NCBI RefSeq assembly: GCF_006439395.2
Contig: NZ_CP083950.1
Coordinates: 992,001 to 1,056,000 of the forward strand
Length of the DNA: 64,000 nucleotides
Origin: Mesorhizobium sp. B4-1-4
GTDB lineage: Bacteria > Pseudomonadota > Alphaproteobacteria > Rhizobiales > Rhizobiaceae
Direction: 5' to 3'
Positions within the stretch are counted from its first letter, which is position 1. Every line of letters starts with the position of its first letter. Shown piece after piece: positions 1 to 64,000 of this stretch. Under the pieces are notes generated by a model. That model saw nothing but the letters and a program-made list of their open reading frames with translations, did not search any database and was not told the origin of the DNA. The translations under genes were made by a program, and so were the position numbers.

Positions 1-315
1 CTAGGTCTTTACTATCGCGAGTATGATCGTCTGATGCGGCATTGGACAAAGGTTCTTCCGGGTCGCATCTTTGAAAATCGCTATGAGACGTTGATTGAAA
101 ACCAAGAGGAGCAGTCGCGTCGTCTCATAGATTATCTTGGCTTGCCATGGGACAACGCCTGCCTGCGCTTCTTTGATAGGGACAGCTCGGTAAATACCTA
201 CAGCCGCTGGCAGGTTCGCCAGCCGATATACAAGTCCTCCATCAAGCGATGGAAGAATTACGAAAGCGAGATTCAGCCGTTGATCGACGCTTTGGGAGAT
301 TTGGCTGAGGTTTAA
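1..315 (+). CDS. Sulfotransferase family protein, C-terminal fragment
   Basis: The reading frame is open from base 1, so only the last 104 residues of a longer gene are present. The text LPGRIFENRYETLIENQEEQ followed by LIDYLGLPW resembles the C-terminal part of bacterial sulfotransferase-family proteins, often fused to TPR repeats, which move sulfate from PAPS to an acceptor. The RQPIYKSSIKRWKNYE stretch fits the 3'-phosphate-binding and C-terminal helix region of that family. The PAPS loop and catalytic residues lie outside the window, so substrate and integrity cannot be judged. It borders a decayed insertion sequence, which suggests accessory DNA. Confidence 0.7.
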   Translation, partial: LGLYYREYDRLMRHWTKVLPGRIFENRYETLIENQEEQSRRLIDYLGLPWDNACLRFFDRDSSVNTYSRWQVRQPIYKSSIKRWKNYESEIQPLIDALGDLAEV

Positions 316-424
316 CAAATATTTGCATCGCTTCATCATCCTAGGGTCTAGACCCAAACAAGGTTCATCTGATTCAATGGCTTGATCGAAAGTTGGGGAT
401 CAAGGCGGTGGATGCGAGCTTGTT

Positions 425-934
425 TTGGTCAACGATGAGCAGCGGGCGAAGATTGTCTCGCATTTGCCGACAAACGTCATGACGATCGGCTGCCGCTGGC
501 AGGATTCCCCGAAGGACTGGTCCGCACAAGACGGTCTACAACCGCTTTGCGCGGTGGAGAGAGGGGCGTTTGGCAAAAAGATATTCGACAGCGTCGCCAC
601 GCCTGACGATCCGCCTGAACAGGCGGCCTTGGATTCCAGCCGTGTAAAGGTTCACCGCTGCGCTCACGGCGGAAAAGGGAGCCGATTTTCAGGTGATCGA
701 CCTCACAGAAGGCGGCCAAACAGCAAGATTCACGCGATAGTCGACGAATCCTGCCGCCCTTGGGCGCTCATCCTCACGCCCGGCAACACTGCTGATTGCA
801 TGATGGCTTACAAGAACCGGAACGCCGTCGAGCGCTGTTTCTGCAGGCTCAAGATTGGCGTCGCATCGCCACGCGATACGACAAGCTCGCGCAAAACTTC
901 TTTTCGGGCCTTTGCTCCGTCGCTACCCTGCCGA
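425..934 (+). pseudogene. IS5-type transposase remnant
   Basis: Recognisable blocks of an IS5-family DDE transposase appear in order but are damaged. An N-terminal DEQRAKIVSHLPTN block is joined to GCRWQD with about 20 residues missing. A central block (FDSVATPDDPPEQAALDSS, then SKIHAIVDESCRPWALILTP) follows. TPGNTADC then jumps to a NAVERCFCRLK block, with some 40-50 residues missing. The final IATRYDKLAQNFF block is in another frame, shifting near base 853. No terminal inverted repeats were identified. It can only be a relic; missing lengths are estimated from memory of the family. Confidence 0.8.
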
Positions 935-1252
935 GTCCGGACCCCAAGCGAAGCGGAGCGCAGACCCTGGATCCTGTGACTTTGCCGAACGGCCGAGCGG
1001 TCCAGAACCGGGTACCCTGCGTCGAGTTCCTTCTCACCCCTTCGCAGCAGCGCGCCGCCGCTGCGGAGGGCGGGCAGGCCAGAGGGGCTGTCCCTCGGGC
1101 GCCGCGCAATATCCCGTGCCGCGGCTGCACTCGCGGGTCACGGCATGAACTCTCGGGTCTGCGCGGTCGCGTCGCTACCGCTCCGCGCTAGGATGACGAA
1201 GCCCTGGACTGTTCCTCGCGCGACCTCGATCAGATAATCGCGTCACCTAATA
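935..1252. other. GC-rich spacer with no recognised gene
   Basis: About 320 bases between the transposase relic and the terminator of the first porin. Open frames here do not resemble any protein known to me and look like GC-driven chance frames. No tRNA, repeat or clear promoter was seen. It may be debris of the same decayed mobile segment. Confidence 0.4.
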
Positions 1253-1286
1253 TGAAAGAAAAACCCGGCGGTTGCCCGCCGGGTTC
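1253..1286 (-). terminator. Rho-independent terminator of porin 1
   Basis: A perfect stem AACCCGGCGG / CCGCCGGGTT with a 4-base loop lies 23 bases past the stop codon of the leftward porin. On the minus strand it is followed by a T-rich run (TTTTTCTTTC). Stem plus T tract in this orientation is a textbook intrinsic terminator. Confidence 0.85.
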
Positions 1287-1308
1287 GATTTCAGTCAGAC
1301 GCTGCTGA

Positions 1309-2496
1309 TTAGAACGAGCGCTGGAAGCGGAGCATGCCGCCGACGCTGTTCTTCTTGTCGGCGCCGGTCCAGTTGACGTTGGTGAAGCTGGCCGGATCGT
1401 CGAAGCGACCATAGTGGTCGTAGTCAACTTCGGCCGTGACCGTGAAGCCTTTAACGATGTCGTAGGTAACGTTCGCCGCAACGCCGTAGTTCTTGTCGTC
1501 GTCACCCGACACCTGGAGGTTGAACGCGGTCTTCTCGTTGAACTTGTACGTGCCGCCGGCCCACCAGGCCCAGTTGCCGCCCCATTGCTTGTAGAAGCCG
1601 CGGCCACGCGCCGAAATCACGTTGGCCGGGTCATTGAGGTTGTTGTCCGAGCCGTAGCCGAACATGGCGAACAGCGAGATCGCGTCATTGACGTTCACGT
1701 CCAGGCGGACCTTGCCGGCGGCTTCTTCGTAGTTGCTGTCATAAGCAACGACGCCGCTGATCGCACCCCAGCCTTGCGTCCACTTCACACCGCCGACGAC
1801 ATGCGGAACATAGCTGTCGATGGTGCCCACCGTGCCGGAGCCTTCTTCGAGCGAGACCACGGCCGAGAAGCCGTTGCCGGCGTCGAAGTAGTACTGGACG
1901 ACGTTGGTGTCGAAGTCGCCATAGGGGACGATCGTGTCGTTGATGACGTTGCCGGCATAGCCGATGAACGTATCGAAGGCCGATTCGTCCTTACCGACGC
2001 GCAGACCGCCGAGTTGGATCCAGGCGAAGTTCAGCGAAATGCCGCTGTTGCCGGCCGGATTGTCGTTAACCACGGCGGGAGCCAAAGTAGTAGCCGGAGT
2101 GAAGGAGGCGCCGCGGTTGTGGTTGCCGAAGTTGAAGCGGGTCTCGGTGTAGGTCTTCAACGTGCCAAGCTCGGTTTCCTGGCCGGTCCAGGTCTTCAGC
2201 GTGAAGCGCGTATGCTTGAACCAGGTGTTGTGGATGTCGCCATCCTGGTGGTCGACTGACCTCGCGCCGTCGAACGAGCCGACGTCGCCAAGGCCGATAT
2301 CGTAACGGACGTAGCCGCCGATGCGCAGGCAGGTTTCGGTGCCGGGGATGTAGAAGTAGCCAGCGCCGTAGACGTCGCAGATCTTGACGTATTCAGCGGG
2401 TTCCGGCTCGGCGACGACGACGGCGTCGGCGGCGCGCGCACCGGAAACTGCGATCAGGGCCGCAGCGGAGCCGAGAAGAAGGCTCTTGATGTTCAT
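1309..2496 (-). CDS. RopA-type outer membrane porin, copy 1
   Basis: A 395-residue general porin of the alphaproteobacterial (Rhizobium RopA/Brucella Omp2-like) family, forming a beta-barrel for diffusion of small hydrophilic solutes across the outer membrane. The signal peptide (MNIKSLLLGSAAALIAVSGA, cleaved after ARA) is followed by conserved YVKICDVYGAGYFYIPGTET and RIGGYVRYD, and the protein ends in the C-terminal aromatic LRFQRSF needed for barrel assembly. The start is the ATG at 2496, 8 bases after GGAGG. It is nearly identical to porin copy 2 at 3177, with differences mostly in one short segment, and more distantly related to porin 3 at 21228. It has its own terminator and a leader shared with porin 3. 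Confidence 0.93.
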   Translation of the reverse strand: MNIKSLLLGSAAALIAVSGARAADAVVVAEPEPAEYVKICDVYGAGYFYIPGTETCLRIGGYVRYDIGLGDVGSFDGARSVDHQDGDIHNTWFKHTRFTLKTWTGQETELGTLKTYTETRFNFGNHNRGASFTPATTLAPAVVNDNPAGNSGISLNFAWIQLGGLRVGKDESAFDTFIGYAGNVINDTIVPYGDFDTNVVQYYFDAGNGFSAVVSLEEGSGTVGTIDSYVPHVVGGVKWTQGWGAISGVVAYDSNYEEAAGKVRLDVNVNDAISLFAMFGYGSDNNLNDPANVISARGRGFYKQWGGNWAWWAGGTYKFNEKTAFNLQVSGDDDKNYGVAANVTYDIVKGFTVTAEVDYDHYGRFDDPASFTNVNWTGADKKNSVGGMLRFQRSF

Positions 2497-2704
2497 TTTC
2501 TGACCTCCAGTCAAAAGTTAAAAAACGGGTCTGGGTATTCTTTGCTGAAGGACAGCGTTCCCTGCCCCATCCCCACTACCGAAAAAGATGCGCACCGCGC
2601 CGCTCCTTCGAACACGACATTACCCATGAGGCGGCGGCGTTCAACAACGATCGTACCGGCGAAAGGGCTGTTCGGCTGCTATCCCCTGGCGTTGTTGCAC
2701 AAAT
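2497..2704 (-). promoter_or_regulatory. Conserved leader/promoter region of porin 1
   Basis: Read on the minus strand, this leader shares with the region upstream of porin 3 the 12-mer ATTTGTGCAACA (2693-2704, 196 bases before the start), a GCGGTGCG plus T-rich/GTGGGG block about 94 bases before the start, and the TTTTTAACTT-GACTGGAG segment carrying the ribosome-binding site. Spacing to the start codon is nearly equal in the two genes (196 vs 190 bases for the 12-mer). Porin 2 shares only the last 17 bases or so. No -35/-10 pair was assigned. The remaining 242 bases up to the tRNA hold no recognised gene. Confidence 0.55.
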
Positions 2705-2946
2705 GACACGATTTGGCCTCACTCAGAAAGCTCTCGTTAACCATCAGGCCCGCCGCAACCGGCGATTTCCCGCCAAATCCGGCGATCGGCCGACGGAATC
2801 ATGGCGGTGTCCCGAGTCGCCAGCCAGGGAATTGCCGCAAAACCGCCGCATCGCGCAGAATCGCGGTCCGGCGCGTTGTTATTTTTCCACATAATGGCGC
2901 GGGCTTGTTGATTGTGCCGGCGCTTTTCTTTATCCAGCGGCGCAAC

Positions 2947-3037
2947 GGAGAGGTGGCCGAGTGGTCGAAGGCGCTCCCCTGCTAAGGGAGTAGAGGTCAA
3001 AAGCTTCTCGTGGGTTCGAATCCCATCCTCTCCGCCA
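2947..3037 (+). tRNA. tRNA-Ser(GCU)
   Basis: A 91-base class II tRNA with encoded CCA. The acceptor stem is GGAGAGG pairing with CCTCTCC, and the discriminator G is followed by CCA at 3035-3037. The anticodon stem CTCCC/GGGAG encloses loop CTGCTAA, giving anticodon GCU at 2981-2983, which reads AGC/AGU serine codons. A long variable arm typical of tRNA-Ser and the T-loop GGTTCGAATCC are present. It lies between the two inverted porin genes, about 1.6 kb from a tyrosine recombinase. No second copy of its 3' end was found in the window, so no attachment-site duplication can be claimed. Confidence 0.97.
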
Positions 3038-3114
3038 TCCTGCTTCGCAGCACTCGTGCAGCCTCCGCGATTTTCCTGCAATAACAAAGGGATATGCAGA
3101 AACGAAGCCGTTCC

Positions 3115-3149
3115 AACAGCTTCGCCCGACGCCTTTCGGGCCGCTGTTT
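3115..3149 (+). terminator. Terminator-like hairpin after tRNA-Ser
   Basis: AACAGC-TTC-GCCCGA, loop CGCCTT, TCGGGC-C-GCTGTT forms a two-part stem ending in TTTCGTT. It lies 78 bases past the tRNA and ends only about 28 bases before the start codon of porin 2. It probably stops tRNA transcription, but the T tract is weak, so an attenuator or leader hairpin of porin 2 is also possible. Confidence 0.5.
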
Positions 3150-3176
3150 CGTTCGATTCTGACTGGAGGTCAGAAA

Positions 3177-4376
3177 ATGAACATCAAGAGCCTTCTTCTC
3201 GGCTCCGCTGCGGCCCTGATCGCAGTTTCCGGTGCGCGCGCCGCCGACGCCGTCGTCGTCGCCGAGCCGGAACCCGCTGAATACGTCAAGATCTGCGACG
3301 TCTACGGCGCTGGCTACTTCTACATCCCCGGCACCGAAACCTGCCTGCGCATCGGCGGCTACGTCCGTTACGATATCGGCCTTGGCGACGTCGGCTCGTT
3401 CGACGGCGCGAGGTCAGTCGACCACCAGGATGGCGACATCCACAACACCTGGTTCAAGCATGCGCGCTTCACGCTGAAGACCTGGACCGGCCAGGAAACC
3501 GAGCTCGGCACGTTGAAGACCTACACCGAGACCCGCTTCAACTTCGGCAACCACAACCGCGGCGCCTCCTTCACTCCGGCTAGCGGTGCCGGGACTACTT
3601 TTGTTCCCGCCGTGGTTAACGACAATCCGGCCGGCTTCAGCGGCGTTTCGCTGAACTTCGCCTGGATCCAGCTCGGCGGTCTCCGTGTCGGTAAGGACGA
3701 ATCGGCCTTCAATACGTTCATCGGCTATGCCGGCAACGTCATCAACGACACGATCGTCCCCTATGGCGACTTCGACACCAACGTCGTCCAGTACTACTTC
3801 GACGCCGGCAACGGCTTCTCGGCCGTGGTCTCGCTCGAAGAAGGCTCCGGCACGGTGGGCACCATCGACAGCTATGTTCCGCATGTCGTCGGCGGTGTGA
3901 AGTGGACGCAAGGCTGGGGTGCGATCAGCGGCGTCGTTGCTTATGACAGCAACTACGAAGAAGCCGCCGGCAAGGTCCGCCTGGACGTGAACGTCAATGA
4001 CGCGATCTCGCTGTTCGCCATGTTCGGCTACGGCTCGGACAACAACCTCAATGACCCGGCCAACGTGATTTCGGCGCATGGCCGCGGCTTCTACAAGCAG
4101 TGGGGCGGCAACTGGGCCTGGTGGGCCGGCGGCACGTACAAGTTCAACGAGAAGACCGCGTTCAACCTCCAGGTGTCGGGTGACGACGACAAGAACTACG
4201 GCGTTGCGGCGAACGTTACCTACGACATCGTTAAAGGCTTCACGGTCACGGCCGAAGTTGACTACGACCACTATGGTCGCTTCGACGATCCGGCCAGCTT
4301 CACCAACGTCAACTGGACCGGCGCCGACAAGAAGAACAGCGTCGGCGGCATGCTCCGCTTCCAGCGCTCGTTCTAA
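3177..4376 (+). CDS. RopA-type outer membrane porin, copy 2
   Basis: A 399-residue porin with the same signal peptide, core and LRFQRSF C-terminus as copy 1. Differences I can read are KHARF for KHTRF, a segment after ASFTPA that is four residues longer and differs in sequence, AFNTF for AFDTF, and SAHGRG for SARGRG. The start ATG is 8 bases after GGAGG. Unlike porins 1 and 3 it lacks the conserved 200-base leader: its upstream DNA is the tail of the tRNA-Ser unit with a terminator-like hairpin close to the start. Its terminator also differs from that of copy 1. It could be expressed by read-through from the tRNA, from an unrecognised promoter, or be a poorly expressed copy. Confidence 0.92.
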   Translation: MNIKSLLLGSAAALIAVSGARAADAVVVAEPEPAEYVKICDVYGAGYFYIPGTETCLRIGGYVRYDIGLGDVGSFDGARSVDHQDGDIHNTWFKHARFTLKTWTGQETELGTLKTYTETRFNFGNHNRGASFTPASGAGTTFVPAVVNDNPAGFSGVSLNFAWIQLGGLRVGKDESAFNTFIGYAGNVINDTIVPYGDFDTNVVQYYFDAGNGFSAVVSLEEGSGTVGTIDSYVPHVVGGVKWTQGWGAISGVVAYDSNYEEAAGKVRLDVNVNDAISLFAMFGYGSDNNLNDPANVISAHGRGFYKQWGGNWAWWAGGTYKFNEKTAFNLQVSGDDDKNYGVAANVTYDIVKGFTVTAEVDYDHYGRFDDPASFTNVNWTGADKKNSVGGMLRFQRSF

Positions 4377-4401
4377 GGGCTGGTTCCTTACAGGTGAAAT
4401 C

Positions 4402-4438
4402 CAGCCCGGGCGCATAAACGCCCGGGCTGTTTTGTTTT
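4402..4438 (+). terminator. Rho-independent terminator of porin 2
   Basis: A perfect 11-bp stem CAGCCCGGGCG / CGCCCGGGCTG with loop CATAAA, followed by TTTTGTTTT, 25 bases after the stop codon of porin 2. Confidence 0.9.
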
Positions 4439-4605
4439 CGTGACTGGGTCAACGCAAACGCAAGGAACAGGGGGAATCGATAGCTGAACAGATCCGTGGG
4501 ACGATTTCGTGGGATCCGCAGATGGGCGGATGAGATCACGACCGCGTGATTTAATCTCTTGAAAGGACGCTTCCAAGCGGATAGGGCTGATCTATCCACT
4601 CGGGG

Positions 4606-5694
4606 GTGTGGACAATAATGACCAACGAAGCGATTCAAGAGGGTGTGCCCTCTGACTATCTTATGGCGTTCTCTTCTCAAAATTCTAAGATCAAATACAC
4701 CTATAACAAGATCAGAGAAGTAAAGTCGTATCGGGTCGGAGAGCTTTTTTCGGCGTATCGAGATATATTGTGGGATGACGGGCGGCATAAATACAATGTC
4801 AGCTCTTTCATCGGCGAGATAGATGAGATTCTCCTCGGGGAGCGTTTCAGCGCCTTCGACCAGAGTACCTTGGATAACCTTATCGGAACCTTGCGCCAGC
4901 GCGGCAACAGCAACGCAACCATCAATCGAAAGATGGCTGCCCTTAGCAAACTGCTGCGCAAGGCGTACAAGATGGGAGACATCCACAGCCTGCCCGAGTT
5001 CCGCCGCCAGAAGGAGCGGGCGGGACGGATTCGCTTCCTTGAAAGAGACGAAGAGGCGAGGCTGTTTGCTGCCATCAGGAGCCGAAGCGAAGACGCTTAC
5101 CGGCTTTCCGTTTTCCTGGTCGACACCGGATGCCGTCTTGGCGAGGCGCTCGGGCTGATCTGGAACGACATCCAGGAACATCGGGTCAGTTTCTGGATCA
5201 CCAAGTCCGGCCGTAGCCGCACCATTCCGATGACCGAGCGGGTCAAGGAAGTCATCAAGCTGGCCCCGACCGAGGGGCGCCGGCCCAAAGGCCCGTTCAC
5301 CAAATTGAGCCAGGCCCAGTACCGTGCCATCTGGAACGACGCGAAAGCCGAAGTCGGCCTTGGTGCCGACGACCAGGTCGTGCCGCATATCTTGCGCCAC
5401 ACTTGCGCCTCGCGTCTTGTCCAGGGCGGCATAGACATCAGGCGCGTCCAGATGTGGCTCGGCCACCAGACGCTGTCGATGACCATGCGCTACGCGCACC
5501 TGGCCACCAATGATCTCGATGGGTGCGTCACCGTGCTCGAAACGCCTCGGAGCAGCGGAGCCGATAGCGATTTGGTAGTCCCGGCAGCTCCCGCCAAGAC
5601 ACCTGACAAGGCACCTAAGCAGAACAAAAAGAACGAGCCGGGGGAAGAGAAATCCACACCCAAGGCGGCACAAAGAAGTTCGAAATCCCGGTAA
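4606..5694 (+). CDS. Tyrosine-type site-specific recombinase (integrase)
   Basis: A 362-residue phage-type integrase. The N-terminal 60-130 region looks like a SAM-like core-binding domain, and the catalytic domain follows. The expected catalytic residues are visible: Arg177 (TGCRLGEAL), Lys200 (TKSGRSR), His261 and Arg264 (HILRH), His287 (WLGHQ) and nucleophile Tyr296 (MRYAHL), so the enzyme looks intact. The tail from about 320 is lysine/proline-rich and probably disordered. The annotated start is GTG; an in-frame ATG four codons later is equally plausible. No excisionase or attachment sites were seen nearby, and the next genes are chromosomal, so it may be a relic of an element once inserted here or a domesticated recombinase. 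Confidence 0.9.
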   Translation: MWTIMTNEAIQEGVPSDYLMAFSSQNSKIKYTYNKIREVKSYRVGELFSAYRDILWDDGRHKYNVSSFIGEIDEILLGERFSAFDQSTLDNLIGTLRQRGNSNATINRKMAALSKLLRKAYKMGDIHSLPEFRRQKERAGRIRFLERDEEARLFAAIRSRSEDAYRLSVFLVDTGCRLGEALGLIWNDIQEHRVSFWITKSGRSRTIPMTERVKEVIKLAPTEGRRPKGPFTKLSQAQYRAIWNDAKAEVGLGADDQVVPHILRHTCASRLVQGGIDIRRVQMWLGHQTLSMTMRYAHLATNDLDGCVTVLETPRSSGADSDLVVPAAPAKTPDKAPKQNKKNEPGEEKSTPKAAQRSSKSR

Positions 5695-5712
5695 ACCGGC
5701 CCAATGGACAGA

Positions 5713-5745
5713 AAGCCTGGGACCAGGATTGGTCCCGGGCTTTTT
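5713..5745 (+). terminator. Rho-independent terminator after the integrase
   Basis: Stem AAGCCTGGGACC / GGTCCCGGGCTT with loop AGGATT, one G-T wobble, followed by a T run, 18 bases past the integrase stop. It lies just beyond the stop of the convergent hydrolase gene and may serve both strands. Confidence 0.8.
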
Positions 5746-5748
5746 GCA

Positions 5749-6639
5749 TCAGGTCCCCTGTCTTTCCGCGCGATCGAGAAACGCCGCTATAGTCTCGGGC
5801 AGGCTGCCGGTTTCAAGGAAAGGGGCGTGCCCCTGGCCCTCGACCGTAATCGTTTCCATCGCCGGATGGCGCTCTTGCATCTGTTGCAGCGCGTCCGCGG
5901 ACAGCAATCTCGAATTGGCACCCCGTATGGCGAGCAAGGGAATGGCCGCCAACGCGTCGAATTGCGGCCACAGGGCCGGCAGTGGCTGCGACAGGTCGAG
6001 ACCGGCAACCGTGTCGACGAGCTTCGGGTCGAAATCCGGCAACAGGCCTTGATCCGTCGCCCGATAGAGCGCCCTCACCATCCGCGTCCAGTCGGCGTCG
6101 GTGAGAATGGGGAAATCCTTGCCGTGAACGCTGCGCTGGGCCTCCATGGCCTCCGTAAAAGTTTTCGGCTTCGGCGCGCGTTCGAGGTAGAACTGGATGT
6201 GGGCCAGGCCGGCGGGCTCGATCACCGGCCCGATGTCGTTGAGAACAATGGCTTTCAGCACGCCCGGCCGCGCTGCGCCGAGCACATGGATGATCAGTCC
6301 GCCGCGCGAAGTGCCGATGAAGGCCGCCGCCTCGATGCCGAGTGCCGCCAGCCCGCCAAGAATGTCGCCGGCCTCGACGCCGACATTATAGTGACTGACG
6401 TCGGGATCGTAGGCTGACTGCCCGCGTCCGCGATAGTCGAAGGCGACCACCCTGCGCGGATTGGATCCCGCCGAAAGGCGCAGCGCCAGCTCGTGAAAAT
6501 CCCGGGCGTTGCGGGTCAGGCCAGGCAGGCAGACGACCGGCCAGTGTCCGGAATTCGCTTCGCCATAGACGCGGGCATGAAGTCTCAGCCCATCAGACGC
6601 GGCGTAGAAGAAGTCGGAGAAGCCTTTGAGATTCGACAT
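5749..6639 (-). CDS. Alpha/beta-fold hydrolase
   Basis: A 296-residue single-domain alpha/beta hydrolase. Counting from the chosen ATG, the oxyanion-hole region is LPGLTRNARDFHE (38-50), the nucleophile elbow is GTSRGG with Ser111, and the catalytic His is in GQGHAPFL near the C-terminus. FDYRGRGQSAYD is the usual strand after the first helix. The substrate is unknown; relatives are annotated as esterases, epoxide hydrolase-like or lactonase-like proteins. A GTG four codons upstream is an alternative start, but the AGGA motif would then directly abut it. It is monocistronic, convergent with the integrase. Confidence 0.85.
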   Translation of the reverse strand: MSNLKGFSDFFYAASDGLRLHARVYGEANSGHWPVVCLPGLTRNARDFHELALRLSAGSNPRRVVAFDYRGRGQSAYDPDVSHYNVGVEAGDILGGLAALGIEAAAFIGTSRGGLIIHVLGAARPGVLKAIVLNDIGPVIEPAGLAHIQFYLERAPKPKTFTEAMEAQRSVHGKDFPILTDADWTRMVRALYRATDQGLLPDFDPKLVDTVAGLDLSQPLPALWPQFDALAAIPLLAIRGANSRLLSADALQQMQERHPAMETITVEGQGHAPFLETGSLPETIAAFLDRAERQGT

Positions 6640-6769
6640 CTGGGCACGCACTTTCCTGCAGCAAGATTAGTTCCGATTGCTATAGGGGAGGGTGGATGCG
6701 GTCAAACGGGAGACCTGGCTACCGGTCATCAGGGAAGATCGTCAGCAAAACTCTTATTCTTGGTATCGG

Positions 6770-8800
6770 TCAGCTTCGTCCGTTCACGAGGTCGCCGACG
6801 ATATCGTATTTGCCGGAAATACGCATCTTGTAGACTTCGTAGTTCTCCATCACGCGCTGCACGTAACTTCTTGTTTCCGTGTAGGGAATTCGCTCGATCC
6901 AGTCCACTACCGCATCGATGTCCCTGCCGCGCGGATCACCGTACTTTGCCATCCATTGGCTGGCCCTGTTGGGGCCGGCATTGTAGCCGGCGAAGGTCAG
7001 CACATAGGAACCGTTGAAACGGTCGAGCTGCTCGCCCAGGAAGGCCGAGCCAAGCGTCGCATTGTAGCCGGCGTCGGTGGTCAGCCGTGCCTGCGAGAAC
7101 TGCAATCCGGCCTTCTTCGCCAATTGTTTGGCGGTTCCCGGCATCAGCTGCAGCAGCCCGCGCGCGCCGGCACTCGATACGGCGCCGACGTTGAATTCGC
7201 TCTCTTGCCGGGCGATCGCATAGGCCAGCGCCTTGCCGGAGCCAGAAATATTGGCCGAATCAGGGATGACGCCGAGGGGATGCGACAGGGCGCCGACATC
7301 GATGCCGCGCGCGCCGGCGATCTTGCCGACCTTCAGGGCCATGAAATGGTTGCCCTGCTTCTCCGCGAGGACGGCGAGCAGCGCCAGTTCGCCGGGGCTC
7401 GTCAGCTGCCCGGCGAGGTCGCGATAGAGCGTTTCGGCATAGCGGTCATAGCCCGCCTCCTGCAGCCGTTTGATGGCGCTGACGGCCTCGCGGCCGGCAA
7501 AGTTCTGCCGGTCGGCAGCGCTTGGTTGGGGATAGACTATGTCGAGCGCCTGCCGGCCGACCCGTTCAGCGGCCAGCTGGCCGTAAAAAGTGGTGCCATA
7601 TGCAGCCGCACGCCCGAAATAATCCTTGGCATTGCCGGGCCCGCCCACTTCCGCCGCGCGGCCGAGCCAGTAATAGGCGCGCGACAGTGTCATCGGCCCT
7701 TGCGCAAGATCGGCGATGCGCGCGAAATGCGTTGCGGCAAGCTTGGGATCGTTCAGGCCGCGTAGCGCGTACCAGCCGGCATGGAATTCGGCTTCCGCCG
7801 CATTGGCGGCACTTTCGGCGGCATGCGTGGTGACGATCCGGTAAGCCGTCTTCATGTCGCCCTGGTCGACCAGTTCGCGCGACAGCACCCGGCGCTCGAC
7901 CCACCAGGCGTCCGGATCAACAAGAGCCTCGCGGTCCGTCGGCGCCTTCATCACAACGGCGGCTGCGCCGGCAAAATCCTCCTGCTTGCGCAAATATTCA
8001 GCCTGCGCGAAGAAATAGCCGGCCGAACGCTGCGCCGCCGGCACTGCGTTCAGCAGTTTCAGCGCATTCTTGTCGCCTCTGTCGGCCGCCGCCCAGGCGT
8101 CGGCAAGCTGCCGGGCGTCAGCGGGGCCGGCGATACCCAGGGCGGAATTCACCCGGTCGGCATAGAACATGCGCTCCATGCGAAAACGATGATCGGCGGC
8201 AGGGATCAGACCGCCGAATTCCTTGATCAGCGCCGTCTCGTCCTTGGCCTCCAGGATCGCGGTGCGCCAGAACGGCGACAGCACCGAGCGCGCAGCCTTG
8301 GCGTTGCCCGTTGCCACATAGGCGCGGGCGAGAACCATCACGCCTTCGAATGTCTGCGGCTGGCTGCCATCGAACGCCGCAATGACAATGTTGGGAGCGG
8401 GGTTCTCGCGGTAGAGCGCGCGCTCGCTATTCTTACGCAAGGCGACGGTACCTGGCCAGTTGGGCAGCATTTTCGCGGCCGCGGCGATATCGCCGCTCGG
8501 AACCTTGTCGCCGCCGTAAAGCGCGATCGCCCAGGCCAGTATGTGCTGGTCGAGCGATTGCGTGGGAAGCGCATCACGCACACCGCGAGCGCCGGAAATA
8601 TCGCCTGCCGCCAGTGCGTCCAGCCCGTTCTTCAACATGGCGACGCTGGGGGAGGAATCCTGTTGCGTCTTGCCTTGCGGGCTTGGCATGGGGATCGCCG
8701 AAGTGACCCGCACATCGACGCTACCGCTGATCGCCACGCCGGGCACCAGCACGGCGATGGCGCCAAGCAGCGCGAAGAGGTGAGGCCGATTGGCCGGCAT
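6770..8800 (-). CDS. Soluble lytic murein transglycosylase (Slt-like)
   Basis: A 676-residue periplasmic enzyme that cleaves the MurNAc-GlcNAc bond of peptidoglycan with formation of 1,6-anhydroMurNAc. A signal peptide covers roughly the first 26 residues. The long middle part is an alpha-helical superhelix with TPR-like repeats, as in Slt70. The C-terminal SLT domain shows AYAIARQESEF with the catalytic Glu533, then SSAGARGLLQLMPGTA, FAGYNAGPNR and YTETRSYVQRVMENY, all family signatures. An AGGAAAG motif lies 11 bases before the ATG. It is followed downstream by the hydrolase gene and is divergent from dapA. Confidence 0.92.
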   Translation of the reverse strand: MPANRPHLFALLGAIAVLVPGVAISGSVDVRVTSAIPMPSPQGKTQQDSSPSVAMLKNGLDALAAGDISGARGVRDALPTQSLDQHILAWAIALYGGDKVPSGDIAAAAKMLPNWPGTVALRKNSERALYRENPAPNIVIAAFDGSQPQTFEGVMVLARAYVATGNAKAARSVLSPFWRTAILEAKDETALIKEFGGLIPAADHRFRMERMFYADRVNSALGIAGPADARQLADAWAAADRGDKNALKLLNAVPAAQRSAGYFFAQAEYLRKQEDFAGAAAVVMKAPTDREALVDPDAWWVERRVLSRELVDQGDMKTAYRIVTTHAAESAANAAEAEFHAGWYALRGLNDPKLAATHFARIADLAQGPMTLSRAYYWLGRAAEVGGPGNAKDYFGRAAAYGTTFYGQLAAERVGRQALDIVYPQPSAADRQNFAGREAVSAIKRLQEAGYDRYAETLYRDLAGQLTSPGELALLAVLAEKQGNHFMALKVGKIAGARGIDVGALSHPLGVIPDSANISGSGKALAYAIARQESEFNVGAVSSAGARGLLQLMPGTAKQLAKKAGLQFSQARLTTDAGYNATLGSAFLGEQLDRFNGSYVLTFAGYNAGPNRASQWMAKYGDPRGRDIDAVVDWIERIPYTETRSYVQRVMENYEVYKMRISGKYDIVGDLVNGRS

Positions 8801-9014
8801 GGTCTTACGTCTTTCCTAATCCTGGCATTGTAACAGCAGGCCGAGATGTCTCGAAGCCTAAACTTAGGTCGTGAAGAGCCCGTAAACAAAAGGTTATCAA
8901 GGCCGTTCGAATTGCGCTTGCTGGCACCATGGCAATGCTTGCCGCGCAACCATGTCGAGACTATGGTGCGCGGCTTCGCTTTCGGTTAGAAGGCGCGCAC
9001 GACAAAACACCGAC
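8801..9014. other. Divergent intergenic region, slt/dapA
   Basis: The first part of a 346-base gap that must contain the divergent promoters of the transglycosylase and dapA. No promoter hexamers could be assigned with confidence. The second part is occupied by two palindromic repeats. Confidence 0.4.
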
Positions 9015-9062
9015 GCATGTCGCCCGAAAGTGGAATACCGGTTTTGGGACAACGACATGCAT
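9015..9062. repeat. Intergenic palindromic repeat, unit 1
   Basis: A 48-base unit with complementary ends GCATGTCG / CGACATGC and an inner imperfect palindrome around ACCGGT. It is repeated almost exactly 57 bases later. Similar GCATGTCG-type units are, as far as I recall, common in intergenic DNA of rhizobia. Confidence 0.75.
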
Positions 9063-9071
9063 AAACAAAAA

Positions 9072-9118
9072 GCATGTCGCCCAAAAGTGGATACCGGTTT
9101 TGGGACAACGACATGCAT
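9072..9118. repeat. Intergenic palindromic repeat, unit 2
   Basis: The second copy, one base shorter than unit 1 and differing at two further positions. CCCAAAA and TTTTGGG form the inner arms and GCATGTCG / CGACATGC the outer ends. It ends 13 bases before the dapA ribosome-binding site, so it lies in the probable dapA 5' untranslated region. Confidence 0.75.
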
Positions 9119-9146
9119 AGACAACAGTCCCAAGGAGTTGGACGAC

Positions 9147-10028
9147 ATGCTGAGAGGCTCGCTTACCGCGCTCGTGACACCGTTCGAAAAGAGCGGTCGT
9201 TTCGACGAGAAAGCCTTTCGTGCGTTCGTTGCCTGGCAGCTCGATGAGGGCACCAGGGGCCTGGTTCCCGTTGGCACCACCGGCGAGTCGCCGACGCTGT
9301 CGCACGACGAGCATCGCCATGTCGTCAAGGTCTGCATCGAGGCGGCCAAGGGCCGCGCGCCGGTGGTTGCCGGCGCTGGCTCCAACAACACCGAGGAAGC
9401 GGTTGGGCTCGTCCAATATGCCGAAAAGGCCGGCGCCGATGCCGCCCTGGTCGTCACGCCCTACTACAACAAGCCGACGCAGCGCGGCCTCTACGAGCAT
9501 TTCGCCGCCGTCGCCAGGGCAACCAAGCTGCCGATCATCATCTACAATATCCCGCCGCGCTCGGTGATCGACATGACGCCGGAGACCATGGGCCGGCTGG
9601 CGCACGACTTCAAGAACATCGTCGGTGTCAAGGATGCGACCGGCAAGGTCGAGCGCGTGTCCGAGCAGCGTTTGACCTGCGGCAAGGATTTCATCCAGCT
9701 TTCCGGCGAGGATGCTTCGGCCCTCGGCTTCAACGCGCATGGCGGTGTCGGCTGCATCTCGGTGACCTCGAATGTCGCGCCGCGGCTGTGCGCCGAATTC
9801 CAGGAGGCAACGCTGTCCGGCGACAGTGCGAAGGCGCTGGAGTTGCAGGATCGCCTCTTGCCTCTGCACAAGGCGATCTTCATTGAACCCGGCGTTTCCG
9901 GCGCGAAATACGCGCTGTCGAAGCTGGGCAAGGTCGAGAATGTGCTGCGTTCGCCGCTGGTGACGGTCGAGCCATCGACGGCCGAGAAGATCGATGCGGC
10001 CATGAAGCACGCCGGCTTGATTAATTAG
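9147..10028 (+). CDS. dapA: 4-hydroxy-tetrahydrodipicolinate synthase
   Basis: A 293-residue class I aldolase that condenses pyruvate with L-aspartate semialdehyde, the first committed step of the diaminopimelate/lysine pathway. GTTGES (43-48) carries Thr44/Thr45, Tyr133 is in IIYNIPPRS, and the Schiff-base Lys162 is in VGVKDATGK. The ATG at 9147 follows AAGGAG with 9 bases spacing and gives the usual family length; a longer in-frame extension upstream would translate the palindromic repeats and is rejected. It precedes smpB by 25 bases. Confidence 0.97.
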
Positions 10029-10053
10029 GAATGGGGCGCCACCTCTCCGCATT

Positions 10054-10533
10054 ATGAATCAAGTCAAAAAAGCCGACCCCAACAACAAGACTGTTGCCGA
10101 AAACCGCAAGGCGCGGTTTTCCTATGAGGTGCTCGATACGATCGAGGCAGGCTTGGTGCTGACCGGCACCGAGGTCAAGTCGCTGCGCCAGGGCCAGGCC
10201 AACATCCAGGAAAGTTACGCTTCGGTCGAGGGCGGCGAGATCTGGCTGATCAATTCCTATCTGCCGGAATATTTGCAGGCCAACCGTTTCAACCACGAGC
10301 CGCGCCGTCGCCGCAAGCTCCTGCTCAACAAGCGTGAGATGGCCAAGCTCTCGCAGAGCGTCGACCGCGAAGGCATGACCCTGGTGCCGCTGAAGATTTA
10401 TTTCAACGACCAGGGCCGCGCCAAGCTCCTGCTCGCCGTCGGCCGCGGCAAGAAACTGCACGACAAACGCGAGACCGAAAAGCAACGCGACTGGTCGCGT
10501 GAGAAGGGAAGGCTTCTCAAGGAACGTGGGTGA
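10054..10533 (+). CDS. smpB: SsrA-binding protein SmpB
   Basis: A 159-residue RNA-binding protein that, with tmRNA, rescues stalled ribosomes and tags the unfinished protein for degradation. Family signatures are [39 protein letters not shown], the [13 protein letters not shown] block and the basic tail [18 protein letters not shown], the part that mimics the codon-anticodon region in the decoding centre. Length is normal. No good Shine-Dalgarno motif is visible before the ATG, so translation may be coupled to dapA. Confidence 0.97.
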
Positions 10534-10616
10534 GAAACGTCGGGCGATAGCTTGAAGAGAGCCGGGAGTCTGGCTTGCAAGCGTCGAACCGCAGGAGTGC
10601 GCGGAATTACAAGGGA

Positions 10617-11333
10617 ATGGCCTCGAAAAACCGGATCATCCGCTGGGGTGCGGCAAGTCTGGCCCTTGCTGGCCTCGTCATTATCGTCGGCGTCCTGAAC
10701 TTCCGCACGTTTTCCCCGGACCGCGGCAAATATCCAGTCAGAGGCATCGACGTTTCCCATCATCAGGGCCAGATCGACTGGCGGCGCGTTGCCGCCGATG
10801 ATGTCGCCTTCGCCATTATCAAGGCGACCGAGGGCGGCGATCATGTCGACAAAGCCTTTGCCGCCAATCTGCGGGAGGCCCGCGCCGCCGGGCTTGCCGT
10901 GGGTGCCTATCACTTCTTCACCTTCTGCCGGCCCGGCGCCGACCAGGCGAAGAATTTCATCTCGGTCGTGCCGCACGATCAGCCCATGCTGCCGCCGGTC
11001 GTCGACATCGAGTTCGGCGGCAACTGTCCGCAGCGTCCGTCGGCCGGACAGTTGAATGCCGAACTCCAGGCCTTCCTCGAACCTGTCGAGGCGGCGTTCG
11101 GCAAACCGGCGATCGTCTATCTGACGGATGAGGCGGAGGCCGCCTATGCCGGGCAGATCGCCGCTCGCCCGCTCTGGCTTCGCTCGCTGCTTGTGAAGCC
11201 GGATCGTGACGACTGGGTCTATTGGCAGTATCACAACAGGGGGCGGGTGGATGGTATTGAGGGTGACGTTGACCTGAACGTTCTTCAAGGCGGGCAGGAG
11301 AAGTTGGCGGCGCTGCTTGCGGCGGCGCATTGA
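10617..11333 (+). CDS. GH25 family muramidase (lysozyme), membrane-anchored or exported
   Basis: A 238-residue protein with one hydrophobic N-terminal segment (about 10-30) acting as signal peptide or anchor, followed by a glycoside hydrolase 25 domain that cleaves MurNAc-GlcNAc bonds. RGIDVSHHQGQIDW at the domain start and the acidic pair in PPVVDIEFGG correspond to active-site strands, and WVYWQYHNRGRVDGIEGDVD is the typical end. The ATG at 10617 after AAGGGA is preferred over a TTG 14 codons upstream, because it puts the hydrophobic segment at the usual distance. It may act in cell-wall remodelling; no phage genes are nearby. Confidence 0.88.
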   Translation: MASKNRIIRWGAASLALAGLVIIVGVLNFRTFSPDRGKYPVRGIDVSHHQGQIDWRRVAADDVAFAIIKATEGGDHVDKAFAANLREARAAGLAVGAYHFFTFCRPGADQAKNFISVVPHDQPMLPPVVDIEFGGNCPQRPSAGQLNAELQAFLEPVEAAFGKPAIVYLTDEAEAAYAGQIAARPLWLRSLLVKPDRDDWVYWQYHNRGRVDGIEGDVDLNVLQGGQEKLAALLAAAH

Positions 11334-11466
11334 GCCGTGCCGGGCGAGACGGATCCGATCCGGATCGGTCGAAGCAGTGAAGGAGACACATACCTATGGC
11401 TCGATCGGCGACGTGAAACCGGACGCCTTGCTGCCGGTGTGAGCCGATGTCGGGGATGCGGTGATC

Positions 11467-12138
11467 TCAATTCTTCAGGAATGCCTCGATCTCGCTGAAG
11501 ACCCTGACAAACATGTCTTCGGTCAAGACACCGGTATTGGTGTTGTAGCGTGAGCAATGATAGCTCGAAAACAGCGCAACGCCGCCGGCCGCCAGCTGCC
11601 CGCCATGCTTGAAAGGATAGGCGGCGACACGCCCGCCCAGCGCGCGCACCGTCGACTGGTGCGCGATCGAACCCAGTGCCAGAACGGCCCGCAGGTTGGG
11701 AAAGCGAGCGATCGTCGGCACCAGGAATGTCCTGCAGGTGGCGATCTCGGCGCCGACCGGCTTGTTCTCCGGTGGCACACAGCGCACGGCATTGGTGATC
11801 GCGGTGCCGACGAGCGCCAGCCCGTCATCGGGCCTCGCCTTGAATTCGCCGCGGGCGAAACCGTGCGCGATCAGCGTCGAATAGAGCAGGTCGCCGGCAT
11901 AGTCGCCGGTGAAGGGGCGTCCGGTTCTGTTAGCACCGCGCAGGCCGGGCGCCAGCCCGACGATCAGAAGTTGAACGGTATCCTCGCCTTCCGACGGCAG
12001 GAAGGTCGGCACCGGCGCGTTGAACCAGGACGGTTCGAGCTGCCGCCATTCGGCAATGAAGTCATGCAGCCGCGGGCAGAGCGGGCAGTCGCGGTTCGGT
12101 TCGGAAATGGGAGGGGCGGTCAAGTCGACCGGCCTCAA
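11467..12138 (-). CDS. Uracil-DNA glycosylase, family 5 (UdgB-like)
   Basis: A 223-residue DNA-repair enzyme that removes uracil and other deaminated bases. Cys18 and Cys21 (RDCPLC), with further Cys in NAVRCVPP and ATCRTF, would bind a 4Fe-4S cluster. The first active-site motif is GLAPGLRGANRTGRPFTGD, which lacks the catalytic Asp of family 4 and matches the pattern of family 5. The second motif is SSYHCSRYNTNTG. The start is a TTG that overlaps the stop of the upstream NYN gene by 4 bases, indicating translational coupling. Confidence 0.85.
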   Translation of the reverse strand: MRPVDLTAPPISEPNRDCPLCPRLHDFIAEWRQLEPSWFNAPVPTFLPSEGEDTVQLLIVGLAPGLRGANRTGRPFTGDYAGDLLYSTLIAHGFARGEFKARPDDGLALVGTAITNAVRCVPPENKPVGAEIATCRTFLVPTIARFPNLRAVLALGSIAHQSTVRALGGRVAAYPFKHGGQLAAGGVALFSSYHCSRYNTNTGVLTEDMFVRVFSEIEAFLKN

Positions 12139-12716
12139 TAGTCTTCCTCTTCGACTTCGGCCGGTTCGGGCCGCCTTACAGGCCGTTCGGACGGATCGCG
12201 GCCAACTTCGTTCTTCAGCGTCGTCAGGTCGATGAAGTGGTCGGCTTGGCGGCGCAGATCATCAGAGATCATCGGCGGTTGCGAGGCCATGGTCGAGACG
12301 ATCGACACCTTGCGGCCACGCCGCTGCAGCGCCTCGACCAGCGTGCGGAAGTCGCCGTCGCCGGAGAAGATGACATAGTGGTCGACGACGTCGGCAAGTT
12401 CCAGCGCATCGACGGTGAGCTCGATGTCCATATTGCCCTTGATCTTGCGGCGGCCGGTGGAGTCGGTGAATTCCTTGGCCGGCTTGGTCACCACCTTGAA
12501 GCCGTTGTAGTCGAGCCAGTCGATCAGGGGGCGGATCGATGAGTATTCCTGATCCTCGACCAGCGCGGTGTAATAATAGGCGCGCAGCAGGTAGCCGCGC
12601 TTCTGGAAACTCGACAGCAGCTTGCGATAGTCGATGTCGAAGCCGAGCGCCCGCGATGTGGCGTAGAGATTGGCGCCGTCGATGAACAGGGCGATCTTTT
12701 CACGGGGGTCGAACAT
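12135..12716 (-). CDS. NYN domain protein (LabA/DUF88 family)
   Basis: A 193-residue protein of the PIN-like NYN nuclease superfamily, predicted to bind or cleave RNA. The acidic residues of the fold are visible: Asp in ALFIDGANLYAT, KGNMDIELTVDAL and the FSGDGDFRTLVEALQRRG block. The chosen ATG at 12716 is preceded by AAGGA at good spacing and gives a protein that begins right at the domain; a 70-codon upstream extension has no family likeness. The tail is acidic. It forms an overlapping pair with the uracil-DNA glycosylase. Substrate RNA is unknown. Confidence 0.88.
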   Translation of the reverse strand: MFDPREKIALFIDGANLYATSRALGFDIDYRKLLSSFQKRGYLLRAYYYTALVEDQEYSSIRPLIDWLDYNGFKVVTKPAKEFTDSTGRRKIKGNMDIELTVDALELADVVDHYVIFSGDGDFRTLVEALQRRGRKVSIVSTMASQPPMISDDLRRQADHFIDLTTLKNEVGRDPSERPVRRPEPAEVEEEDY

Positions 12717-13038
12717 GGAAAATATTCCTTTTCGAAAATGCGGCCGTCTAAACGAAATGCGGTAGCGACGGTCGGTCAGGCTCATAATAAACCGGCTGAC
12801 CTTGACCATCCGAAATAACGCCAGTTTGGTGGCAATCCAAGGGCGTGTCGCCGTACTGCAAGCAATTGTGATCGCGAAGCCGGACATGGAAGCGGCCCGG
12901 TTTCGCCAAATTCGGTGTCTGGACACAGGATTGAGCGCCCAATGGTCCCGCCAATGCCATGATGCTTGTATTTTGGCGGCGTTCAGGTTATGGACCGCGT
13001 CTGTTTTCCATCAAATCCAGGCATGAAAGGGGCAATCC
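12717..13038. other. Divergent intergenic region, NYN gene / rpoZ
   Basis: A 322-base gap between oppositely oriented genes that must hold both promoters. No clear -35/-10 pair, repeat or RNA gene was recognised. An AAGGGG motif before the rpoZ ATG serves as its ribosome-binding site. Confidence 0.4.
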
Positions 13039-13440
13039 ATGGCCCGCGTAACTGTTGAAGACTGCATCGACAAGGTCGACAACCGCTTCGAGCTGGTGCT
13101 CCTTGCCGGCCACCGCGCTCGTCAGATCAGCCAGGGCGCGCAGATCACCGTTCCTCGTGACAACGACAAGAACCCGGTCATCGCGCTGCGCGAGATCGCC
13201 GACGAGACGCTGTCGCCCGACGATCTCAAGGAAGACCTGATCCATTCGCTGCAGAAGCATGTCGAGGTCGACGAACCCGAAGCCGATGGCGAGGCAATCG
13301 CCGATCAGACCGGCGGCGCTGTTGCGGCTGCCGAGACCGACGACGCCGAGGACAACGTCACCTTCGATCGCATGACCGAGGAAGACCTGCTGGCCGGCAT
13401 CGAAGGTCTGGTACCGCCGGAAAAGAGCGACGACTACTAA
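13039..13440 (+). CDS. rpoZ: RNA polymerase omega subunit
   Basis: A 133-residue small subunit that helps assemble and stabilise the beta-prime subunit and contributes to ppGpp binding in many bacteria. [20 protein letters not shown] and [11 protein letters not shown] are the hallmark N-terminal blocks. The acidic C-terminal half (from about 75) is an alphaproteobacterial extension. It stands directly upstream of the (p)ppGpp synthetase/hydrolase, an arrangement parallel to rpoZ-spoT in Escherichia coli. Confidence 0.96.
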
Positions 13441-13511
13441 GAGAGTTCTCCAGAAGCGGCTGGAACAATCGTCCGGCACTTCCGTCTCGTCAGTTTCGTG
13501 GCTATCTATGA

Positions 13512-13539
13512 CATGCGCCGTACATCAGTGCGGCGCATG
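13512..13539 (+). other. Stem-loop between rpoZ and rel
   Basis: Perfect 9-bp arms CATGCGCCG / CGGCGCATG enclose a 10-base loop, 71 bases after rpoZ and 29 bases before the rel start. It is followed by ATTCATTTC rather than a solid T run, so it may be a weak terminator, an attenuator or an mRNA-stability hairpin. Confidence 0.5.
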
Positions 13540-13568
13540 ATTCATTTCATCGCCGAGAGATTGTGCCC

Positions 13569-15797
13569 ATGATGCGTCAGTATGAGCTTGTCGAGCGCGT
13601 GCAGCGCTACAAGCCTGACGTCAACGAGGCATTGCTGAACAAGGCTTATGTCTATGCCATGCAAAAGCATGGCCACCAGAAGCGTGCTTCGGGCGACCCC
13701 TATTTTTCGCATCCGCTCGAAGTCGCCGCCATCCTCACCGAAATGCACATGGACGAGGCGACGATCGCGGTCGCCCTACTGCACGACACCATCGAGGACA
13801 CCACGGCGACCCGGGCTGAGATCGACGAGCTGTTCGGCCCCGAAATGGGCAAGCTGGTCGAGGGCCTGACCAAGCTGAAGAAGCTCGACCTCGTGTCGAA
13901 GAAGGCGGAGCAAGCGGAAAACCTGCGCAAGCTTCTGCTGGCGATTTCGGAAGATGTCCGCGTGCTTCTGGTCAAGCTCGCCGACCGTCTGCACAACATG
14001 CGCACTCTCGACCATATGCCGGAGGCCAAGCGCCTGCGCATTGCCGAGGAGACGATGGAGATCTATGCGCCGCTTGCCGGCCGCATGGGCATGCAAGGCA
14101 TGCGTGAAGAGCTGGAAGAGATCGCCTTCCGCTATATCAATCCGGAAGCCCATCGTGCCGTCACCGCCCGGCTGGCCGAAATATTCGAGCGCAACAAGGA
14201 TGTGCTGTCCGAGATCGAGAAGGCGCTTTCGGGTCTGTTCGAAAAACACGCGATCAAGGCCGGCGTCAAAAGCCGCCAGAAGAAGCCCTGGTCGGTATTC
14301 CGCAAGATGGAGGCCAAGGCCCTGTCCTTCGAGCAGCTGTCCGACATTTTCGGCTTCCGTGTCGTCGTCGATACGGTCGAGGACTGCTATCGCGCTCTCG
14401 GCGCCATCCACACCACATGGTCGATGGTGCCTGGCCGCTTCAAGGACTACATCTCGACACCGAAGCAGAACGACTACCGTTCGATCCACACCACCATCGT
14501 CGGCCCCTCGCGCCAGCGCGTCGAGCTGCAGATCCGCACGCGCGAGATGAACAAGATCGCCGAATACGGCGTCGCCGCCCATTCGATCTACAAGGATACC
14601 GGCGGCAAGACGAACGGGGCCGGCCATGCAATCTCGAAAGAAACGAACGCCTACGCCTGGTTGCGCCGCACCATCGAACAACTCGCCGAAGGCGACAACC
14701 CCGAGGATTTCCTCGAAAACACCAAGCTCGAGCTGTTCCAGGACCAGGTGTTCTGTTTCACGCCGAAAGGCATGCTGATCGCGCTGCCGCGTGGCGCCAC
14801 ACCCATCGACTTCGCCTATGCGGTGCATACGGACGTCGGCGACACCTGCGTCGGCGCCAAGGTCAATGGCCGCATCATGCCGCTGATGACGGAACTGAAG
14901 AATGGCGACGAGGTCGAGATCATCCGCTCCAAGGCGCAGGTGCCGCCGGCCGCATGGGAATCCGTCGTCGTCACCGGCAAGGCGCGCGCCGCCATCCGCC
15001 GCGCCACCAAGAATGCCATCCGCAAGCAGTATTCAGGCCTCGGCGCGCGCATTCTGGAGCGCGCCTTCGAACGGGCCGGCAAGAGCTTCACCAAGGAAAG
15101 CCTGAAGCCGGTGCTGCACCGGCTGGCGCGCAAGGACATCGAGGATGTGCTGGCCTCGGTGGGGCGTGGCGAGTTGGCCTCCACCGACGTCATGAAGGCG
15201 GTTTTCCCCGACTACAAGGACGAGCGCGTCACGCCGGCGGCGCCCAAGCAGCGCGAGGAAGGCTGGTCGAAGATCCGCAACGCCGCCGGCATGCTGTTCC
15301 AGATTCCCGGCCGCGCCGCGCGCAAGGACAAGGACCAGCCGCGCGATGGCGCCGTGCCGATCCGCGGCGTGCGCGGCGACCTGCCGGTTCGGTTCGCGCC
15401 GGAAGGGGCGGTGCCTGGGGATCGTATCGTCGGTATCGTCCAGCCGGGCACCGGCATCACCATTTATCCGATCCAGTCGCCGGCCCTGCAGGCCTTCGAT
15501 GACCAGCCGGAGCGCTGGATCGACGTGCGCTGGGACATCGACGAACGCACCAAGGAGCGCTTTCCCGCGCGTGTCTCGGTCACAGCCATCAATGCGCCAG
15601 GGTCTCTTGCCGACATCGCTCAGGTCGTCGCCTCCAATGACGCCAACATCCATACGCTGTCGATGGTGCGCACGGCGCCCGATTTTACCGAAATGCTGAT
15701 CGATCTCGAAGTCTGGGATCTGAAGCATCTCAACCGGCTGCTGTCGCAGCTCAAGGACAATTCGAGCGTCAGCGATGCACGGCGCGTGAATGGCTGA
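13569..15797 (+). CDS. rsh: Bifunctional (p)ppGpp synthetase/hydrolase (RelA/SpoT, Rsh)
   Basis: A 742-residue long RSH protein that makes and degrades the stringent-response alarmone. The N-terminal HD hydrolase domain retains His48 and the His72-Asp73 pair with Glu77-Asp78 (ALLHDTIEDT). The synthetase domain contains FKDYISTPKQNDYRSIH from about residue 290 and a QIRTREMNKIAEYG block. Then come TGS (FCFTPKGMLIALPRGATPID), a helical region and a C-terminal ACT domain (VSVTAINAPGSLADIAQVV). Both catalytic halves look intact, as expected for the single Rsh of alphaproteobacteria. The ATG at 13569 is chosen over a GTG two codons upstream. Confidence 0.95.
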   Translation: MMRQYELVERVQRYKPDVNEALLNKAYVYAMQKHGHQKRASGDPYFSHPLEVAAILTEMHMDEATIAVALLHDTIEDTTATRAEIDELFGPEMGKLVEGLTKLKKLDLVSKKAEQAENLRKLLLAISEDVRVLLVKLADRLHNMRTLDHMPEAKRLRIAEETMEIYAPLAGRMGMQGMREELEEIAFRYINPEAHRAVTARLAEIFERNKDVLSEIEKALSGLFEKHAIKAGVKSRQKKPWSVFRKMEAKALSFEQLSDIFGFRVVVDTVEDCYRALGAIHTTWSMVPGRFKDYISTPKQNDYRSIHTTIVGPSRQRVELQIRTREMNKIAEYGVAAHSIYKDTGGKTNGAGHAISKETNAYAWLRRTIEQLAEGDNPEDFLENTKLELFQDQVFCFTPKGMLIALPRGATPIDFAYAVHTDVGDTCVGAKVNGRIMPLMTELKNGDEVEIIRSKAQVPPAAWESVVVTGKARAAIRRATKNAIRKQYSGLGARILERAFERAGKSFTKESLKPVLHRLARKDIEDVLASVGRGELASTDVMKAVFPDYKDERVTPAAPKQREEGWSKIRNAAGMLFQIPGRAARKDKDQPRDGAVPIRGVRGDLPVRFAPEGAVPGDRIVGIVQPGTGITIYPIQSPALQAFDDQPERWIDVRWDIDERTKERFPARVSVTAINAPGSLADIAQVVASNDANIHTLSMVRTAPDFTEMLIDLEVWDLKHLNRLLSQLKDNSSVSDARRVNG

Positions 15798-15827
15798 CGC
15801 GGCTGATCTATGAGGGGATAGGCGCAG

Positions 15828-16406
15828 ATGAATACCGAAGAAGTGCTGGGCATTTTCCGCGAGGCGGGCGCTGTTCTGGAGGGGCATTTCATCCTGACGT
15901 CTGGCCTGCGCAGTCCGGTCTTCCTGCAGAAAGCACGCGTGTTCATGCACGCCGACAAGACCGAGCGCTTGTGCAAGGCGCTGGCCGAGAAGATCCGCGC
16001 CGCGGTGCCAGGCAAGATCGACTATGTCGTGGGTCCGGCGATCGGCGGCCTGATCCCGGCTTACGAGACCTCACGCCATCTCGGCGTGCCGGCGATCTGG
16101 GTCGAGCGGGAAGGGGGCGAGTTCCGCCTGCGGCGCTTCGAGATCGCGAGCGGTGCGCGTGTCGTCATAGTCGAGGATATCGTCACCACCGGCCTGTCGA
16201 TCCGCGAAACCATCGATTGCCTGCGCGAACTTGGCGCCGAGGTGGTGGCCGCCGCCTGCATCATCGACCGTTCGGCCGGCAAGACCCATGTCGGGGTGCC
16301 GCTGATCGCGCTTGCCGAGTATGAAGTTCCGGCCTATCCGCCGGACCGACTGCCGCCGGAGCTTGCCGCCATACCGGCAATCAAGCCCGGCAGCCGCAAC
16401 ATCTGA
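15828..16406 (+). CDS. pyrE: Orotate phosphoribosyltransferase
   Basis: A 192-residue enzyme that attaches PRPP to orotate to make OMP in pyrimidine synthesis. [17 protein letters not shown] near the N-terminus binds orotate/PRPP, and the PRPP signature is [14 protein letters not shown] (about 106-119). It follows rsh by 30 bases with an AGGGGA motif upstream and is followed by a VOC gene at 12 bases, so the three are likely co-transcribed. A dihydroorotase-like gene lies elsewhere in the window at 36916. Confidence 0.95.
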
Positions 16407-16418
16407 CTGGGAGGTCGA

Positions 16419-16799
16419 ATGATCGTCGGCATCGATCATTTCGTGCTGACGGTGGCGTCGCTCGAAGCGACGTGTGCCTTCTACCAGCGCGTGCTGGGCT
16501 TTGAGCGCGTTGATACGCCGGGCCGGCCGACGGCGCTGGCTTTTGGCTGTCAGAAAATCAATGTCCACGAGGCCGGCCGCACCTTCGAACCCAAGGCGAA
16601 GCTGCCGACGCCTGGATCCGGCGATTTCTGCCTGGTCACCGATCGGCCGCTCCGCGAATTCCTCGCCAGCCTGGAGGCTAGAGGTGTGGTGATGGAGCTT
16701 GGGCCGGTCGAACGGATCGGAGCGCGGGGCCCGATGATGTCGGTCTATTTCCGCGATCCGGATGGCAACCTTGTCGAAGTCAGCCAGTACCTTCGGTAG
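16419..16799 (+). CDS. VOC family protein (glyoxalase/bleomycin-resistance fold)
   Basis: A 126-residue protein with two beta-alpha-beta-beta-beta modules: IDHFVLTVASLEATCAFYQRV at the N-terminus and SVYFRDPDGNLVEVSQY at the C-terminus, the usual metal-binding ends with His and Glu. The family includes glyoxalases, dioxygenases and thiol transferases; the substrate here is not evident. A GGGAGG motif precedes the ATG. It probably belongs to the pyrE transcript. Confidence 0.85.
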   Translation: MIVGIDHFVLTVASLEATCAFYQRVLGFERVDTPGRPTALAFGCQKINVHEAGRTFEPKAKLPTPGSGDFCLVTDRPLREFLASLEARGVVMELGPVERIGARGPMMSVYFRDPDGNLVEVSQYLR

Positions 16800-17062
16800 T
16801 TTCGCAAGCACTCGGCTGCGACAATAAGCCGACGCTTCTTCTCAATTCGCCGTGATTGTCCGGTGTTGGAGAGATGAACCTTACCAAAAATTATGGCGGT
16901 GCGGCCGTTGTGCAGGTGGCCTTCGGTTGTTGTCGGGGTTGCGGATGGCTATATCAAAGTCGCGATTGCCTTTCGGCGACCGCAAGGCGCAAGATGTGGC
17001 GATCGAAGCCCGGCTGACAGCAGCCGGCACACGAGTTGTTGGTTTATCGGGAACAGGAAAGA

Positions 17063-17662
17063 GTGCTTTTTCGTCGCCGCAAGCCTGATGGCCTTCTCGA
17101 GCGGGTGCGCACCTATCTATGGCCGCGCCGTTCGTTTTCGCGTTCACTGCAGTATTTCTCCAAGCGCATCCTGAGGCTGAAGGCCACGCCGCACGCGGTG
17201 GCGGCCGGCGTCGCGGCTGGTGTCTTCGCTTCGTTCTTTCCCGTGGGCTTCCATTTCATCATTGCCGCCGTTCTGTGTTGGGTGATCGCCGGCAATTTGG
17301 TGGCGGCGGCGCTCGGTGCCGTTTTCTTCGGCAATCCGCTGACCTTTCCGCTGCTCTGGGGTGCGTCCTGGGAAACCGGCAAACTCATCCTGCATGATCG
17401 CCTGCCGACACATGGTCCACCGGCGCATCTGGGCGAGATGCTGCACACGCTTTCCTTCGCGAAACTATGGCATCCGGTGCTCGAGCCGATGCTGATCGGC
17501 GCGGTGCCGCTCGGGCTGGTGTTCGGTCTCGTGTTCTACGGTATCACCCGCTGGGGCATGAAGGTCTTCCGTGCGCAAAGGCGCAAGCGGCTGGCCGAGC
17601 GCGCAAGCCGCCGTGAGCAGTCGTCCCATCCTACGGAAAGCATCGGCTCCGCCGCGCGATGA
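17063..17662 (+). CDS. DUF2062 domain membrane protein
   Basis: A 199-residue inner-membrane protein of unknown function with the DUF2062 core: basic N-terminus, [21 protein letters not shown], a [17 protein letters not shown] membrane segment, an FFGNPLTF turn and a final hydrophobic segment near 160-180, then a basic tail. The GTG at 17063 is chosen because the protein then starts at the conserved FRRRKPDGL; a TTG nine codons upstream is possible. It overlaps acpS by four bases (ATGA), so it is expressed with it. The family often neighbours acpS-lepB in rhizobia. Confidence 0.8.
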
Positions 17663-18072
17663 TCATTGGCATCGGCAGTGACCTGATCGACATCACGCGC
17701 ATTGAGAAGTCGCTGGAGCGTCACGGCCAGCGTTTCATCCAGAGAATCTATACCGAACTCGAGCAGGCGCGTTCGGAGAATCGGCGTGCTCGCGCCGCCT
17801 CATACGCCAAGCGCTTCGCCGCCAAGGAGGCTTGCGCCAAGGCGCTGGGTACTGGTCTGGCGCAAGGTGTCTTCTGGCGTGACATGGGCGTCGTCAATCT
17901 GCCCAGCGGCGCGCCGACGATGGCACTGACCGGCGGAGCCTTGGCGCGACTGGAAAAAATCCTTCCCCGAGGGCATCGGGCAGCGATCCACCTCACGATC
18001 ACGGACGATTTCCCGCTTGCTCAAGCCTTTGTGATCATCGAGGCGTTGCCCGTCGAACAAGCGCCACATTGA
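17659..18072 (+). CDS. acpS: Holo-[acyl-carrier-protein] synthase
   Basis: A 137-residue phosphopantetheinyl transferase that moves 4'-phosphopantetheine from CoA to acyl carrier protein, activating fatty-acid synthesis. The magnesium-binding [17 protein letters not shown] carries the conserved Asp, and the second signature [16 protein letters not shown] supplies Glu and Lys. Length is normal for the type I family. It overlaps the DUF2062 gene at its start and is followed by lepB, rnc and era, a conserved rhizobial order. Confidence 0.95.
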
Positions 18073-18149
18073 TTGCATTTGACGACCGGCATTGACGTTG
18101 CCCAGCGCACGCCGAGACTCTATACATCCAACGCACAATCGAGGACGAC

Positions 18150-18899
18150 ATGAGCGTGGCTGAAAAATCCCAGAAGAAATCCGGCGGGCTTGGCGAAACC
18201 GTCAGCGTCATCGTCCAGGCGCTCTTGCTCGCGCTCGTTATCCGCACGCTCTTGTTCCAGCCCTTTTCGATCCCGTCGGGATCGATGCGGCCGACGCTTC
18301 TGGAAGGCGACTATCTGTTCGTCACCAAATGGTCCTACGGCTATTCGCGCTATTCGCTGCCTTTCGGGCCCGACATCTTTTCGGGCCGTATCTGGGGCTC
18401 CGAGCCCAAGCGTGGCGACGTGGTGGTGTTCAAGTTCCCGCCGGACCCGTCCGTTGACTACATCAAGCGCGTGGTCGGCTTGCCTGGCGACAAGATCCAG
18501 ATGAAGGATGGCCAGCTGTTCATCAACGGCGTCGGCGTGCCACGCGTGAAGACCGGCCAGATCGACAATCCCGACATCACGGAAAAGGATTATCCGATCG
18601 ACGTCTACCGCGAGACATTGCCCAACGGCGTCAGCTACGACACGCTCGATCTGTCGCCGAACTCGATCGGCGACAACACCCGCGAATTCGACGTGCCGCC
18701 CGGCCACTATTTCATGATGGGCGACAACAGGGATAATTCCGCCGACAGCCGGTTCACCGTCGGCTATGTTCCCGCCGAGAACCTGGTTGGCCGCGCCAAT
18801 CTTGTCTTCTTCTCGATCGCCGGCAAGGCAAGCCCGCTCGAAATCTGGAAATGGCCGTCGCTGATGCGCGTTTCGCGCCTGTTCCATTTTGTCAACTAG
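18150..18899 (+). CDS. lepB: Signal peptidase I
   Basis: A 249-residue inner-membrane protease that removes signal peptides from exported proteins. One N-terminal membrane segment (about 17-36) is followed by the catalytic domain with nucleophile Ser45 (IPSGSM) and general base Lys106 (DYIKRVVGLPGD). The box GDNRDNSADSR lies near 190. Length fits alphaproteobacterial LepB with a single anchor. The rnc start codon lies 5 bases after the stop, so they are co-transcribed. Confidence 0.96.
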   Translation: MSVAEKSQKKSGGLGETVSVIVQALLLALVIRTLLFQPFSIPSGSMRPTLLEGDYLFVTKWSYGYSRYSLPFGPDIFSGRIWGSEPKRGDVVVFKFPPDPSVDYIKRVVGLPGDKIQMKDGQLFINGVGVPRVKTGQIDNPDITEKDYPIDVYRETLPNGVSYDTLDLSPNSIGDNTREFDVPPGHYFMMGDNRDNSADSRFTVGYVPAENLVGRANLVFFSIAGKASPLEIWKWPSLMRVSRLFHFVN

Positions 18900-18903
18900 G
18901 GTC

Positions 18904-19629
18904 ATGGCGGTAACGAAGCGGTTGACCGCCGATGCGCTCGCCGAAGCGCTTGTGGAACGTACGGGCCATGCCTTTGCAGACCCCCAGCGTCTGCAGCGCG
19001 CGCTCACCCATGCCAGTGCACGCGGCGCCAATGCCGGCTCCGATTATGAGCGTTTCGAATTTCTCGGTGACCGGGTTCTCGGCCTTGTCGTTGCCGACAT
19101 GTTGCTGGCCGCGTTTCCCGACGCGGCGGAAGGCGAACTGTCGCTGCGCCTCAATGCGCTGGTCAATGCCGAGGCGCTTTCCGAGATCGCGGAGGATATA
19201 GGGCTGCCGGACCTGATCCGTGCCGGATCGGATGTGCGCGGCCTCGAAGGGCGCAAGCGCGTCAATCTGCGGGCCGACGCCCTGGAATCGCTGATCGCCG
19301 TGCTCTACCTGGACGGTGGGCTGGAGGCGGCGCGTGCTTTCATCCACAAATACTGGCAGCCCCGTTCACAGGCCTCGGGTGCGGCACGCCGCGACGCCAA
19401 GACCGAATTGCAGGAATGGGCGCACCAGGCGGCGAGCGCGGTTCCTGCCTATCAGATCGACAGCCGCGAGGGGCCGGACCACGATCCGCTGTTCACCATC
19501 AGCGTCAGGGTTGGCGCATTTCTGCCTGCAACCGGCACCGGCCGATCCAAGCGCGAGGCCGAGCAGGCCGCTGCCGCGGCTCTTCTGGTTCGTGAGGGTG
19601 TCTGGGTCAATGAAGGGAGCGCGGCATGA
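18904..19629 (+). CDS. rnc: Ribonuclease III
   Basis: A 241-residue double-stranded-RNA endonuclease that processes rRNA precursors and structured mRNAs. The catalytic signature ERFEFLGDRVLGLV spans about 49-62, with Glu49, Glu52 and Asp56. The dsRNA-binding domain occupies about 160-232 (KTELQEWAHQ, then GRSKREAEQAAAAALL). The ATG at 18904 follows the lepB stop and is preferred over a TTG five codons upstream that would overlap lepB. Its stop overlaps the start of era by four bases. Confidence 0.96.
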   Translation: MAVTKRLTADALAEALVERTGHAFADPQRLQRALTHASARGANAGSDYERFEFLGDRVLGLVVADMLLAAFPDAAEGELSLRLNALVNAEALSEIAEDIGLPDLIRAGSDVRGLEGRKRVNLRADALESLIAVLYLDGGLEAARAFIHKYWQPRSQASGAARRDAKTELQEWAHQAASAVPAYQIDSREGPDHDPLFTISVRVGAFLPATGTGRSKREAEQAAAAALLVREGVWVNEGSAA

Positions 19630-20546
19630 CCGCCGAAGACAACGCAGCTGCTCCCGCCACGCGCTCCGGCTTCGTCGCGCTGATCGGCGCACCGAATGCG
19701 GGCAAGTCGACGCTGGTCAACCAGTTGGTCGGCGCCAAGGTGTCGATCGTCACCCATAAGGTGCAGACGACACGCGCCATCGTGCGCGGCATCGCTACGC
19801 ATGACAATGCACAGATCGTCTTCGTCGATACGCCTGGCATCTTCAAGCCCAGGCGGCGCCTCGATACGGCGATGGTGACGACTGCCTGGGGCGGTGCCAA
19901 GGATGCCGATATCGTACTGTTGCTGATCGATGCCGAGCGTGGCATCCGGGGCGATGCCGAAGCCATCCTCGAACGGCTGAAGGACGTGCGCCAGCCGATG
20001 GCGCTGATCCTCAACAAGGTCGATCGGGTCAAGCCAGAGGCGCTTCTCGCGCTGTCCGCGGCAGCCAACGAGAAGGTGCCGTTCCAGCGCACCTTCATGG
20101 TCTCGGCGTTGACCGGCTCCGGCTGCAAGGATCTGCTCGATTATCTGGCACAGGCGCTGCCGGCCGGCCCCTGGTACTATCCGGAAGACCAGATTTCGGA
20201 CCTGCCGATGCGCCAGCTGGCGGCCGAGATCACCCGTGAAAAACTCTATCTCAGGCTGCATCAAGAGTTGCCCTATTCCTCGCACATCGAGACCGAGAAA
20301 TGGGAAGAGAAAAAGGATGGCTCTGTGCGCATCGAGCAGGTCATCTATGTCGAGCGGAACAGCCAGAAAAAGATCGTGCTCGGCCACAAGGGCGAGACCA
20401 TCCGCGCCATCGGCCAGGCGGCGCGCATGGAGATTTCGGGCATCCTCGAGCAGAAGGTGCACCTGTTCCTGTTCGTGAAAGTACGCGAGAACTGGGGCGA
20501 CGATCCCGAGCGCTACCGCGAGATGGGGCTGGAGTTTCCGCATTAG
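19626..20546 (+). CDS. era: GTPase Era
   Basis: A 306-residue essential GTPase that binds the 3' end of 16S rRNA and helps mature the 30S subunit. The P loop GAPNAGKST is at 21-29, followed by G3 DTPG, G4 NKVD and a C-terminal KH RNA-binding domain with GHKGETIRAIGQAARMEI. Overlap of the start with rnc shows coupling of these two 16S-processing factors. In this window a porin gene stands between era and recO, which are adjacent in many bacteria. Confidence 0.97.
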   Translation: MTAEDNAAAPATRSGFVALIGAPNAGKSTLVNQLVGAKVSIVTHKVQTTRAIVRGIATHDNAQIVFVDTPGIFKPRRRLDTAMVTTAWGGAKDADIVLLLIDAERGIRGDAEAILERLKDVRQPMALILNKVDRVKPEALLALSAAANEKVPFQRTFMVSALTGSGCKDLLDYLAQALPAGPWYYPEDQISDLPMRQLAAEITREKLYLRLHQELPYSSHIETEKWEEKKDGSVRIEQVIYVERNSQKKIVLGHKGETIRAIGQAARMEISGILEQKVHLFLFVKVRENWGDDPERYREMGLEFPH

Positions 20547-21025
20547 GGCATGAAAAGGCGCGTCGCTGACGGACGAGACTGGCGCGCCGCCTTTGCAGCT
20601 GCCCATTTCTGTGTCACCGCCGATAGTTGTGCCGGGGGAAGGGGCATGCCTCGCATTGGTCCGTCCATCGTTGAATCGAAGGCGAAACGTCACGGCACGA
20701 GCATATCGCTAGCTTCCCCGATTCGCGGGGCACTTGGCCGCGTTCCTGATTGCCTTGGAGCGCGTCGACGCGGTCAGTGAGCTGGCGTCCGGGGCGGCGC
20801 GATTTCTTCCGTCGCAGCAGATGGAGTTGACTCCCGTTCTCACCAATCAAGAGTGGGAAGCAAATACTTCCTAATGTACTTAGGTGGCGTATAATCACCA
20901 ATTGAAACATATAAGGTAAACGTCAATAAAATAAAGTTAGACGCGAAAGAAACCGGGATTATTACACAAATGTGACGGTGTGCCATTTGTGCTGCATTGA
21001 AAATGAAGGCGCATGAATTAGTGTT
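20547..21025. other. Long intergenic region upstream of porin 3
   Basis: The first 480 bases of a 681-base gap. The left half is GC-rich without a credible gene; from about 20860 the sequence becomes clearly AT-rich. Small inverted motifs include GGAAG-CAAATA-CTTCC (from about 20849) and CACA-AA-TGTG (20965-20974). Short open frames here have no family likeness. It probably holds distal promoter or operator sequences of porin 3. Confidence 0.4.
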
Positions 21026-21227
21026 ATTTGTGCAACACGGATTTAATCTGTGGCAGGAATCCGGCCTATTTATGGAATTGTCATTGAAGGCTGAAGATCG
21101 ATGGGTATGTTCGCGATCGAAAAGGGGTCGCGGTGCGGGCCGTTTTCGCTGTGGGGGTGAGGCGAAATTGATCCGTCTTCCACAAATCCGAAGCTAATTT
21201 TTTTAACTTGACTGGAGAGGTCAGAAA
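21026..21227 (+). promoter_or_regulatory. Conserved leader/promoter region of porin 3
   Basis: This region carries ATTTGTGCAACA (21026-21037) 190 bases before the start codon, GCGGTGCG at 21130-21137 followed by a T-rich and GTGGGG block, and TTTTTTTAACTTGACTGGAG before the start. All three blocks recur in order and at near-equal distance upstream of porin 1, pointing to shared control or a structured 5' leader. Hexamers were not assigned. Confidence 0.55.
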
Positions 21228-22385
21228 ATGAACATCAAGAGCCTCCTTCTCGGCTCAGCCGCGGCACTGATCGCGGTCTCCGGCGCACGTGCCGCGGACG
21301 CCGTCGTCGTCGCCGAACCGGAACCGGCCGAATACGTCAAGATCTGCGACGTCTACGGCGCCGGCTACTTCTACATCCCGGGCACCGAGACCTGCCTGCG
21401 CATCGGCGGCTATGTCCGCTATGACATCGGCGTCGGCGATGCCGGCACGTTCGATGGTGTCAACCACGTCCCGGATCATCAGGACGCCGGCACCACTCAT
21501 TCGACCTATTACAAGAACACCCGCTTCACGCTGAAGACCTGGACCGGTCAGGAGACCGAGCTCGGCACCTTGAAGACCTACACCGAGACCCGCTTCAACT
21601 ATGGCAACAGCAGCGGCGACTATGTCAACGGAAGCACCGACTGGCAGGGCCGTAACAAGTCGTTGTCGCTGCGTTTCGCCTACATCCAGCTCGGCGGTCT
21701 GCGCGTCGGTAAGGACGATACGGCTTTCGATACCTTCATCGGCTATGCGGGCAACGTCATCCAGGACACGATCGTTCCCTATGGCGGCCAGGAGAGCAAC
21801 GTCGTTCAATACTACTTCGACGCAGGCAACGGCATCTCGGCGATGGTCTCGCTCGAAGAAGGCGCCGGCACCGTCGGGACCATCGACAGCTATGTTCCGC
21901 ATGTCGTCGGCGGCTTGAAGTACAAGGCCGACTGGGGTGCGATCACCGGCGTTGTCGCCTATGACAGCAACTACGAGGAAGTGGCCGGCAAGGTCCGTTT
22001 GGACGTCAACGTCACCAAGGAACTGTCGCTGTTCGTCATGGGCGGCTATGGCACCGACGACAACCTCACGGACGACGCCAACAACGTCATCGACGCACAT
22101 GGCCGTGGCTTCTACAAGCAGTGGGGCGGCAACTGGGCAGTCTGGGGCGGCGGCACCTACAAGTTCAACGCCAAGACGTCGTTCAACGCCCAGGTCTCCT
22201 ATGACGACTGGAAGAACCTCGGCGTCGCCGCCAACATTGCCTATACCGTTGTGCCCGGCTTTACGGTCACGGCTGAAGTCGACTACCAGAACGTCGGCGA
22301 TGACACCCCGGCCAATTCCGTATGGGCCGGCGCGACCAAGAAGAGCAATCTCGGCGGTATCCTCCGCTTCCAGCGCTCGTTCTAA
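21228..22385 (+). CDS. RopA-type outer membrane porin, copy 3
   Basis: A 385-residue porin with the same signal peptide and first 68 residues as porins 1 and 2 and the same LRFQRSF end, but a diverged middle. The segment after RFNYGNSSGDY and the region 75-90 differ in length and sequence, as expected for exposed loops. The barrel core (FAYIQLGGLRVGKDDTAFDTF, YDSNYEE) is conserved. It is an older paralogue than the near-identical pair at the left end. It has a ribosome-binding site (GGAGAGG), the conserved leader and its own terminator, so it is a separate transcription unit placed between era and recO. Confidence 0.93.
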   Translation: MNIKSLLLGSAAALIAVSGARAADAVVVAEPEPAEYVKICDVYGAGYFYIPGTETCLRIGGYVRYDIGVGDAGTFDGVNHVPDHQDAGTTHSTYYKNTRFTLKTWTGQETELGTLKTYTETRFNYGNSSGDYVNGSTDWQGRNKSLSLRFAYIQLGGLRVGKDDTAFDTFIGYAGNVIQDTIVPYGGQESNVVQYYFDAGNGISAMVSLEEGAGTVGTIDSYVPHVVGGLKYKADWGAITGVVAYDSNYEEVAGKVRLDVNVTKELSLFVMGGYGTDDNLTDDANNVIDAHGRGFYKQWGGNWAVWGGGTYKFNAKTSFNAQVSYDDWKNLGVAANIAYTVVPGFTVTAEVDYQNVGDDTPANSVWAGATKKSNLGGILRFQRSF

Positions 22386-22406
22386 AGCATCGAATACCCT
22401 ACCAGG

Positions 22407-22440
22407 CCGCCCGCAGCATACTGCTGCGGGCGGTTTTTTT
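22407..22440 (+). terminator. Rho-independent terminator of porin 3
   Basis: A perfect 12-bp stem CCGCCCGCAGCA / TGCTGCGGGCGG with a 3-base loop followed by seven T residues, 21 bases after the porin stop codon. Confidence 0.93.
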
Positions 22441-22517
22441 CTGCAGGTCGAGCGCTGATTCGCCAGTCACCTGAGCCGCATCTTGATTTCGCCATTCAAC
22501 CGGTGGAAGGCTCATGC

Positions 22518-23279
22518 ATGGAGTGGCGCGACGAGGGAATCATTCTTGGCACCCGCAAGCATGGCGAAACCAGCGCCATTCTCGAGGTGATGACCCGCGC
22601 GCATGGCCGCCATCTCGGTCTCGTTCGCGGCGGCCGCTCGCGCAAGCAGCAGCCCGTTCTCCAGCCCGGCAACCGCGTAGATCTCTTATGGCGGGCGCGC
22701 CTTGACGAGCATCTCGGCACGTTCCAGGCCGAGGCGATCGAGATGAACGCCGCCCGGCTGATGGACAGCGCCGTCGCTGTCTACGGGCTGCAGACCATGG
22801 CCGCGCATCTTCGTCTGCTGCCGGAGCGCGATGCCCATGGCGGCATCTACGAGGCGCTTGCCGTGATGATCACTCATCTCGAAGACGCCGACGCCGCCGG
22901 CGAACTGGTGGCGCGCTTCGAACTTCTGATCCTCGATGAACTCGGCTTCGGCCTTGATCTCAGCCAATGCGCCGCCACCGGCACGCGGCAGGATCTTGCC
23001 TATGTCTCTCCGAACTCCGGCCGCGCGGTATCGCGTGAAGCCGGCGCGCCGTGGCACGACAAGATGCTGGCGCTGCCGGCTTTCCTGCAGCGCGGCTCCG
23101 GCCTGCGTGGGGATCCGGTGGCGATCGAGGACGCCTTCCGGCTGACCGGCTTCTTCTTCACCCGCCACGTCTATGAGCCGCGCGGTATCAACGAGCCCGA
23201 CGCCCGCACCGGTTTTCTTGCCGCACTTCGCAAGCACCACGCGCGTGGCAAGGCCATCGCCGGAGAGAACGCGGCATGA
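22518..23279 (+). CDS. recO: DNA repair protein RecO
   Basis: A 253-residue recombination mediator that helps RecR load RecA on SSB-coated DNA. It starts with the family opening [20 protein letters not shown], the OB-fold N-terminal domain, followed by [14 protein letters not shown]. The C-terminal helical region contains [15 protein letters not shown]. In this copy only one Cys (SQCAATG) of the zinc site found in other RecO proteins is visible. The ATG at 22518 matches the family start; an in-frame start five codons earlier is less likely. It overlaps the following thioesterase by 4 bases. Confidence 0.93.
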
Positions 23280-23794
23280 GCGAAGTCGAACTCTATCCGG
23301 GCCGGGTCTCGCCGCTCGGCCTCGGCACAATCCCGCACGCCGACATAACGAAATATACCGGCCTCGAACTGCTGCAGCGCATTATCGACGGCAAATATCC
23401 GGCACCGCCGATCTCCTACCAACTCAGCTTCGCGTTAACTGAAGTAGAGAAAGGCCGCGCCGTGTTCCGCGGCGTGCCGAATGAGCGCCACCTCAACCCG
23501 TTGGGTGGCGTACACGGCGGCTGGGCGGCAACGCTGCTTGATTCGGCGCTGGCCTGCGCCGTGCAGACGCTGCTCGAAAAGGGCGAGGCTTACACGACTG
23601 CGGAATTCAAGGTGAACCTCACGCGGCCGATCACGCCCAGGACCGGCGAGGTGGTCTGCGAGGGCAAAGTGGTCCACAAGGGCCGCACGCTTGCCGTTTC
23701 GGAAGCGACGCTGAAGGATGCCAGCGGCAAGCTTCTGGCTTTCGGCACCGAGACATGTTCGATATTTCCGGCCGCCAATCTGGCGGCGCGTTGA
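23276..23794 (+). CDS. PaaI-type hotdog-fold thioesterase
   Basis: A 172-residue member of the hotdog thioesterase family that hydrolyses acyl- or aryl-CoA thioesters. The core motif is [23 protein letters not shown], where the HGG loop and following Asp form the catalytic region, and the C-terminal strand is [23 protein letters not shown]. The natural substrate is unknown. Its start overlaps the recO stop (ATGA), so it is translated from the recO message. Confidence 0.88.
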
Positions 23795-23878
23795 GTTTTC
23801 CAGCCGCCTGGCCGCCGCAATTTGAATGTCAGTGAAATGAAACGTCAGTGAAAACTGGCCTGGTTTGGGGGAACCGCC

Positions 23879-26641
23879 ATGTTTGAGAACCTGATCGGCC
23901 TTGTCGCCATCATCGCCCTGTTTGTCATCATGTCGCGCCAGCAGAACCGCATCGGTCTGATCGAGCGCGAACTTGGCGCCCTGCGTAGCCTTGTGCTCTC
24001 AGGCGCTGCGCCGCCCGTGGCCAAGCCGACCGAACAGGCGGCGGCCGATGGCAAGTTGGACGAGGCGCCGGTGGCAGTGGCGGCCGCCGATACCGCCTCG
24101 CCGGCGGCGGGCGAGCCGATCACCGCGCAGGGGCCGGCCACGGAAGTGGAAGCTCTGGCCGGCGAGGTCCTGGCTGGCCCGTGGAGCGCAGGCGAGGCGG
24201 CACAGAAGGCAACGGAACCTGCCGCGCCAGCAGCCGCTGCGAAAGCCGCTCGCCGGTCCGACGTCGAAACGGCGCTCGGCACCCGCTGGGCCGTCTGGGT
24301 CGGTGGCATCGCGCTGGCGCTGGGCGGGCTGTTCCTGATTCGCTACACCATCGAGGCCGGCATTTTCGGTCCCGGCGTGCGGCTCACCATGGCGGCGGTG
24401 CTTGGGCTGGTGCTGGTGGCCGCTGGCGAGTTCATTCGCCGCACCGGCTTCAGGGTGCCGGTGCAAGGTGCGGCTGGCGCCTACATTCCGGCGATCCTGA
24501 CGGCGGCCGGCGCCTTCATCCTGTTCGGGGCTGTCTATGCCGCTCACGGCATCTACGGCTTCATCGGGCCGGCACTTGCCTTCACGTTGCTCGGTGCCAT
24601 CGGCATCGCCACCATCGCCGCCGCTCTCGTTCACGGCCAAGCGCTGGCCGGCATCGGCCTCGTCGGCGCCATTGTAACCCCAATGCTGGTTGCCTCGCAG
24701 GCGCCCAATCCCTGGGCGCTGTTCGGCTATCTCGCCATCGTGCTGGCCGCCACAGGCGTTATCGCTCGCATGCGCGACTGGAAATTGCTGATGGCGGCCG
24801 CTTTTGCCGGCACGGGCATCTGGACCGTCCTTTACATGATGGATGCGCCAGGCGCGAACCTCTCCGCCATCCTGTTCATCGACGCCGTCACGCTCGCCAT
24901 ACTCGCCTTTGCCTGGCTCGGCCGCCGTGGCGGCGAAACCGAACCGGCCAACGCATTCGACTGGCCATCCATCGTGCCTGGCTTGTTCATCGCATTCTCT
25001 GCGCTGGGCCTGTCGGTCGACCCGGTCTTTGCCGCCGCCGGCTATGCCTTGCCGGGCGCGGGGTTGCTTGCCGCGATGGTGGCCGTCGCGCTCTACCGTC
25101 CGCTGGCCCTGCCGCTGCTCTACGCCGCGGGGCTGGCGACGGTGCTGATATATCTCGGCATCATCCCGCCGACCTCGATCACTTCCGACTTTTCGAATGG
25201 CGTCTTGGGCGTTGATGGCTCGCCTTTGGCCATCGCCAATACGCTGACATTGCGCATTGGCCCGGCACTGGGCCTCGTCTTCATTGGCGCCGGGCTCTGG
25301 GCGGCGCGAAGATTTGCCGCCGCAACACAGATACGCGCCGCCTCATGGGCGGCATGGGGCGTTGTCGTGCCGCTGGTCATCCTGCTGGCGCTGTGGCTCA
25401 CCTTTGGCGATCTCGACCGAGACTTCGCCTATGCCGCCGTCGCAGCTCTTCTGGTTGTGGTTTTCGCCGCTGGCGGCGAGTGGGTCGCGCGGGCCGAGGA
25501 GCCACCGCTCAAGGGTGGCATGGCGGTATCGTTTGACTTCGGTGGCGCGGCGGTCGCCGGCCTGCTGATGCTGCACACGGCTTGCGATTCCGGCTGGACC
25601 ACTGTCCTGCTGGGTGCGGCGACAATTGTGCCTGCACTGGCGACCCGCTGGCGCTCTTATCCCGTGCTCGGCTGGATTGCGGTCGGCGCGGTGATTGCTG
25701 TGCTTGGCCGCGTCGCCTTCGATCCGACCATCGGCGGCGCGGAATTCCTTTCCAGGACGCCGGTGTTCAACTGGCTGCTGCTTGGCTACGGCATACCCGC
25801 GCTCGCTTTCGGCTTCACCGCCTGGCAGCTCGCCCGCACCACCAATGGCCGCCCCCGCCTCGCCATGGAAGCGGCAGCGGCGCTGTTTGCGCTGCTCACC
25901 ATTGCCATGTTGGTGCGTCATGCGATGCATGGCGGCATCATCAACAGCGATGCGCCAACGCTTGCCGAGCAGGCGATCTACACGCTGATCGCCATCGGCG
26001 CCGGCGCCATCCTGGTCGCCATAGACCGGCGCTCGCCAAGCTCGGTGCTGCGTTACGGCTCGATGGCCGCCGGCGTGGTTTCAGCCGCTTTCGTCATCGT
26101 CCAGCACTTCCTGGTGCTCGATCCGCTGTTTACGGACGAATCCACCGGCCGGATTCCGGTCTTCAACCTGGTGTTCCTGGCCTATCTCTTGCCGGCCGTC
26201 GCCGCCGGTGGGTTGGCGCTCTATGCCCGAGGCAAGCGGCCGAAATGGTATTCGGCGATGCTGGCGCTGGTCGCGGCTCTTCTTGCCTTCGCCTATGCCA
26301 CGCTGTCGGTAAGACGCCTGTTCAAGGGCGAGTTCATCGGCCTGTGGAGCGGACTCGGTCAGCTGGAGACCTACACCTATTCGGCGTTGTGGCTGGTCAT
26401 CGGCGTAGCGTTGCTCACCGGCGGCGTCTGGCTGAGGTCGCAGGTGCTGCGCGTTGCCTCCGCCGTGCTGATCGCGGTCGCCGTGCTGAAGGTCTTCCTG
26501 TTCGACATGTCGGAACTGGAAGGCGTGCTCAGGGCGCTGTCCTTCATCGGCCTGGGCGCCGTGCTGATCGGCATCGGCCTGTTCTACCAGCGGCTTCTGA
26601 CGCGGGCGGCGAGGGAGACGGTATCTGCAGGCGAGCAATGA
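23879..26641 (+). CDS. DUF2339 polytopic membrane protein
   Basis: A 920-residue protein with an N-terminal membrane segment (about 3-18), an Ala/Pro-rich charged linker (40-140), then a very hydrophobic region from about 145 to the end with more than 20 predicted transmembrane helices. TALGTRWAVWVGGIALALGGLFLIRY-type text opens the DUF2339 domain. The function of the family is unknown; size and repeated membrane blocks suggest a large envelope protein. It is followed by a sigma/anti-sigma pair after a 160-base gap. Confidence 0.85.
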   Translation: MFENLIGLVAIIALFVIMSRQQNRIGLIERELGALRSLVLSGAAPPVAKPTEQAAADGKLDEAPVAVAAADTASPAAGEPITAQGPATEVEALAGEVLAGPWSAGEAAQKATEPAAPAAAAKAARRSDVETALGTRWAVWVGGIALALGGLFLIRYTIEAGIFGPGVRLTMAAVLGLVLVAAGEFIRRTGFRVPVQGAAGAYIPAILTAAGAFILFGAVYAAHGIYGFIGPALAFTLLGAIGIATIAAALVHGQALAGIGLVGAIVTPMLVASQAPNPWALFGYLAIVLAATGVIARMRDWKLLMAAAFAGTGIWTVLYMMDAPGANLSAILFIDAVTLAILAFAWLGRRGGETEPANAFDWPSIVPGLFIAFSALGLSVDPVFAAAGYALPGAGLLAAMVAVALYRPLALPLLYAAGLATVLIYLGIIPPTSITSDFSNGVLGVDGSPLAIANTLTLRIGPALGLVFIGAGLWAARRFAAATQIRAASWAAWGVVVPLVILLALWLTFGDLDRDFAYAAVAALLVVVFAAGGEWVARAEEPPLKGGMAVSFDFGGAAVAGLLMLHTACDSGWTTVLLGAATIVPALATRWRSYPVLGWIAVGAVIAVLGRVAFDPTIGGAEFLSRTPVFNWLLLGYGIPALAFGFTAWQLARTTNGRPRLAMEAAAALFALLTIAMLVRHAMHGGIINSDAPTLAEQAIYTLIAIGAGAILVAIDRRSPSSVLRYGSMAAGVVSAAFVIVQHFLVLDPLFTDESTGRIPVFNLVFLAYLLPAVAAGGLALYARGKRPKWYSAMLALVAALLAFAYATLSVRRLFKGEFIGLWSGLGQLETYTYSALWLVIGVALLTGGVWLRSQVLRVASAVLIAVAVLKVFLFDMSELEGVLRALSFIGLGAVLIGIGLFYQRLLTRAARETVSAGEQ

Positions 26642-26801
26642 TGGGGGAAATTCAATCCAGCCGGAATAAACCGGCACCCGCCAGCGTTATCTCATTGCTT
26701 GGGTGACCGGGGCGGCGGACCGCTTCGCGCTGGCCGCTTGCGCCACGCCGGGAAGGCGCGTTCAATCGAGATCAATAAGGGCGAGCTCAGAACCAGCGGT
26801 C

Positions 26802-27320
26802 ATGGACGAAAAGAAGGCAGCAATCCTTGGCGAAATACCGCGCCTGCGCCGCTATGCACGCTCGCTTTTGCGCGACCGCGATGCCGCCGACGATCTCGTT
26901 CAGGACTGCCTCGAGCGGGCATTGGTGCGGCTCGACAACTGGCAGACAGGAGAAAGCCCCAGGAGGTGGCTGTTTACGATCATGCATCATTTGTTCATCG
27001 ACCAGATGCGCAAGGTGAACCGCCGCGGCGAAGCGGCGATGCTGCCGCTGGAGGCGGGCGAGACGGTAGCCCAACCGGCCGAGCAATTGGACGGCATCGC
27101 CTCACGCGAGATCATCGACGCATTGCAGGCGATCAGCCCCGATCGCCGCGCGGCCCTTGTCATGGTTGCAATTGAAGGCTTCTCCTACGCCGAAGCCGCC
27201 AACATTCTGGGCGTGCCCGCCGGTACGCTGATGTCACGTATTGCGCGCGGGCGCGAGGAACTGCGTGGGTTGCTGGACGACACGGCGCGCCGCCGCGCGA
27301 TAAGGATCGTCGAGAAATGA
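26802..27320 (+). CDS. ECF-type RNA polymerase sigma factor
   Basis: A 172-residue sigma-70 family member with only regions 2 and 4. Region 2 is ARSLLRDRDAADDLVQDCLE and WLFTIMHHLFIDQMRK; region 4 is ISPDRRAALVMVAIEGFSYA followed by a helix-turn-helix (AANILGVPAGTLMSRIARGR). Its target promoters are unknown. The ATG at 26802 starts directly before region 2; an upstream extension has no homology. The stop overlaps the start of the membrane protein that follows, the classic layout of a sigma with its anti-sigma factor. Confidence 0.9.
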   Translation: MDEKKAAILGEIPRLRRYARSLLRDRDAADDLVQDCLERALVRLDNWQTGESPRRWLFTIMHHLFIDQMRKVNRRGEAAMLPLEAGETVAQPAEQLDGIASREIIDALQAISPDRRAALVMVAIEGFSYAEAANILGVPAGTLMSRIARGREELRGLLDDTARRRAIRIVEK

Positions 27321-28108
27321 TCCGCCGCGATTTTTCCGAACGTGACATCCACATGGCGCTCGACGGCGAACTGCCAGCCGATGAGCGTGTCACCTATGAA
27401 GCCTGGCTCGAGGCCAATCCCGAGATGAAGGCCAGGAGCGCCCGCTTCACCGCCGACCGGGAGGCATTGCGCGCCGCCCTTGCCGGCGTGCTGGATGAAG
27501 CCGTGCCAGTGCGATTGCGCAAGGTCGTGCTCGGCGAAACGCCGGTCAAGGCAGAGGTGCCACGTTCACGCTGGTGGCTTGGCGCGGCCGCGGCCGTGCT
27601 TCTGGCTGCGGGTGGATTTGGCGGCTACGTCGCCGGCATTGGCGGCATCGGGCAGGAGGATCAGGCGGAAGACCGGCTCGCCGAACAGGCGATTGCCGCC
27701 CACGTCATCTACGCGGCCGAGAAGCGGCACGCGGTGGAAGTGCCGGCCAGCGACAAGGATCATTTGCAGACCTGGCTGTCAAACCGGGTCGGCCTGAAGC
27801 TGGTGGCACCGGACCTGACCGCGAACGGTTTTCAACTGATCGGCGGCCGGCTGCTGCCGGCCGGCGAAAGCAAGGCCGCGATGCTGCTCTACGAGGACGA
27901 CAAGGGAGAGCGCATATCCCTCTTCGTGACGGCGGAATCGGCGGAAAATGCCACGGGCACCTATGCTTCGGCGCAGGCGGGTCCGCAGGCCATCTACTGG
28001 CTGGACAAGGGCTATGGCTGCGCCGTCGTTGGCTCGCTGCCGCGTGACCAATTGGCAGTGGTGGCAAAGAGCGCTTATGGCCAGCTTCTGGCAGGTCTCA
28101 CAAGCTGA
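27317..28108 (+). CDS. Membrane-anchored anti-sigma factor
   Basis: A 263-residue protein with an N-terminal cytoplasmic helical domain (RRDFSERDIHMALDGELP, typical of anti-sigma domains), one transmembrane segment about 85-107, and a periplasmic C-terminal domain of about 155 residues. I see no HxxxCxxC zinc motif, so it is not a ZAS-type redox sensor. It presumably holds the overlapping ECF sigma factor at the membrane until an envelope signal acts on the periplasmic part. The signal is not evident from the sequence. Confidence 0.85.
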   Translation: MIRRDFSERDIHMALDGELPADERVTYEAWLEANPEMKARSARFTADREALRAALAGVLDEAVPVRLRKVVLGETPVKAEVPRSRWWLGAAAAVLLAAGGFGGYVAGIGGIGQEDQAEDRLAEQAIAAHVIYAAEKRHAVEVPASDKDHLQTWLSNRVGLKLVAPDLTANGFQLIGGRLLPAGESKAAMLLYEDDKGERISLFVTAESAENATGTYASAQAGPQAIYWLDKGYGCAVVGSLPRDQLAVVAKSAYGQLLAGLTS

Positions 28109-28316
28109 GTTGGCGGCTATTTTCGCAGCCGGCGGAGCCTCGAGACAGCGATCCTGTTCAAAGCCAGGCCGCTTCCATGCCGTCGAGGAAACTGTCACAA
28201 TTCGGCCCTAATCAGGGAGCGATAGCGCTTCATGAATACCGGCGCTTCGGCCGGTGTTTGCGACGCCTTTGACCGGGGCCGGTTCCGCAACCCAATCGAG
28301 GGTTTCTCAAAGTCGC

Positions 28317-29423
28317 ATGCCTGCCGATATCCGCACGGCCCGCGCGTCTGACGTCGATGATCTCGCCGCCATCGAGAAAGCCGTTTTCTCGAGCGATCGC
28401 ATTTCGCGACGCTCTTTTCGTCTGTTCATCGAGCGTGAGACCGCCGAGACTCTGGTCGCCGAAGTCGACGGCCGCGTCGCCGGCTATGCGATCGTGCTGT
28501 TTCGCAAGGGCAGTGGCGTGGCGCGGCTCTATTCCATAGCTGTCGGCCCGTTTTTCGGCGCGCTCGGCATCGGGCGCCAGCTGTTGTCGTCGGCGGAGGA
28601 GGCGGCCTTCGAGCACGATCGTATGATGCTGCGTCTCGAAGTGCGCGAGGATAACGGCCGTGCCATCCGCATCTACGAGCTTGCCGGCTACCGCAAGATT
28701 GGCCGGGAACCTGGCTACTACGAGGACGGCGCCACCGCGCTTCGCTATGAAAAGACCTTGCGCGGCGACCTTGCGGTCGCCACCCGGGTGCCATTCTACC
28801 AACAGACCTGCGAATTCACCTGCGGCCCCTGTTGCCTGATGATGGCCATGGCCAATTTCGACCGCGGTTTCGTGCCCGATCCGGTGATGGAAATCCGCCT
28901 CTGGCGCGAGGCGACGACTGTCTTCATGATGTCTGGGCCGGGCGGCTGCGAACCGTTCGGCCTGGCTGTCTCGGGGTACGAAAGCGGGCTCGCCGCGGAA
29001 ATCTTCGTTTCCTTCTACGGCGCGCTGTTCCTGCAGTCGGTGCGCAGCGAGGAAAAGCGCCGGGTAATGGAACTGGCGCAGGTCGACTTTCGCCGCCGCG
29101 CGGAACTTTACGGCATCCCGGTGAATTACCGCTCGTTCACCATCGATGACATCAGAACCGCGATCGCCGCGGGAAAGCTGGTGCTGGTGCTGATCAGCGG
29201 CTTCCTGATGTTCGGCAAGAAGGTGCCGCACTGGGTGCTGGCCATCGGCGATGACGGCGATCATATTCTCATCCACGATCCCTGGGTCGAGGACGAAAGG
29301 CAGGAAACCATCCTTGATGCCGCCAACATTCCCGTGCCCTACGGCATCTTCATGAACATGGCGCAGTTCGGCCGCGACGGACTGCGCGCCGCCATCACTC
29401 TGGGGAAGCGCGACACACAATGA
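28317..29423 (+). CDS. GNAT acetyltransferase fused to C39/papain-like peptidase
   Basis: A 368-residue two-domain protein. Residues 4-148 form a RimI-like GNAT domain with the acetyl-CoA loop VGPFFGALGIGRQLL (76-90) and NGRAIRIYELAGYRKIGR. Residues 155-360 are a cysteine-peptidase-like domain: QQTCEFTCGPCC with likely nucleophile Cys169, His305 in VPHWVLAIG and Asp321 in IHDPW. The pair of domains in one chain next to a RLAN/ATP-grasp ligase is a recurrent combination described for RimK-like amidoligase systems. Its stop overlaps the ligase start (ATGA). The start is uncertain: ATG at 28317 fits the domain, while a GTG 21 codons upstream is open. The substrate is unknown. Confidence 0.82.
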   Translation: MPADIRTARASDVDDLAAIEKAVFSSDRISRRSFRLFIERETAETLVAEVDGRVAGYAIVLFRKGSGVARLYSIAVGPFFGALGIGRQLLSSAEEAAFEHDRMMLRLEVREDNGRAIRIYELAGYRKIGREPGYYEDGATALRYEKTLRGDLAVATRVPFYQQTCEFTCGPCCLMMAMANFDRGFVPDPVMEIRLWREATTVFMMSGPGGCEPFGLAVSGYESGLAAEIFVSFYGALFLQSVRSEEKRRVMELAQVDFRRRAELYGIPVNYRSFTIDDIRTAIAAGKLVLVLISGFLMFGKKVPHWVLAIGDDGDHILIHDPWVEDERQETILDAANIPVPYGIFMNMAQFGRDGLRAAITLGKRDTQ

Positions 29424-30883
29424 CCTGGGTCATCCTTACCGGCAGGCAGAGCGACCTCGACCAGGTGGCGACACCGCACAAGATCATCACCAACCGCGAC
29501 TATCTTGCACATCCGGCGCTGTTCCGGGGCCAGCGGCCGAAGGTCATCAACCTGTCGAACAACTACGGCTACCAGAGCCGCGGCTATTATGCCTCGCTGC
29601 TGGCGAGCTCGCGGGGTCACAAGGTCATCCCGACCGTCGAGACGATGATCGACCTGTCGGAGCGCAAGCTCTATGAGCATGCGCTGCCGGAACTGGAGCT
29701 GGCGCTCAACAAATGCCGCAAGGATCTCGGCGGTGCCTTTCCGGCGAAGGTGTGCATCTTCTTCGGCATCGGACCCTCCAAGGTGTGGGACCGTTTCGCC
29801 AAGCTGTTGTTCGACTGGTTCAGGGCGCCGGCGCTCGAAGTCCATATCAAGGACAGCGCCGAATGGGCCTCGATCCGCAAGATCGGCTTCCATCCGCTGG
29901 CGCGGATGACCGAGGAGGAAGAGGCGCACTTCATCCAGTGCCTGGAGACCTACACCAACCGCGAGTGGCGCGACACCAAGGGCCGCACACCGGCGCGCTA
30001 CACCTTCGCCACGCTGGTCGATCCGCATGAGGAATTGCCCCCGTCGGAAATCTCGTCTCTGCGCTACTGGGCCAAGATAGCCGAGAAGATGGGGGTCGAA
30101 ATCGAGCCCATCACCAGGAAGGATCTCGCCAAGCTCGCGAATTATGACGCGCTGTTCATCCGCGAGACCACCTCGATCTCCAACCATACCTATCGTTTCG
30201 CCCGACGCGCCCAGCAGGAAGGCATGCCGGTCATCGATGATCCGCTGTCGATGATCCGCTGCACCAACAAGGTCTACCTCAACGAGTTGATGTCCTACAA
30301 CAAGGTGCCGGTGCCGCCGACGGTGATGATCGCCGGCGCTTCGGATCTCGAGCTTGCGGCGCAGACGTTGGGGTTCCCGCTGGTGCTGAAGATCCCGGAT
30401 TCGTCCTTCTCGCGTGGCGTCAAGAAATGCGCCAGCTTCGAGGAGCTGAAGACGCTTGCAACCGAATGGCTGGAGGATTCCGACCTCCTCATCGCGCAGA
30501 AATTCATCCCGACCGAATATGACTGGCGCGTTGGCGTGCTCGGCGGTCAGCCATTGTTTGCCGTGCACTATCTGATGGCCAAGAAGCACTGGCAGATCGT
30601 CAACCACAAGGCCAATGGCAAGCCGGACCAGGGCGGCATCAAGACCTTCACGCTGAAGGAGACGCCGGCCCATGTCGTCGAGACGGCGGTGAAGGCAGCG
30701 CGCTGCATCGGCGACGGCCTCTACGGCGTCGACCTCAAGGAGACCAAGGACGGCGTCTTCGTCATCGAGGTCAACGACAATCCCAACCTCGACCATGGCT
30801 GGGAGGATTCGGGCGAGAAGGACGAGGTCTGGGTCCGGCTGACGCAATGGTTCCTGGAGCGGCTCGATCGGCCGGGACGATAG
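29420..30883 (+). CDS. RimK-type ATP-grasp ligase with N-terminal RLAN-like domain
   Basis: A 487-residue protein. The first 200 residues match what I know of the RLAN domain, an uncharacterised alpha/beta module found in front of RimK-like ATP-grasps (GYQSRGYYASLLASSRGHKV; PALEVHIKDSAEWASIRKIG). The C-terminal half is an ATP-grasp: PLVLKIPDSSFSRGVKK, LLIAQKFIPTEYDWRVGVLG, and the metal site GVDLKE / VFVIEVNDNPNLDHG. ATP-grasp ligases of this type activate a carboxylate as acyl phosphate and join it to an amine, for example adding amino acids to a peptide. It overlaps the acetyltransferase/peptidase gene and is followed 18 bases later by a DUF3303-like gene. Confidence 0.85.
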   Translation: MTWVILTGRQSDLDQVATPHKIITNRDYLAHPALFRGQRPKVINLSNNYGYQSRGYYASLLASSRGHKVIPTVETMIDLSERKLYEHALPELELALNKCRKDLGGAFPAKVCIFFGIGPSKVWDRFAKLLFDWFRAPALEVHIKDSAEWASIRKIGFHPLARMTEEEEAHFIQCLETYTNREWRDTKGRTPARYTFATLVDPHEELPPSEISSLRYWAKIAEKMGVEIEPITRKDLAKLANYDALFIRETTSISNHTYRFARRAQQEGMPVIDDPLSMIRCTNKVYLNELMSYNKVPVPPTVMIAGASDLELAAQTLGFPLVLKIPDSSFSRGVKKCASFEELKTLATEWLEDSDLLIAQKFIPTEYDWRVGVLGGQPLFAVHYLMAKKHWQIVNHKANGKPDQGGIKTFTLKETPAHVVETAVKAARCIGDGLYGVDLKETKDGVFVIEVNDNPNLDHGWEDSGEKDEVWVRLTQWFLERLDRPGR

Positions 30884-30901
30884 TTCACCGGGGGGGGGAA
30901 C

Positions 30902-31174
30902 ATGCAGTTCATCGTGATCGAGGATTTCACCGGTCGCGACCGCAGGGACATCTACCGTCGCTTCCGCGACCGGGGCCGTCTGAAGCCGGAGGAGCTTGTC
31001 GTGCACCACAGCTGGATCGCCGCGGATATGAGCCGCTGCTTCCTGCTGGTGGAGCCCGACGACGTCACGCTGCTGCAGCGCTGGGTCATCGAATGGGCGG
31101 ACCTCGTCGAGTTCGAGATCGTCCCGGTGGCCACCAGCAAGGACATGGTGGCGGCGCTGAGCGGGCACCTTTGA
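30902..31174 (+). CDS. DUF3303-like small protein
   Basis: A 90-residue ferredoxin-fold-like protein starting MQFIVIEDFTGRDRRDIYRR and containing HHSWIAADMSRCFLLVEP and WADLVEFEIVPV, text I associate with DUF3303, whose function is unknown. A G-run (GGGGGGGGAA) before the ATG acts as ribosome-binding site. Only 18 bases separate it from the ATP-grasp gene, so it is probably in the same operon; whether it takes part in the same pathway is not known. Confidence 0.78.
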   Translation: MQFIVIEDFTGRDRRDIYRRFRDRGRLKPEELVVHHSWIAADMSRCFLLVEPDDVTLLQRWVIEWADLVEFEIVPVATSKDMVAALSGHL

Positions 31175-31192
31175 CCATCGCTGTATGTCGGG

Positions 31193-32110
31193 TCAACAGA
31201 GCGTCGGCGAGCCCACTGCACGCCGGCATTCATTGATCAGCCAATCGCGAAACGCCACCACGACATCGCGCCTTGCGCTCCGCTCCGGGATCGTCAGGCA
31301 ATAGGATTGGCGCAATGCAATCGCCCTTTCGGCGGGCCGCATCAACCTGCCGTCCTCCACCGCCTCGGCGCAGTAGACCCCTTGCGCCAGTGCCACGCCC
31401 AGCCCCGAAATGGCGAGGTCGAGAGCTGCGCGCGACGAGTTGGCCGACAAGCCGCGCTGCGCCGCCCGGCCTGGTTCGACACCAGCCGCCTCGAACCAGT
31501 TGCGCCAGGACGGAAATGACGCGCCCGTCGGTCCCCAGTCGGTGTGGATCAGCGGCAGCCCGGCGAGCGCATCGCCATCCGCCTTGATCATGCCGGGAAG
31601 CTGTGGCGCGCAGACGGGATAGACGGCGTCCCGGACGATCTCCTCGGTCGGGTGCTCGCGGTAATGCGGACCGTAGGAGAGCCGGATGTCGATCAGCTCA
31701 CGGTCGAACGGCACCGGGTCGTCATCGCCGCGAAGCGATATATCGGCGGCGCCATGGCTTGCGACGAAGCCCGCGAGACGCTGCGAAAGCCAGCCCATCG
31801 CCATGGACGGCGGCACCGAGACCACCAAGCGCGGGCGGAAGGCATCGCCGCTCAGTTCGCGCGAGACACTGCCGATTTCCTGGAAGGCCATGGTCAGCCG
31901 TGGCAGCATTTCGACGCCTGCCTCGCTGAGGACAACTCTACGGTTGACCCGATGAAACAGCTTGCGGCCCATCTGCTCCTCGACGGTGCGGATAAGCTGG
32001 CTGATGGCGGCGGCCGAGACGGAAAGCTCTTCCGCCGCCGCGGCGAAGCTGCCGGTACGCGCCGCGGCCTCGAAAGCCTGAAGTCCTTTTAGGGATGGAA
32101 GTGCGACCAT
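31193..32110 (-). CDS. LysR-family transcriptional regulator
   Basis: A 305-residue LTTR. The N-terminal winged helix-turn-helix is LKGLQAFEAAARTGSFAAAAEELSVSAAAISQ followed by LIRTVEEQMGRKLFHR (in GcvA-like style), and residues 90-300 form the periplasmic-binding-protein-like effector domain. It is divergent from the desaturase gene, with 113 bases between the starts and an inverted repeat close to its own start, so it likely controls that gene and itself. The effector is unknown. It converges with the ATP-grasp operon. Confidence 0.92.
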   Translation of the reverse strand: MVALPSLKGLQAFEAAARTGSFAAAAEELSVSAAAISQLIRTVEEQMGRKLFHRVNRRVVLSEAGVEMLPRLTMAFQEIGSVSRELSGDAFRPRLVVSVPPSMAMGWLSQRLAGFVASHGAADISLRGDDDPVPFDRELIDIRLSYGPHYREHPTEEIVRDAVYPVCAPQLPGMIKADGDALAGLPLIHTDWGPTGASFPSWRNWFEAAGVEPGRAAQRGLSANSSRAALDLAISGLGVALAQGVYCAEAVEDGRLMRPAERAIALRQSYCLTIPERSARRDVVVAFRDWLINECRRAVGSPTLC

Positions 32111-32122
32111 GACCGGCAGATA

Positions 32123-32139
32123 GATAAGTTAAGCTTATC
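32123..32139. promoter_or_regulatory. Putative LysR-type operator
   Basis: GATAAG-TTAAG-CTTATC is a perfect 6-bp inverted repeat with a 5-base centre, 13 bases upstream of the lysR start and 85 bases upstream of the desaturase. Dyads of this kind with a T-N11-A core are the usual LTTR recognition sites between divergent genes. Confidence 0.5.
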
Positions 32140-32223
32140 AAAATTGCAGAAATCGTTGTTTTTGGAAAGGTTTTTTAGCAATTAGAGTGGGCCTCATCAA
32201 ATCTCCAGCCTAGATCGAGGCCA

Positions 32224-33114
32224 ATGGACCACCGTGACATAATTGGATCCTTGACCCCGGAAGAGCGCAATCGCCTGACGGCCAAGTCGGACGTCGCGGG
32301 TCTCGTCCAGCTCGGCGCTCACTGGGGCGCGATTGTGGTCATTGGGTTGCTGATTGCGGCCAAGGTACCATTCTGGCCGCTGCTGATGCTGCCGCAAGGC
32401 ATCCTCATCGTGTTCCTGTTTACGCTGCTACACGAGACGGTTCATCGCACGGCCTTCGAGACGCAGTGGCTGAACGATGCCGTGGCCCGGCTGTGCAGCC
32501 TGGCGCTCGCGCTGCCGGCCGATTGGTTCCGCTACTTCCATTTCGCCCATCACCGCTTCACCCAGGATCCGGAAAATGATCCGGAACTGGCCTTTCCCAA
32601 ACCGGAAACGCTGCGGCAGTACCTCGTGCATGTTTCCGGCATCCCGGTGTGGCGGGGCCATCTCAAGACCCTCCATGCCAATGCGATGGGTAAATGCCGG
32701 GATAGGTACGTGCCGCCGAAAGGCCGGCCCAAGGTGCGAGCCGAGGCGCGCGCCATGATTGCCTTCTACGCCGTGGTCATTCTGCTCGCCGTGTATTTCC
32801 GGCTCACCGCGCTTCTCCATGTCTGGATCATCCCCGCTTTGCTCGGTCAGCCATTCCTTCGGCTCTATCTCTTGGCCGAGCACGGCCGCTGTCCGTTCGT
32901 TGCCAACATGCTGGAAAACACCAGGACGACGCTGACCAACTGGGCAGTGCGCAAGCTGGCCTGGAACATGCCCTTTCACGCCGAGCATCATGCCTATCCC
33001 GGTGTGCCGTTTCATCAACTGCCGCGGTTCCATGCTCTGATCGAGCGGCACCTCAAGGTCGTCGAGCCCGGCTATGTCAGCTTCCACGAGAAATACCTGG
33101 AAACACTGAGTTGA
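32224..33114 (+). CDS. Membrane fatty acid desaturase/hydroxylase family protein
   Basis: A 296-residue integral membrane di-iron enzyme. The three histidine boxes are present: HETVH (70-74), HFAHH (106-110) and HAEHH (252-256), spaced by hydrophobic segments. The family introduces double bonds or hydroxyl groups into acyl lipids or similar substrates; the exact product here cannot be read from sequence. It is transcribed away from the LysR gene, which probably regulates it, and converges with the PAS-GGDEF-EAL gene. Confidence 0.88.
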   Translation: MDHRDIIGSLTPEERNRLTAKSDVAGLVQLGAHWGAIVVIGLLIAAKVPFWPLLMLPQGILIVFLFTLLHETVHRTAFETQWLNDAVARLCSLALALPADWFRYFHFAHHRFTQDPENDPELAFPKPETLRQYLVHVSGIPVWRGHLKTLHANAMGKCRDRYVPPKGRPKVRAEARAMIAFYAVVILLAVYFRLTALLHVWIIPALLGQPFLRLYLLAEHGRCPFVANMLENTRTTLTNWAVRKLAWNMPFHAEHHAYPGVPFHQLPRFHALIERHLKVVEPGYVSFHEKYLETLS

Positions 33115-33130
33115 CCTTGCACGGATGCGA

Positions 33131-35302
33131 TCAGCCGGTTTGGCTGTGTAGCGCACGCGATTTCAGCAGACGACGGATGGCCGCCGCCTTTGCCGGCACG
33201 CCGATCAGATATCCCTGCGCTTCGACGCAGCCATTCTCGCGCAGCATGTCGAGTTGCACCTCGGTCTCGACGCCCTCTGCCGTGACAACAATGCCAAGCT
33301 CGGTGCCGAGCGCGATGATGGTGCGAACGATCGCCGCCGTATCGCGATTGCCCATGTCGCGAATGAAAGAGCGGTCGATCTTGATCTTGTCGACCGGGAA
33401 ACGCCTGAGGTAGCCGAGCGAGGAATAGCCGGTGCCGAAATCATCGAGCGCGATGCGGATGCCGAGTTCGCGCAACTGCCGTAGCGTCTTCAGCACGGCT
33501 TTGCTCTCATCCATCAGCACGGTTTCGGTGATTTCCAGTTCCAACTGGCTGGCCGGCACCTCGGAAAAGGCCAGGGCCGAGATGACGCCGCGGGCAAACC
33601 TGCCGCTTTTGAGCTGCACGGCCGAGACATTGACGGCAATGCGCAAGCCGGGAGGCCAGCTTGCCGCAGCCGCACAGGCCGTCCTCAAGGCCCACTCGCC
33701 AAGCGGCACGATCAGTCCGGTTTCTTCGGCGACCGGGATGAATTGATCCGGAGCGACAGTGCCGCGCGCCGGCGAATGCCAGCGCATCAACGCCTCCGCG
33801 CCGATGATGTCGCCGGAGGCGATGTTCATGATAGGCTGAAAGTCGAGATCGAATTCCTGGCGTGGCAGCGCGGTCTCGAGGTCGACTTCAAGCGCCCGGC
33901 GGGCTTGCACCATGGCGTCCATTCCGGGTTCGAAGAAGCGATAAAGGTTGCGCCCCTCGCTCTTCGCCCGATAGAGCGCCGTATCGGCGTTTTTCAGCAG
34001 CGTATCGGCGTCCCTGCCGTCGTCGGGGAAAACGGCGATGCCCAGGCTGATCCCGACATGCATGTCACGGCTCTTGTCGCGAAACGGTTTTGCGATTGCC
34101 TCGACGATGCGCTTCGCCAGCTTTTCAGCATCGCCGATGCTCTTGAAGTGGAACTGCATGATGACGAACTCGTCGCCGCCGAAGCGGGCGACGATGTCTG
34201 TTTCATTGCGCAGGCAACCCTGCAGCCTCTCGGCGACGCTTTTCAGCAGCCAGTCGCCGGCGGGATGTCCCCATGTATCGTTGACCGCCTTGAAGCGGTC
34301 GAGATCGAGCGAGAAGATCGCCAGCGGCGTGGCCGTCACGTCCTCGAGCGCCAGGTCGAGCCGTTCGCGAAACATCGAGCGGTTGGGCAGTCCGGTCAGC
34401 GTGTCGTGATGCGCAAGATGGGTCATGCGCTCTTCGGTACGGCGGCGTTCGGTAACGTCGTCGAAGGTCGCCACCCACCCGCCGCCGCTCATCGGCTGGC
34501 GTGTGACCAGAATCGTCCTGCCGTCGGTAAGATGCCGATAGGCCGAATGCTTTTTCCCCGCCCGCCGGCAGGCTTCGGTCTTGGCGACCTCGCTGTCGAC
34601 GTCGATCTTCCTGTAGATGCCGAGTTCCAGCAAGCGTTCCAGCGCGTCGCGATGCGTCGTTCCAAGTGGGAAATCCGCCGCGGTGACGTTGTAGAGTTCC
34701 AGGAAACGCCCGTTACGCACGATCAGCTTGCCGGCGGCGTCGTACATCATCAGGCCCTGCGACATGTTGGCGAGTGCGGCGTCGAAACGGCGATGCTGCT
34801 CCTTGAGATCCTGCTCTGCGCGCCGCTGTTCGGTGATGTCCTCGTAGATCGAGACCCAGCCGCCCGGGGCCAGCGGGCGGTGCGAGATGCTGATGATGCG
34901 GCCATCCGACAGCGTCTCTTCGTAGGTCGAGGGTTTTGCCTGGTCGATATAGGGCTTGCGGATGGCGTAGAGTTCATCGGCACTTTGCGAGGCGACGCCG
35001 ATGTCGACGCTGTGCTGCAGGATGTCGATGAAACGGATTCCTGGCCGCATCACCTTGGCGTCGAGACGGAAGATGTTGATGTAGTTGCCGTTGCAGATGA
35101 TCATGCGCTCATCGGCATCGAACATGCACAGGCCATGCGACATGTTCTCGACCGCGGCTGAAAAACGTTCGTTCTGTTCGCGCAGTTCGTCTTCCATGCG
35201 GCGCGAGCGCTCCACGCCTTCGGCTGCCCGCTCCGGGACGACCGAACCATCCTTGACATCCACGACGGGCATGTGGCGCGCCTGCGGTGCGTGACCGAAC
35301 AC
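33131..35302 (-). CDS. PAS-PAS-GGDEF-EAL cyclic di-GMP signalling protein
   Basis: A 723-residue protein with two related PAS modules (about 40-160 and 165-285; NMSHGLCMFDADERM and NMSQGLMMYDAAGKL), a diguanylate cyclase domain with intact RFGGDEF in the middle and a phosphodiesterase domain with GAEALMRW and DDFGTGYSS. Both catalytic motifs look complete, so it may make or break down c-di-GMP, or use one domain for regulation. No transmembrane segment is seen, so sensing is cytoplasmic. The GTG start at 35302 is tentative; ATG at 35272 is an alternative. Confidence 0.92.
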   Translation of the reverse strand: MFGHAPQARHMPVVDVKDGSVVPERAAEGVERSRRMEDELREQNERFSAAVENMSHGLCMFDADERMIICNGNYINIFRLDAKVMRPGIRFIDILQHSVDIGVASQSADELYAIRKPYIDQAKPSTYEETLSDGRIISISHRPLAPGGWVSIYEDITEQRRAEQDLKEQHRRFDAALANMSQGLMMYDAAGKLIVRNGRFLELYNVTAADFPLGTTHRDALERLLELGIYRKIDVDSEVAKTEACRRAGKKHSAYRHLTDGRTILVTRQPMSGGGWVATFDDVTERRRTEERMTHLAHHDTLTGLPNRSMFRERLDLALEDVTATPLAIFSLDLDRFKAVNDTWGHPAGDWLLKSVAERLQGCLRNETDIVARFGGDEFVIMQFHFKSIGDAEKLAKRIVEAIAKPFRDKSRDMHVGISLGIAVFPDDGRDADTLLKNADTALYRAKSEGRNLYRFFEPGMDAMVQARRALEVDLETALPRQEFDLDFQPIMNIASGDIIGAEALMRWHSPARGTVAPDQFIPVAEETGLIVPLGEWALRTACAAAASWPPGLRIAVNVSAVQLKSGRFARGVISALAFSEVPASQLELEITETVLMDESKAVLKTLRQLRELGIRIALDDFGTGYSSLGYLRRFPVDKIKIDRSFIRDMGNRDTAAIVRTIIALGTELGIVVTAEGVETEVQLDMLRENGCVEAQGYLIGVPAKAAAIRRLLKSRALHSQTG

Positions 35303-35337
35303 CGCACTGTTATCCGTTCCGGTTAATTTAGCGTTTT

Positions 35338-35973
35338 CTACCCTACCGCTGACGTCGGAACCTGGTGCCGCGATCTATCGAGCGCCGAAAACCGCTTCAG
35401 GAAGGCATTCTGCGCCGAGGTCACCGAGCGTGGGGTGAAATCGAAGCGCTCGGCGGAAAAACCGCGCGGGCGACCGAAGAATTCGGCCGCCTCGGCGGAT
35501 GAGAAACCAGCGAGCAGTGTCGCCTCGAAATAGGCGGCGATCTGGTCCGCGCGCTTGATCTCCTTGCGCAGCGCCGCCGCCGGTTCAGGAGGCAGCGAGA
35601 AGCGCAGATGGATGGCGCGCTGCAGACGCAATTCGCAGTCCTTGTAGCTGCCGCCCATCACCGATTTGAACGGTGAGATCATGTCACCGATGACATATTC
35701 AGGCGCATCGTGCAGCAGCGCCGCCAGCCGGTCGGCGGCCGAAGCCTGGGGTACCAGTTCGTTGAACAGGGCCTCGACCAACAGCGAATGCTGGGCGACC
35801 GAAAAGGCATGCTCCCCCCTGGTCTGGCCATTCCATCGGGCGACACGGGCGAGCCCGTGGGCAATATCCGAAATCTCTATGTCGAGCGGCGAGGGGTCTA
35901 GCAGGTCAAGCCGGCGGCCGGACAGCATGCGCTGCCAGGCGCGTGGCGGCGCGCCGGTGCGGTCTGCCGCCAT
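35338..35973 (-). CDS. HD-domain phosphohydrolase (YfbR-like)
   Basis: A 211-residue HD-superfamily protein. The metal-binding residues are seen in RGEHAFSVAQHSLLVEALF (His) and LAALLHDAPEYVIGD (His-Asp), with a later Asp in EIKRADQIAAYFEA. YfbR-type members are 5'-nucleotidases acting on deoxynucleoside monophosphates; other relatives act on different nucleotides. Its ATG shares one base with the stop of ygfZ (TGATG), so the two genes are translationally coupled. Confidence 0.85.
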   Translation of the reverse strand: MAADRTGAPPRAWQRMLSGRRLDLLDPSPLDIEISDIAHGLARVARWNGQTRGEHAFSVAQHSLLVEALFNELVPQASAADRLAALLHDAPEYVIGDMISPFKSVMGGSYKDCELRLQRAIHLRFSLPPEPAAALRKEIKRADQIAAYFEATLLAGFSSAEAAEFFGRPRGFSAERFDFTPRSVTSAQNAFLKRFSALDRSRHQVPTSAVG

Positions 35974-36833
35974 CAGGCTTCCTCCGCGCTGACGGCTTCC
36001 TGCGGGAAGGTGAAGTTGGCCCAGCCGGGGATGGTCAGCGTCACTGGGACATCATCCGCCAGGATCGGCTGGCCAACATCCATCGCTGCCTTGACCCTGT
36101 CGATGCGGGCGATGGCAAGCCCCGTTGTGCCGGCACTCGAGCCGAGCGTGCCGACGGGCCGTCCTTCGACGGTCAGTTCGGTGCCCGCAACTGGCAGCGG
36201 AAGCCTGCCCTCGACAATCAGCACACGCCGCCTGGCCGTGCCGCGATGTTGCATGCGCGAGACGACTTCCTGGCCTATATAGCAGCCCTTCTTGAAGCCG
36301 ACGCCGCCCAGTTCGTCGAGCAGCACGTCATGCGGGAAGGCCTCGCCCAACACATAATCGGCGCCGCTTTCGGCAATGCCGTGGGCGGTGCGAAAGGCTT
36401 GCCATGCGGCGATGTCGCCGGTTTCCGCAGCGTCGGCATAGGAGCGCGTGACGGGTTCATCGCGAAAGCGCCTGTCGGCAACTGCTGTTGAATCATTTTG
36501 TGAAGCGATTGACTCCATTCCCCAGACAAGAGTGACAAGCGCCTGTTCCAGCTTGGCAATTTCGACCTTGGCGCGGAGCTTGTAGAGTATCAGCCGGCGA
36601 ACGAAATCATCTGAAATGGCGGCACGGCATTCGAGCCGGAAGGCGTTTTCGCCGGCGCGCGAGATCAGGAAGTCGAACAGGATCTTGCCTTGCGGCGCCA
36701 GAAGCGCGCCGGGCTTAGCTTCGCCGTCGCCAAGCGTGTCGAGATCGGTGGTCAGGATATTTTGCAGAAAGTGTTCGGCATCCGGGCCGGAGACGGAGAT
36801 GAGCGCGCGATCTTTCAGCTGGGCAAAGGGCAT
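35973..36833 (-). CDS. ygfZ: Folate-binding protein YgfZ (iron-sulfur cluster repair/assembly)
   Basis: A 286-residue protein of the GcvT-like YgfZ/Iba57 family that binds tetrahydrofolate and supports assembly or repair of 4Fe-4S enzymes. The hallmark KKGCYIGQEVVSR with the conserved Cys lies near residue 195. The start is placed at the ATG of MPFAQLKDRALISVSG, where the family begins; a TTG nine codons upstream is possible. It is co-transcribed with the HD gene and divergent from the dihydroorotase-like gene, 82 bases away. Confidence 0.9.
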   Translation of the reverse strand: MPFAQLKDRALISVSGPDAEHFLQNILTTDLDTLGDGEAKPGALLAPQGKILFDFLISRAGENAFRLECRAAISDDFVRRLILYKLRAKVEIAKLEQALVTLVWGMESIASQNDSTAVADRRFRDEPVTRSYADAAETGDIAAWQAFRTAHGIAESGADYVLGEAFPHDVLLDELGGVGFKKGCYIGQEVVSRMQHRGTARRRVLIVEGRLPLPVAGTELTVEGRPVGTLGSSAGTTGLAIARIDRVKAAMDVGQPILADDVPVTLTIPGWANFTFPQEAVSAEEA

Positions 36834-36915
36834 GGGGCGGATAAAAGCCTGATCTTGCAAAACGGTTGGCCATTACGTAAGCCGCTGGCACTCCCCCCGC
36901 AAGAGATCGATCAGC

Positions 36916-38247
36916 ATGGCCAACACCTACGACCTCATCCTGACAGGCGGCATCGTGGTCAACCATGACGGCGAGGGGGCGCGCGACATTGGCGTGAAGA
37001 ATGGGCGCATCGCCGCCATCGGCGATCTCCACCAGGCTTCGGCGGGCGAGACCATCGACTGCCGGGGCCTGCACATCCTGCCGGGCGTCATCGACAGCCA
37101 GGTGCATTTTCGTGAACCCGGACTGGAGCACAAGGAGGACCTGGAAACGGGCTCACGCGCGGCGGTGCTTGGCGGTGTCACTGCCGTGTTCGAAATGCCC
37201 AACACCAACCCGTTGACCACCAGCGATACAACGCTTGCCGACAAGGTCCGGCGCGGCAGTGGCCGCATGCATTGCGATTTTGCGTTTTGGGTCGGCGGCA
37301 CCCGCGACAACGCCAGGGATGTCGGCGAGCTCGAGCGGTTGCCGGGCGCGGCCGGAATAAAGGTCTTCATGGGGTCGTCCACCGGCGATCTGCTGGTCGA
37401 GGACGACGAAGGTGTCGCCTCGATCCTGAGGAATACTCGCCGCCGGGCCGCTTTCCATTCCGAGGACGAGTTCCGGCTGCGCGAGCGTCTGGGCTTACGC
37501 ATCGAGGGCGACCCGTCTTCGCATCCGGTCTGGCGTGACGAGATCGCGGCCTTGCGCTGCACGGAACGCCTGGTGCACATCGCGCGCAACGTTCGCGCCC
37601 GCATCCACGTCCTGCATATCTCGACCGCGGAGGAAATATTGTTCCTTGAGCAGCACAAGGACGTCGCGACCTGCGAGGCGACGCCGCACCATTTGACGCT
37701 GAGTGCCGACGACTATGCCCGGCTCGGCACGCTGATCCAGATGAACCCGCCGGTGCGTGCCGCGCGCCACCGCGACGGCGTCTGGCATGGCATCGCACAA
37801 GGCATTGTCGACGTGCTTGGCTCCGACCACGCCCCGCATAAGCTTGCCGAGAAGGCAAAACCCTATCCGGCCTCGCCCTCGGGGATGACCGGCGTGCAGA
37901 CCCTGGTGCCGATCATGCTCGACCACGTCAATGCTGGGCGCCTGACCCTGCAGCGCTTCGTCGACCTCTCGAGCCATGGTCCGCAGCGAATCTTCGGCAT
38001 GGCCAGAAAGGGGCGCATCGCTGCGGGCTACGATGCCGACTTCACCATCGTCGACATGAAGCGGCGCGAGACCATCACCAATGCGCAGGCCGGTTCGAAG
38101 GCTGGCTGGACGCCTTATGAGGGCAAGCAAGTCACCGGCTGGCCGGTCGGCACCATCATTCGTGGTCGACGCGTCATGTGGGAAGGCGAAATCGCTGCGC
38201 CCGGCCAGGGCAGGGCGGTGGAGTTTTCCGAGGCGCTGCCGGGTTAG
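36916..38247 (+). CDS. Dihydroorotase-like amidohydrolase (PyrC family)
   Basis: A 443-residue metal-dependent amidohydrolase of the dihydroorotase/allantoinase group, 24 bases shorter than nothing obvious and of normal length. Visible motifs are VIDSQVHFREPG, GIKVFMGSSTGD with the bridging Lys, FHSEDEF, VLHISTAEE and VLGSDHAPH with the catalytic Asp. The first metal ligand of the usual HxH is Gln62 here (QVH64). Other ligands seem present. It may be a true dihydroorotase with an altered metal site or an amidohydrolase with another cyclic amide substrate. pyrE is 20 kb away. Confidence 0.85.
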   Translation: MANTYDLILTGGIVVNHDGEGARDIGVKNGRIAAIGDLHQASAGETIDCRGLHILPGVIDSQVHFREPGLEHKEDLETGSRAAVLGGVTAVFEMPNTNPLTTSDTTLADKVRRGSGRMHCDFAFWVGGTRDNARDVGELERLPGAAGIKVFMGSSTGDLLVEDDEGVASILRNTRRRAAFHSEDEFRLRERLGLRIEGDPSSHPVWRDEIAALRCTERLVHIARNVRARIHVLHISTAEEILFLEQHKDVATCEATPHHLTLSADDYARLGTLIQMNPPVRAARHRDGVWHGIAQGIVDVLGSDHAPHKLAEKAKPYPASPSGMTGVQTLVPIMLDHVNAGRLTLQRFVDLSSHGPQRIFGMARKGRIAAGYDADFTIVDMKRRETITNAQAGSKAGWTPYEGKQVTGWPVGTIIRGRRVMWEGEIAAPGQGRAVEFSEALPG

Positions 38248-38331
38248 GTCAATCATCGGCGCTGCGTCACGTCTTTGATTTTTAAGCGTTCTGCACTATA
38301 TCAGGGACATTGTGATCGCACATATCACGCC

Positions 38332-38527
38332 ATGATTGACCCGGCCGCGTTCCCAGAGCTGCAAGCGCTCTTGTGGAGCCGTGATCCTGCACGCCCGATC
38401 CTGCCGAGGAAGCATTTGCGTTGTACGAGCGCAATTGGCGCTTTGGCGATCAAACCCGGCTTACGGCGCGCGAAAGCTGCTTATCCAGAATCTCGCCAAC
38501 GAATTCGGTCACGGCATCCTTTTTTAA
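38332..38527 (+). pseudogene. Frameshifted remnant of a small conserved-type protein
   Basis: Reading across three frames gives one coherent 64-residue protein. MIDPAAFPELQALLWSRDPA (to ILP) is in frame one, EEAFALYERNWRFGD and QTRLTARES follow after a shift near 38405, and LIQNLANEFGHGILF plus a TAA stop follow after a second shift near 38482. Each block continues the protein sense of the last, which is unlikely by chance. The intact function is unknown to me. As written the gene cannot give the full protein, so it is called a pseudogene; sequencing error at two sites is the alternative. Confidence 0.6.
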
Positions 38528-38657
38528 CTGCCGGCTAGGATTCCGCCATCACCGAAAGAACCTGCCGGCCCGCTCAAACAATAGCGCCCACGATCTGTAT
38601 GAGCGAACTGGCTCCTGAGCTTCGCACAGTCTTCCCACAAACAGACGGACTACAAGC

Positions 38658-39452
38658 TCAGTCGCCGGCGACGAAGAAGGACCATTGTCCGGCGGGCGTG
38701 ATGCCGACGCGGTAGAAGATATAGGCGCCGAACTGCTTCATGTCGTCGAAATCACCGGCGGTGACGATCTTGAACAGCTCGACCCGTTGCTTGGCGTCGA
38801 GCTTGTCCAGCGGCAGCGCGAAGAAGTAGGGCCAGACATAGAGTTCCTGCGGTGTCCCGGCGTCGACATGGACATAACCGGCACTGAGCACTTCCTCCAG
38901 AATGGCCAGGATCTCCTGGCCATCCGGGTCGCCCGAGAGCCCTTTCAGGAAGGCGACGGCATCGCCATCGATGTCGGTCAGCGACAGCTGGGTCATGCTG
39001 TCGCCCTTGCCGATCATGGGCCTCAGCATCTCGATGTCGCCGCTCTTGCAGGCTTCGATGATCAAGTCATGCATGCGCCGTACCGGCTCGGGCAGCTTGC
39101 CGAGGTCGTAGACCACCTCCGGCGGGGGCGCCTCGGGATCGACACGCGGCCTGTTGGAGCCGCTATCGGCAGGGCTGTCGGGCTCTGCCGCGTCCGGTTC
39201 GGCCGGCTGCCTGGTCGAAGGCGTTCCCACCGGGTCGGGCATTGGAATGGCGCTGCCGGGCGGTGAGACATTGTCGTCCGCCGATGGTATGACCGGCGAG
39301 GGGAGCTCCTCGTGCTGGATTTCGCTCAATGCATGGGCAGGGCTGCTTGCGAGGCACATCAACAGGGGGATGGCGGCGCAGCAAGCAGCAAAGCGGATGT
39401 GGAGGACCAAGCCCTTCGGCCTGCCTGACACCGGAAAATTCACTGCCCGCAT
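38658..39452 (-). CDS. Exported hypothetical protein
   Basis: A 264-residue protein without a family I recognise. It has an N-terminal basic stretch and a signal peptide (hydrophobic 16-40, ending at SPAHA), a proline/acid-rich linker (about 45-110), and a C-terminal domain containing RRMHDLIIEACKSGDIEMLR and PYFFALPLDKLDAKQRVELF. The PVRRMHDLI-GDIEMLRPMI text resembles a short helical repeat. It is probably periplasmic. The ATG is immediately preceded by GGAG, an unusually short spacing, so the start is tentative. It is followed upstream on the same strand by another small gene. Confidence 0.72.
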   Translation of the reverse strand: MRAVNFPVSGRPKGLVLHIRFAACCAAIPLLMCLASSPAHALSEIQHEELPSPVIPSADDNVSPPGSAIPMPDPVGTPSTRQPAEPDAAEPDSPADSGSNRPRVDPEAPPPEVVYDLGKLPEPVRRMHDLIIEACKSGDIEMLRPMIGKGDSMTQLSLTDIDGDAVAFLKGLSGDPDGQEILAILEEVLSAGYVHVDAGTPQELYVWPYFFALPLDKLDAKQRVELFKIVTAGDFDDMKQFGAYIFYRVGITPAGQWSFFVAGD

Positions 39453-39512
39453 CTCCTGCTCACGGGCATGGTGCCCGAACGGAACTCCATCGTCAAAGAA
39501 CCGGACGTCGGT

Positions 39513-39770
39513 TCAGTGCCGCAGCCGCTCGGGTTCGAAGGCGCCAGCAATGACCTTTTCACGCATGCGGTCGAGCAGGGCAAGCGCCGATGTCTCGCCG
39601 TTGGCGCGCAGCATCTCACCGAATGCGGTCTCAAGCGCCGCCTCGGCAATGATCTCGGGCTCGATGCCGGCCGAAAGGCCTTCCGCCCAGGCTTCGCTGT
39701 GGCTCTCAACCGCCGTCAGGCGCTTTTCTTCCCTGACCAGCGCGTCGATGTCATTGGCAGCATGTTCCAT
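39513..39770 (-). CDS. Small hypothetical protein
   Basis: An 85-residue acidic, mostly helical protein (MEHAANDIDALVREEKRL; SHSEAWAEGLSAGIEPEIIA; ALLDRMREKVIAGAF). The family is not recognised. The ATG at 39770, with GGTGGA 9 bases upstream, is preferred to a start 11 codons earlier. It lies 60 bases upstream of the exported hypothetical gene and could share its transcript. No cysteines or membrane segment are seen. Confidence 0.68.
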   Translation of the reverse strand: MEHAANDIDALVREEKRLTAVESHSEAWAEGLSAGIEPEIIAEAALETAFGEMLRANGETSALALLDRMREKVIAGAFEPERLRH

Positions 39771-40220
39771 AAGCGATGTCCACCCTTTCAAGCGGCAACC
39801 CATCAGTGTGGATCAGGCTTGATCTGTTCTGTTCACACGCGGCCTCGAATAAGTCTCTGTAAATACGACATTTTTTTGATCGTCTTTGACAGGGGCCAAC
39901 TGTGTCTGGCGAAGCTGCGTTTCAACCCGTATCAAACTTAGCCGATTAGGCCGGCCTGCGGGGCGAAAACCTTCAGTTTGAGTTAATTCCGCATCCGTGC
40001 GGTAACGTTTAATTAACGCTGTTGCACAAGTGCAACATCAGGATTGCACCAAGACATTGATGGCACAAGACGGATATGGCTGTCGTCGCCCGCAGCGGCG
40101 AGAATATCTGTTGATGGACGTCCAGACTGCCTTATCGACTCAAGCAGCAGCCGCAGAACCGATACCTTTGCTTCACGCAATTCCAGATTGAATGCGTTCC
40201 AGGTCTTCCTGCCGGTGTCA
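39771..40220. other. Intergenic region with AT-rich core and palindrome
   Basis: A 450-base gap that supplies the promoter of the leftward small gene. It contains AT-rich text TTTAATTAACG near 40008 and a perfect palindrome at 40020-40037. One open frame on the minus strand (40013-40231) would overlap the neighbouring gene end; it has no family likeness and is not called. Confidence 0.4.
40020..40037. promoter_or_regulatory. Palindrome TGTTGCAC-AA-GTGCAACA
   Basis: Perfect 8-bp arms around an AA centre. The left half plus centre (TGTTGCACAA) equals ten bases of the 12-mer shared by the leaders of porins 1 and 3. It may be a binding site of a regulator that also acts on the porins, or a chance hairpin. 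Confidence 0.4.
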
Positions 40221-40598
40221 CTAGTTGCCATAGCGCGAGGCGATGTCGCGCGACAGCGTCTCGCCTTCTTTCATGTAGCGGCTGATGGCTTCCGTGGCTG
40301 ACGTTGTACACCGTGTATAAGTGCCCCCGAAGGAGCGATAGCCGCGGTTGAAGCTGGCGATGAAGCGGGCGCGCCGCTCGGCATCCGGGTTCTCCGAATC
40401 GATCAGCTTCTGCATCTCGACACGCCATTGGTCGCCCTTCTCGCCGCACAAATTGCGCAGGAAATGCAGTGATCCCAGGATTTCGGCCAGCCGCATCAAT
40501 CCGGGCTCGAACGGCGCCTCGGCACTCGACGCAGGCCGCGCCGCCAGTGTCATGCCGACGGCGAGGCACAAAGCGACGAGAAATGGAGAGCGGCTCAT
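40221..40598 (-). CDS. TIGR02301-type exported protein
   Basis: A 125-residue protein with a signal peptide (about 1-26, ending ASSAEA) and a compact domain with LHFLRNLCGEKGDQWRVEM, FNRGYRSFGGTYTRC and ISRYMKEGETLSRDI. Two cysteines (in LCGE and TRCT) could form a disulfide in the periplasm. I associate this text with the alphaproteobacterial family TIGR02301 of unknown function. It lies 62 bases downstream of the NUDIX gene on the same strand, possibly as one unit. Confidence 0.78.
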   Translation of the reverse strand: MSRSPFLVALCLAVGMTLAARPASSAEAPFEPGLMRLAEILGSLHFLRNLCGEKGDQWRVEMQKLIDSENPDAERRARFIASFNRGYRSFGGTYTRCTTSATEAISRYMKEGETLSRDIASRYGN

Positions 40599-40660
40599 AA
40601 ATCTATGTGACCAAACAATTTGTCGCCTGCAAGGCGTTTCCAGAACAACTCTTGAGGTTT

Positions 40661-41095
40661 TCAGCGACTTTCAGAGGAGCTGTCGGAACGGCCGAGCAAC
40701 TCCTGCGCGACCATAAGCACCGAACCGGCGAGCGGCAGCGCCGCCATCTCGCGGAGGGTGTAGAAGGCGGCTGTCTCGGCATCGTCACTAGCCACCGCCT
40801 CGCCGCCGGCATAGGCGGCGCCGAAGACGGTGAGGCGATAGTCGACCGGGTGCCTGTCGTCTCTGCCGTCGATATGGATTTCCCGAAGCGGGCGAAAACC
40901 AGCGGCATGCAAACCAGTCTCCTCCATGAGTTCGCGCCGAGCCGCATCCTCCAGTGTCTCGCCAGCCTCGACCTTGCCGCCCGGAAAGGCATACAGCCCC
41001 TGGGAAGGCTGCCTTGCCCGCTTCACCAGCAGCACGGTGTCGTTGCGCACCACGGCGACCGAGACTGCCGGCAGCGTCTTTCGTGTATCGTTCAT
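40661..41095 (-). CDS. NUDIX hydrolase
   Basis: A 144-residue hydrolase of nucleoside diphosphates linked to another moiety. The complete Nudix box is at 40-62 (GGKVEAGETLEDAARRELME continuing ETGL), with all Glu residues for magnesium. The NTP substrate is unknown: it resembles MutT/ADP-ribose-pyrophosphatase-like small enzymes. The ATG at 41095 follows AGGGG and starts just before the domain; an ATG 16 codons upstream is less likely. It sits upstream of the TIGR02301-type gene. Confidence 0.87.
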   Translation of the reverse strand: MNDTRKTLPAVSVAVVRNDTVLLVKRARQPSQGLYAFPGGKVEAGETLEDAARRELMEETGLHAAGFRPLREIHIDGRDDRHPVDYRLTVFGAAYAGGEAVASDDAETAAFYTLREMAALPLAGSVLMVAQELLGRSDSSSESR

Positions 41096-41223
41096 GGCCC
41101 CTGACCGTTCGATTGCCCGCAGCCCGCTGTGGACGGCCGCCATGAGACAGCTTTAGCGGTTGCAGTGCGGCTATTCCATCGCCACTTTCTGGCTGAACCG
41201 TTCCAAGGCAGGAGCTATCGATC

Positions 41224-41985
41224 ATGTGCGGACGTTTTGCCTTGACTGCGACGCCGGACCAGACCGCTGCCTTTCTGGGCATGACGGAGCTCGAGGATTT
41301 TCCGGTGCGCTACAACATCGCGCCGACTCAGCCGGTCCTGATGGCGACCGCCGGCGCGCCGAGGGCGCCGGGCTCCAACTTGCCGGATCGCCGCCCGATG
41401 CTGGTGCGCTGGGGGCTCATTCCCGCTTGGGTCAAGGACACCAGGGAGTTTCCGCTGCTGTTCAACGCGCGCTCGGAAGGGGCAATCGAGAAGGCCTCGT
41501 TCAAGGCCGCCATGCGCCACCGCCGCGCTCTGGTGCCGGCGTCCGGCTTCTACGAGTGGCGGCAAACAGACGGCAAGAAGGGGCAGCCTTACTGGATACG
41601 GCCCCGGCATGGCGGGTTGGTCGCCTTTGCCGGTTTGATCGAAACCTATGCCGAGCCCGGTGGTTCGGAGATGGACACCGGCGCGATCCTGACCGTCAAC
41701 GCCAACGCCGACATCGCCCATATCCATGACCGGATGCCGGTGGTGATCGATATCTCTGACTTTGCCCGCTGGCTGGATTGTCGCACGCAGGAGCCGCGCG
41801 ACGTTACCGATCTCTTGCGGCCGGTTCAGCCAGATTTCTTCGAGGCAATTCCCGTCTCCGACCTCGTCAACAAGGTCGCCAACACCGGACCGGAGATTCA
41901 GGTGAGGGGCGAGATCGGGCCGGTGCCCGAGAAGGCTAGGCGCCAGAAGCCCGGCGCTGATGACAGTCAGATGACGCTATTTTAG
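41224..41985 (+). CDS. SRAP domain protein (YedK/HMCES-like)
   Basis: A 253-residue protein that forms a covalent thiazolidine link with abasic sites in single-stranded DNA, shielding them from cleavage. Cys2, which becomes the N-terminus after Met removal, Asn81 (NARSEG), Glu111 (GFYEW) and His168 (IHDRMP) correspond to the active-site residues of YedK. FALTATPDQ and YNIAPTQPV are other family blocks. A short basic tail follows. It is a single gene divergent from the NUDIX unit. Confidence 0.92.
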   Translation: MCGRFALTATPDQTAAFLGMTELEDFPVRYNIAPTQPVLMATAGAPRAPGSNLPDRRPMLVRWGLIPAWVKDTREFPLLFNARSEGAIEKASFKAAMRHRRALVPASGFYEWRQTDGKKGQPYWIRPRHGGLVAFAGLIETYAEPGGSEMDTGAILTVNANADIAHIHDRMPVVIDISDFARWLDCRTQEPRDVTDLLRPVQPDFFEAIPVSDLVNKVANTGPEIQVRGEIGPVPEKARRQKPGADDSQMTLF

Positions 41986-42067
41986 CCCAAGCTGCTTGAA
42001 GCTCAGCCCTGGCACCCTTATTTCGGCGCCAATTCCCAGGCGCCTTTTGCGCTGGCCGCGCACTGCT

Positions 42068-42223
42068 TCAGGCAGCGCGAGGCGATACGATCTTCTGTGC
42101 GGGCTTCTTCTTCTTCGCGGTGTGAAGAAGGGCGGCGACGATCGCGGCCGGACCGATTGCGCGATAGTGATTGGCAAGTGCTGGTTGCTTGGCGCGGTTG
42201 GCGTCTTGCTTGCTTCGAGGCAT
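42068..42223 (-). CDS. Small basic hypothetical protein
   Basis: A 51-residue lysine-rich product (MPRSKQDANRAKQPALANHY, then RAIGPAAIVAALLHTAKKKK). GGGAAGAG lies 5 bases before the ATG at 42223. Basic ends flank a short hydrophobic helix, and the YRAIGPAAIVAAL core looks protein-like, resembling small conserved rhizobial hypotheticals I have seen. It may be genuine, but a chance frame cannot be excluded. Confidence 0.45.
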   Translation of the reverse strand: MPRSKQDANRAKQPALANHYRAIGPAAIVAALLHTAKKKKPAQKIVSPRAA

Positions 42224-42641
42224 GTTTCTCTTCCCAGGTAACGTTTTCGTGTTTGCGTTTGACCGTTGAAATCCGACCAAATCGTGACGCTTTGTGATCT
42301 AGCCGGGGAATGTTTCATGACTGTGCCGACATGTTTAATAAAATGTTTCACTGCCTGATTCCGCGTGATCGAGCGACGCGATAGTCAGTCTTGGCGACGT
42401 TTTTGCTGGCATCAGCGGCTTGACGGCAACACTGGTCAAGGCGATAAAGCCGCCCATGAAAACGTCTTTCGCCATTTGTGGCATTTGCATTATTGGCTAG
42501 CCTCGTGCTGGTCCGGACGTTTTCGCCTCATCTTTCCCTAGATTGGACAAACGCCCCGGCCAGCAGGCTGGAGCCTGATTTGCGCCTTGGCGCGGGGCTG
42601 GCTCCATCCAGACAAGAAGTTCTGAACCGGGAAAGCATGGA
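42224..42641. other. Intergenic region upstream of cysS
   Basis: A 418-base gap with the promoter of cysS on one side and of the small basic gene on the other. Two close direct copies of ATGTTTCA (near 42309 and 42341) flank an AT-rich stretch. No T-box, terminator or further gene was recognised. Confidence 0.4.
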
Positions 42642-44090
42642 ATGTCGGACGCATTTAAGGGCCTGCGCCTCTACAACACGCTGACGCGCACGAAGACGGA
42701 CTTCGTTCCGATCGATGCGCTGAACGTGCGCATGTATGTTTGCGGCCCGACCGTCTACGATTTCGCCCATATCGGTAATGCCAGGCCAGTCATCGTCTTC
42801 GACGTGCTGTTCCGTCTGCTGCGCCATGTCTACGGGCAGGCGCATGTCACCTATGTGCGCAACATCACCGACGTCGACGACAAGATCAACGCGCGTGCGC
42901 TGCGCGATTTTGGCGGCGAGATTGCAGCCGGAAAATTGTCGCTCAACGAAGCCATCCGGCGCGTGACCGAAAAGACCGCCGACCAGTTCCACAGGGATGT
43001 CGCCACGCTCGGCTGCCTGGAGCCGACGGTCGAACCGCGCGCCACCGAATTCGTCGAGCCCCGCGCCGATGGCAAGGCAGACATGATCACCTTGATTCAA
43101 AGCCTGATCAAACGCGCCCATGCCTATGTTGCGGCAGGCGAAGTGCTGTTCGACACGGCGTCGATGCCGGACTACGGACAATTGTCGAAGCGCAATCTCG
43201 ACGAGCAGCAGGCCGGCGCCCGCATCGCCGTCGACGCGCACAAGAAGAACCCCGGCGATTTCGTGCTTTGGAAACTGTCGAGCCAGGAAGAGCCGGGCTG
43301 GGAAAGCCCGTGGGGCAGGGGGCGACCGGGCTGGCACATCGAATGCTCGGCAATGTCGGCCGCCTATCTCGGCGAGGTGTTCGACATCCATGGTGGTGGC
43401 CTCGATCTGATCTTCCCCCATCATGAGAACGAGATCGCCCAGTCGCGCTGCGCCCACGGCACCGATGTCATGGCCAACATCTGGATGCACAATGGCTTCC
43501 TGCAGGTGGAAGGGCAGAAGATGTCGAAGAGCCTCGGCAATTTCTACTCGATTCATGATTTGCTTGAGACCGAGACCTTTGGCGGTCGCTCGTGGCCGGG
43601 CGAGGTTCTGCGGCTGGCGATGCTGATGACGCATTACCGCGAGCCGATCGATTTCTCCGTGCGCAAGCTGGAGGAGGCGGAGAATACTTTGCGTAAATGG
43701 AAACGTGCGGCAGACCTGGCCCCGGCGGCCGGCGATTTGCCGACAAAGGTCGTGGAAGCACTCTCGGATGATCTGGCCACCTATGCCGCCTTCCAGCATT
43801 TGACCCTGCTTGCGAACGAGGCCGCCGAATTCGACGGCAAGGGTGAGAACCCCGCCGCTGCTTCGCTGAAGGCAGCCCTTCTCTTCCTCGGCTTCGACGT
43901 CGGCGCAGCCAAGGTCGACGAGGCTGCAGTCAACAAGGCGATCGCCAGGCGCCTGGAATTGATTGCCGCCAAGAACTGGGCCGAAGCCGACCGCATCCGC
44001 GACGACCTTTTGGCGCAAGGTGTCCAGCTGAAGGATGGCAAGGATCCCGCCACCGGCGAACGCTTGACGACATGGGAGGTCAAGCGGTGA
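42642..44090 (+). CDS. cysS: Cysteinyl-tRNA synthetase
   Basis: A 482-residue class I aminoacyl-tRNA synthetase charging tRNA-Cys. Zinc ligand Cys34 (YVCGPTVYD), HIGN at 43-46, a [12 protein letters not shown] zinc/active-site block and KMSKS at 293-297 are all present. The C-terminal helical anticodon-binding region ends in [20 protein letters not shown]. Length is normal. The ATG lies directly after an overlapping ATG in another frame; the start at 42642 gives the family N-terminus [13 protein letters not shown]. It is followed by palindromic repeats. Confidence 0.97.
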
Positions 44091-44135
44091 GGGTGGCGAT
44101 GCCCAGGCAGTTGGCGAAAGCGCCGATGCCAGCCA

Positions 44136-44180
44136 ATCTCCCCCCTTGCGGGGGAGATGTCCGGCAGGACAGAGGGGGGT
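44136..44180 (+). repeat. Mesorhizobium-type CTCCCCC...GGGGGAG palindromic repeat, copy A
   Basis: The unit begins ATCTCCCCCCTTGCGGGGGA and continues GATGTCCGGCAGGACAGAGG up to a G run. It contains a hairpin CTCCCCC / GGGGGAG and a second small stem TCCGGCAGGA. Three more copies occur in the window. Confidence 0.8.
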
Positions 44181-44274
44181 GGGAAGGATCACCGACGCTT
44201 CGGTTTGCCCACTTTGGTGATGACTATTCGCTGGAAGCAAGCCGTCCTCCAGTTGACAGGATAGCGGGGCAGCA

Positions 44275-44318
44275 CCCCCCTCTGCCCTGCCGGGCATCTC
44301 CCCCGCAAGGGGGGAGAT
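44275..44318 (-). repeat. Mesorhizobium-type palindromic repeat, copy B (inverted)
   Basis: The same unit as copy A in the opposite direction, about 95 bases further on, so A and B form a large inverted repeat in the cysS-DUF559 gap. The following text CTTCGGCTTTCGCCAATC recurs with one change after copy C at 47110, showing that the repeated element is longer than its hairpin core. Confidence 0.8.
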
Positions 44319-44364
44319 CGGCTGTAACTTCGGCTTTCGCCAATCGCCAGTGTAGGGGTGATTG

Positions 44365-44769
44365 ATGGGACACGACCTTGTTCCGTCACGTCAGCGCAAG
44401 AACGCAAAATCCATGCGTCACGTCATGACCGACGCCGAGCTGAAGCTTTGGAACGAGTTGCGCGTTCATCGGCTGATGGGATTGAGCTTTCGTCGGCAGG
44501 TGCCCATCGGGCCTTACATTGTTGATTTCGCTTGTTCAGCAAAGTGCTTGATCGTCGAGGTCGATGGCAGCCAGCATGCAAATGTCGACCGGGCGGAACG
44601 CGATGAGGCGCGGTCCGCCTATCTGAAGCGCAGCGGCTGGACCATCCTGCGTTTCTGGAACGACGACGTTATCCGCGATATCGACAATGTCTGCCAGCAT
44701 ATCATGATCGAAACCGGCCTGGGCAACGCCGAAGCGCCGGCACCAGCAAGGGAGGAGGCATTTCCATGA
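44365..44769 (+). CDS. DUF559 / Vsr-like endonuclease domain protein
   Basis: A 134-residue protein of the PD-(D/E)xK-like DUF559 family. MTDAELKLWNELR and GLSFRRQVPIGPYIVDFAC are typical, followed by LIVEVDGSQHA with the acidic metal-binding residues and RSGWTILRFWNDDVI. The fold resembles very-short-patch repair endonucleases, but the biological role of the family is unknown. The ATG at 44365 is chosen over the adjoining TTG. It overlaps the VOC gene by four bases and heads a tight five-gene operon. Confidence 0.87.
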   Translation: MGHDLVPSRQRKNAKSMRHVMTDAELKLWNELRVHRLMGLSFRRQVPIGPYIVDFACSAKCLIVEVDGSQHANVDRAERDEARSAYLKRSGWTILRFWNDDVIRDIDNVCQHIMIETGLGNAEAPAPAREEAFP

Positions 44770-45152
44770 TCGATCATCTCGGCATCACCGTTGCCGATTT
44801 CGACGCTTCGAAGGCTTTCTACGACAAGGCAATGGCGCCGCTTGGCGCCTCTCTGCTCTATATGGTGCCGTTGGAATACACCGGTGGCGCAAAGGTCGGC
44901 GGCTATGGCCGCGACCGGCCGGTGTTCTGGCGGAGTGCCGGAACGGAAAAGCCAAAGTCCGCCCAGCACGTCGCCTTCACCGCGCGCAGCCGTGCCGAAG
45001 TCGACGCCTTTCATGCCGCGGCGGTTGCCGCCGGCGGCAAGGACAATGGCGCGCCGGGCCCGCGTTCGCACTATCATCCCAATTATTATGGCGCCTTCGT
45101 CTTCGATCCTGACGGCAACAATGTCGAGGCGGTCTGCCATGATCCGGAGTGA
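44766..45152 (+). CDS. VOC family protein (glyoxalase fold)
   Basis: A 128-residue VOC protein: MIDHLGITVADFDASKAFYD at the N-terminus and YYGAFVFDPDGNNVEAVCH at the C-terminus give paired metal-binding His and Glu positions. HVAFTARSRAEVDAFHAAA is the central helix. It probably acts on a small electrophile or thiol adduct, but the substrate is unknown. Its start overlaps the DUF559 stop (ATGA), and the GFA gene begins 6 bases after its stop. Confidence 0.88.
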   Translation: MIDHLGITVADFDASKAFYDKAMAPLGASLLYMVPLEYTGGAKVGGYGRDRPVFWRSAGTEKPKSAQHVAFTARSRAEVDAFHAAAVAAGGKDNGAPGPRSHYHPNYYGAFVFDPDGNNVEAVCHDPE

Positions 45153-45158
45153 GATGCG

Positions 45159-45646
45159 ATGAGCCTCGACAACCGGCCGGTCTATACGGGCGGCTGCCAG
45201 TGCGGTGCGGTGCGCTTCCGCGTCGAGGGCGCGCTTGGCGACGCCTCGATTTGCCACTGCCGCATGTGCCAGAAGGCGAGCGGCAATTTCTACCTGCCGC
45301 TGGTCTCGGTGCGCGGCGCCAAGGTCGACTGGACACGCGGTGAGCCCAAGCGCTTCCGCTCCTCCAACGCCGTCTGGCGCGGCTTCTGCGGCGAATGCGG
45401 CACGCCGCTGACCTTCGAGGCGCCCGACGGCATGGCGCTCGCCATCGCCGCCTTCGACGATCCGGCTGATATCGCGCCGATCATCCAATGGGGCACGGAG
45501 GCAAAGTTGCCTTATGTGGATTCTATTCCGCAATTGCCGGGCGAGGACACGATGGCTGACGTGGGGTCGGCCCCCTATCTCGCCGAGCTCGTCTCCTACC
45601 AGCATCCCGACCACGACACCGACCAATGGCCGCCGGAGGAAAGACC

Positions 45647-45650
<4 letters not shown>
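45159..45650 (+). CDS. GFA/CENP-V family zinc protein, first paralogue
   Basis: A 163-residue member of the glutathione-dependent formaldehyde-activating enzyme-like (GFA) family. Zinc-binding cysteines are seen in GGCQCGAVRF, CHCRMCQK and FCGECGTPL. The original GFA enzyme catalyses the glutathione-formaldehyde adduct reaction; for most homologues the activity is unproven. It lies between a VOC gene and a second GFA paralogue, with which it overlaps by four bases. Confidence 0.9.
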
Positions 45651-47085
<1,435 letters not shown>

Positions 47086-47109
47086 CCGTGCAGGTTCATG
47101 TCCTATGGC

Positions 47110-47155
47110 GCCCCCCTCTGTCCTGCCGGACATCTCCCCCACTTGGGGGGAGATC
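47110..47155 (-). repeat. Mesorhizobium-type palindromic repeat, copy C (inverted)
   Basis: The CTCCCCC...GGGGGAG unit in minus orientation, 25 bases after the pip stop. It is followed by CTTCGACTTTCGCCAATCTC, shared with the flank of copy B. Confidence 0.8.
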
Positions 47156-47220
47156 AGACTGCACTTCGACTTTCGCCAATCTCCAGCGTTGCAGGAGAAG
47201 CGGCAGGGCCGAAGCTGCTG

Positions 47221-47264
47221 ATCTCCCCCCTTGTGGGGGAGATGTCCGGCAGGACAGAGGGGGG
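47221..47264 (+). repeat. Mesorhizobium-type palindromic repeat, copy D
   Basis: A plus-orientation unit that faces copy C across 65 bases, the reverse of the A/B order. It ends 32 bases before the cimA start, so it lies within the probable cimA leader or between the operons as a transcription or mRNA-stability hairpin. Confidence 0.8.
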
Positions 47265-47296
47265 CGCGAAGGATCGCGACCTTTCGAGCTACTGCC

Positions 47297-48913
47297 ATGA
47301 AAAAGCAAAGATTGTTCCTTTTCGATACCACACTGCGCGATGGCCAGCAGACGCCGGGCATCGACTTTTCGGTCGAGGACAAGATCGCGATCGCAAAACT
47401 GCTTGACGAATTCGGCATGGACTATGTCGAGGGCGGTTATCCCGGCGCCAATCCGACCGACACCGCATTCTTTCAGCAGAAGCGCACGGCGACGGCCAAA
47501 TTCGTCGCCTTCGGCATGACCAAGCGGGCAGGGGTGTCGGCGTCCAACGACCCGGGCCTTGCCGCGCTTGTCCAGTCGAAATCGGACGCCATCTGCTTCG
47601 TTGCCAAGAGTTGGGATTATCACGTTCGCGTCGCGCTTGGCTGTACGAACGAGGAGAATCTCGACGCCATCAAGGCTTCGGTCGATGCCGCTGTCGCTTC
47701 GGGCAAGGAAGCGATGGTCGACTGCGAGCATTTCTTCGACGGCTTCAAGGCCAATCCGGACTATGCGCTGGCCTGCGCAAGGACGGCGTATGACGCCGGC
47801 GCACGCTGGGTGGTATTGTGCGACACCAATGGCGGCACGCAGCCCTCGGAAGTGCGCGGCATCGTCGGGAAAGTCATCGCCTCCGGCATTCCGGGCGACC
47901 GTCTCGGCATCCACGCCCATGACGACACCGGCCAGGCGGTGGCGAATTCGCTCGCCGCGGTCGAAGCGGGCGCGCGCCAGATCCAGGGCACGCTGAACGG
48001 CATCGGCGAGCGCTGCGGCAATGCCAATCTGATCTCCATCGTGCCAACGCTGGCGCTCAAGCCGGCTTTCGCCGACCGCTTCGAGACCGGCATTTCGGCC
48101 GAGGCTCTGAGCGGCATTTCGAGGCTTTCCCGCGCCTTCGACGAATTGCTGAACCGCGCGCCGGAAGCGCAGGCGCCCTATGTTGGCGCCTCGGCCTTCG
48201 CCACCAAGGCCGGCATCCATGCTTCCGCGCTGGCCAAGGAGCCGGCGACCTATGAGCATGTAGAGCCGCAAGCCGTCGGCAACCGCCGCCGCGTCATGGT
48301 CTCGGACCAGGGCGGCAAGGCCAATTTCCTGGCCGAGCTGAAGCGGCGCGGCATCGAAGTGCCCCGGGACGACCACCGGCTCGACGCGCTGATCGCGGTC
48401 GTCAAGGAGCGCGAGGCCGAAGGCTATGCCTATGAAGGCGCCGATGCGTCCTTCGAGCTCCTGGCGCGCAAGATGCTGCACGGCCTGCCCGAATTCTTCA
48501 ACGTCACCTCGTTTCGCTGCATGGTCGAGCGTCGCTTCGACGCCAATGGCCAGTTGAAGACGGTGTCCGAGGCGATCGTGAAAGTGCTGGTCGACGGCGA
48601 GGAGAAAATGTCGGTGGCCGAGGGACATGGCCCGGTCAACGCGCTCGACATCGCGCTGCGCAAGGATCTCGGCAAGTACCAGAACGAGATCGTCGATCTC
48701 GAGCTTGCCGACTTCAAGGTGCGTATCCTCAATGGCGGCACCGAGGCCATCACCCGGGTGCTCGTCGAATCGCATGATTCCTCCGGCGCCCGCTGGTGGA
48801 CGGTCGGCGTGTCGGAAAACATCATCGACGCCTCCTTCCAGGCGCTGATGGATTCGATCGTCTACAAGCTGATGAAGAATCGCGAGATGGCGGGACTTGT
48901 TGCGGCCGAGTAA
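47297..48913 (+). CDS. cimA: Citramalate synthase
   Basis: A 538-residue enzyme condensing pyruvate with acetyl-CoA to (R)-citramalate, the threonine-independent entry to isoleucine. The HMGL-like TIM barrel starts with LFDTTLRDGQQTPG carrying Arg14-Asp15, and metal-binding HAHDDTGQAVANS follows in the barrel. The C-terminal LeuA-type regulatory dimer domain lies beyond about residue 400 (KVRILNGGTEAITRVLVES). The subgroup-typical FDELLNRAPEAQAPYVGASAFATK block is also present. The ATG at 47297 starts the domain; a 22-codon extension would translate repeat D and is rejected. Confidence 0.92.
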   Translation: MKKQRLFLFDTTLRDGQQTPGIDFSVEDKIAIAKLLDEFGMDYVEGGYPGANPTDTAFFQQKRTATAKFVAFGMTKRAGVSASNDPGLAALVQSKSDAICFVAKSWDYHVRVALGCTNEENLDAIKASVDAAVASGKEAMVDCEHFFDGFKANPDYALACARTAYDAGARWVVLCDTNGGTQPSEVRGIVGKVIASGIPGDRLGIHAHDDTGQAVANSLAAVEAGARQIQGTLNGIGERCGNANLISIVPTLALKPAFADRFETGISAEALSGISRLSRAFDELLNRAPEAQAPYVGASAFATKAGIHASALAKEPATYEHVEPQAVGNRRRVMVSDQGGKANFLAELKRRGIEVPRDDHRLDALIAVVKEREAEGYAYEGADASFELLARKMLHGLPEFFNVTSFRCMVERRFDANGQLKTVSEAIVKVLVDGEEKMSVAEGHGPVNALDIALRKDLGKYQNEIVDLELADFKVRILNGGTEAITRVLVESHDSSGARWWTVGVSENIIDASFQALMDSIVYKLMKNREMAGLVAAE

Positions 48914-48977
48914 GTTTGAACCATCAGCGAAAGTCCATTGATCCATCAGAACTTTGCGATGGTCTTGCCAGGGTTAC

Positions 48978-48997
48978 TGGGCCATAGCGTTGGCCCA
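48978..48997 (+). other. Small hairpin abutting the rarD start codon
   Basis: TGGGCCA-TAGCGT-TGGCCCA forms a perfect 7-bp stem whose last base is the A of the rarD ATG. No Shine-Dalgarno sequence is visible between it and the start. It may limit initiation or be a chance dyad. Confidence 0.35.
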
Positions 48998-49911
48998 TGG
49001 CGACTGAAACGATTGCTCTGGACGCAGATTCAAAAGCCCGCCGCGGCTTCCTGCTGGCGCTGGGTGCCTATCTGCTCTGGGGATTGCTGCCTTTCTACAT
49101 GAAGGCGGTGGCGCATCTGCCGCTTGCCGAGGTGATCGCGCATCGCGTCGTCTGGTCCGTGCCGATCGCTGCGGCGGTTCTGGTCTGGGCCGGCCGCACG
49201 GCGGACTTCAAGGTGGCAATTCGTTCGCCCCGCACCATCGCCATGGCGGCGCTGACGGCGGCGCTGATCTCGGTCAACTGGGGCATCTATGTCTGGGCGA
49301 TCGCCGTCGACCGTACCGTCGAGACCGCGCTCGGCTATTACATCAATCCGCTGGTCAGCGTCGTCGTCGGCGCGCTGCTGCTGGGCGAGCGGCTCGACCG
49401 TTTGCAGATCGCTGCGGTGGTGCTTGCGGCGGTTGCGGTCGCGGTGCTGACAATCGAAGGCGGCAAGTTGCCCTGGGTGTCGCTGGCATTGGCGTTTTCC
49501 TTCGCCGCCTACGGCTTCTTCCGCAAGACGCTGCCGATCGGGCCAAGCCAGGGCTTTCTGCTCGAAGTGCTTCTGCTGTCCGTGCCGGCTCTCAGCTATA
49601 TCGTCTACTTGATTGCGACCGGACAGGATCACATCATATCCAGCACTGGCACCGATACGGCGTTGCTGATCGGCTGCGGCCCGATCACATCGGTGCCGCT
49701 GCTTTTGTTTGCGTTCGGCGCCAAGCTTTTGCGGCTCTCCACCATCGGCATCATGCAGTATATCGCGCCGACCATGGTGTTCCTGATCGCCGTGCTGGTC
49801 TTCAACGAGCCGTTCGGCACCACGCAGGCCGTCGCCTTTGTCCTGATCTGGACGGCACTCGCGATCTATTCCTGGTCGATGTTGACCAGCGCGCGCAGGG
49901 CGGCTCGATAG
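48997..49911 (+). CDS. rarD: RarD-type EamA/DMT transporter
   Basis: A 304-residue inner-membrane protein with ten predicted helices in two five-helix EamA-like halves. GALGYYINPLVSVVVGALLLGERL-type text (ETALGYYINPLVSV) and YIAPTMVFLIAVLVFNEPFG are the RarD signatures. The family was first tied to chloramphenicol sensitivity but its transported compound is not established. It is a monocistronic gene following cimA by 83 bases. Confidence 0.9.
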   Translation: MATETIALDADSKARRGFLLALGAYLLWGLLPFYMKAVAHLPLAEVIAHRVVWSVPIAAAVLVWAGRTADFKVAIRSPRTIAMAALTAALISVNWGIYVWAIAVDRTVETALGYYINPLVSVVVGALLLGERLDRLQIAAVVLAAVAVAVLTIEGGKLPWVSLALAFSFAAYGFFRKTLPIGPSQGFLLEVLLLSVPALSYIVYLIATGQDHIISSTGTDTALLIGCGPITSVPLLLFAFGAKLLRLSTIGIMQYIAPTMVFLIAVLVFNEPFGTTQAVAFVLIWTALAIYSWSMLTSARRAAR

Positions 49912-49967
49912 AAAGTTTCAATGCGGAGGACCTTCGCGCTTCGGCGCCAGAAGTTGCCAAGCTGCCG

Positions 49968-50972
49968 CTACAGTCCCCGGCCAAGGCGCCTGACAAAAAG
50001 ATAGGTGGCCGCCGCGATGGCCACCGACACTGCCGTCACAATCCAGAAGCCCATTGGCGTATCGACCAGCGGCAGCCCGCCGACATTCATGCCGAAGAGG
50101 CCCGAGATGATGGTCATCGGCAGCAGCACCGCCGTCAGCACTGAAAGAACGTAGAGCAGCTGGTTCGACTGCATCGTCAGTTTCGCCATCAGTTCGTCCT
50201 GCAGCAGCCTCGTGCGCGCCTGCAGCTGCTCGCCGTCGTGGAAGAGGGTCTGCGCCCGGTGCGAGAGCCTTGCGGCCATGTCGTTTATGGGGTCGGGCAG
50301 CTCGTCGCGATGCGCATGGTCGAGATGCCTGAACAGATTGGTGAGCGTCGCCATCTGCCGGTGGATGACCACCAACTGCCGGCGCGCCTCGACCAGCGCT
50401 TGCCGCTCATTGTGCCATGCATCGCGCACGACGCGGTCCTCAATGCCGTCCAGCGTATCGCCGAGCTTGCCGAGTTCGCTCGCCATGCCGTCGAGCGACT
50501 GGCCCATGACGGCCTCGATCAGGTCCGACGGCGAGCGGAATTTGCGTGATCCATTTTCCACCGCCTTGCGAACCGCGTCGACTGACTCCAGCGGCTGCTT
50601 GCGAGCGCCTATCAACATCGTGTCGTTAAAGGCAAAGCGGAAATGGACGAGCCCGCGTGCCTCCGAAAAGTCGTGCTTGAGGTCCGGCAAATCGCCATAG
50701 AGCCAGCCATCCTCATAGTCGATGTGACAGCCATGACTTGGCGCCAGGAAAGCATCGCGCGCCGGGGCCGGCAGGGCCTTCTCCGCGCCGATCTCCTGGC
50801 GTGCATGCAGATCGGTGATCTGGTAGCTGCGGCAGGTCCAGTGCGCCTGCACGGGGTCCTTCGTGCGGGAGCCATCAGCGGTGAAATGATAGAGGAAGAA
50901 CAGCCCGTGCTCGTCGGGCAGGTAAGGCGACAGGTCGGTGCCTTCCGGAGCGAGGGCGGTATCCATGAGCAT
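49968..50972 (-). CDS. ZntB/CorA-type divalent cation transporter
   Basis: A 334-residue member of the CorA metal-ion transporter superfamily. The large N-terminal cytoplasmic domain ends in a long helix (RHLDHAHRDELPDPINDM...), followed by two C-terminal transmembrane segments (about 270-290 and 305-325). The pore motif is GMNVGG, where GMN is conserved across the family. The first part (DLSPYLPDEHGLFFLYHFTA) resembles ZntB proteins, which move zinc. It converges with rarD. Confidence 0.88.
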   Translation of the reverse strand: MLMDTALAPEGTDLSPYLPDEHGLFFLYHFTADGSRTKDPVQAHWTCRSYQITDLHARQEIGAEKALPAPARDAFLAPSHGCHIDYEDGWLYGDLPDLKHDFSEARGLVHFRFAFNDTMLIGARKQPLESVDAVRKAVENGSRKFRSPSDLIEAVMGQSLDGMASELGKLGDTLDGIEDRVVRDAWHNERQALVEARRQLVVIHRQMATLTNLFRHLDHAHRDELPDPINDMAARLSHRAQTLFHDGEQLQARTRLLQDELMAKLTMQSNQLLYVLSVLTAVLLPMTIISGLFGMNVGGLPLVDTPMGFWIVTAVSVAIAAATYLFVRRLGRGL

Positions 50973-51107
50973 AGTGCCAGATGCAAGTTTCGGACGTAGC
51001 GCCGCGTGGCGGCTACCTTACCGCGTTTTCTAGCACGCGCGGACCCGTTTCCGTGTGACGGTTTCTTGACAGCCGATCACAGTGTGTCGACGAGCAGCAA
51101 TGCGGTG

Positions 51108-51155
51108 GCAGTAGGGCAGTAGGGCAGTAGGGCAGTAGGGCAGTAGGGCAGTAGG
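51108..51155. repeat. Tandem array of six GCAGTAGG octamers
   Basis: Six perfect head-to-tail copies of the 8-base unit GCAGTAGG. Ten bases further on, the reverse complement CCTACTGC occurs (51167-51174), followed by related TTACTGCC and TCCCTAG text, so RNA from this region could fold. It lies between the 3' end of the LOG gene and the ZntB-like gene start region, in a 223-base gap. Confidence 0.93.
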
Positions 51156-51195
51156 GGCCGTCATTCCCTACTGCCTTACTGCCTATTCCCTAGCC

Positions 51196-51807
51196 TCACA
51201 TTTTGTCGATCACCGACTGTACGCCCTCGGTTGGTGCGTCGACGGAGGAGCCGGCCACCATGATGGCGGCGACGATGGCCTCGGGGTCGTTGACGACCAG
51301 CGGCTTGACCCGTTGCGCGGTGTGGATGAAACCCTCTGCGGTCATGTGATCAAGCAGTGTCAGCATCGGATCCCAGAAACCGCCGACATTGCCGAACACG
51401 ATCGGTTTGCGGTGGTGGCCGAGTTGCGCCCAGGTCATGATCTCGACGATCTCCTCGACCGTGCCGATGCCGCCTGGCAACGCCACAAAGGCGTCGGATT
51501 TCTCGAACATTCTATGTTTGCGCTCGTGCATGTTGTCGGTGATCAACAGTTCGTCGAGCCGGTCGAGCGCGGTTTCGGTTGCTTCCCTGTTGATCAGGAA
51601 GCGGGGAATAATGCCCGTCACCTTGCCGCCGGCCTTGAGCGCGCCTTCGGCGACGGCGCCCATGATACCCTTGGTGCCGCCGCCATAGATCAGCCTGAGG
51701 CCGGAGCGCGCGAGCGAGCGCCCGAGCAGGTGGCCGGCCTTGGCGTAAGTTTCATCGCGGCCCGGAGACGAGCCGCAATAGACGCAGACGGATCGAATCG
51801 TGTTCAT
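51196..51807 (-). CDS. LOG family protein (cytokinin riboside 5'-monophosphate phosphoribohydrolase type)
   Basis: A 203-residue Rossmann-like protein. The family signatures RLIYGGGTKGIMGAVAEGAL and ALPGGIGTVEEIVEIMTWAQLG (the PGGxGTxxE motif) are present. LOG enzymes release the free base from nucleotide 5'-monophosphates, giving active cytokinin in plants and some bacteria; many bacterial members act on AMP-like substrates. In a plant-associated bacterium cytokinin release is possible, but not shown by sequence. The gene is monocistronic, with the octamer array just downstream. Confidence 0.9.
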   Translation of the reverse strand: MNTIRSVCVYCGSSPGRDETYAKAGHLLGRSLARSGLRLIYGGGTKGIMGAVAEGALKAGGKVTGIIPRFLINREATETALDRLDELLITDNMHERKHRMFEKSDAFVALPGGIGTVEEIVEIMTWAQLGHHRKPIVFGNVGGFWDPMLTLLDHMTAEGFIHTAQRVKPLVVNDPEAIVAAIMVAGSSVDAPTEGVQSVIDKM

Positions 51808-51935
51808 ACCGATGATTGGTGATTGGGTCTGAAAGCGCGGTCAAGCCCCAAGGGCCAACAAGGGCGGGCTTTTTCTTGTCGGTCGTGGCAAAACACGCTA
51901 GACCGGCATTAGGTGGCTAAGGGGTAGCGAAATAC

Positions 51936-53300
51936 ATGGCAATCAATCCATTAAAGGCGTTCTTGTTCGCGGCGGGTGGGACCGTCGCGGCCGTGGGAAC
52001 AGCCTATGTGTCGGGCGCACTCGACCCTTATCTTCATCGTAAACCGCCGGAAGTCGCGGCATTGACACCGCCAGCGGCACCGAAACCTACGGACGCGGGC
52101 ACGGAAGCGCGCCTGCCGGCGCAGGCAACGACCGCTCCGGCCGCCCCCACAACCGGTGCGGCAGCGCCCGCAACGGCCGGTCCGGTCACGCCGACTTTCG
52201 ATGTCGTGCGTGTCGAGGCCAATGGCTCGATCGTCGTCGCCGGCAATGCGGCGCCCAGCTCGAAGGTCGAGATCCTCAACGGCGCGCCGGTGCTCGGTTC
52301 GGCGGTGGCGGGTCCCGATGGCGCTTTTGTCATCGTGCTCGACGATCCGTTGAAGCCCGGCGACTATACAATTGCACTGCGTTCGACGACCGGCAGTATC
52401 GTGACGACCTCGGCGCAAACCGCTGTCGTCTCGGTTCCCGCGACTGCCTCCGGCCAGGTTCTGGCCATGGTCGAGGAGCCGGGCAAGCCGGCCGAACTGC
52501 TCACAGTTCCCGCGCCCGAAAAGAAACCGGAAGCACAGACTGCCGGCAACCAGGCTGTCGCAGGAGCGGCCGCCCCAGCCACCGAATCGCCGGCTGCAAC
52601 TGCGCCGGCACCGGCAGCTCAGGCCGCCGTATCCGTGGGTGAACCCAAGATCGTCGTCGAGGCGGTCGAGATCGACGGCAACAAGATCTTTGTCGCCGGC
52701 CTTGCCGATCCGGGCCGCAAGGTCCGCGCCTATGCCAACGACATCCTGCTCGGTGATGCACAGACATCGCCCGACGGGCATTTCCTTGTCGAAGCTACAC
52801 GGGACGTTCCGGTCGGCAGCTATACCATCCATGTCGACGGCCTCGATGCCGACGGGGTGAAGGTCGTGGCCCGTGCCGCCGTGCCGTTCGAGCGAGAGCC
52901 GGGCGAGGCGGTCGCCGCCGTGGCCCCGGATACCAAGCCCGCGGAGGCAAAACCGGCCGAAGCAAAGCCGGCCGCACCTGCCACTGAAGCTCCGGCCGTT
53001 GTCGCGGCCGCAACGCCGCCAAGCGACGTGCCCGAAACCGTGGCGCCCAAACTCGAACATGCCGGCGGCGCCGTCATTATTCGCCGCCATGACACATTGT
53101 GGCGGATTTCGCGGCGCGTCTACGGCTATGGCATGCGCTACTCCACCATCTACCTCGCCAACCAGGATCAGATCAGGAATCCTGACCGCATCTGGCCCGG
53201 TCAGGTGTTCAAGGTCCCGGGAAAGTCCAAGGAAGGCGAAGCCGCCGACCTCAAGGCGATAGGTGAGCAGGCGACGACGGCGCCGGCGAAGAAGCAGTAG
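51936..53300 (+). CDS. LysM domain protein with two internal Ig-like repeats
   Basis: A 454-residue envelope protein. A membrane segment near 10-28 anchors it; long Ala/Pro-rich linkers follow. Two homologous beta-rich modules are visible at about 88-155 (VRVEANGSIVVAGNAAPSSK; GPDGAFVIVL; PGDYTIAL) and 240-312 (VEIDGNKIFVAGLADPGRKV; SPDGHFLVEA; VGSYTIHV). A LysM domain, which binds peptidoglycan, occupies 380-428 (RRHDTLWRISRRVYGYG and IWPGQVFKVPG). It likely tethers something to the cell wall; the specific role is unknown. It stands alone upstream of the arsR gene. Confidence 0.88.
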   Translation: MAINPLKAFLFAAGGTVAAVGTAYVSGALDPYLHRKPPEVAALTPPAAPKPTDAGTEARLPAQATTAPAAPTTGAAAPATAGPVTPTFDVVRVEANGSIVVAGNAAPSSKVEILNGAPVLGSAVAGPDGAFVIVLDDPLKPGDYTIALRSTTGSIVTTSAQTAVVSVPATASGQVLAMVEEPGKPAELLTVPAPEKKPEAQTAGNQAVAGAAAPATESPAATAPAPAAQAAVSVGEPKIVVEAVEIDGNKIFVAGLADPGRKVRAYANDILLGDAQTSPDGHFLVEATRDVPVGSYTIHVDGLDADGVKVVARAAVPFEREPGEAVAAVAPDTKPAEAKPAEAKPAAPATEAPAVVAAATPPSDVPETVAPKLEHAGGAVIIRRHDTLWRISRRVYGYGMRYSTIYLANQDQIRNPDRIWPGQVFKVPGKSKEGEAADLKAIGEQATTAPAKKQ

Positions 53301-53347
53301 GAAAAAGGTCGGCAATTCAGGCGATCTACCCATCGGTCTAGCTTGCC

Positions 53348-53387
53348 CTGTCATCGTTCATCGTCTATCGCCGATGAACGATGACAG
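53348..53387 (+). promoter_or_regulatory. Perfect 16-bp inverted repeat over the ArsR start codon
   Basis: CTGTCATCGTTCATCG / CGATGAACGATGACAG with an 8-base loop. The ATG of the regulator (53381-53383) is inside the right arm, and no other in-frame start is possible because TGA lies at 53375-53377. As DNA it could be an autoregulatory ArsR operator; as RNA it would bury the start codon. Confidence 0.7.
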
Positions 53388-53725
53388 AATCCGTCCTTGA
53401 ACCAGACCGCGCAGGCGCTCTGCCCAACTGCATCCCCGATAGCAGGGCTGTCGCGGCGCGGTTCGCTGCACTGTCGCATCCGGCGCGTATCGAGATACTG
53501 AAGCACCTCTCGGCCAGCAATTCCTGCTGCTGCCGCGAGGTCGTTGACCGTTTCGATCTGGCGCAGTCGACCGTGTCCCAGCATCTCAAGATACTGGTCG
53601 AGGCCGGCCTGGTCCGGTTCGAGCCGGATCGTCAGCGCTCCCGCTATAAGGTCGACCAAGCAGCGCTTGCCGATGTTTCGGCATCGCTGAGCGCACTCGT
53701 CAATTCCTGCTGCTCCGGCCGCTGA
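53381..53725 (+). CDS. ArsR/SmtB-family metal- or thiol-responsive repressor
   Basis: A 114-residue winged helix-turn-helix regulator: SHPARIEILKHL, the recognition region DLAQSTVSQHLKILVEAGLV and wing FEPDRQRSRYKV. Cys49-51 (NSCCCREVV) lie in the alpha-3-like position used for metal(loid) sensing by arsenic-type ArsR proteins, and Cys110-111 (SCCSGR) form a second pair at the C-terminus. It is 24 bases upstream of the Atm1-type exporter gene on the same strand, so it probably controls itself and that transporter. The inducer is not known. Confidence 0.88.
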   Translation: MTESVLEPDRAGALPNCIPDSRAVAARFAALSHPARIEILKHLSASNSCCCREVVDRFDLAQSTVSQHLKILVEAGLVRFEPDRQRSRYKVDQAALADVSASLSALVNSCCSGR

Positions 53726-53749
53726 TCCTCTCACCCAAGGGCAAGAAAA

Positions 53750-55633
53750 GTGGCCGAAAAAACCGTCTCCGCCGACACCTCAACTCTCACGACGCTACGT
53801 AACCTCTGGCCCTATATGTGGCCGGCCGACCGTGCCGATCTCAGGGCACGGGTGACTTGGGCGACGCTGCTGCTTGTCGTTGCCAAGGTGACATTGGTCG
53901 CCGGCCCCTATTTCTTCAAATGGGCAACCGATGCGCTGGCGGGCGGCTTCAAAACGCCACCGCCGCTGCCGTCGTTCCTGCTCGCCCCGGTGATGCTGGT
54001 CATCGCCTACAACGTGCTGAGGCTGGTTCAACTCGGCTTCAACCAGTTGCGCGATGCGCTGTTTGCCCGGGTCGGCCAGCATGCGGTGCGTCAGCTTGCC
54101 TTTCGTACCTTCGTCCACATGCATCAGCTGTCGCTTCGCTTCCACTTGGAGCGCCGCACTGGCGGTCTGTCGCGCATCATCGAGCGCGGCACCAAGGGCA
54201 TCGAAACAATCGTGCGTTTCATCATGCTCAACACCGCCCCGACCATCCTCGAATTCGCGCTGACCGCCGGCATATTCGGTTTCACCTATGGCTGGAAATA
54301 TGTGGCCGTGGTGGCGGTGACCGTCTGGGTCTATGTCTGGTTCACGGTGAAGGCGAGCGACTGGCGCATCTCGATCCGCCGCGACATGAACGACAGCGAC
54401 ACCGACGCCAATACCAAGGCGATCGACTCGCTGCTCAATTTCGAGACGGTGAAGTACTTCACCAACGAGCGAATGGAGGCCGAGCGCTTCGATCGCTCCA
54501 TGGCGCGCTATGAGATCGCCGCCACCAAGACCTGGACCTCGCTCGGCTGGCTGAACTTCGGCCAGGGCTTCATCTTCGGCCTCGGCACGGTGGTCGTCAT
54601 GTGCATGTCGGCGCTGGAGGTGCAGGCCCACACCCAGACCGTGGGTGATTTCGTCTTCATCAACGCCATGCTGGTGCAGCTTTCGGTGCCGCTCAACTTC
54701 ATCGGCTTCATCTACCGCGAGATCCGCCAGGGCCTTACCGATATCGAGCACATGTTCGACCTGCTCGACGTGCCGCAGGAGATTGTCGACAAGCCCGATG
54801 CCAAGCCGCTGGCCGTCGGTGCTGGCAAGGTCGAGTTCCGCGACGTGCATTTCTCCTACGATCCGAACCGCAAGATCCTGAAGGGCGTCAGCTTCGAAGT
54901 TCCAGCAGGCAAGACGGTCGCCATTGTCGGACCGTCGGGCGCCGGAAAATCGACCATCTCGCGGCTGCTGTTCCGATTCTACGACGTGCAGGGTGGCCAG
55001 GTGCTGATCGACGGCCAGGACATCCGGGATGTGACGCAGGATAGCCTGCGCGCGGTGCTCGGCATGGTGCCGCAGGACACGGTGCTGTTCAATGACACCA
55101 TCGCCTACAACATCCGCTATGGCCGCGTTGGTGCCAGCGAGGAGGAAGTGCGCAAGGCCGCCGAACTCGCCCAGATCGGGCCGTTTATCGAGAAGCTGCC
55201 GGACGGCTACAAGTCGATGGTCGGCGAGCGCGGGCTGAAGCTCTCCGGTGGCGAGAAGCAGCGCGTCGCGATTGCCCGCACCATCCTGAAGGCGCCGCCG
55301 ATCCTGATGCTCGACGAAGCGACCTCGGCATTGGACAGCCACACCGAGCAGGAGATCCAGGCCGCGCTCGACCTCGTCAGCAAGGGGCGCACCACCATCG
55401 TGATCGCTCACCGGCTGTCGACGGTGATTTCCGCCGACGAGATCATCGTGCTGAAGGACGGCCAGATCGCCGAGCGCGGCACCCATATCGAACTGATGCG
55501 AAAGCACGGCCTCTACGCCTCGATGTGGGACCGCCAGCGCGAGGCGACCGAAGCCGAAGAGCGGCTGCGCCGCGCCCGCGAAGGCGACGAGTTCGGCGTC
55601 ATCGTTCGCCGGCGGACATCGGAGGTAAATTGA
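53750..55633 (+). CDS. Atm1-type ABC transporter (half-transporter, homodimeric)
   Basis: A 627-residue protein with six transmembrane helices (about 35-320) followed by an ATPase domain. The Walker A is GPSGAGKST (394-402), the signature LSGGEKQR and Walker B ILMLDEATSALD are intact. Blocks such as LNFETVKYFTNERMEAERFD and QQLSVPLNFIGFIYREIRQ-type text mark the Atm1/ABCB7/HMT1 subfamily, which exports glutathione-linked metal or sulfur compounds; bacterial relatives confer heavy-metal tolerance. The start is GTG. Coupling to an ArsR regulator fits a metal or thiol-stress role. Confidence 0.9.
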   Translation: MAEKTVSADTSTLTTLRNLWPYMWPADRADLRARVTWATLLLVVAKVTLVAGPYFFKWATDALAGGFKTPPPLPSFLLAPVMLVIAYNVLRLVQLGFNQLRDALFARVGQHAVRQLAFRTFVHMHQLSLRFHLERRTGGLSRIIERGTKGIETIVRFIMLNTAPTILEFALTAGIFGFTYGWKYVAVVAVTVWVYVWFTVKASDWRISIRRDMNDSDTDANTKAIDSLLNFETVKYFTNERMEAERFDRSMARYEIAATKTWTSLGWLNFGQGFIFGLGTVVVMCMSALEVQAHTQTVGDFVFINAMLVQLSVPLNFIGFIYREIRQGLTDIEHMFDLLDVPQEIVDKPDAKPLAVGAGKVEFRDVHFSYDPNRKILKGVSFEVPAGKTVAIVGPSGAGKSTISRLLFRFYDVQGGQVLIDGQDIRDVTQDSLRAVLGMVPQDTVLFNDTIAYNIRYGRVGASEEEVRKAAELAQIGPFIEKLPDGYKSMVGERGLKLSGGEKQRVAIARTILKAPPILMLDEATSALDSHTEQEIQAALDLVSKGRTTIVIAHRLSTVISADEIIVLKDGQIAERGTHIELMRKHGLYASMWDRQREATEAEERLRRAREGDEFGVIVRRRTSEVN

Positions 55634-55643
55634 TTTTTTGCGC

Positions 55644-55672
55644 TTGACCTCAACTTAAGTTGAGATTGTACG
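55644..55672 (+). promoter_or_regulatory. SoxR/MerR-like promoter operator
   Basis: A TTGACC -35-like hexamer (55644-55649) is followed by the perfect 16-base palindrome CTCAACTTAAGTTGAG (55649-55664). This strongly resembles SoxR boxes (CCTCAA-type arms) that sit in long -35/-10 spacers of MerR-family promoters. The -10 is poor (TGTACG or TACGCC, 17-19 bases away). It controls the ABM gene, 50 bases downstream. No soxR gene is in the window. Confidence 0.65.
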
Positions 55673-55721
55673 CCGTTCCTGGAGCCCGCAAACACCACGG
55701 TTCAAGAACGGAAGAATTGAA

Positions 55722-56069
55722 ATGAACGACATAAATCAGAATGTAAACGGCGGCACCGTGTTCAGGGTCGACAAGTTCGTCGTCCCCGCCGCCGCCCGCG
55801 AGGAGATACTCGTCAAGGTCAGGACAACCCACGAATTGCTGCGCCAGCAGCAGGGTTTCGTGCAGGATTTCGTGCTCGAGCAATTTTCGGGGCCGGGCGA
55901 ATTCAACCTGGTGACGATCGTCGAATGGGAAAGCCAGGCGGCCGTCGACAATGTCGTGCCGATTGTCAAGGCCGCGCATGAGCGCATCGCCTTCAATCCG
56001 CAGGAGACGATCGCCCGGCTCGGAGTGCGAGCCGACATCGGCAATTATCAGCGCGTGCCGCAGGTGTAA
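55722..56069 (+). CDS. ABM-domain protein (antibiotic biosynthesis monooxygenase type)
   Basis: A 115-residue protein with a ferredoxin-like ABM fold: FRVDKFVVPAAAREEILVKV, LLRQQQGFVQDFVLEQ and NLVTIVEWESQAAVDNVVPI. The family includes cofactor-free quinone-forming monooxygenases and heme-degrading enzymes; the reaction here is unknown. It has its own promoter with a SoxR-like operator, suggesting response to redox-cycling compounds such as quinones. It lies 88 bases after the Atm1-type exporter. Confidence 0.82.
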   Translation: MNDINQNVNGGTVFRVDKFVVPAAAREEILVKVRTTHELLRQQQGFVQDFVLEQFSGPGEFNLVTIVEWESQAAVDNVVPIVKAAHERIAFNPQETIARLGVRADIGNYQRVPQV

Positions 56070-56330
56070 GAGGCCGTCCAACACAGTCGGCGCCCGGTGG
56101 CTGTGTAGCGCGGGCCTCCCCATCCAATGATAGAAGATGAGCCAAAGGGCTTTTGTCTCCGACGACTGCTGGTATTGTCTCGACGTTGCGGCGGGCTAAG
56201 TCATCTGGTTCGCGCCCGGCATATTCGTCACCACATCCGGCCCGTCCCATCCTCCCGCCATTGTTGCGTTGCGGGCAGGGGGGCTTTCCGCTATTGAGGC
56301 CGGACCTGAAACAGGGACCGCCCCCACCCC

Positions 56331-57029
56331 ATGAGCCTTGTCGACACGGTCAAGAACGCGTTCGTACCGATCCATCGCGAAGGCTATCCCTTCATCGCGG
56401 CCTTCGGCGCGGCGACCCTTTTCCTCGGCTATTTCTCGTCGATCCTGTTTTGGATCGGCCTGATCCTGACCGCCTGGTGTGTCTACTTCTTCCGTGATCC
56501 TGAGCGCGTCACACCGGTTGACGATCGCCTGGTGGTGAGCCCCGCCGATGGCATCGTCTCCGCGGTCGGCCCGGCCGTGCCGCCACGCGAGCTTGGCCTC
56601 GGCAATGTCGAGATGACCCGCATCTCGGTCTTCATGAACGTCTTTTCCTGCCATGTGAACCGTGCCCCCGTGCGCGGCCGCATTGCCAAGATCGAACATC
56701 GGCCCGGAAAATTCCTCAACGCCGAACTGGATAAGGCCAGCACCGAGAACGAGCGCAACGGTCTTGTCATCGAGAGCCCCAACGGCACGGTGGCCGCTGT
56801 CCAGATCGCGGGCCTTGTGGCGCGGCGCATCGTCTGCTGGGCCGAGGCCGGTGGCTCGATCGCCATCGGCGAGCGTTTCGGCCTGATCCGCTTCGGCTCG
56901 CGCGTCGATGTGTTCCTGCCCTTGACCGCCACGCCGCGCGTTGCCGTTGGCCAGACGGCGGTCGGTGGCGAAACCGTGCTGGCCGAATTCGGCGGTGTCA
57001 CCGGCACGCCTTTGGTCAGGATTTCGTAA
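56331..57029 (+). CDS. psd: Phosphatidylserine decarboxylase proenzyme
   Basis: A 232-residue short-type proenzyme that decarboxylates phosphatidylserine to phosphatidylethanolamine at the inner membrane. The N-terminal hydrophobic segment is about 20-52. [11 protein letters not shown] and [17 protein letters not shown] are family blocks. Self-cleavage between Gly189 and Ser190 ([11 protein letters not shown]) creates the pyruvoyl cofactor. It is followed after three bases by pssA, which makes its substrate, so the two form an operon. Confidence 0.95.
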
Positions 57030-57032
57030 GCG

Positions 57033-57851
57033 GTGGGCGCGCCGTTCAAGAAATTCGAGGCCCATGCCAGCGGCGGCCCGCGCATCCGCGAGATCCCGAT
57101 GCGTATGGTGCTGCCCAATCTGGTCACCGTGCTTGCTATCTGCGCGGGCTTGTCCGGCATCCGTTTCGCCTTCGAAAACCGTTTTGAAACCGCGGTGGTC
57201 ATGGTGCTGCTGGCCGCCTTCCTCGACGGCATCGATGGGCGACTGGCGCGCATGCTGAAGGCGACGTCCAAGTTCGGCGCGCAGATGGACTCGCTGGCCG
57301 ACATCGTCAATTTCGGTGTTGCGCCGGCCCTGGTGCTTTATGCCTTCCTGCTCGACCGCGCCGGCTCGCCGGGCTGGATCGCGGCGCTTTTGTTCGCCAT
57401 CGCCTGCGGGCTCAGGCTTGCCCGCTTCAATGTGCTCGACGACGAGAAGGCCGAGCGTCCTCTATGGCAGTCCGAGTATTTCGTCGGCGTGCCGGCGCCG
57501 GCGGGCGCCGTGTTGGTGATGCTGCCGCTCTATCTCTATTTCCTGCGACTCGGGCTGGAGCCCAGCCGCCCGGCCGCCTTCATCGCCACAGCGTTCACCA
57601 TTCTGGTCGCCTTTCTTCTGGTCAGCCGTTTGCCCGTCTATTCCGGCAAAAGCGTCAAGATTCCCGGCGACCGCGTGCTGCCGGTGATCCTGGCCGTCGT
57701 GCTCTACATTCTCTTGCTGATGACCTATCCCTGGTACACGCTGACAGCCTCGGTCGCGGGCTATCTGATCTTCCTGCCGTTTTCCGTGCGCGCCTATTCC
57801 AAGCGTGCCAAGCTCGAGGGCGAGAAGGTTCCGCCTTCGGACATAGGTTAA
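57033..57851 (+). CDS. pssA: CDP-diacylglycerol--serine O-phosphatidyltransferase
   Basis: A 272-residue integral membrane enzyme joining CDP-diacylglycerol and serine to phosphatidylserine. The CDP-alcohol phosphotransferase signature D-G-x2-A-R-x8-G-x3-D-x3-D is perfect from Asp68 to Asp90. About eight hydrophobic helices follow the pattern of type II PssA. The start is GTG, 3 bases after the psd stop, so translation is coupled. The gene order psd-pssA is usual in rhizobia. Confidence 0.95.
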   Translation: MGAPFKKFEAHASGGPRIREIPMRMVLPNLVTVLAICAGLSGIRFAFENRFETAVVMVLLAAFLDGIDGRLARMLKATSKFGAQMDSLADIVNFGVAPALVLYAFLLDRAGSPGWIAALLFAIACGLRLARFNVLDDEKAERPLWQSEYFVGVPAPAGAVLVMLPLYLYFLRLGLEPSRPAAFIATAFTILVAFLLVSRLPVYSGKSVKIPGDRVLPVILAVVLYILLLMTYPWYTLTASVAGYLIFLPFSVRAYSKRAKLEGEKVPPSDIG

Positions 57852-57878
57852 GGGCTACGCCGAAGTTGTTGATCTGAT

Positions 57879-60101
57879 TCAGGCCGCGATCCCGAGCCCC
57901 AGCCTGTCAATCGCCAGCTTTCTGGTCGATACATAGTCGGTCTTGCCGGAACCGAGCACCGGGATTTCTTCCACTTTGATGATATCGTTCGGCACCATCA
58001 ATTCGGCTGCCCCGGCCTTCTTGCCGAACTGACGCAGCTCTTCCGGATTGGCATCGTCGGCGGTGGTGACCAGCACGATGCGCTCGCCGCGCCTCTTGTC
58101 CGGCACCGCCACCGCCGCATGGCGCTGCTCCGGCCACAGCGACTGCACCAGCATCTCGACGGCGCCCAGCGACACCATCTCTCCGGCGATCTTGGCGAAG
58201 CGCTTGGCACGGCCTCGAATGGTGATGAACCCTTCACGGTCGACGGCGACGATGTCACCGGTGTCGTGCCAGCCAGTCAGCTGCTGCAACTCGCCGGGGC
58301 GGTCCGCGGTCATGTAGCCCATCATCAGATTGGGTCCGTCGAGCCATAACTGGCCGGCATCCGAGATGCCCTCGACCGGCTCCAGCTTCATGCGCATGGC
58401 CGGCAAGAGCCGCCCGACCGTGCCGTCTCGGCTGTGGATCGCCGTGTTGACGGCAACCACCGGTGCTGCCTCGGTCAGCCCGAAGCCTTCGATGATCTCG
58501 GCCTGGAACCGCTCGCGATAGACACGGCGGGTTTCCGGCTTGACCGCCTCGGCGCCGGCGACGACGAAGCGCAGGCTGGAGAAATCGCCGTCCTTGGCCG
58601 TGCGTGCATAGTTGGCGAGGAACGTGTCGGTGCCGAACATGATCGTCGGCTTCACCTTGCGCGCGATCTCGGGGATGATCTTGTAGTGCAGAGGCGAGGG
58701 GTAGAGGAACAGCTTTACGCCGGTGACCAGCGGCAGGATGGTGCCGCCCGTCAGGCCGAAGGAATGGAACACCGGCAGTACGTTGAGCAGGATGTCCGCC
58801 GGCGAAATGGTAACGCGCGCCTCGGCCTGCATGGCGTTGGCGAGCAGGTTCCTTTGCGACAGAACCACCGCCTTGGGCGTACCTTCAGAACCCGAGGTGA
58901 ACAGGATTACCCCCGGCTTGGCCGCATCCTGCCGCTGCAGCGGCACGCGCCAAAACAAGGCGGCGGCGAGCTTGTCGAGCGTGCTAACGCTGCCGCGCAG
59001 ATCTTCCAGCCACAGCAGCCTGGCGCCGCCCTTTTCGACCGCAGCGACAATATCGGCAAGATCCGCCTTCTCGACGAAGGCGCGTGAAGAGATAACGGTA
59101 CGGATGACGGCTGTGCGCACGGCAGCCGTGACGCTCGCCGGCCCGGCGGTGTAGTTGATCATCGCCGCCACCCTGCCGGCCGAGAGAAGGCCGACCAACG
59201 ACAGCACGACGCCATTGGCGTTGGGCAGCATCACGCCCACCGCCTCGCCTGGCGCCGTCACCGCCTCGAAGCGTCTGCCCAGCACGCGCACACCGATGAA
59301 CATCCGGCGGTAGCTCAACGCGCCGGAGATGACATCCTCGATGATCGGATGCGAGGCGCCGACGCGGGTCGCGGCACCGCGCATGGCCAGGAACAGGCCA
59401 CGATCGAGGTCCGTGCCGAAAAGCCGCGCCTCGGCGACGCGGTCGAACAGCGCGTTGGTGTTCGAAGCCTGGTCGGGGTTGCGCGCCACCAGCTCGGCGA
59501 TGGTCATCGGCTCCAGCGTGCTGATTGAGAGCCGTGGGAACCAGTGCCGCGGCGCCTTGCTGGCCGGCGTCAGCGACACAGGCAGGCTGCGCGTACCGGA
59601 GACAAAGATCGGCACGATGCGGGCGTCGGCCTGCATGGCGATTCGGGTGACGGCACGAAACAGCCGAAACGTCTTGACGTCAGGCTCGACCGCATCCGGC
59701 AGGTAGACGGCAAGACGTCCCTTGCCCTTCAGTACCCGCACCAGCCGCCGGCTGACGAAGACATGCTCGGCATTGAAGGCGATGGTGCGGCCAAGCTCGC
59801 GCCATGGCTCAAGCCAAGGCGAGCGCGCAGAGATCTCGTCGAGTATGTGCAGCGTGTCATCCGGCAACAGCGACAGCATCAGCGCGGGCTCGAAGCGCGA
59901 TTGATGCGAGATCACATAGATGACCGGAACCTGCGCCTTGCGGGCGATCCTGATGCGGTTGTCGGCGATCCGGTAGGCGAGCTTGAATGGGACATAAAGC
60001 AGCGCCTGGCTGAAGCGCAGGCCGAGGCGGAATTTCTCTACCACGCCGATCAGCAACCAGGCCAGAACAAGGCCCGCAAGCAGCGCCAGTGTCAGGATCA
60101 T
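57879..60101 (-). CDS. Aas-like acyltransferase / AMP-dependent acyl ligase fusion
   Basis: A 740-residue fusion. The N-terminal third has a membrane segment and a PlsC-like acyltransferase domain with VIYVISHQSRFEPAL, where the usual HX4D is HX4E (His66, Glu71). From about 240 an acyl-adenylate-forming domain follows: ILFTSGSEGTPKAVVLS phosphate loop, EIIEGFGLTEAAPV, GWHDTGDIVAVDREG and a C-terminal catalytic Lys in LGSGKTDY. It resembles Aas, which re-acylates lysophosphatidylethanolamine with fatty acid activated on ACP. The ATG at 60101 follows GGGAGAG. It converges with pssA. Confidence 0.87.
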   Translation of the reverse strand: MILTLALLAGLVLAWLLIGVVEKFRLGLRFSQALLYVPFKLAYRIADNRIRIARKAQVPVIYVISHQSRFEPALMLSLLPDDTLHILDEISARSPWLEPWRELGRTIAFNAEHVFVSRRLVRVLKGKGRLAVYLPDAVEPDVKTFRLFRAVTRIAMQADARIVPIFVSGTRSLPVSLTPASKAPRHWFPRLSISTLEPMTIAELVARNPDQASNTNALFDRVAEARLFGTDLDRGLFLAMRGAATRVGASHPIIEDVISGALSYRRMFIGVRVLGRRFEAVTAPGEAVGVMLPNANGVVLSLVGLLSAGRVAAMINYTAGPASVTAAVRTAVIRTVISSRAFVEKADLADIVAAVEKGGARLLWLEDLRGSVSTLDKLAAALFWRVPLQRQDAAKPGVILFTSGSEGTPKAVVLSQRNLLANAMQAEARVTISPADILLNVLPVFHSFGLTGGTILPLVTGVKLFLYPSPLHYKIIPEIARKVKPTIMFGTDTFLANYARTAKDGDFSSLRFVVAGAEAVKPETRRVYRERFQAEIIEGFGLTEAAPVVAVNTAIHSRDGTVGRLLPAMRMKLEPVEGISDAGQLWLDGPNLMMGYMTADRPGELQQLTGWHDTGDIVAVDREGFITIRGRAKRFAKIAGEMVSLGAVEMLVQSLWPEQRHAAVAVPDKRRGERIVLVTTADDANPEELRQFGKKAGAAELMVPNDIIKVEEIPVLGSGKTDYVSTRKLAIDRLGLGIAA

Positions 60102-60275
60102 ACAGCTTCTCTCCCAACGATTTTTATTATAGCGGCTCTTTTGCGGCTGCGTCGAGGCAGAACCTAGACGATGTGGGAGGAAGGTCAATGTGGGAAGAAG
60201 ACGTCATGCTGCCTTCAAGCGCCCGCTACCCGGGCTCCATGCCGACCAGGCTGAACTCTCCGCCACCTCTTGGCA

Positions 60276-60302
60276 AAGAAAAAGCCGACCTTGCGGTCGG
60301 CT
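60276..60302 (-). terminator. Rho-independent terminator of the leftward DMT gene
   Basis: On the minus strand, stem AGCCGACC / GGTCGGCT with loop GCAA is followed by TTTTTCTTTG. It lies about 100 bases beyond the stop of the EamA gene at 60404. Confidence 0.8.
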
Positions 60303-60310
60303 GGGAGTAG

Positions 60311-60353
60311 GACGGGCCGAGGGGTTTGGGGGGACTTGGGGGGGTGGCCCGTC
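60311..60353 (+). other. Hairpin with G-run loop, possible G-quadruplex
   Basis: Perfect 8-bp arms GACGGGCC (60311-60318) and GGCCCGTC (60346-60353) enclose a 27-base loop made of G runs of 4, 6 and 7 separated by TTT and ACTT. The plus strand could form a G-quadruplex, the minus strand, which is the likely transcript of the DMT gene, a C-rich loop. Confidence 0.6.
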
Positions 60354-60403
60354 GCACCAATAATGTCCGAGTCCGGTAATGGTTCCGTGACCGTGTCACT
60401 TTT

Positions 60404-61309
60404 TTAAGAAATATTTGACGCGACCTGTTGGGAGCGGGCGGCCAGCCAGTCGCGGCCAGCATGGGCGAACACCGCGCAGAGCACGATGGCACCGCCGATC
60501 ATGCTGGCCATCGGTGGGATCTCGGCCAGGAACAGGAAGGCAAACAGGATCGCGAACGGCACTTCCGCCGAGCCGAGCAGGCCGGATTCAGGCGCCGGGA
60601 TAAGCCGTGCGCCCTCCGTCCACAGGATGGAAGCCAATGCGAAGGAAGCGCCGAACGTTACAAGCAGAACGGCGTCCCTTGCAGAGACGGCCAGGGGATC
60701 GGTGACAAACCAGCCGAGCATGAACAACAGGAAGGCCGAAACCGCGCCGGCCCACACCACGGGCGTGTCGCGGAAGGCGCGCACCATGATCATGTAGAGC
60801 GCGCTGCCGATCGTCATCAGCAGCGCCAGCCCGTCGCCGAACAGCTTCCCGGTGCCGAACCCCGACCAGACCATGATAGCCACGCCGCATAACGAGACGG
60901 CGGCCGCGACCATCGTCTGCAGGCGGAAAGGTTCGCGTACCAGCACCCAGGCCAGCAGGGCGGCAATGAAGGGCGACGTCGCATAGATGACCGCGACATT
61001 GGCGACGAAAGTGAACTTGAAGGCGGAAATGAAGGCGATGCTGGCGAGCGCGCCTTCCACCGCCAGCAGCCAGCCGCGCCAGCCAAGCCGCAGTGTTTCA
61101 CGGCTGCCCGAGCGGTTGCGGCGCCACAGCACATAGAGGCTGATCAGGATCGAGCCGACAAAGCCGCGCCAGCAGGTGATCGTCAGCGGATCGGCATGGA
61201 TCGACTTGGTCAGCACACCGGTCAGACCGAACACGGCAGCCGATGACGACACCAATATGATGCCAAGCGTGCGTTCGGTGGTCTCGGTCGTAGCCGCCAT
61301 GTCAGTCAT
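60404..61309 (-). CDS. EamA/DMT family transporter, first
   Basis: A 301-residue membrane protein with ten predicted helices in two EamA repeats (GIILVSSSAAVFGLTGVLTK; ATSPFIAALLAWVLVREPF; then GLLGSAEVPFAILFAFLFLAE). Drug/metabolite exporters of this kind move amino acids, nucleosides or other small metabolites; the substrate is not evident. It ends about 100 bases before a terminator and lies 60 bases downstream of a second, only distantly similar EamA gene on the same strand. Confidence 0.9.
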   Translation of the reverse strand: MTDMAATTETTERTLGIILVSSSAAVFGLTGVLTKSIHADPLTITCWRGFVGSILISLYVLWRRNRSGSRETLRLGWRGWLLAVEGALASIAFISAFKFTFVANVAVIYATSPFIAALLAWVLVREPFRLQTMVAAAVSLCGVAIMVWSGFGTGKLFGDGLALLMTIGSALYMIMVRAFRDTPVVWAGAVSAFLLFMLGWFVTDPLAVSARDAVLLVTFGASFALASILWTEGARLIPAPESGLLGSAEVPFAILFAFLFLAEIPPMASMIGGAIVLCAVFAHAGRDWLAARSQQVASNIS

Positions 61310-61369
61310 GCCGCCAGCCTATCTCGCCATGTCCTGCCATCGTCATGTCAGCAGTGAAGGCCATCCACA

Positions 61370-62257
61370 TCACAACCGCTTGCGGAAATGCTCGCCGCCC
61401 ACGATCAGCAGGCCGGCGGCGACGATAAGGGCGGCGCCCAGGAAAACCTCGCGGCGCGGCACGTCGCCCCAGATCGCGAAGCCGAGCGCGAACGCCCACA
61501 ATAGCGAACTATATTCGAGTGGGGCGAGGATCGATGCCGGCGTGCGTTTCATGCCTTCGAAGAGAAGATATTGCGCCAGGCCGCCGAGCGCGCCGACGCT
61601 GGCAAGAAGCAGCAACTGAGGCAGATCCGGCGCATGCCACCACAACAGAGCCGGCGCCGCCGAAAACACCAGGAAATAGAAATTGTTGAGAAGGAGCTGG
61701 ACCATCGAGCGTTCGGCAAGCGCCGTCTTGCGCAGGAGTACGATGGCGATGGCCCATAGGAGAGCCGCCGCCAGTACCAGCAGCACCGGAACGGACAGAC
61801 CGAGATGGGTGGGGTCGCAAGCGACGAAGACGCCGGCAAAGCCGATCAATACCGCCAGCCAGCGCAACAACGGCACCGTTTCGCCGAGCAAGAACACCGA
61901 AAGCACGGTGACGATGATCGGGGCCGCGTAGTAGACAGTGGTCAGTTCGGCGAGCTGCAGGCTGCGGGCGGCATTATAATAACAAAGCCAGGCGGCGAGC
62001 GTGAAGGCACTGCGCACCAGCATTGGCCGTACGATCGGCGAGCGCACCGTGTCGACAAACAGCGCCCGCCCGCCGATCACCGCGCAAGCGCCGAGAACGG
62101 TGATGCTGCGGAAGAACATGATCTGCCAGACCGTCAGGCCGGTGACCAGCAGCTTGATCGAGGCGTCCTGCGTCGAAAACAGCAAGTAGGCGGCGCCGGT
62201 CAAAAGGATTCCGCCGAGAACCCTTTCGCGTGTTTCGAGAATAGCGATATCGGCCAT
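61370..62257 (-). CDS. EamA/DMT family transporter, second
   Basis: A 295-residue ten-helix DMT protein: LGGILLTGAAYLLFSTQDAS, ELTTVYYAAPIIVTVLSVFLLGE and APLEYSSLLWAFALGFAIWGD. It resembles the RhaT/S-adenosylmethionine-type EamA exporters in layout, but no substrate can be named. The ATG at 62257 is chosen; a 54-codon in-frame extension is polar and lacks family likeness. Together with the first EamA gene it may form a two-gene unit. Confidence 0.88.
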   Translation of the reverse strand: MADIAILETRERVLGGILLTGAAYLLFSTQDASIKLLVTGLTVWQIMFFRSITVLGACAVIGGRALFVDTVRSPIVRPMLVRSAFTLAAWLCYYNAARSLQLAELTTVYYAAPIIVTVLSVFLLGETVPLLRWLAVLIGFAGVFVACDPTHLGLSVPVLLVLAAALLWAIAIVLLRKTALAERSMVQLLLNNFYFLVFSAAPALLWWHAPDLPQLLLLASVGALGGLAQYLLFEGMKRTPASILAPLEYSSLLWAFALGFAIWGDVPRREVFLGAALIVAAGLLIVGGEHFRKRL

Positions 62258-62384
62258 GCGGCGTCGGACTGCTTGCGTGATGGCGGTTCCTGCCCCGTCG
62301 GCTCCGCTGCCATCAGCTATACGGGCGAAAGCCTGCGCGGCGCTATTCCAGCGCCAGGCATGCGTTGGGGCAGCGCCAACGCGC

Positions 62385-63896
62385 TCACTGCGTGGCTTGA
62401 TAGAGTTCCGAGGCCGCATCCTTCAGCGCCCGCCGGCCGTCCGGGCGCAAGTACATCATGTGCCCACCTTCGACAACATCGAGGCGAATGGGCTTGGTAT
62501 CGGCAAGTGAGGGCAGCTGGCTTACCAGATAGCGTGAGGCCAGATAGGGTGTGACCAGGTCGGTATAGCCGTTGACGATCACGACGCCCAGCGATGGGTT
62601 GAGCGCCCGCGCTCGCTGCAGATCGGTCATCACACCGGCATAACCCTGCCGCGAGGTGCCGTAATCCCAACTGCGGGTGATCTCCCCGTTGAGCAGCCGA
62701 TAGCTGACGTCGGTGCGGAAATTCAGCTCGTCGCGGACATAGCCGACGAAAGCCGAAGTCAGCGCCGGCACGCTGCGGTCGAGCACCGGATCGGGGCCAG
62801 CAATGCGAGCATTCTCGGGCGCGATGTCGGCCGTGCCGATCATGGCGTCATAGGGACTGAGCACTTTACCTCTGGCGCGGGCAAACTCCCTTGCGAACAG
62901 GTCGGTCGGGATGCGCGCAAAATTCCGCTGCACGACATCGAGCGGCAGCCCGGTGATTTCCGCCACACGCTTGCTCGCAACTCGCCCGCCTTCCTCCAGT
63001 CCGCTCGCAATCGCGGTGAGATAGTCGCCCAATGCATATCGCTCGATCTCGGCGAGCTTGGCCCGCAGCGCCTCGCCGGCAACGCCGTCGGCACTCAGCC
63101 GTGCCGCCGCCAGCGAAGGCAGTTCGAGCGCCCAATGCAGCGGCTCGAACTGGTCGGGTAGCACCAGCATGAATTCCAGCGCCGGCGAGATCAGCACGAT
63201 GCCGCTCGGGCCGACACCGATGTCTTCCTGCAGGGTCCGTGCCAGCAGTGCCGCCCGGAACCCGCCATAACTTTCCCCGGCGAGGAACAGCGGCGATCCC
63301 GTGCGGCCGTTCTGCGCGAGATACAGCCGGATGAAAGCGCCCATCGAACTGGCATCCTGATTGACACCCCAGAAATCATGCGTGTCCTGGCCCGGTGCTT
63401 CACGGCTGTAGCCGGTTCCGACCGGATCGACGAAGACGAGGTCGGTCATGTCGAGCCAACTGTCCGGATTGTCGATCAGCTTTTGCGGCGGGGGCAGGAA
63501 TTCGCCACCGGCGCCGGTTGCGATTATGCGCGGGCCGAGCGCGCCGATATGCAGATAAGCGGAAGCTGCTCCCGGGCCGCCATTGAACACGAAAGTGATG
63601 GGGCGTCTTGGCTCCTTCACCGGGCTCGCCGGCGGCTGCAGCACATAGGCGACATAGAACATCTCCGCCGTGACGTCGCCCTTGCCGGAACGCAGCGACA
63701 GCGTGCCGGCCTTTGCCTGATAGTCGAGCTTGCGTCCGGCTAGCGTGATCGAATGATTGGTAGTCTGCGGCTGCGGCAGCAGCGACAGCACCCCGCCTGT
63801 GGGTACCGGCCGCTCGGTGGTCTCGGCAAGCACGGGCTGCGCAAAGGCGGCAAGCATCAAAACGATGAGAGGGACCAGTTTCAGTTTGAGCGGCAT
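62385..63896 (-). CDS. Exported serine carboxypeptidase-like protein (peptidase family S10)
   Basis: A 503-residue protein with a cleavable signal peptide (to about 24, PVLA). The alpha/beta-hydrolase core has FVFNGGPGAASAYLHIGALG (oxyanion), DPVGTGYSR, the nucleophile Ser209 in LAGESYGGFRA, and a C-terminal VVEGGHMMYL with the catalytic His. Family S10 enzymes remove C-terminal residues at acidic pH; bacterial homologues are poorly studied and the periplasmic substrate is unknown. GGAGG lies 6 bases before the ATG. Confidence 0.88.
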   Translation of the reverse strand: MPLKLKLVPLIVLMLAAFAQPVLAETTERPVPTGGVLSLLPQPQTTNHSITLAGRKLDYQAKAGTLSLRSGKGDVTAEMFYVAYVLQPPASPVKEPRRPITFVFNGGPGAASAYLHIGALGPRIIATGAGGEFLPPPQKLIDNPDSWLDMTDLVFVDPVGTGYSREAPGQDTHDFWGVNQDASSMGAFIRLYLAQNGRTGSPLFLAGESYGGFRAALLARTLQEDIGVGPSGIVLISPALEFMLVLPDQFEPLHWALELPSLAAARLSADGVAGEALRAKLAEIERYALGDYLTAIASGLEEGGRVASKRVAEITGLPLDVVQRNFARIPTDLFAREFARARGKVLSPYDAMIGTADIAPENARIAGPDPVLDRSVPALTSAFVGYVRDELNFRTDVSYRLLNGEITRSWDYGTSRQGYAGVMTDLQRARALNPSLGVVIVNGYTDLVTPYLASRYLVSQLPSLADTKPIRLDVVEGGHMMYLRPDGRRALKDAASELYQATQ

Positions 63897-64000
63897 GGTG
63901 CCTCCGCGAGAACGACTGCCGCATAGGTATGTCTGGGGCGGTCGAAGTCAAAGGAAACGTCGAGTCAGTGGTTCGGCACAATTACCGCCGCGTTCCTTCG

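Follow-up and report, generated by a model that had tools for sequence, protein, structure and literature searches.

Genomic neighborhoods that bring together an RLAN-ATP-grasp protein and a GNAT-papain fusion were reportedly predicted from comparative genomics by Iyer, Abhiman, Burroughs and Aravind in 2009. The 64,000-nt stretch of DNA analyzed here, hereafter the window (Mesorhizobium sp. B4-1-4, GCF_006439395.2, NZ_CP083950.1, positions 992,001-1,056,000, forward strand), contains at positions 28317-31174 what appears to be the same kind of locus, with an RLAN region and a RimK-like ATP-grasp that retains its conserved catalytic residues, adjoining a GNAT-papain fusion with Cys, His and Asp. 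Our survey indicates that, in such loci, GNAT is a near-constant partner, the papain-like domain is facultative, RLAN resembles a degenerate ATP-grasp, and DUF3303 is a local neighbor.

A comparable arrangement is found in N-acetylglutaminylglutamine (NAGGN) synthetase, which, according to a passage of PMC8070244, acetylates one glutamine and links it to another. This enzyme likewise joins GNAT to ATP-grasp, in a single chain, and its locus also includes a peptidase, the synthetase being encoded with an amidotransferase and an M42 peptidase (TIGR03103, TIGR03104, TIGR03106). Judged by gene arrangement, the NAGGN and RLAN systems share the same recipe and domain order, whereas the ligase families differ: the ATP-grasp of NAGGN synthetase is nearest to cyanophycin synthetase, and the RLAN region is an extra element of the window system. 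TIGR03103 scores only 20.0 bits on gene 1 (cut-off 569) and has no match in the window's genome at E ≤ 1e-50; furthermore, the NAGGN locus has an amidotransferase, but none was detected among the five window neighbors scanned. RLAN occurs in 9 of the 36 genomes with NAGGN synthetase (p = 0.25), which represents neither association nor exclusion; therefore, no shared physiology is shown, and the possibility that the RLAN system replaces or partners NAGGN synthesis was rejected. In a single locus (L178), a GNAT-C39 gene lies behind the NAGGN trio; because RLAN and NAGGN synthesis are not associated, this arrangement was given no supporting weight.

RimK-RimB (S6 glutamate ligase and retropepsin) and the rlo operon likewise combine a RimK-fold ATP-grasp with a peptidase. 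Unlike in these systems, the window peptidase is of the cysteine rather than the aspartic type, GNAT is near-constant, and RLAN is present; neither a retropepsin nor an inactive transglutaminase was identified among the five scanned window neighbors. LysX and ArgX offer the nearest ligase profile and fold, and an HW pair of the ligase aligns with Thermus LysX.

Composition of the locus and conservation of its active sites

Open reading frames were called mechanically, and the resulting features are listed in Table 1. The profile search of the three proteins (PF14401, GNAT, C39, DUF3303) recovered every domain above its gathering cut-off: PF00583 GNAT (55.8 bits) and PF11814 DUF3335, 'Peptidase_C39 like', in one protein for gene 1; PF14401 RLAN (130.3 bits) and PF08443 RimK (38.5 bits) for gene 2; and PF11746 DUF3303 (92.6 bits) for the third gene. 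These matches and the ORFs agree with the first-pass annotation, which had described a GNAT-C39/papain-like fusion overlapping an RLAN-RimK-type ligase gene by four bases (ATGA), followed after an 18-base gap by a DUF3303-like gene. An alternative, longer GTG start of gene 1 is present at 28254; in most same-genus relatives, the gene 1 ORF encodes 365-368 aa and starts where the first-pass annotation placed it. The dN/dS values of 0.02-0.20 in comparisons with eight loci (six for DUF3303, the gene being absent from the other two) point to strong purifying selection on the Mesorhizobium genes. The core of the conserved 35-bp block recurs ahead of the first gene in a further 24 loci, and the exact core occurs once in the 6.27-Mb genome; readings of this block as a Pho-box or an ECF site were considered and dropped.

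Table 1. Features of the RLAN locus, with positions given in the 64,000-nt window
Feature	Position	Strand	Size and evidence
Gene 1: GNAT acetyltransferase fused to DUF3335/C39-like cysteine peptidase	28317..29423	+	368 aa; Pfam, residue conservation
GNAT domain, nearest to peptide N-terminal acetyltransferases (RimI, Ard1)	28317..28766	+	TIGR01575 rimI; PDB 4pv6 Ard1, 9mto RimI
DUF3335 papain-like domain; Gln163, Cys169, His305, Asp321	28788..29402	+	PF11814 252.9 bits
Gene 2: RLAN and RimK/LysX-type ATP-grasp ligase	29420..30883	+	487 aa
RLAN region, residues 1-184, predicted degenerate ATP-grasp	29420..29971	+	Structure model and fold matches
Catalytic pre-ATP-grasp and ATP-grasp region, residues 190-487	29987..30880	+	Foldseek matches; conserved residues
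DUF3303 gene, next in line, judged outside the system	30902..31174	+	90 aa; PF11746
Conserved 35-bp block 5' of gene 1 (GTCACAATTC.GCC...GCGATAGCGC), candidate promoter/operator	28194..28228	+	19-sequence upstream alignment

The peptidase residues Gln163, Cys169 and His305 are invariant in all 28 aligned GNAT-DUF3335 fusions, 25 of which carry Asp at position 321 and the remaining 3 Glu; thus, of the catalytic residues proposed earlier, Cys169 and His305 hold throughout, and Asp321 is replaced by Glu in a minority. In the ligase, K284, K324, R370, D438, E450 and N452 are unchanged in 30 of 30 aligned sequences, and the family-specific H390-W391-Q392 and H396 are conserved in the same 30.

Profile comparisons suggest that the GNAT domain is nearest to peptide N-alpha-acetyltransferases, the score against TIGR01575 rimI (76.3 bits) falling short of the family cut-off (86.4). 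For the ligase, the best NCBIfam profile is LysX_arch (87.8 bits), and Foldseek matches of the whole chain include Ddl, ArgX, LysX and RimK. With ArgX/LysX among the top structural matches, one could envisage carrier-protein chemistry of the kind used in LysW-dependent lysine and arginine synthesis, in which LysX/ArgX attaches an amino acid to LysW. We give this reading very little credence, considering that the ligase score is well below the LysX cut-off of 275.6 bits, that the H390-W391-Q392 and H396 residues set the family apart, and that no LysW was found in the window's genome with a profile that was positive in 4 of 14 control genomes, which leaves room for a carrier unlike LysW.

Predicted fold of the RLAN region

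The RLAN region, modeled alone (pLDDT 92.4), gave its best VIA-align score (Z 11.3) with ArgX (3vpc_C), with 168 of 184 residues aligned over chain range 1..282 at an rmsd of 4.1. The predicted model follows the overall ATP-grasp fold, from the pre-ATP-grasp domain to the C-terminal hairpin and helix, and spans RimK/LysX/ArgX ligases end to end, though it is much shorter, indicating that RLAN is probably a degenerate second ATP-grasp. All 50 entries in the VIA-align listing are ATP-grasp-fold proteins, counting the inositol phosphate kinases and synapsins, which we take to have this fold. Foldseek searches with the same model reached at best an E-value of 2e-4, and the superposition was loose (rmsd 9.5; TM 0.60 for the query and 0.42 for the target at best). 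Sequence profile comparison (hhalign) of RLAN with the ATP-grasp yielded no match indicative of internal duplication (probability 0.2), so that the putative duplication rests on structure prediction. The invariant RLAN residues are N44, G55, Y56, Y57, S59, L60, A62, R65, P71, F115 and P137, and none of these lies inside the predicted C-terminal hairpin.

Genomic neighborhoods of RLAN

We surveyed 398 evenly drawn Pseudomonadota genomes, 71 of which contained a total of 74 RLAN matches. Neighborhoods were analyzed for 156 loci, comprising 61 of the 74 phylum-sample matches (the window included, 13 left out), the best 80 of at least 584 named loci, and 15 of another 40; these correspond to 153 distinct sequences, many of them near relatives, and 34 loci were omitted from the tree of loci. 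The sampling is phylogenetically clustered, and the p-values accordingly overstate independence. The counts include L103, which stops at a contig edge with a partial GNAT and was scored as GNAT-positive, as well as two loci from metagenome-assembled genomes (L156 and L167) that carry the label Acidobacteriota but resemble Hyphomonadaceae, possibly through misbinning.

A GNAT neighbor accompanies the RLAN-ATP-grasp in 155 of the 156 loci (within 300 bp in 153 and within 1.5 kb in 155) and, once the set is reduced to 67 representatives at 70% identity, in 66 of these, an association that is not due to chance. Relative to RLAN, the GNAT is encoded upstream on the same strand in 115 loci, divergently in 29, downstream on the same strand in 7, and within the same chain in 4; two of these single-chain GNAT-RLAN-ATP-grasp fusions (L048 and L189) were confirmed with Pfam. 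In the one exception (L075, genome G193), the GNAT-C39 gene resides on a separate contig (L177). One further genus had a GNAT in all 30 loci read (30 of 32 matches, six of them already counted), and a plasmid copy in P. aeruginosa had none within 7 kb. This near-universal juxtaposition points to a system whose predicted core is the ligase plus the acetyltransferase, with GNAT as the near-constant partner.

The linkage of ligase, acetyltransferase and C39-like peptidase put forward in the first-pass annotation is genuine and conserved, with the peptidase as its optional member, DUF3335 lacking a match in 15 of the 71 RLAN genomes. Conversely, 56 of the 57 DUF3335-positive genomes among the 398 are also RLAN-positive (p = 5e-53, uncorrected for ancestry), so that the domain, as judged from these profile matches, is facultative in the system yet nearly confined to RLAN genomes. 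A passage of PMC10318531, which cites Iyer et al. 2009, describes frequent fusion of DUF3335 to GNAT domains and suggests that these might serve as peptide ligases or carry out acetylation.

The joint presence of GNAT and peptidase in 97 of the 153 distinct loci would also be compatible with the handling of toxic or foreign peptides or amino acids, which the GNAT would acetylate, the C39 domain hydrolyze, and the ligase conjugate for storage or export, and models of streptothricin and arsinothricin acetyltransferases give weak hits to the GNAT (24.9 and 21.7 bits). Nevertheless, we consider such a function improbable, given that general neighbor clustering revealed no resistance or efflux family among the identified recurring neighbors, that PADLOC defense models gave no match at E 0.1, and that the Mesorhizobium genes appear to be under strong purifying selection.

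A second candidate hydrolase is DUF2817, which is presumably related to M14 carboxypeptidases. In 14 of the 71 RLAN genomes, 13 of them from one family, it is encoded no more than 3 kb away from the RLAN domain; it also adjoins the unlinked GNAT-C39 gene of genome G006, and forms an ORF cluster of 6 loci from more than one lineage at a median distance of 61 bp from RLAN. Strong DUF2817 matches were obtained in 25 of 71 RLAN genomes and 4 of 71 RLAN-lacking ones (p = 2e-5), the latter set being hand-picked and containing fewer complete genomes (52 vs. 69 of 71), and for this reason a link between DUF2817 and RLAN outside the one family where it is mainly seen was not relied upon.

The suggestion that the DUF3303-like protein might be an additional component did not hold up, the gene being unlinked outside Mesorhizobium and its close kin. 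This is one of the outcomes that the first-pass annotation had named as refuting, and it applies to this gene alone. In one-sequence searches, DUF3303 was linked to RLAN in 6 of the 61 phylum-sample loci (window included) and in 11 of the best 80 of at least 584 named loci, all from Mesorhizobium or close kin. Across 199 genomes of the order, the Pfam model detected DUF3303 in 31 and RLAN in 40, with both present in 6 (Fisher p = 1.0) and adjacent in 4, all from the window's genus. DUF3303 was therefore rejected as a component and is probably a local neighbor outside the system.

Clustering of neighboring ORFs over 121 loci (35 close relatives omitted), with the 40 widest clusters considered, disclosed, among the clusters identified, no recurrent transporter or substrate-making enzyme directly beside the pair across lineages. 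The largest outer clusters were generic ABC ATPases (14 loci) and chemotaxis receptors (10 loci); those wider than DUF2817 consisted of reverse-strand ORFs (by eye), ABC ATPases, chemotaxis receptors, AMP-binding enzymes, and local synteny. The search for a constant neighbor beyond the pair thus left DUF2817 as the only relevant-looking identified cluster near RLAN in more than one lineage. From its gene order, PA1345 is presumably the RLAN gene of P. aeruginosa. A passage of PMC12802237 gives PA1345 a motif-predicted, DAP-seq-negative CpxR site; CpxR control of this homolog was given no weight, the site being motif-only and the gene being assigned by its order.

The proteins that RLAN resembles include graspetide-type ligases, PsnB for one, and C39 peptidases elsewhere cleave leaders (noted in a passage of PMC10318531), which raises the question of whether a ribosomal precursor peptide is modified by the ligase, relieved of its leader by C39, and capped at its N-terminus by GNAT. 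This scenario appears highly improbable. The 121 loci left after omission of 35 close relatives hold 1781 small ORFs (20-90 aa, from the start codons considered) in the vicinity of RLAN, none of which was shared across lineages; the largest cluster spans 9 loci from a single lineage and the second largest 5 loci, in agreement with the earlier remark that no precursor peptide was visible. Moreover, where GNAT is the only partner, no C39 domain adjoins RLAN.

Candidate reactions and product

The domain identities, the conservation of the active sites, the GNAT-ligase pairing, the single-chain fusions, and the confinement of DUF3335, all established by sequence comparison, lead us to favor, with a probability of roughly 45%, a reading in which the product of the gene pair is a small peptide or amide bearing an N-acetyl group. 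We infer the following reactions, and their order, for such a small-molecule product. The RimK/LysX-type ATP-grasp would phosphorylate a carboxylate with ATP, and the activated carboxylate would be coupled to a second molecule, probably an amino acid, through the amino group of the latter, with RLAN as a predicted degenerate ATP-grasp helping to hold the substrate without taking part in catalysis. The RimI-like GNAT would acetylate an alpha-amino group, either on the first residue or on the completed peptide, and the fused C39-type domain, where present, may cleave or trim the product for turnover or maturation.

LysX acts on protein C-termini. The same is stated for RimK in a passage of PMC12239564, and protein modification would therefore fit as well. 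Under such a scheme of reversible tagging, the ligase would extend the C-terminus of a protein by at least one residue, in the manner of RimK on ribosomal protein S6, GNAT would acetylate the same or another protein, and C39 or DUF2817 would remove the tag. Consistent with this, RimK, which glutamylates S6, and RimI, which acetylates S18, are among the nearest enzymes, the ligase is always present and the peptidase optional, as writer and eraser might be, and RimK is paired with the glutamate-removing protease RimB, just as the rlo operon combines an ATP-grasp with a protease (a passage of PMC12239564). However, the ligase falls well short of the RimK models (83.9 bits against a cut-off of 143.4 for rimK_fam; 24.8 against 331 for PRK10446), the surroundings of the pair yielded no target protein, and tagging leaves unexplained why GNAT, rather than the peptidase, is the near-constant and even ligase-fused partner. 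We regard tagging as unlikely.

The synthesis of an N-acetylated peptide or amide can be extended, tentatively, to the family as a whole: RLAN proteins may be tandem ATP-grasps with a dead first copy that, together with GNAT, form a second, independent class of N-acetyl-peptide synthetases making a widespread, so far unseen acetylated peptide metabolite in ~18% of the sampled Pseudomonadota genomes, with DUF3335 and, in one lineage, DUF2817 as dedicated hydrolases. The open-license full-text literature on RLAN/ATP-grasp, DUF3335, DUF3303 and DUF2817 yielded no study of the function of the system. The survey points to the ligase and GNAT as the parts to test first, with DUF3303 left out; the natural single-chain fusions are suited for expression and the peptidase-free lineages for comparison. 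If the reading is true, a common bacterial metabolite would be missing from the books.

The locus and its active sites

The three open reading frames described in the first-pass annotation are present in the window with the reported 4-base overlap between genes 1 and 2 and the 18-base gap between gene 2 and the DUF3303 gene, and the domains assigned to them (GNAT, C39-like peptidase, RLAN, RimK-like ATP-grasp, and DUF3303) were each recovered by a Pfam search above cut-off. Among the matches listed, the closest named relatives are from Mesorhizobium, with 98% identity. Purifying selection acts on each of the three genes (dN/dS 0.02-0.20; genes 1 and 2 versus eight loci, the DUF3303 gene versus six).

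Features of the locus in window coordinates
Feature	Position	Strand	Remarks
Conserved block, 35 bp	28194-28228		Upstream of gene 1; kept in Mesorhizobium and some relatives
Gene 1, GNAT + DUF3335 (Peptidase_C39 like)	28317-29423	+	Pfam, above cut-offs
Gene 2, RLAN + RimK-type ATP-grasp	29420-30883	+	Pfam, above cut-offs
DUF3303 gene	30902-31174	+	Pfam, above cut-off

Gln163, Cys169, and His305 of the gene 1 protein are identical in all 28 aligned fusions; the third member of the proposed Cys-His-Asp triad, residue 321, is Asp in 25 sequences and Glu in 3. In the GNAT domain, Glu108 is constant in the same 28 fusions, whereas position 120 holds Tyr in 26 of them and Phe in the other 2; these two positions match the catalytic residues of RimI. 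The ligase residues K284, K324, Q360, D368, R370, D438, K440, E450, and N452 are identical in all 30 aligned proteins. Judging from these sequences, the ligase, acetyltransferase, and peptidase should all be active. Overall, the locus is real and conserved, with its active sites kept, and is of a kind already predicted earlier.

A GNAT partner across genomes and a local DUF3303 gene

The survey covered 156 RLAN loci. Of these, 61 (the window among them) came from the 74 matches in 398 evenly sampled Pseudomonadota genomes, 80 were the best of 584 named loci, and 15 were taken from the 40 found in an order-level sample. In 153 of the 156, a GNAT belonging to one family is encoded within 300 bp of RLAN, and in 155 within 1.5 kb; at 4 of the 155, GNAT, RLAN, and ATP-grasp are joined in a single chain (two fusions were confirmed with Pfam). 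After dereplication, linkage was found for 152 of 153 distinct sequences and for 66 of 67 at 70% identity, and in a further genus, that of genome G058, GNAT was present at all 30 loci read of 32 matches, six of them already in the main count. The sole exception among the 156, locus L075 of genome G193, is accompanied by a same-family GNAT-C39 gene on another contig (L177). The GNAT is encoded upstream on the same strand in 115 loci, divergently in 29, downstream in 7, and as a fusion in 4 (none in 1), indicating that the link was kept through rearrangement. The near-constant GNAT partner and the natural fusions are additions of this survey, as are the optional peptidase and the exclusion of DUF3303 described below.

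A Pseudomonas aeruginosa plasmid copy of RLAN-ATP-grasp (L195; NZ_CP133752.1, 1-10067) has no GNAT within 7 kb; an Orn/Lys/Arg decarboxylase-like gene adjoins it, and a glutamate/aspartate transporter and gamma-glutamyltransferase are annotated nearby. In a published Antarctic Pseudomonas fosmid, the accession of a "RimK family protein" is consecutive with that of a GNAT, and the passage on the fosmid does not comment on either (PMC9756463). Two metagenome-assembled genomes labelled Acidobacteriota carry loci (L156 and L167) resembling those of Hyphomonadaceae, and their contigs are probably misbinned.

DUF3303 is linked to RLAN at the window and 5 others of the 61 loci, and at 11 of the 80 named loci, in every case in Mesorhizobium or a close relative. 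Among 199 genomes of the order, DUF3303 occurs in 31 and RLAN in 40, with 6 shared (p = 1.0, no excess over chance); the 4 genomes in which the two are neighbors all belong to the window's genus. Given this local linkage and chance-level co-occurrence, the gene, earlier suggested as a possible system component, was removed from the system; it is probably a passenger or local addition. In the window's genome, RLAN and DUF3335 each match once and DUF3303 three times. DUF3303 and DUF3335 both match in Methanosarcina acetivorans, one of 14 control genomes, none of which yielded an RLAN match.

The core of the 35-bp block lies upstream of gene 1 in 24 other loci, and the exact core occurs once in the window's genome, so it is not, in that form, a motif common to many genes. 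Directly upstream of the operon are an ECF sigma factor and an anti-sigma-like gene (window 26703-28108); related ECF genes occur at 7 of the 61 loci, all in the window's genus or family. At locus L063 (9547-10878), a sigma-54 activator with a VpsR-like domain is directly downstream of RLAN, with relatives near RLAN in L072 and L083.

The predicted RLAN fold

RLAN residues 1-184, modelled alone from 30 sequences, gave pLDDT 92.4 and pTM 0.87. The top Foldseek matches were ArgX, LysX, and PsnB; four of them reached E 0.001 or better, although the structures superposed only loosely (best match rmsd 9.5, TM 0.60 by query). With VIA-align, 168 of the 184 residues could be placed on ArgX from end to end (Z 11.3, rmsd 4.1). 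The 50 entries that it listed, inositol phosphate kinases and synapsins included, are ATP-grasp-fold proteins. RLAN thus resembles an ATP-grasp enzyme that lacks some 100 residues, and the order of elements suggests that the missing part lies in the middle. Most of the constant residues (N44, G55-Y56-Y57, S59, and R65) fall in the pre-ATP-grasp portion, with none in the C-terminal hairpin of the predicted model, the expected place of metal ligands. Sequence comparison found no likeness between RLAN and ATP-grasp, so the assignment rests on structure prediction; in the whole-chain model of the gene 2 protein (pLDDT 88.3, pTM 0.60), the elements are nearly as in RLAN alone. RLAN is likely a pseudo-ATP-grasp domain, which adds to the predicted picture.

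Associated peptidases and a possible product

DUF3335 was found in 57 of the 398 genomes, 56 of which also have RLAN (Fisher p = 5e-53, counting genomes as independent and ignoring shared ancestry), and is absent from 15 of the 71 RLAN genomes. The single genome with DUF3335 and no RLAN is G008 (locus L179); in G193 and G006, DUF3335 is present yet distant from RLAN. When mapped onto a phylogeny of 123 GNAT domains, DUF3335 presence requires 6 changes versus 39.8 in shuffles. The phylogeny was built from a short alignment and leaves 42 of its 119 forks open, and such clustering is favored by near-copies. DUF3335 is an optional part hardly found without the RLAN ligase, as expected of an enzyme acting on the ligase's product. 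Two Mesorhizobium-genus genomes holding the usual locus encode extra DUF3335 proteins away from RLAN with no clear GNAT (L175, 4933-5994 and 13989-15197; L176, 9245-10339; GNAT match weak or absent); those of L175 flank genes resembling, by eye, a LysR regulator and a peptide ABC transporter.

DUF2817 (PF10994), presumably related to M14 zinc carboxypeptidases, is a further candidate part of the system. It lies within 3 kb of the RLAN domain in 14 of the 71 RLAN genomes, and 13 of these belong to one family. Within that family, DUF2817 is present in all 13 RLAN genomes versus 1 of the 37 RLAN-lacking genomes examined. Neither of the two copies in the window's genome is linked to RLAN, and in G006, DUF2817 adjoins the unlinked GNAT-C39 gene. 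There (L178; contig 1, 236500-256000; locus positions 1296-12309), in a single case, the GNAT-C39 gene stands behind a complete N-acetylglutaminylglutamine (NAGGN) trio, TIGR03104, TIGR03103, and TIGR03106, and is followed by the DUF2817 and DUF155 genes. Genes for DUF155, an RMND1-like family, turn up repeatedly near RLAN or GNAT-C39, in L055, L057, L069, L081, L089, and L178 (Pfam-checked in L057 and L178).

The ligase is closest to LysX, ArgX, and RimK, and the GNAT to RimI and Ard1; ATP-grasp ligases couple carboxylates with amino groups through an acyl phosphate, and RimI and Ard1 acetylate alpha-amino groups. A search of the open-licence literature, a scope short of proving absence, found no functional study of this system. 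NAGGN synthetase acetylates one glutamine and couples it to another in a single chain (PMC8070244), and the gene 1/2 pair would follow the same GNAT plus ATP-grasp recipe, although the ATP-grasp of NAGGN synthetase is of another type. The main rival reading is reversible protein tagging, for which RimK and RimB provide the precedent (PMC12239564). We tentatively favor, with a probability of about 0.45, synthesis by the pair of an N-acetylated peptide or amide, in which the RimK/LysX-type ligase would join carboxylate and amino group via an acyl phosphate, the RimI-like GNAT would supply the acetyl group, and the C39 domain would serve in processing or turnover of the product.
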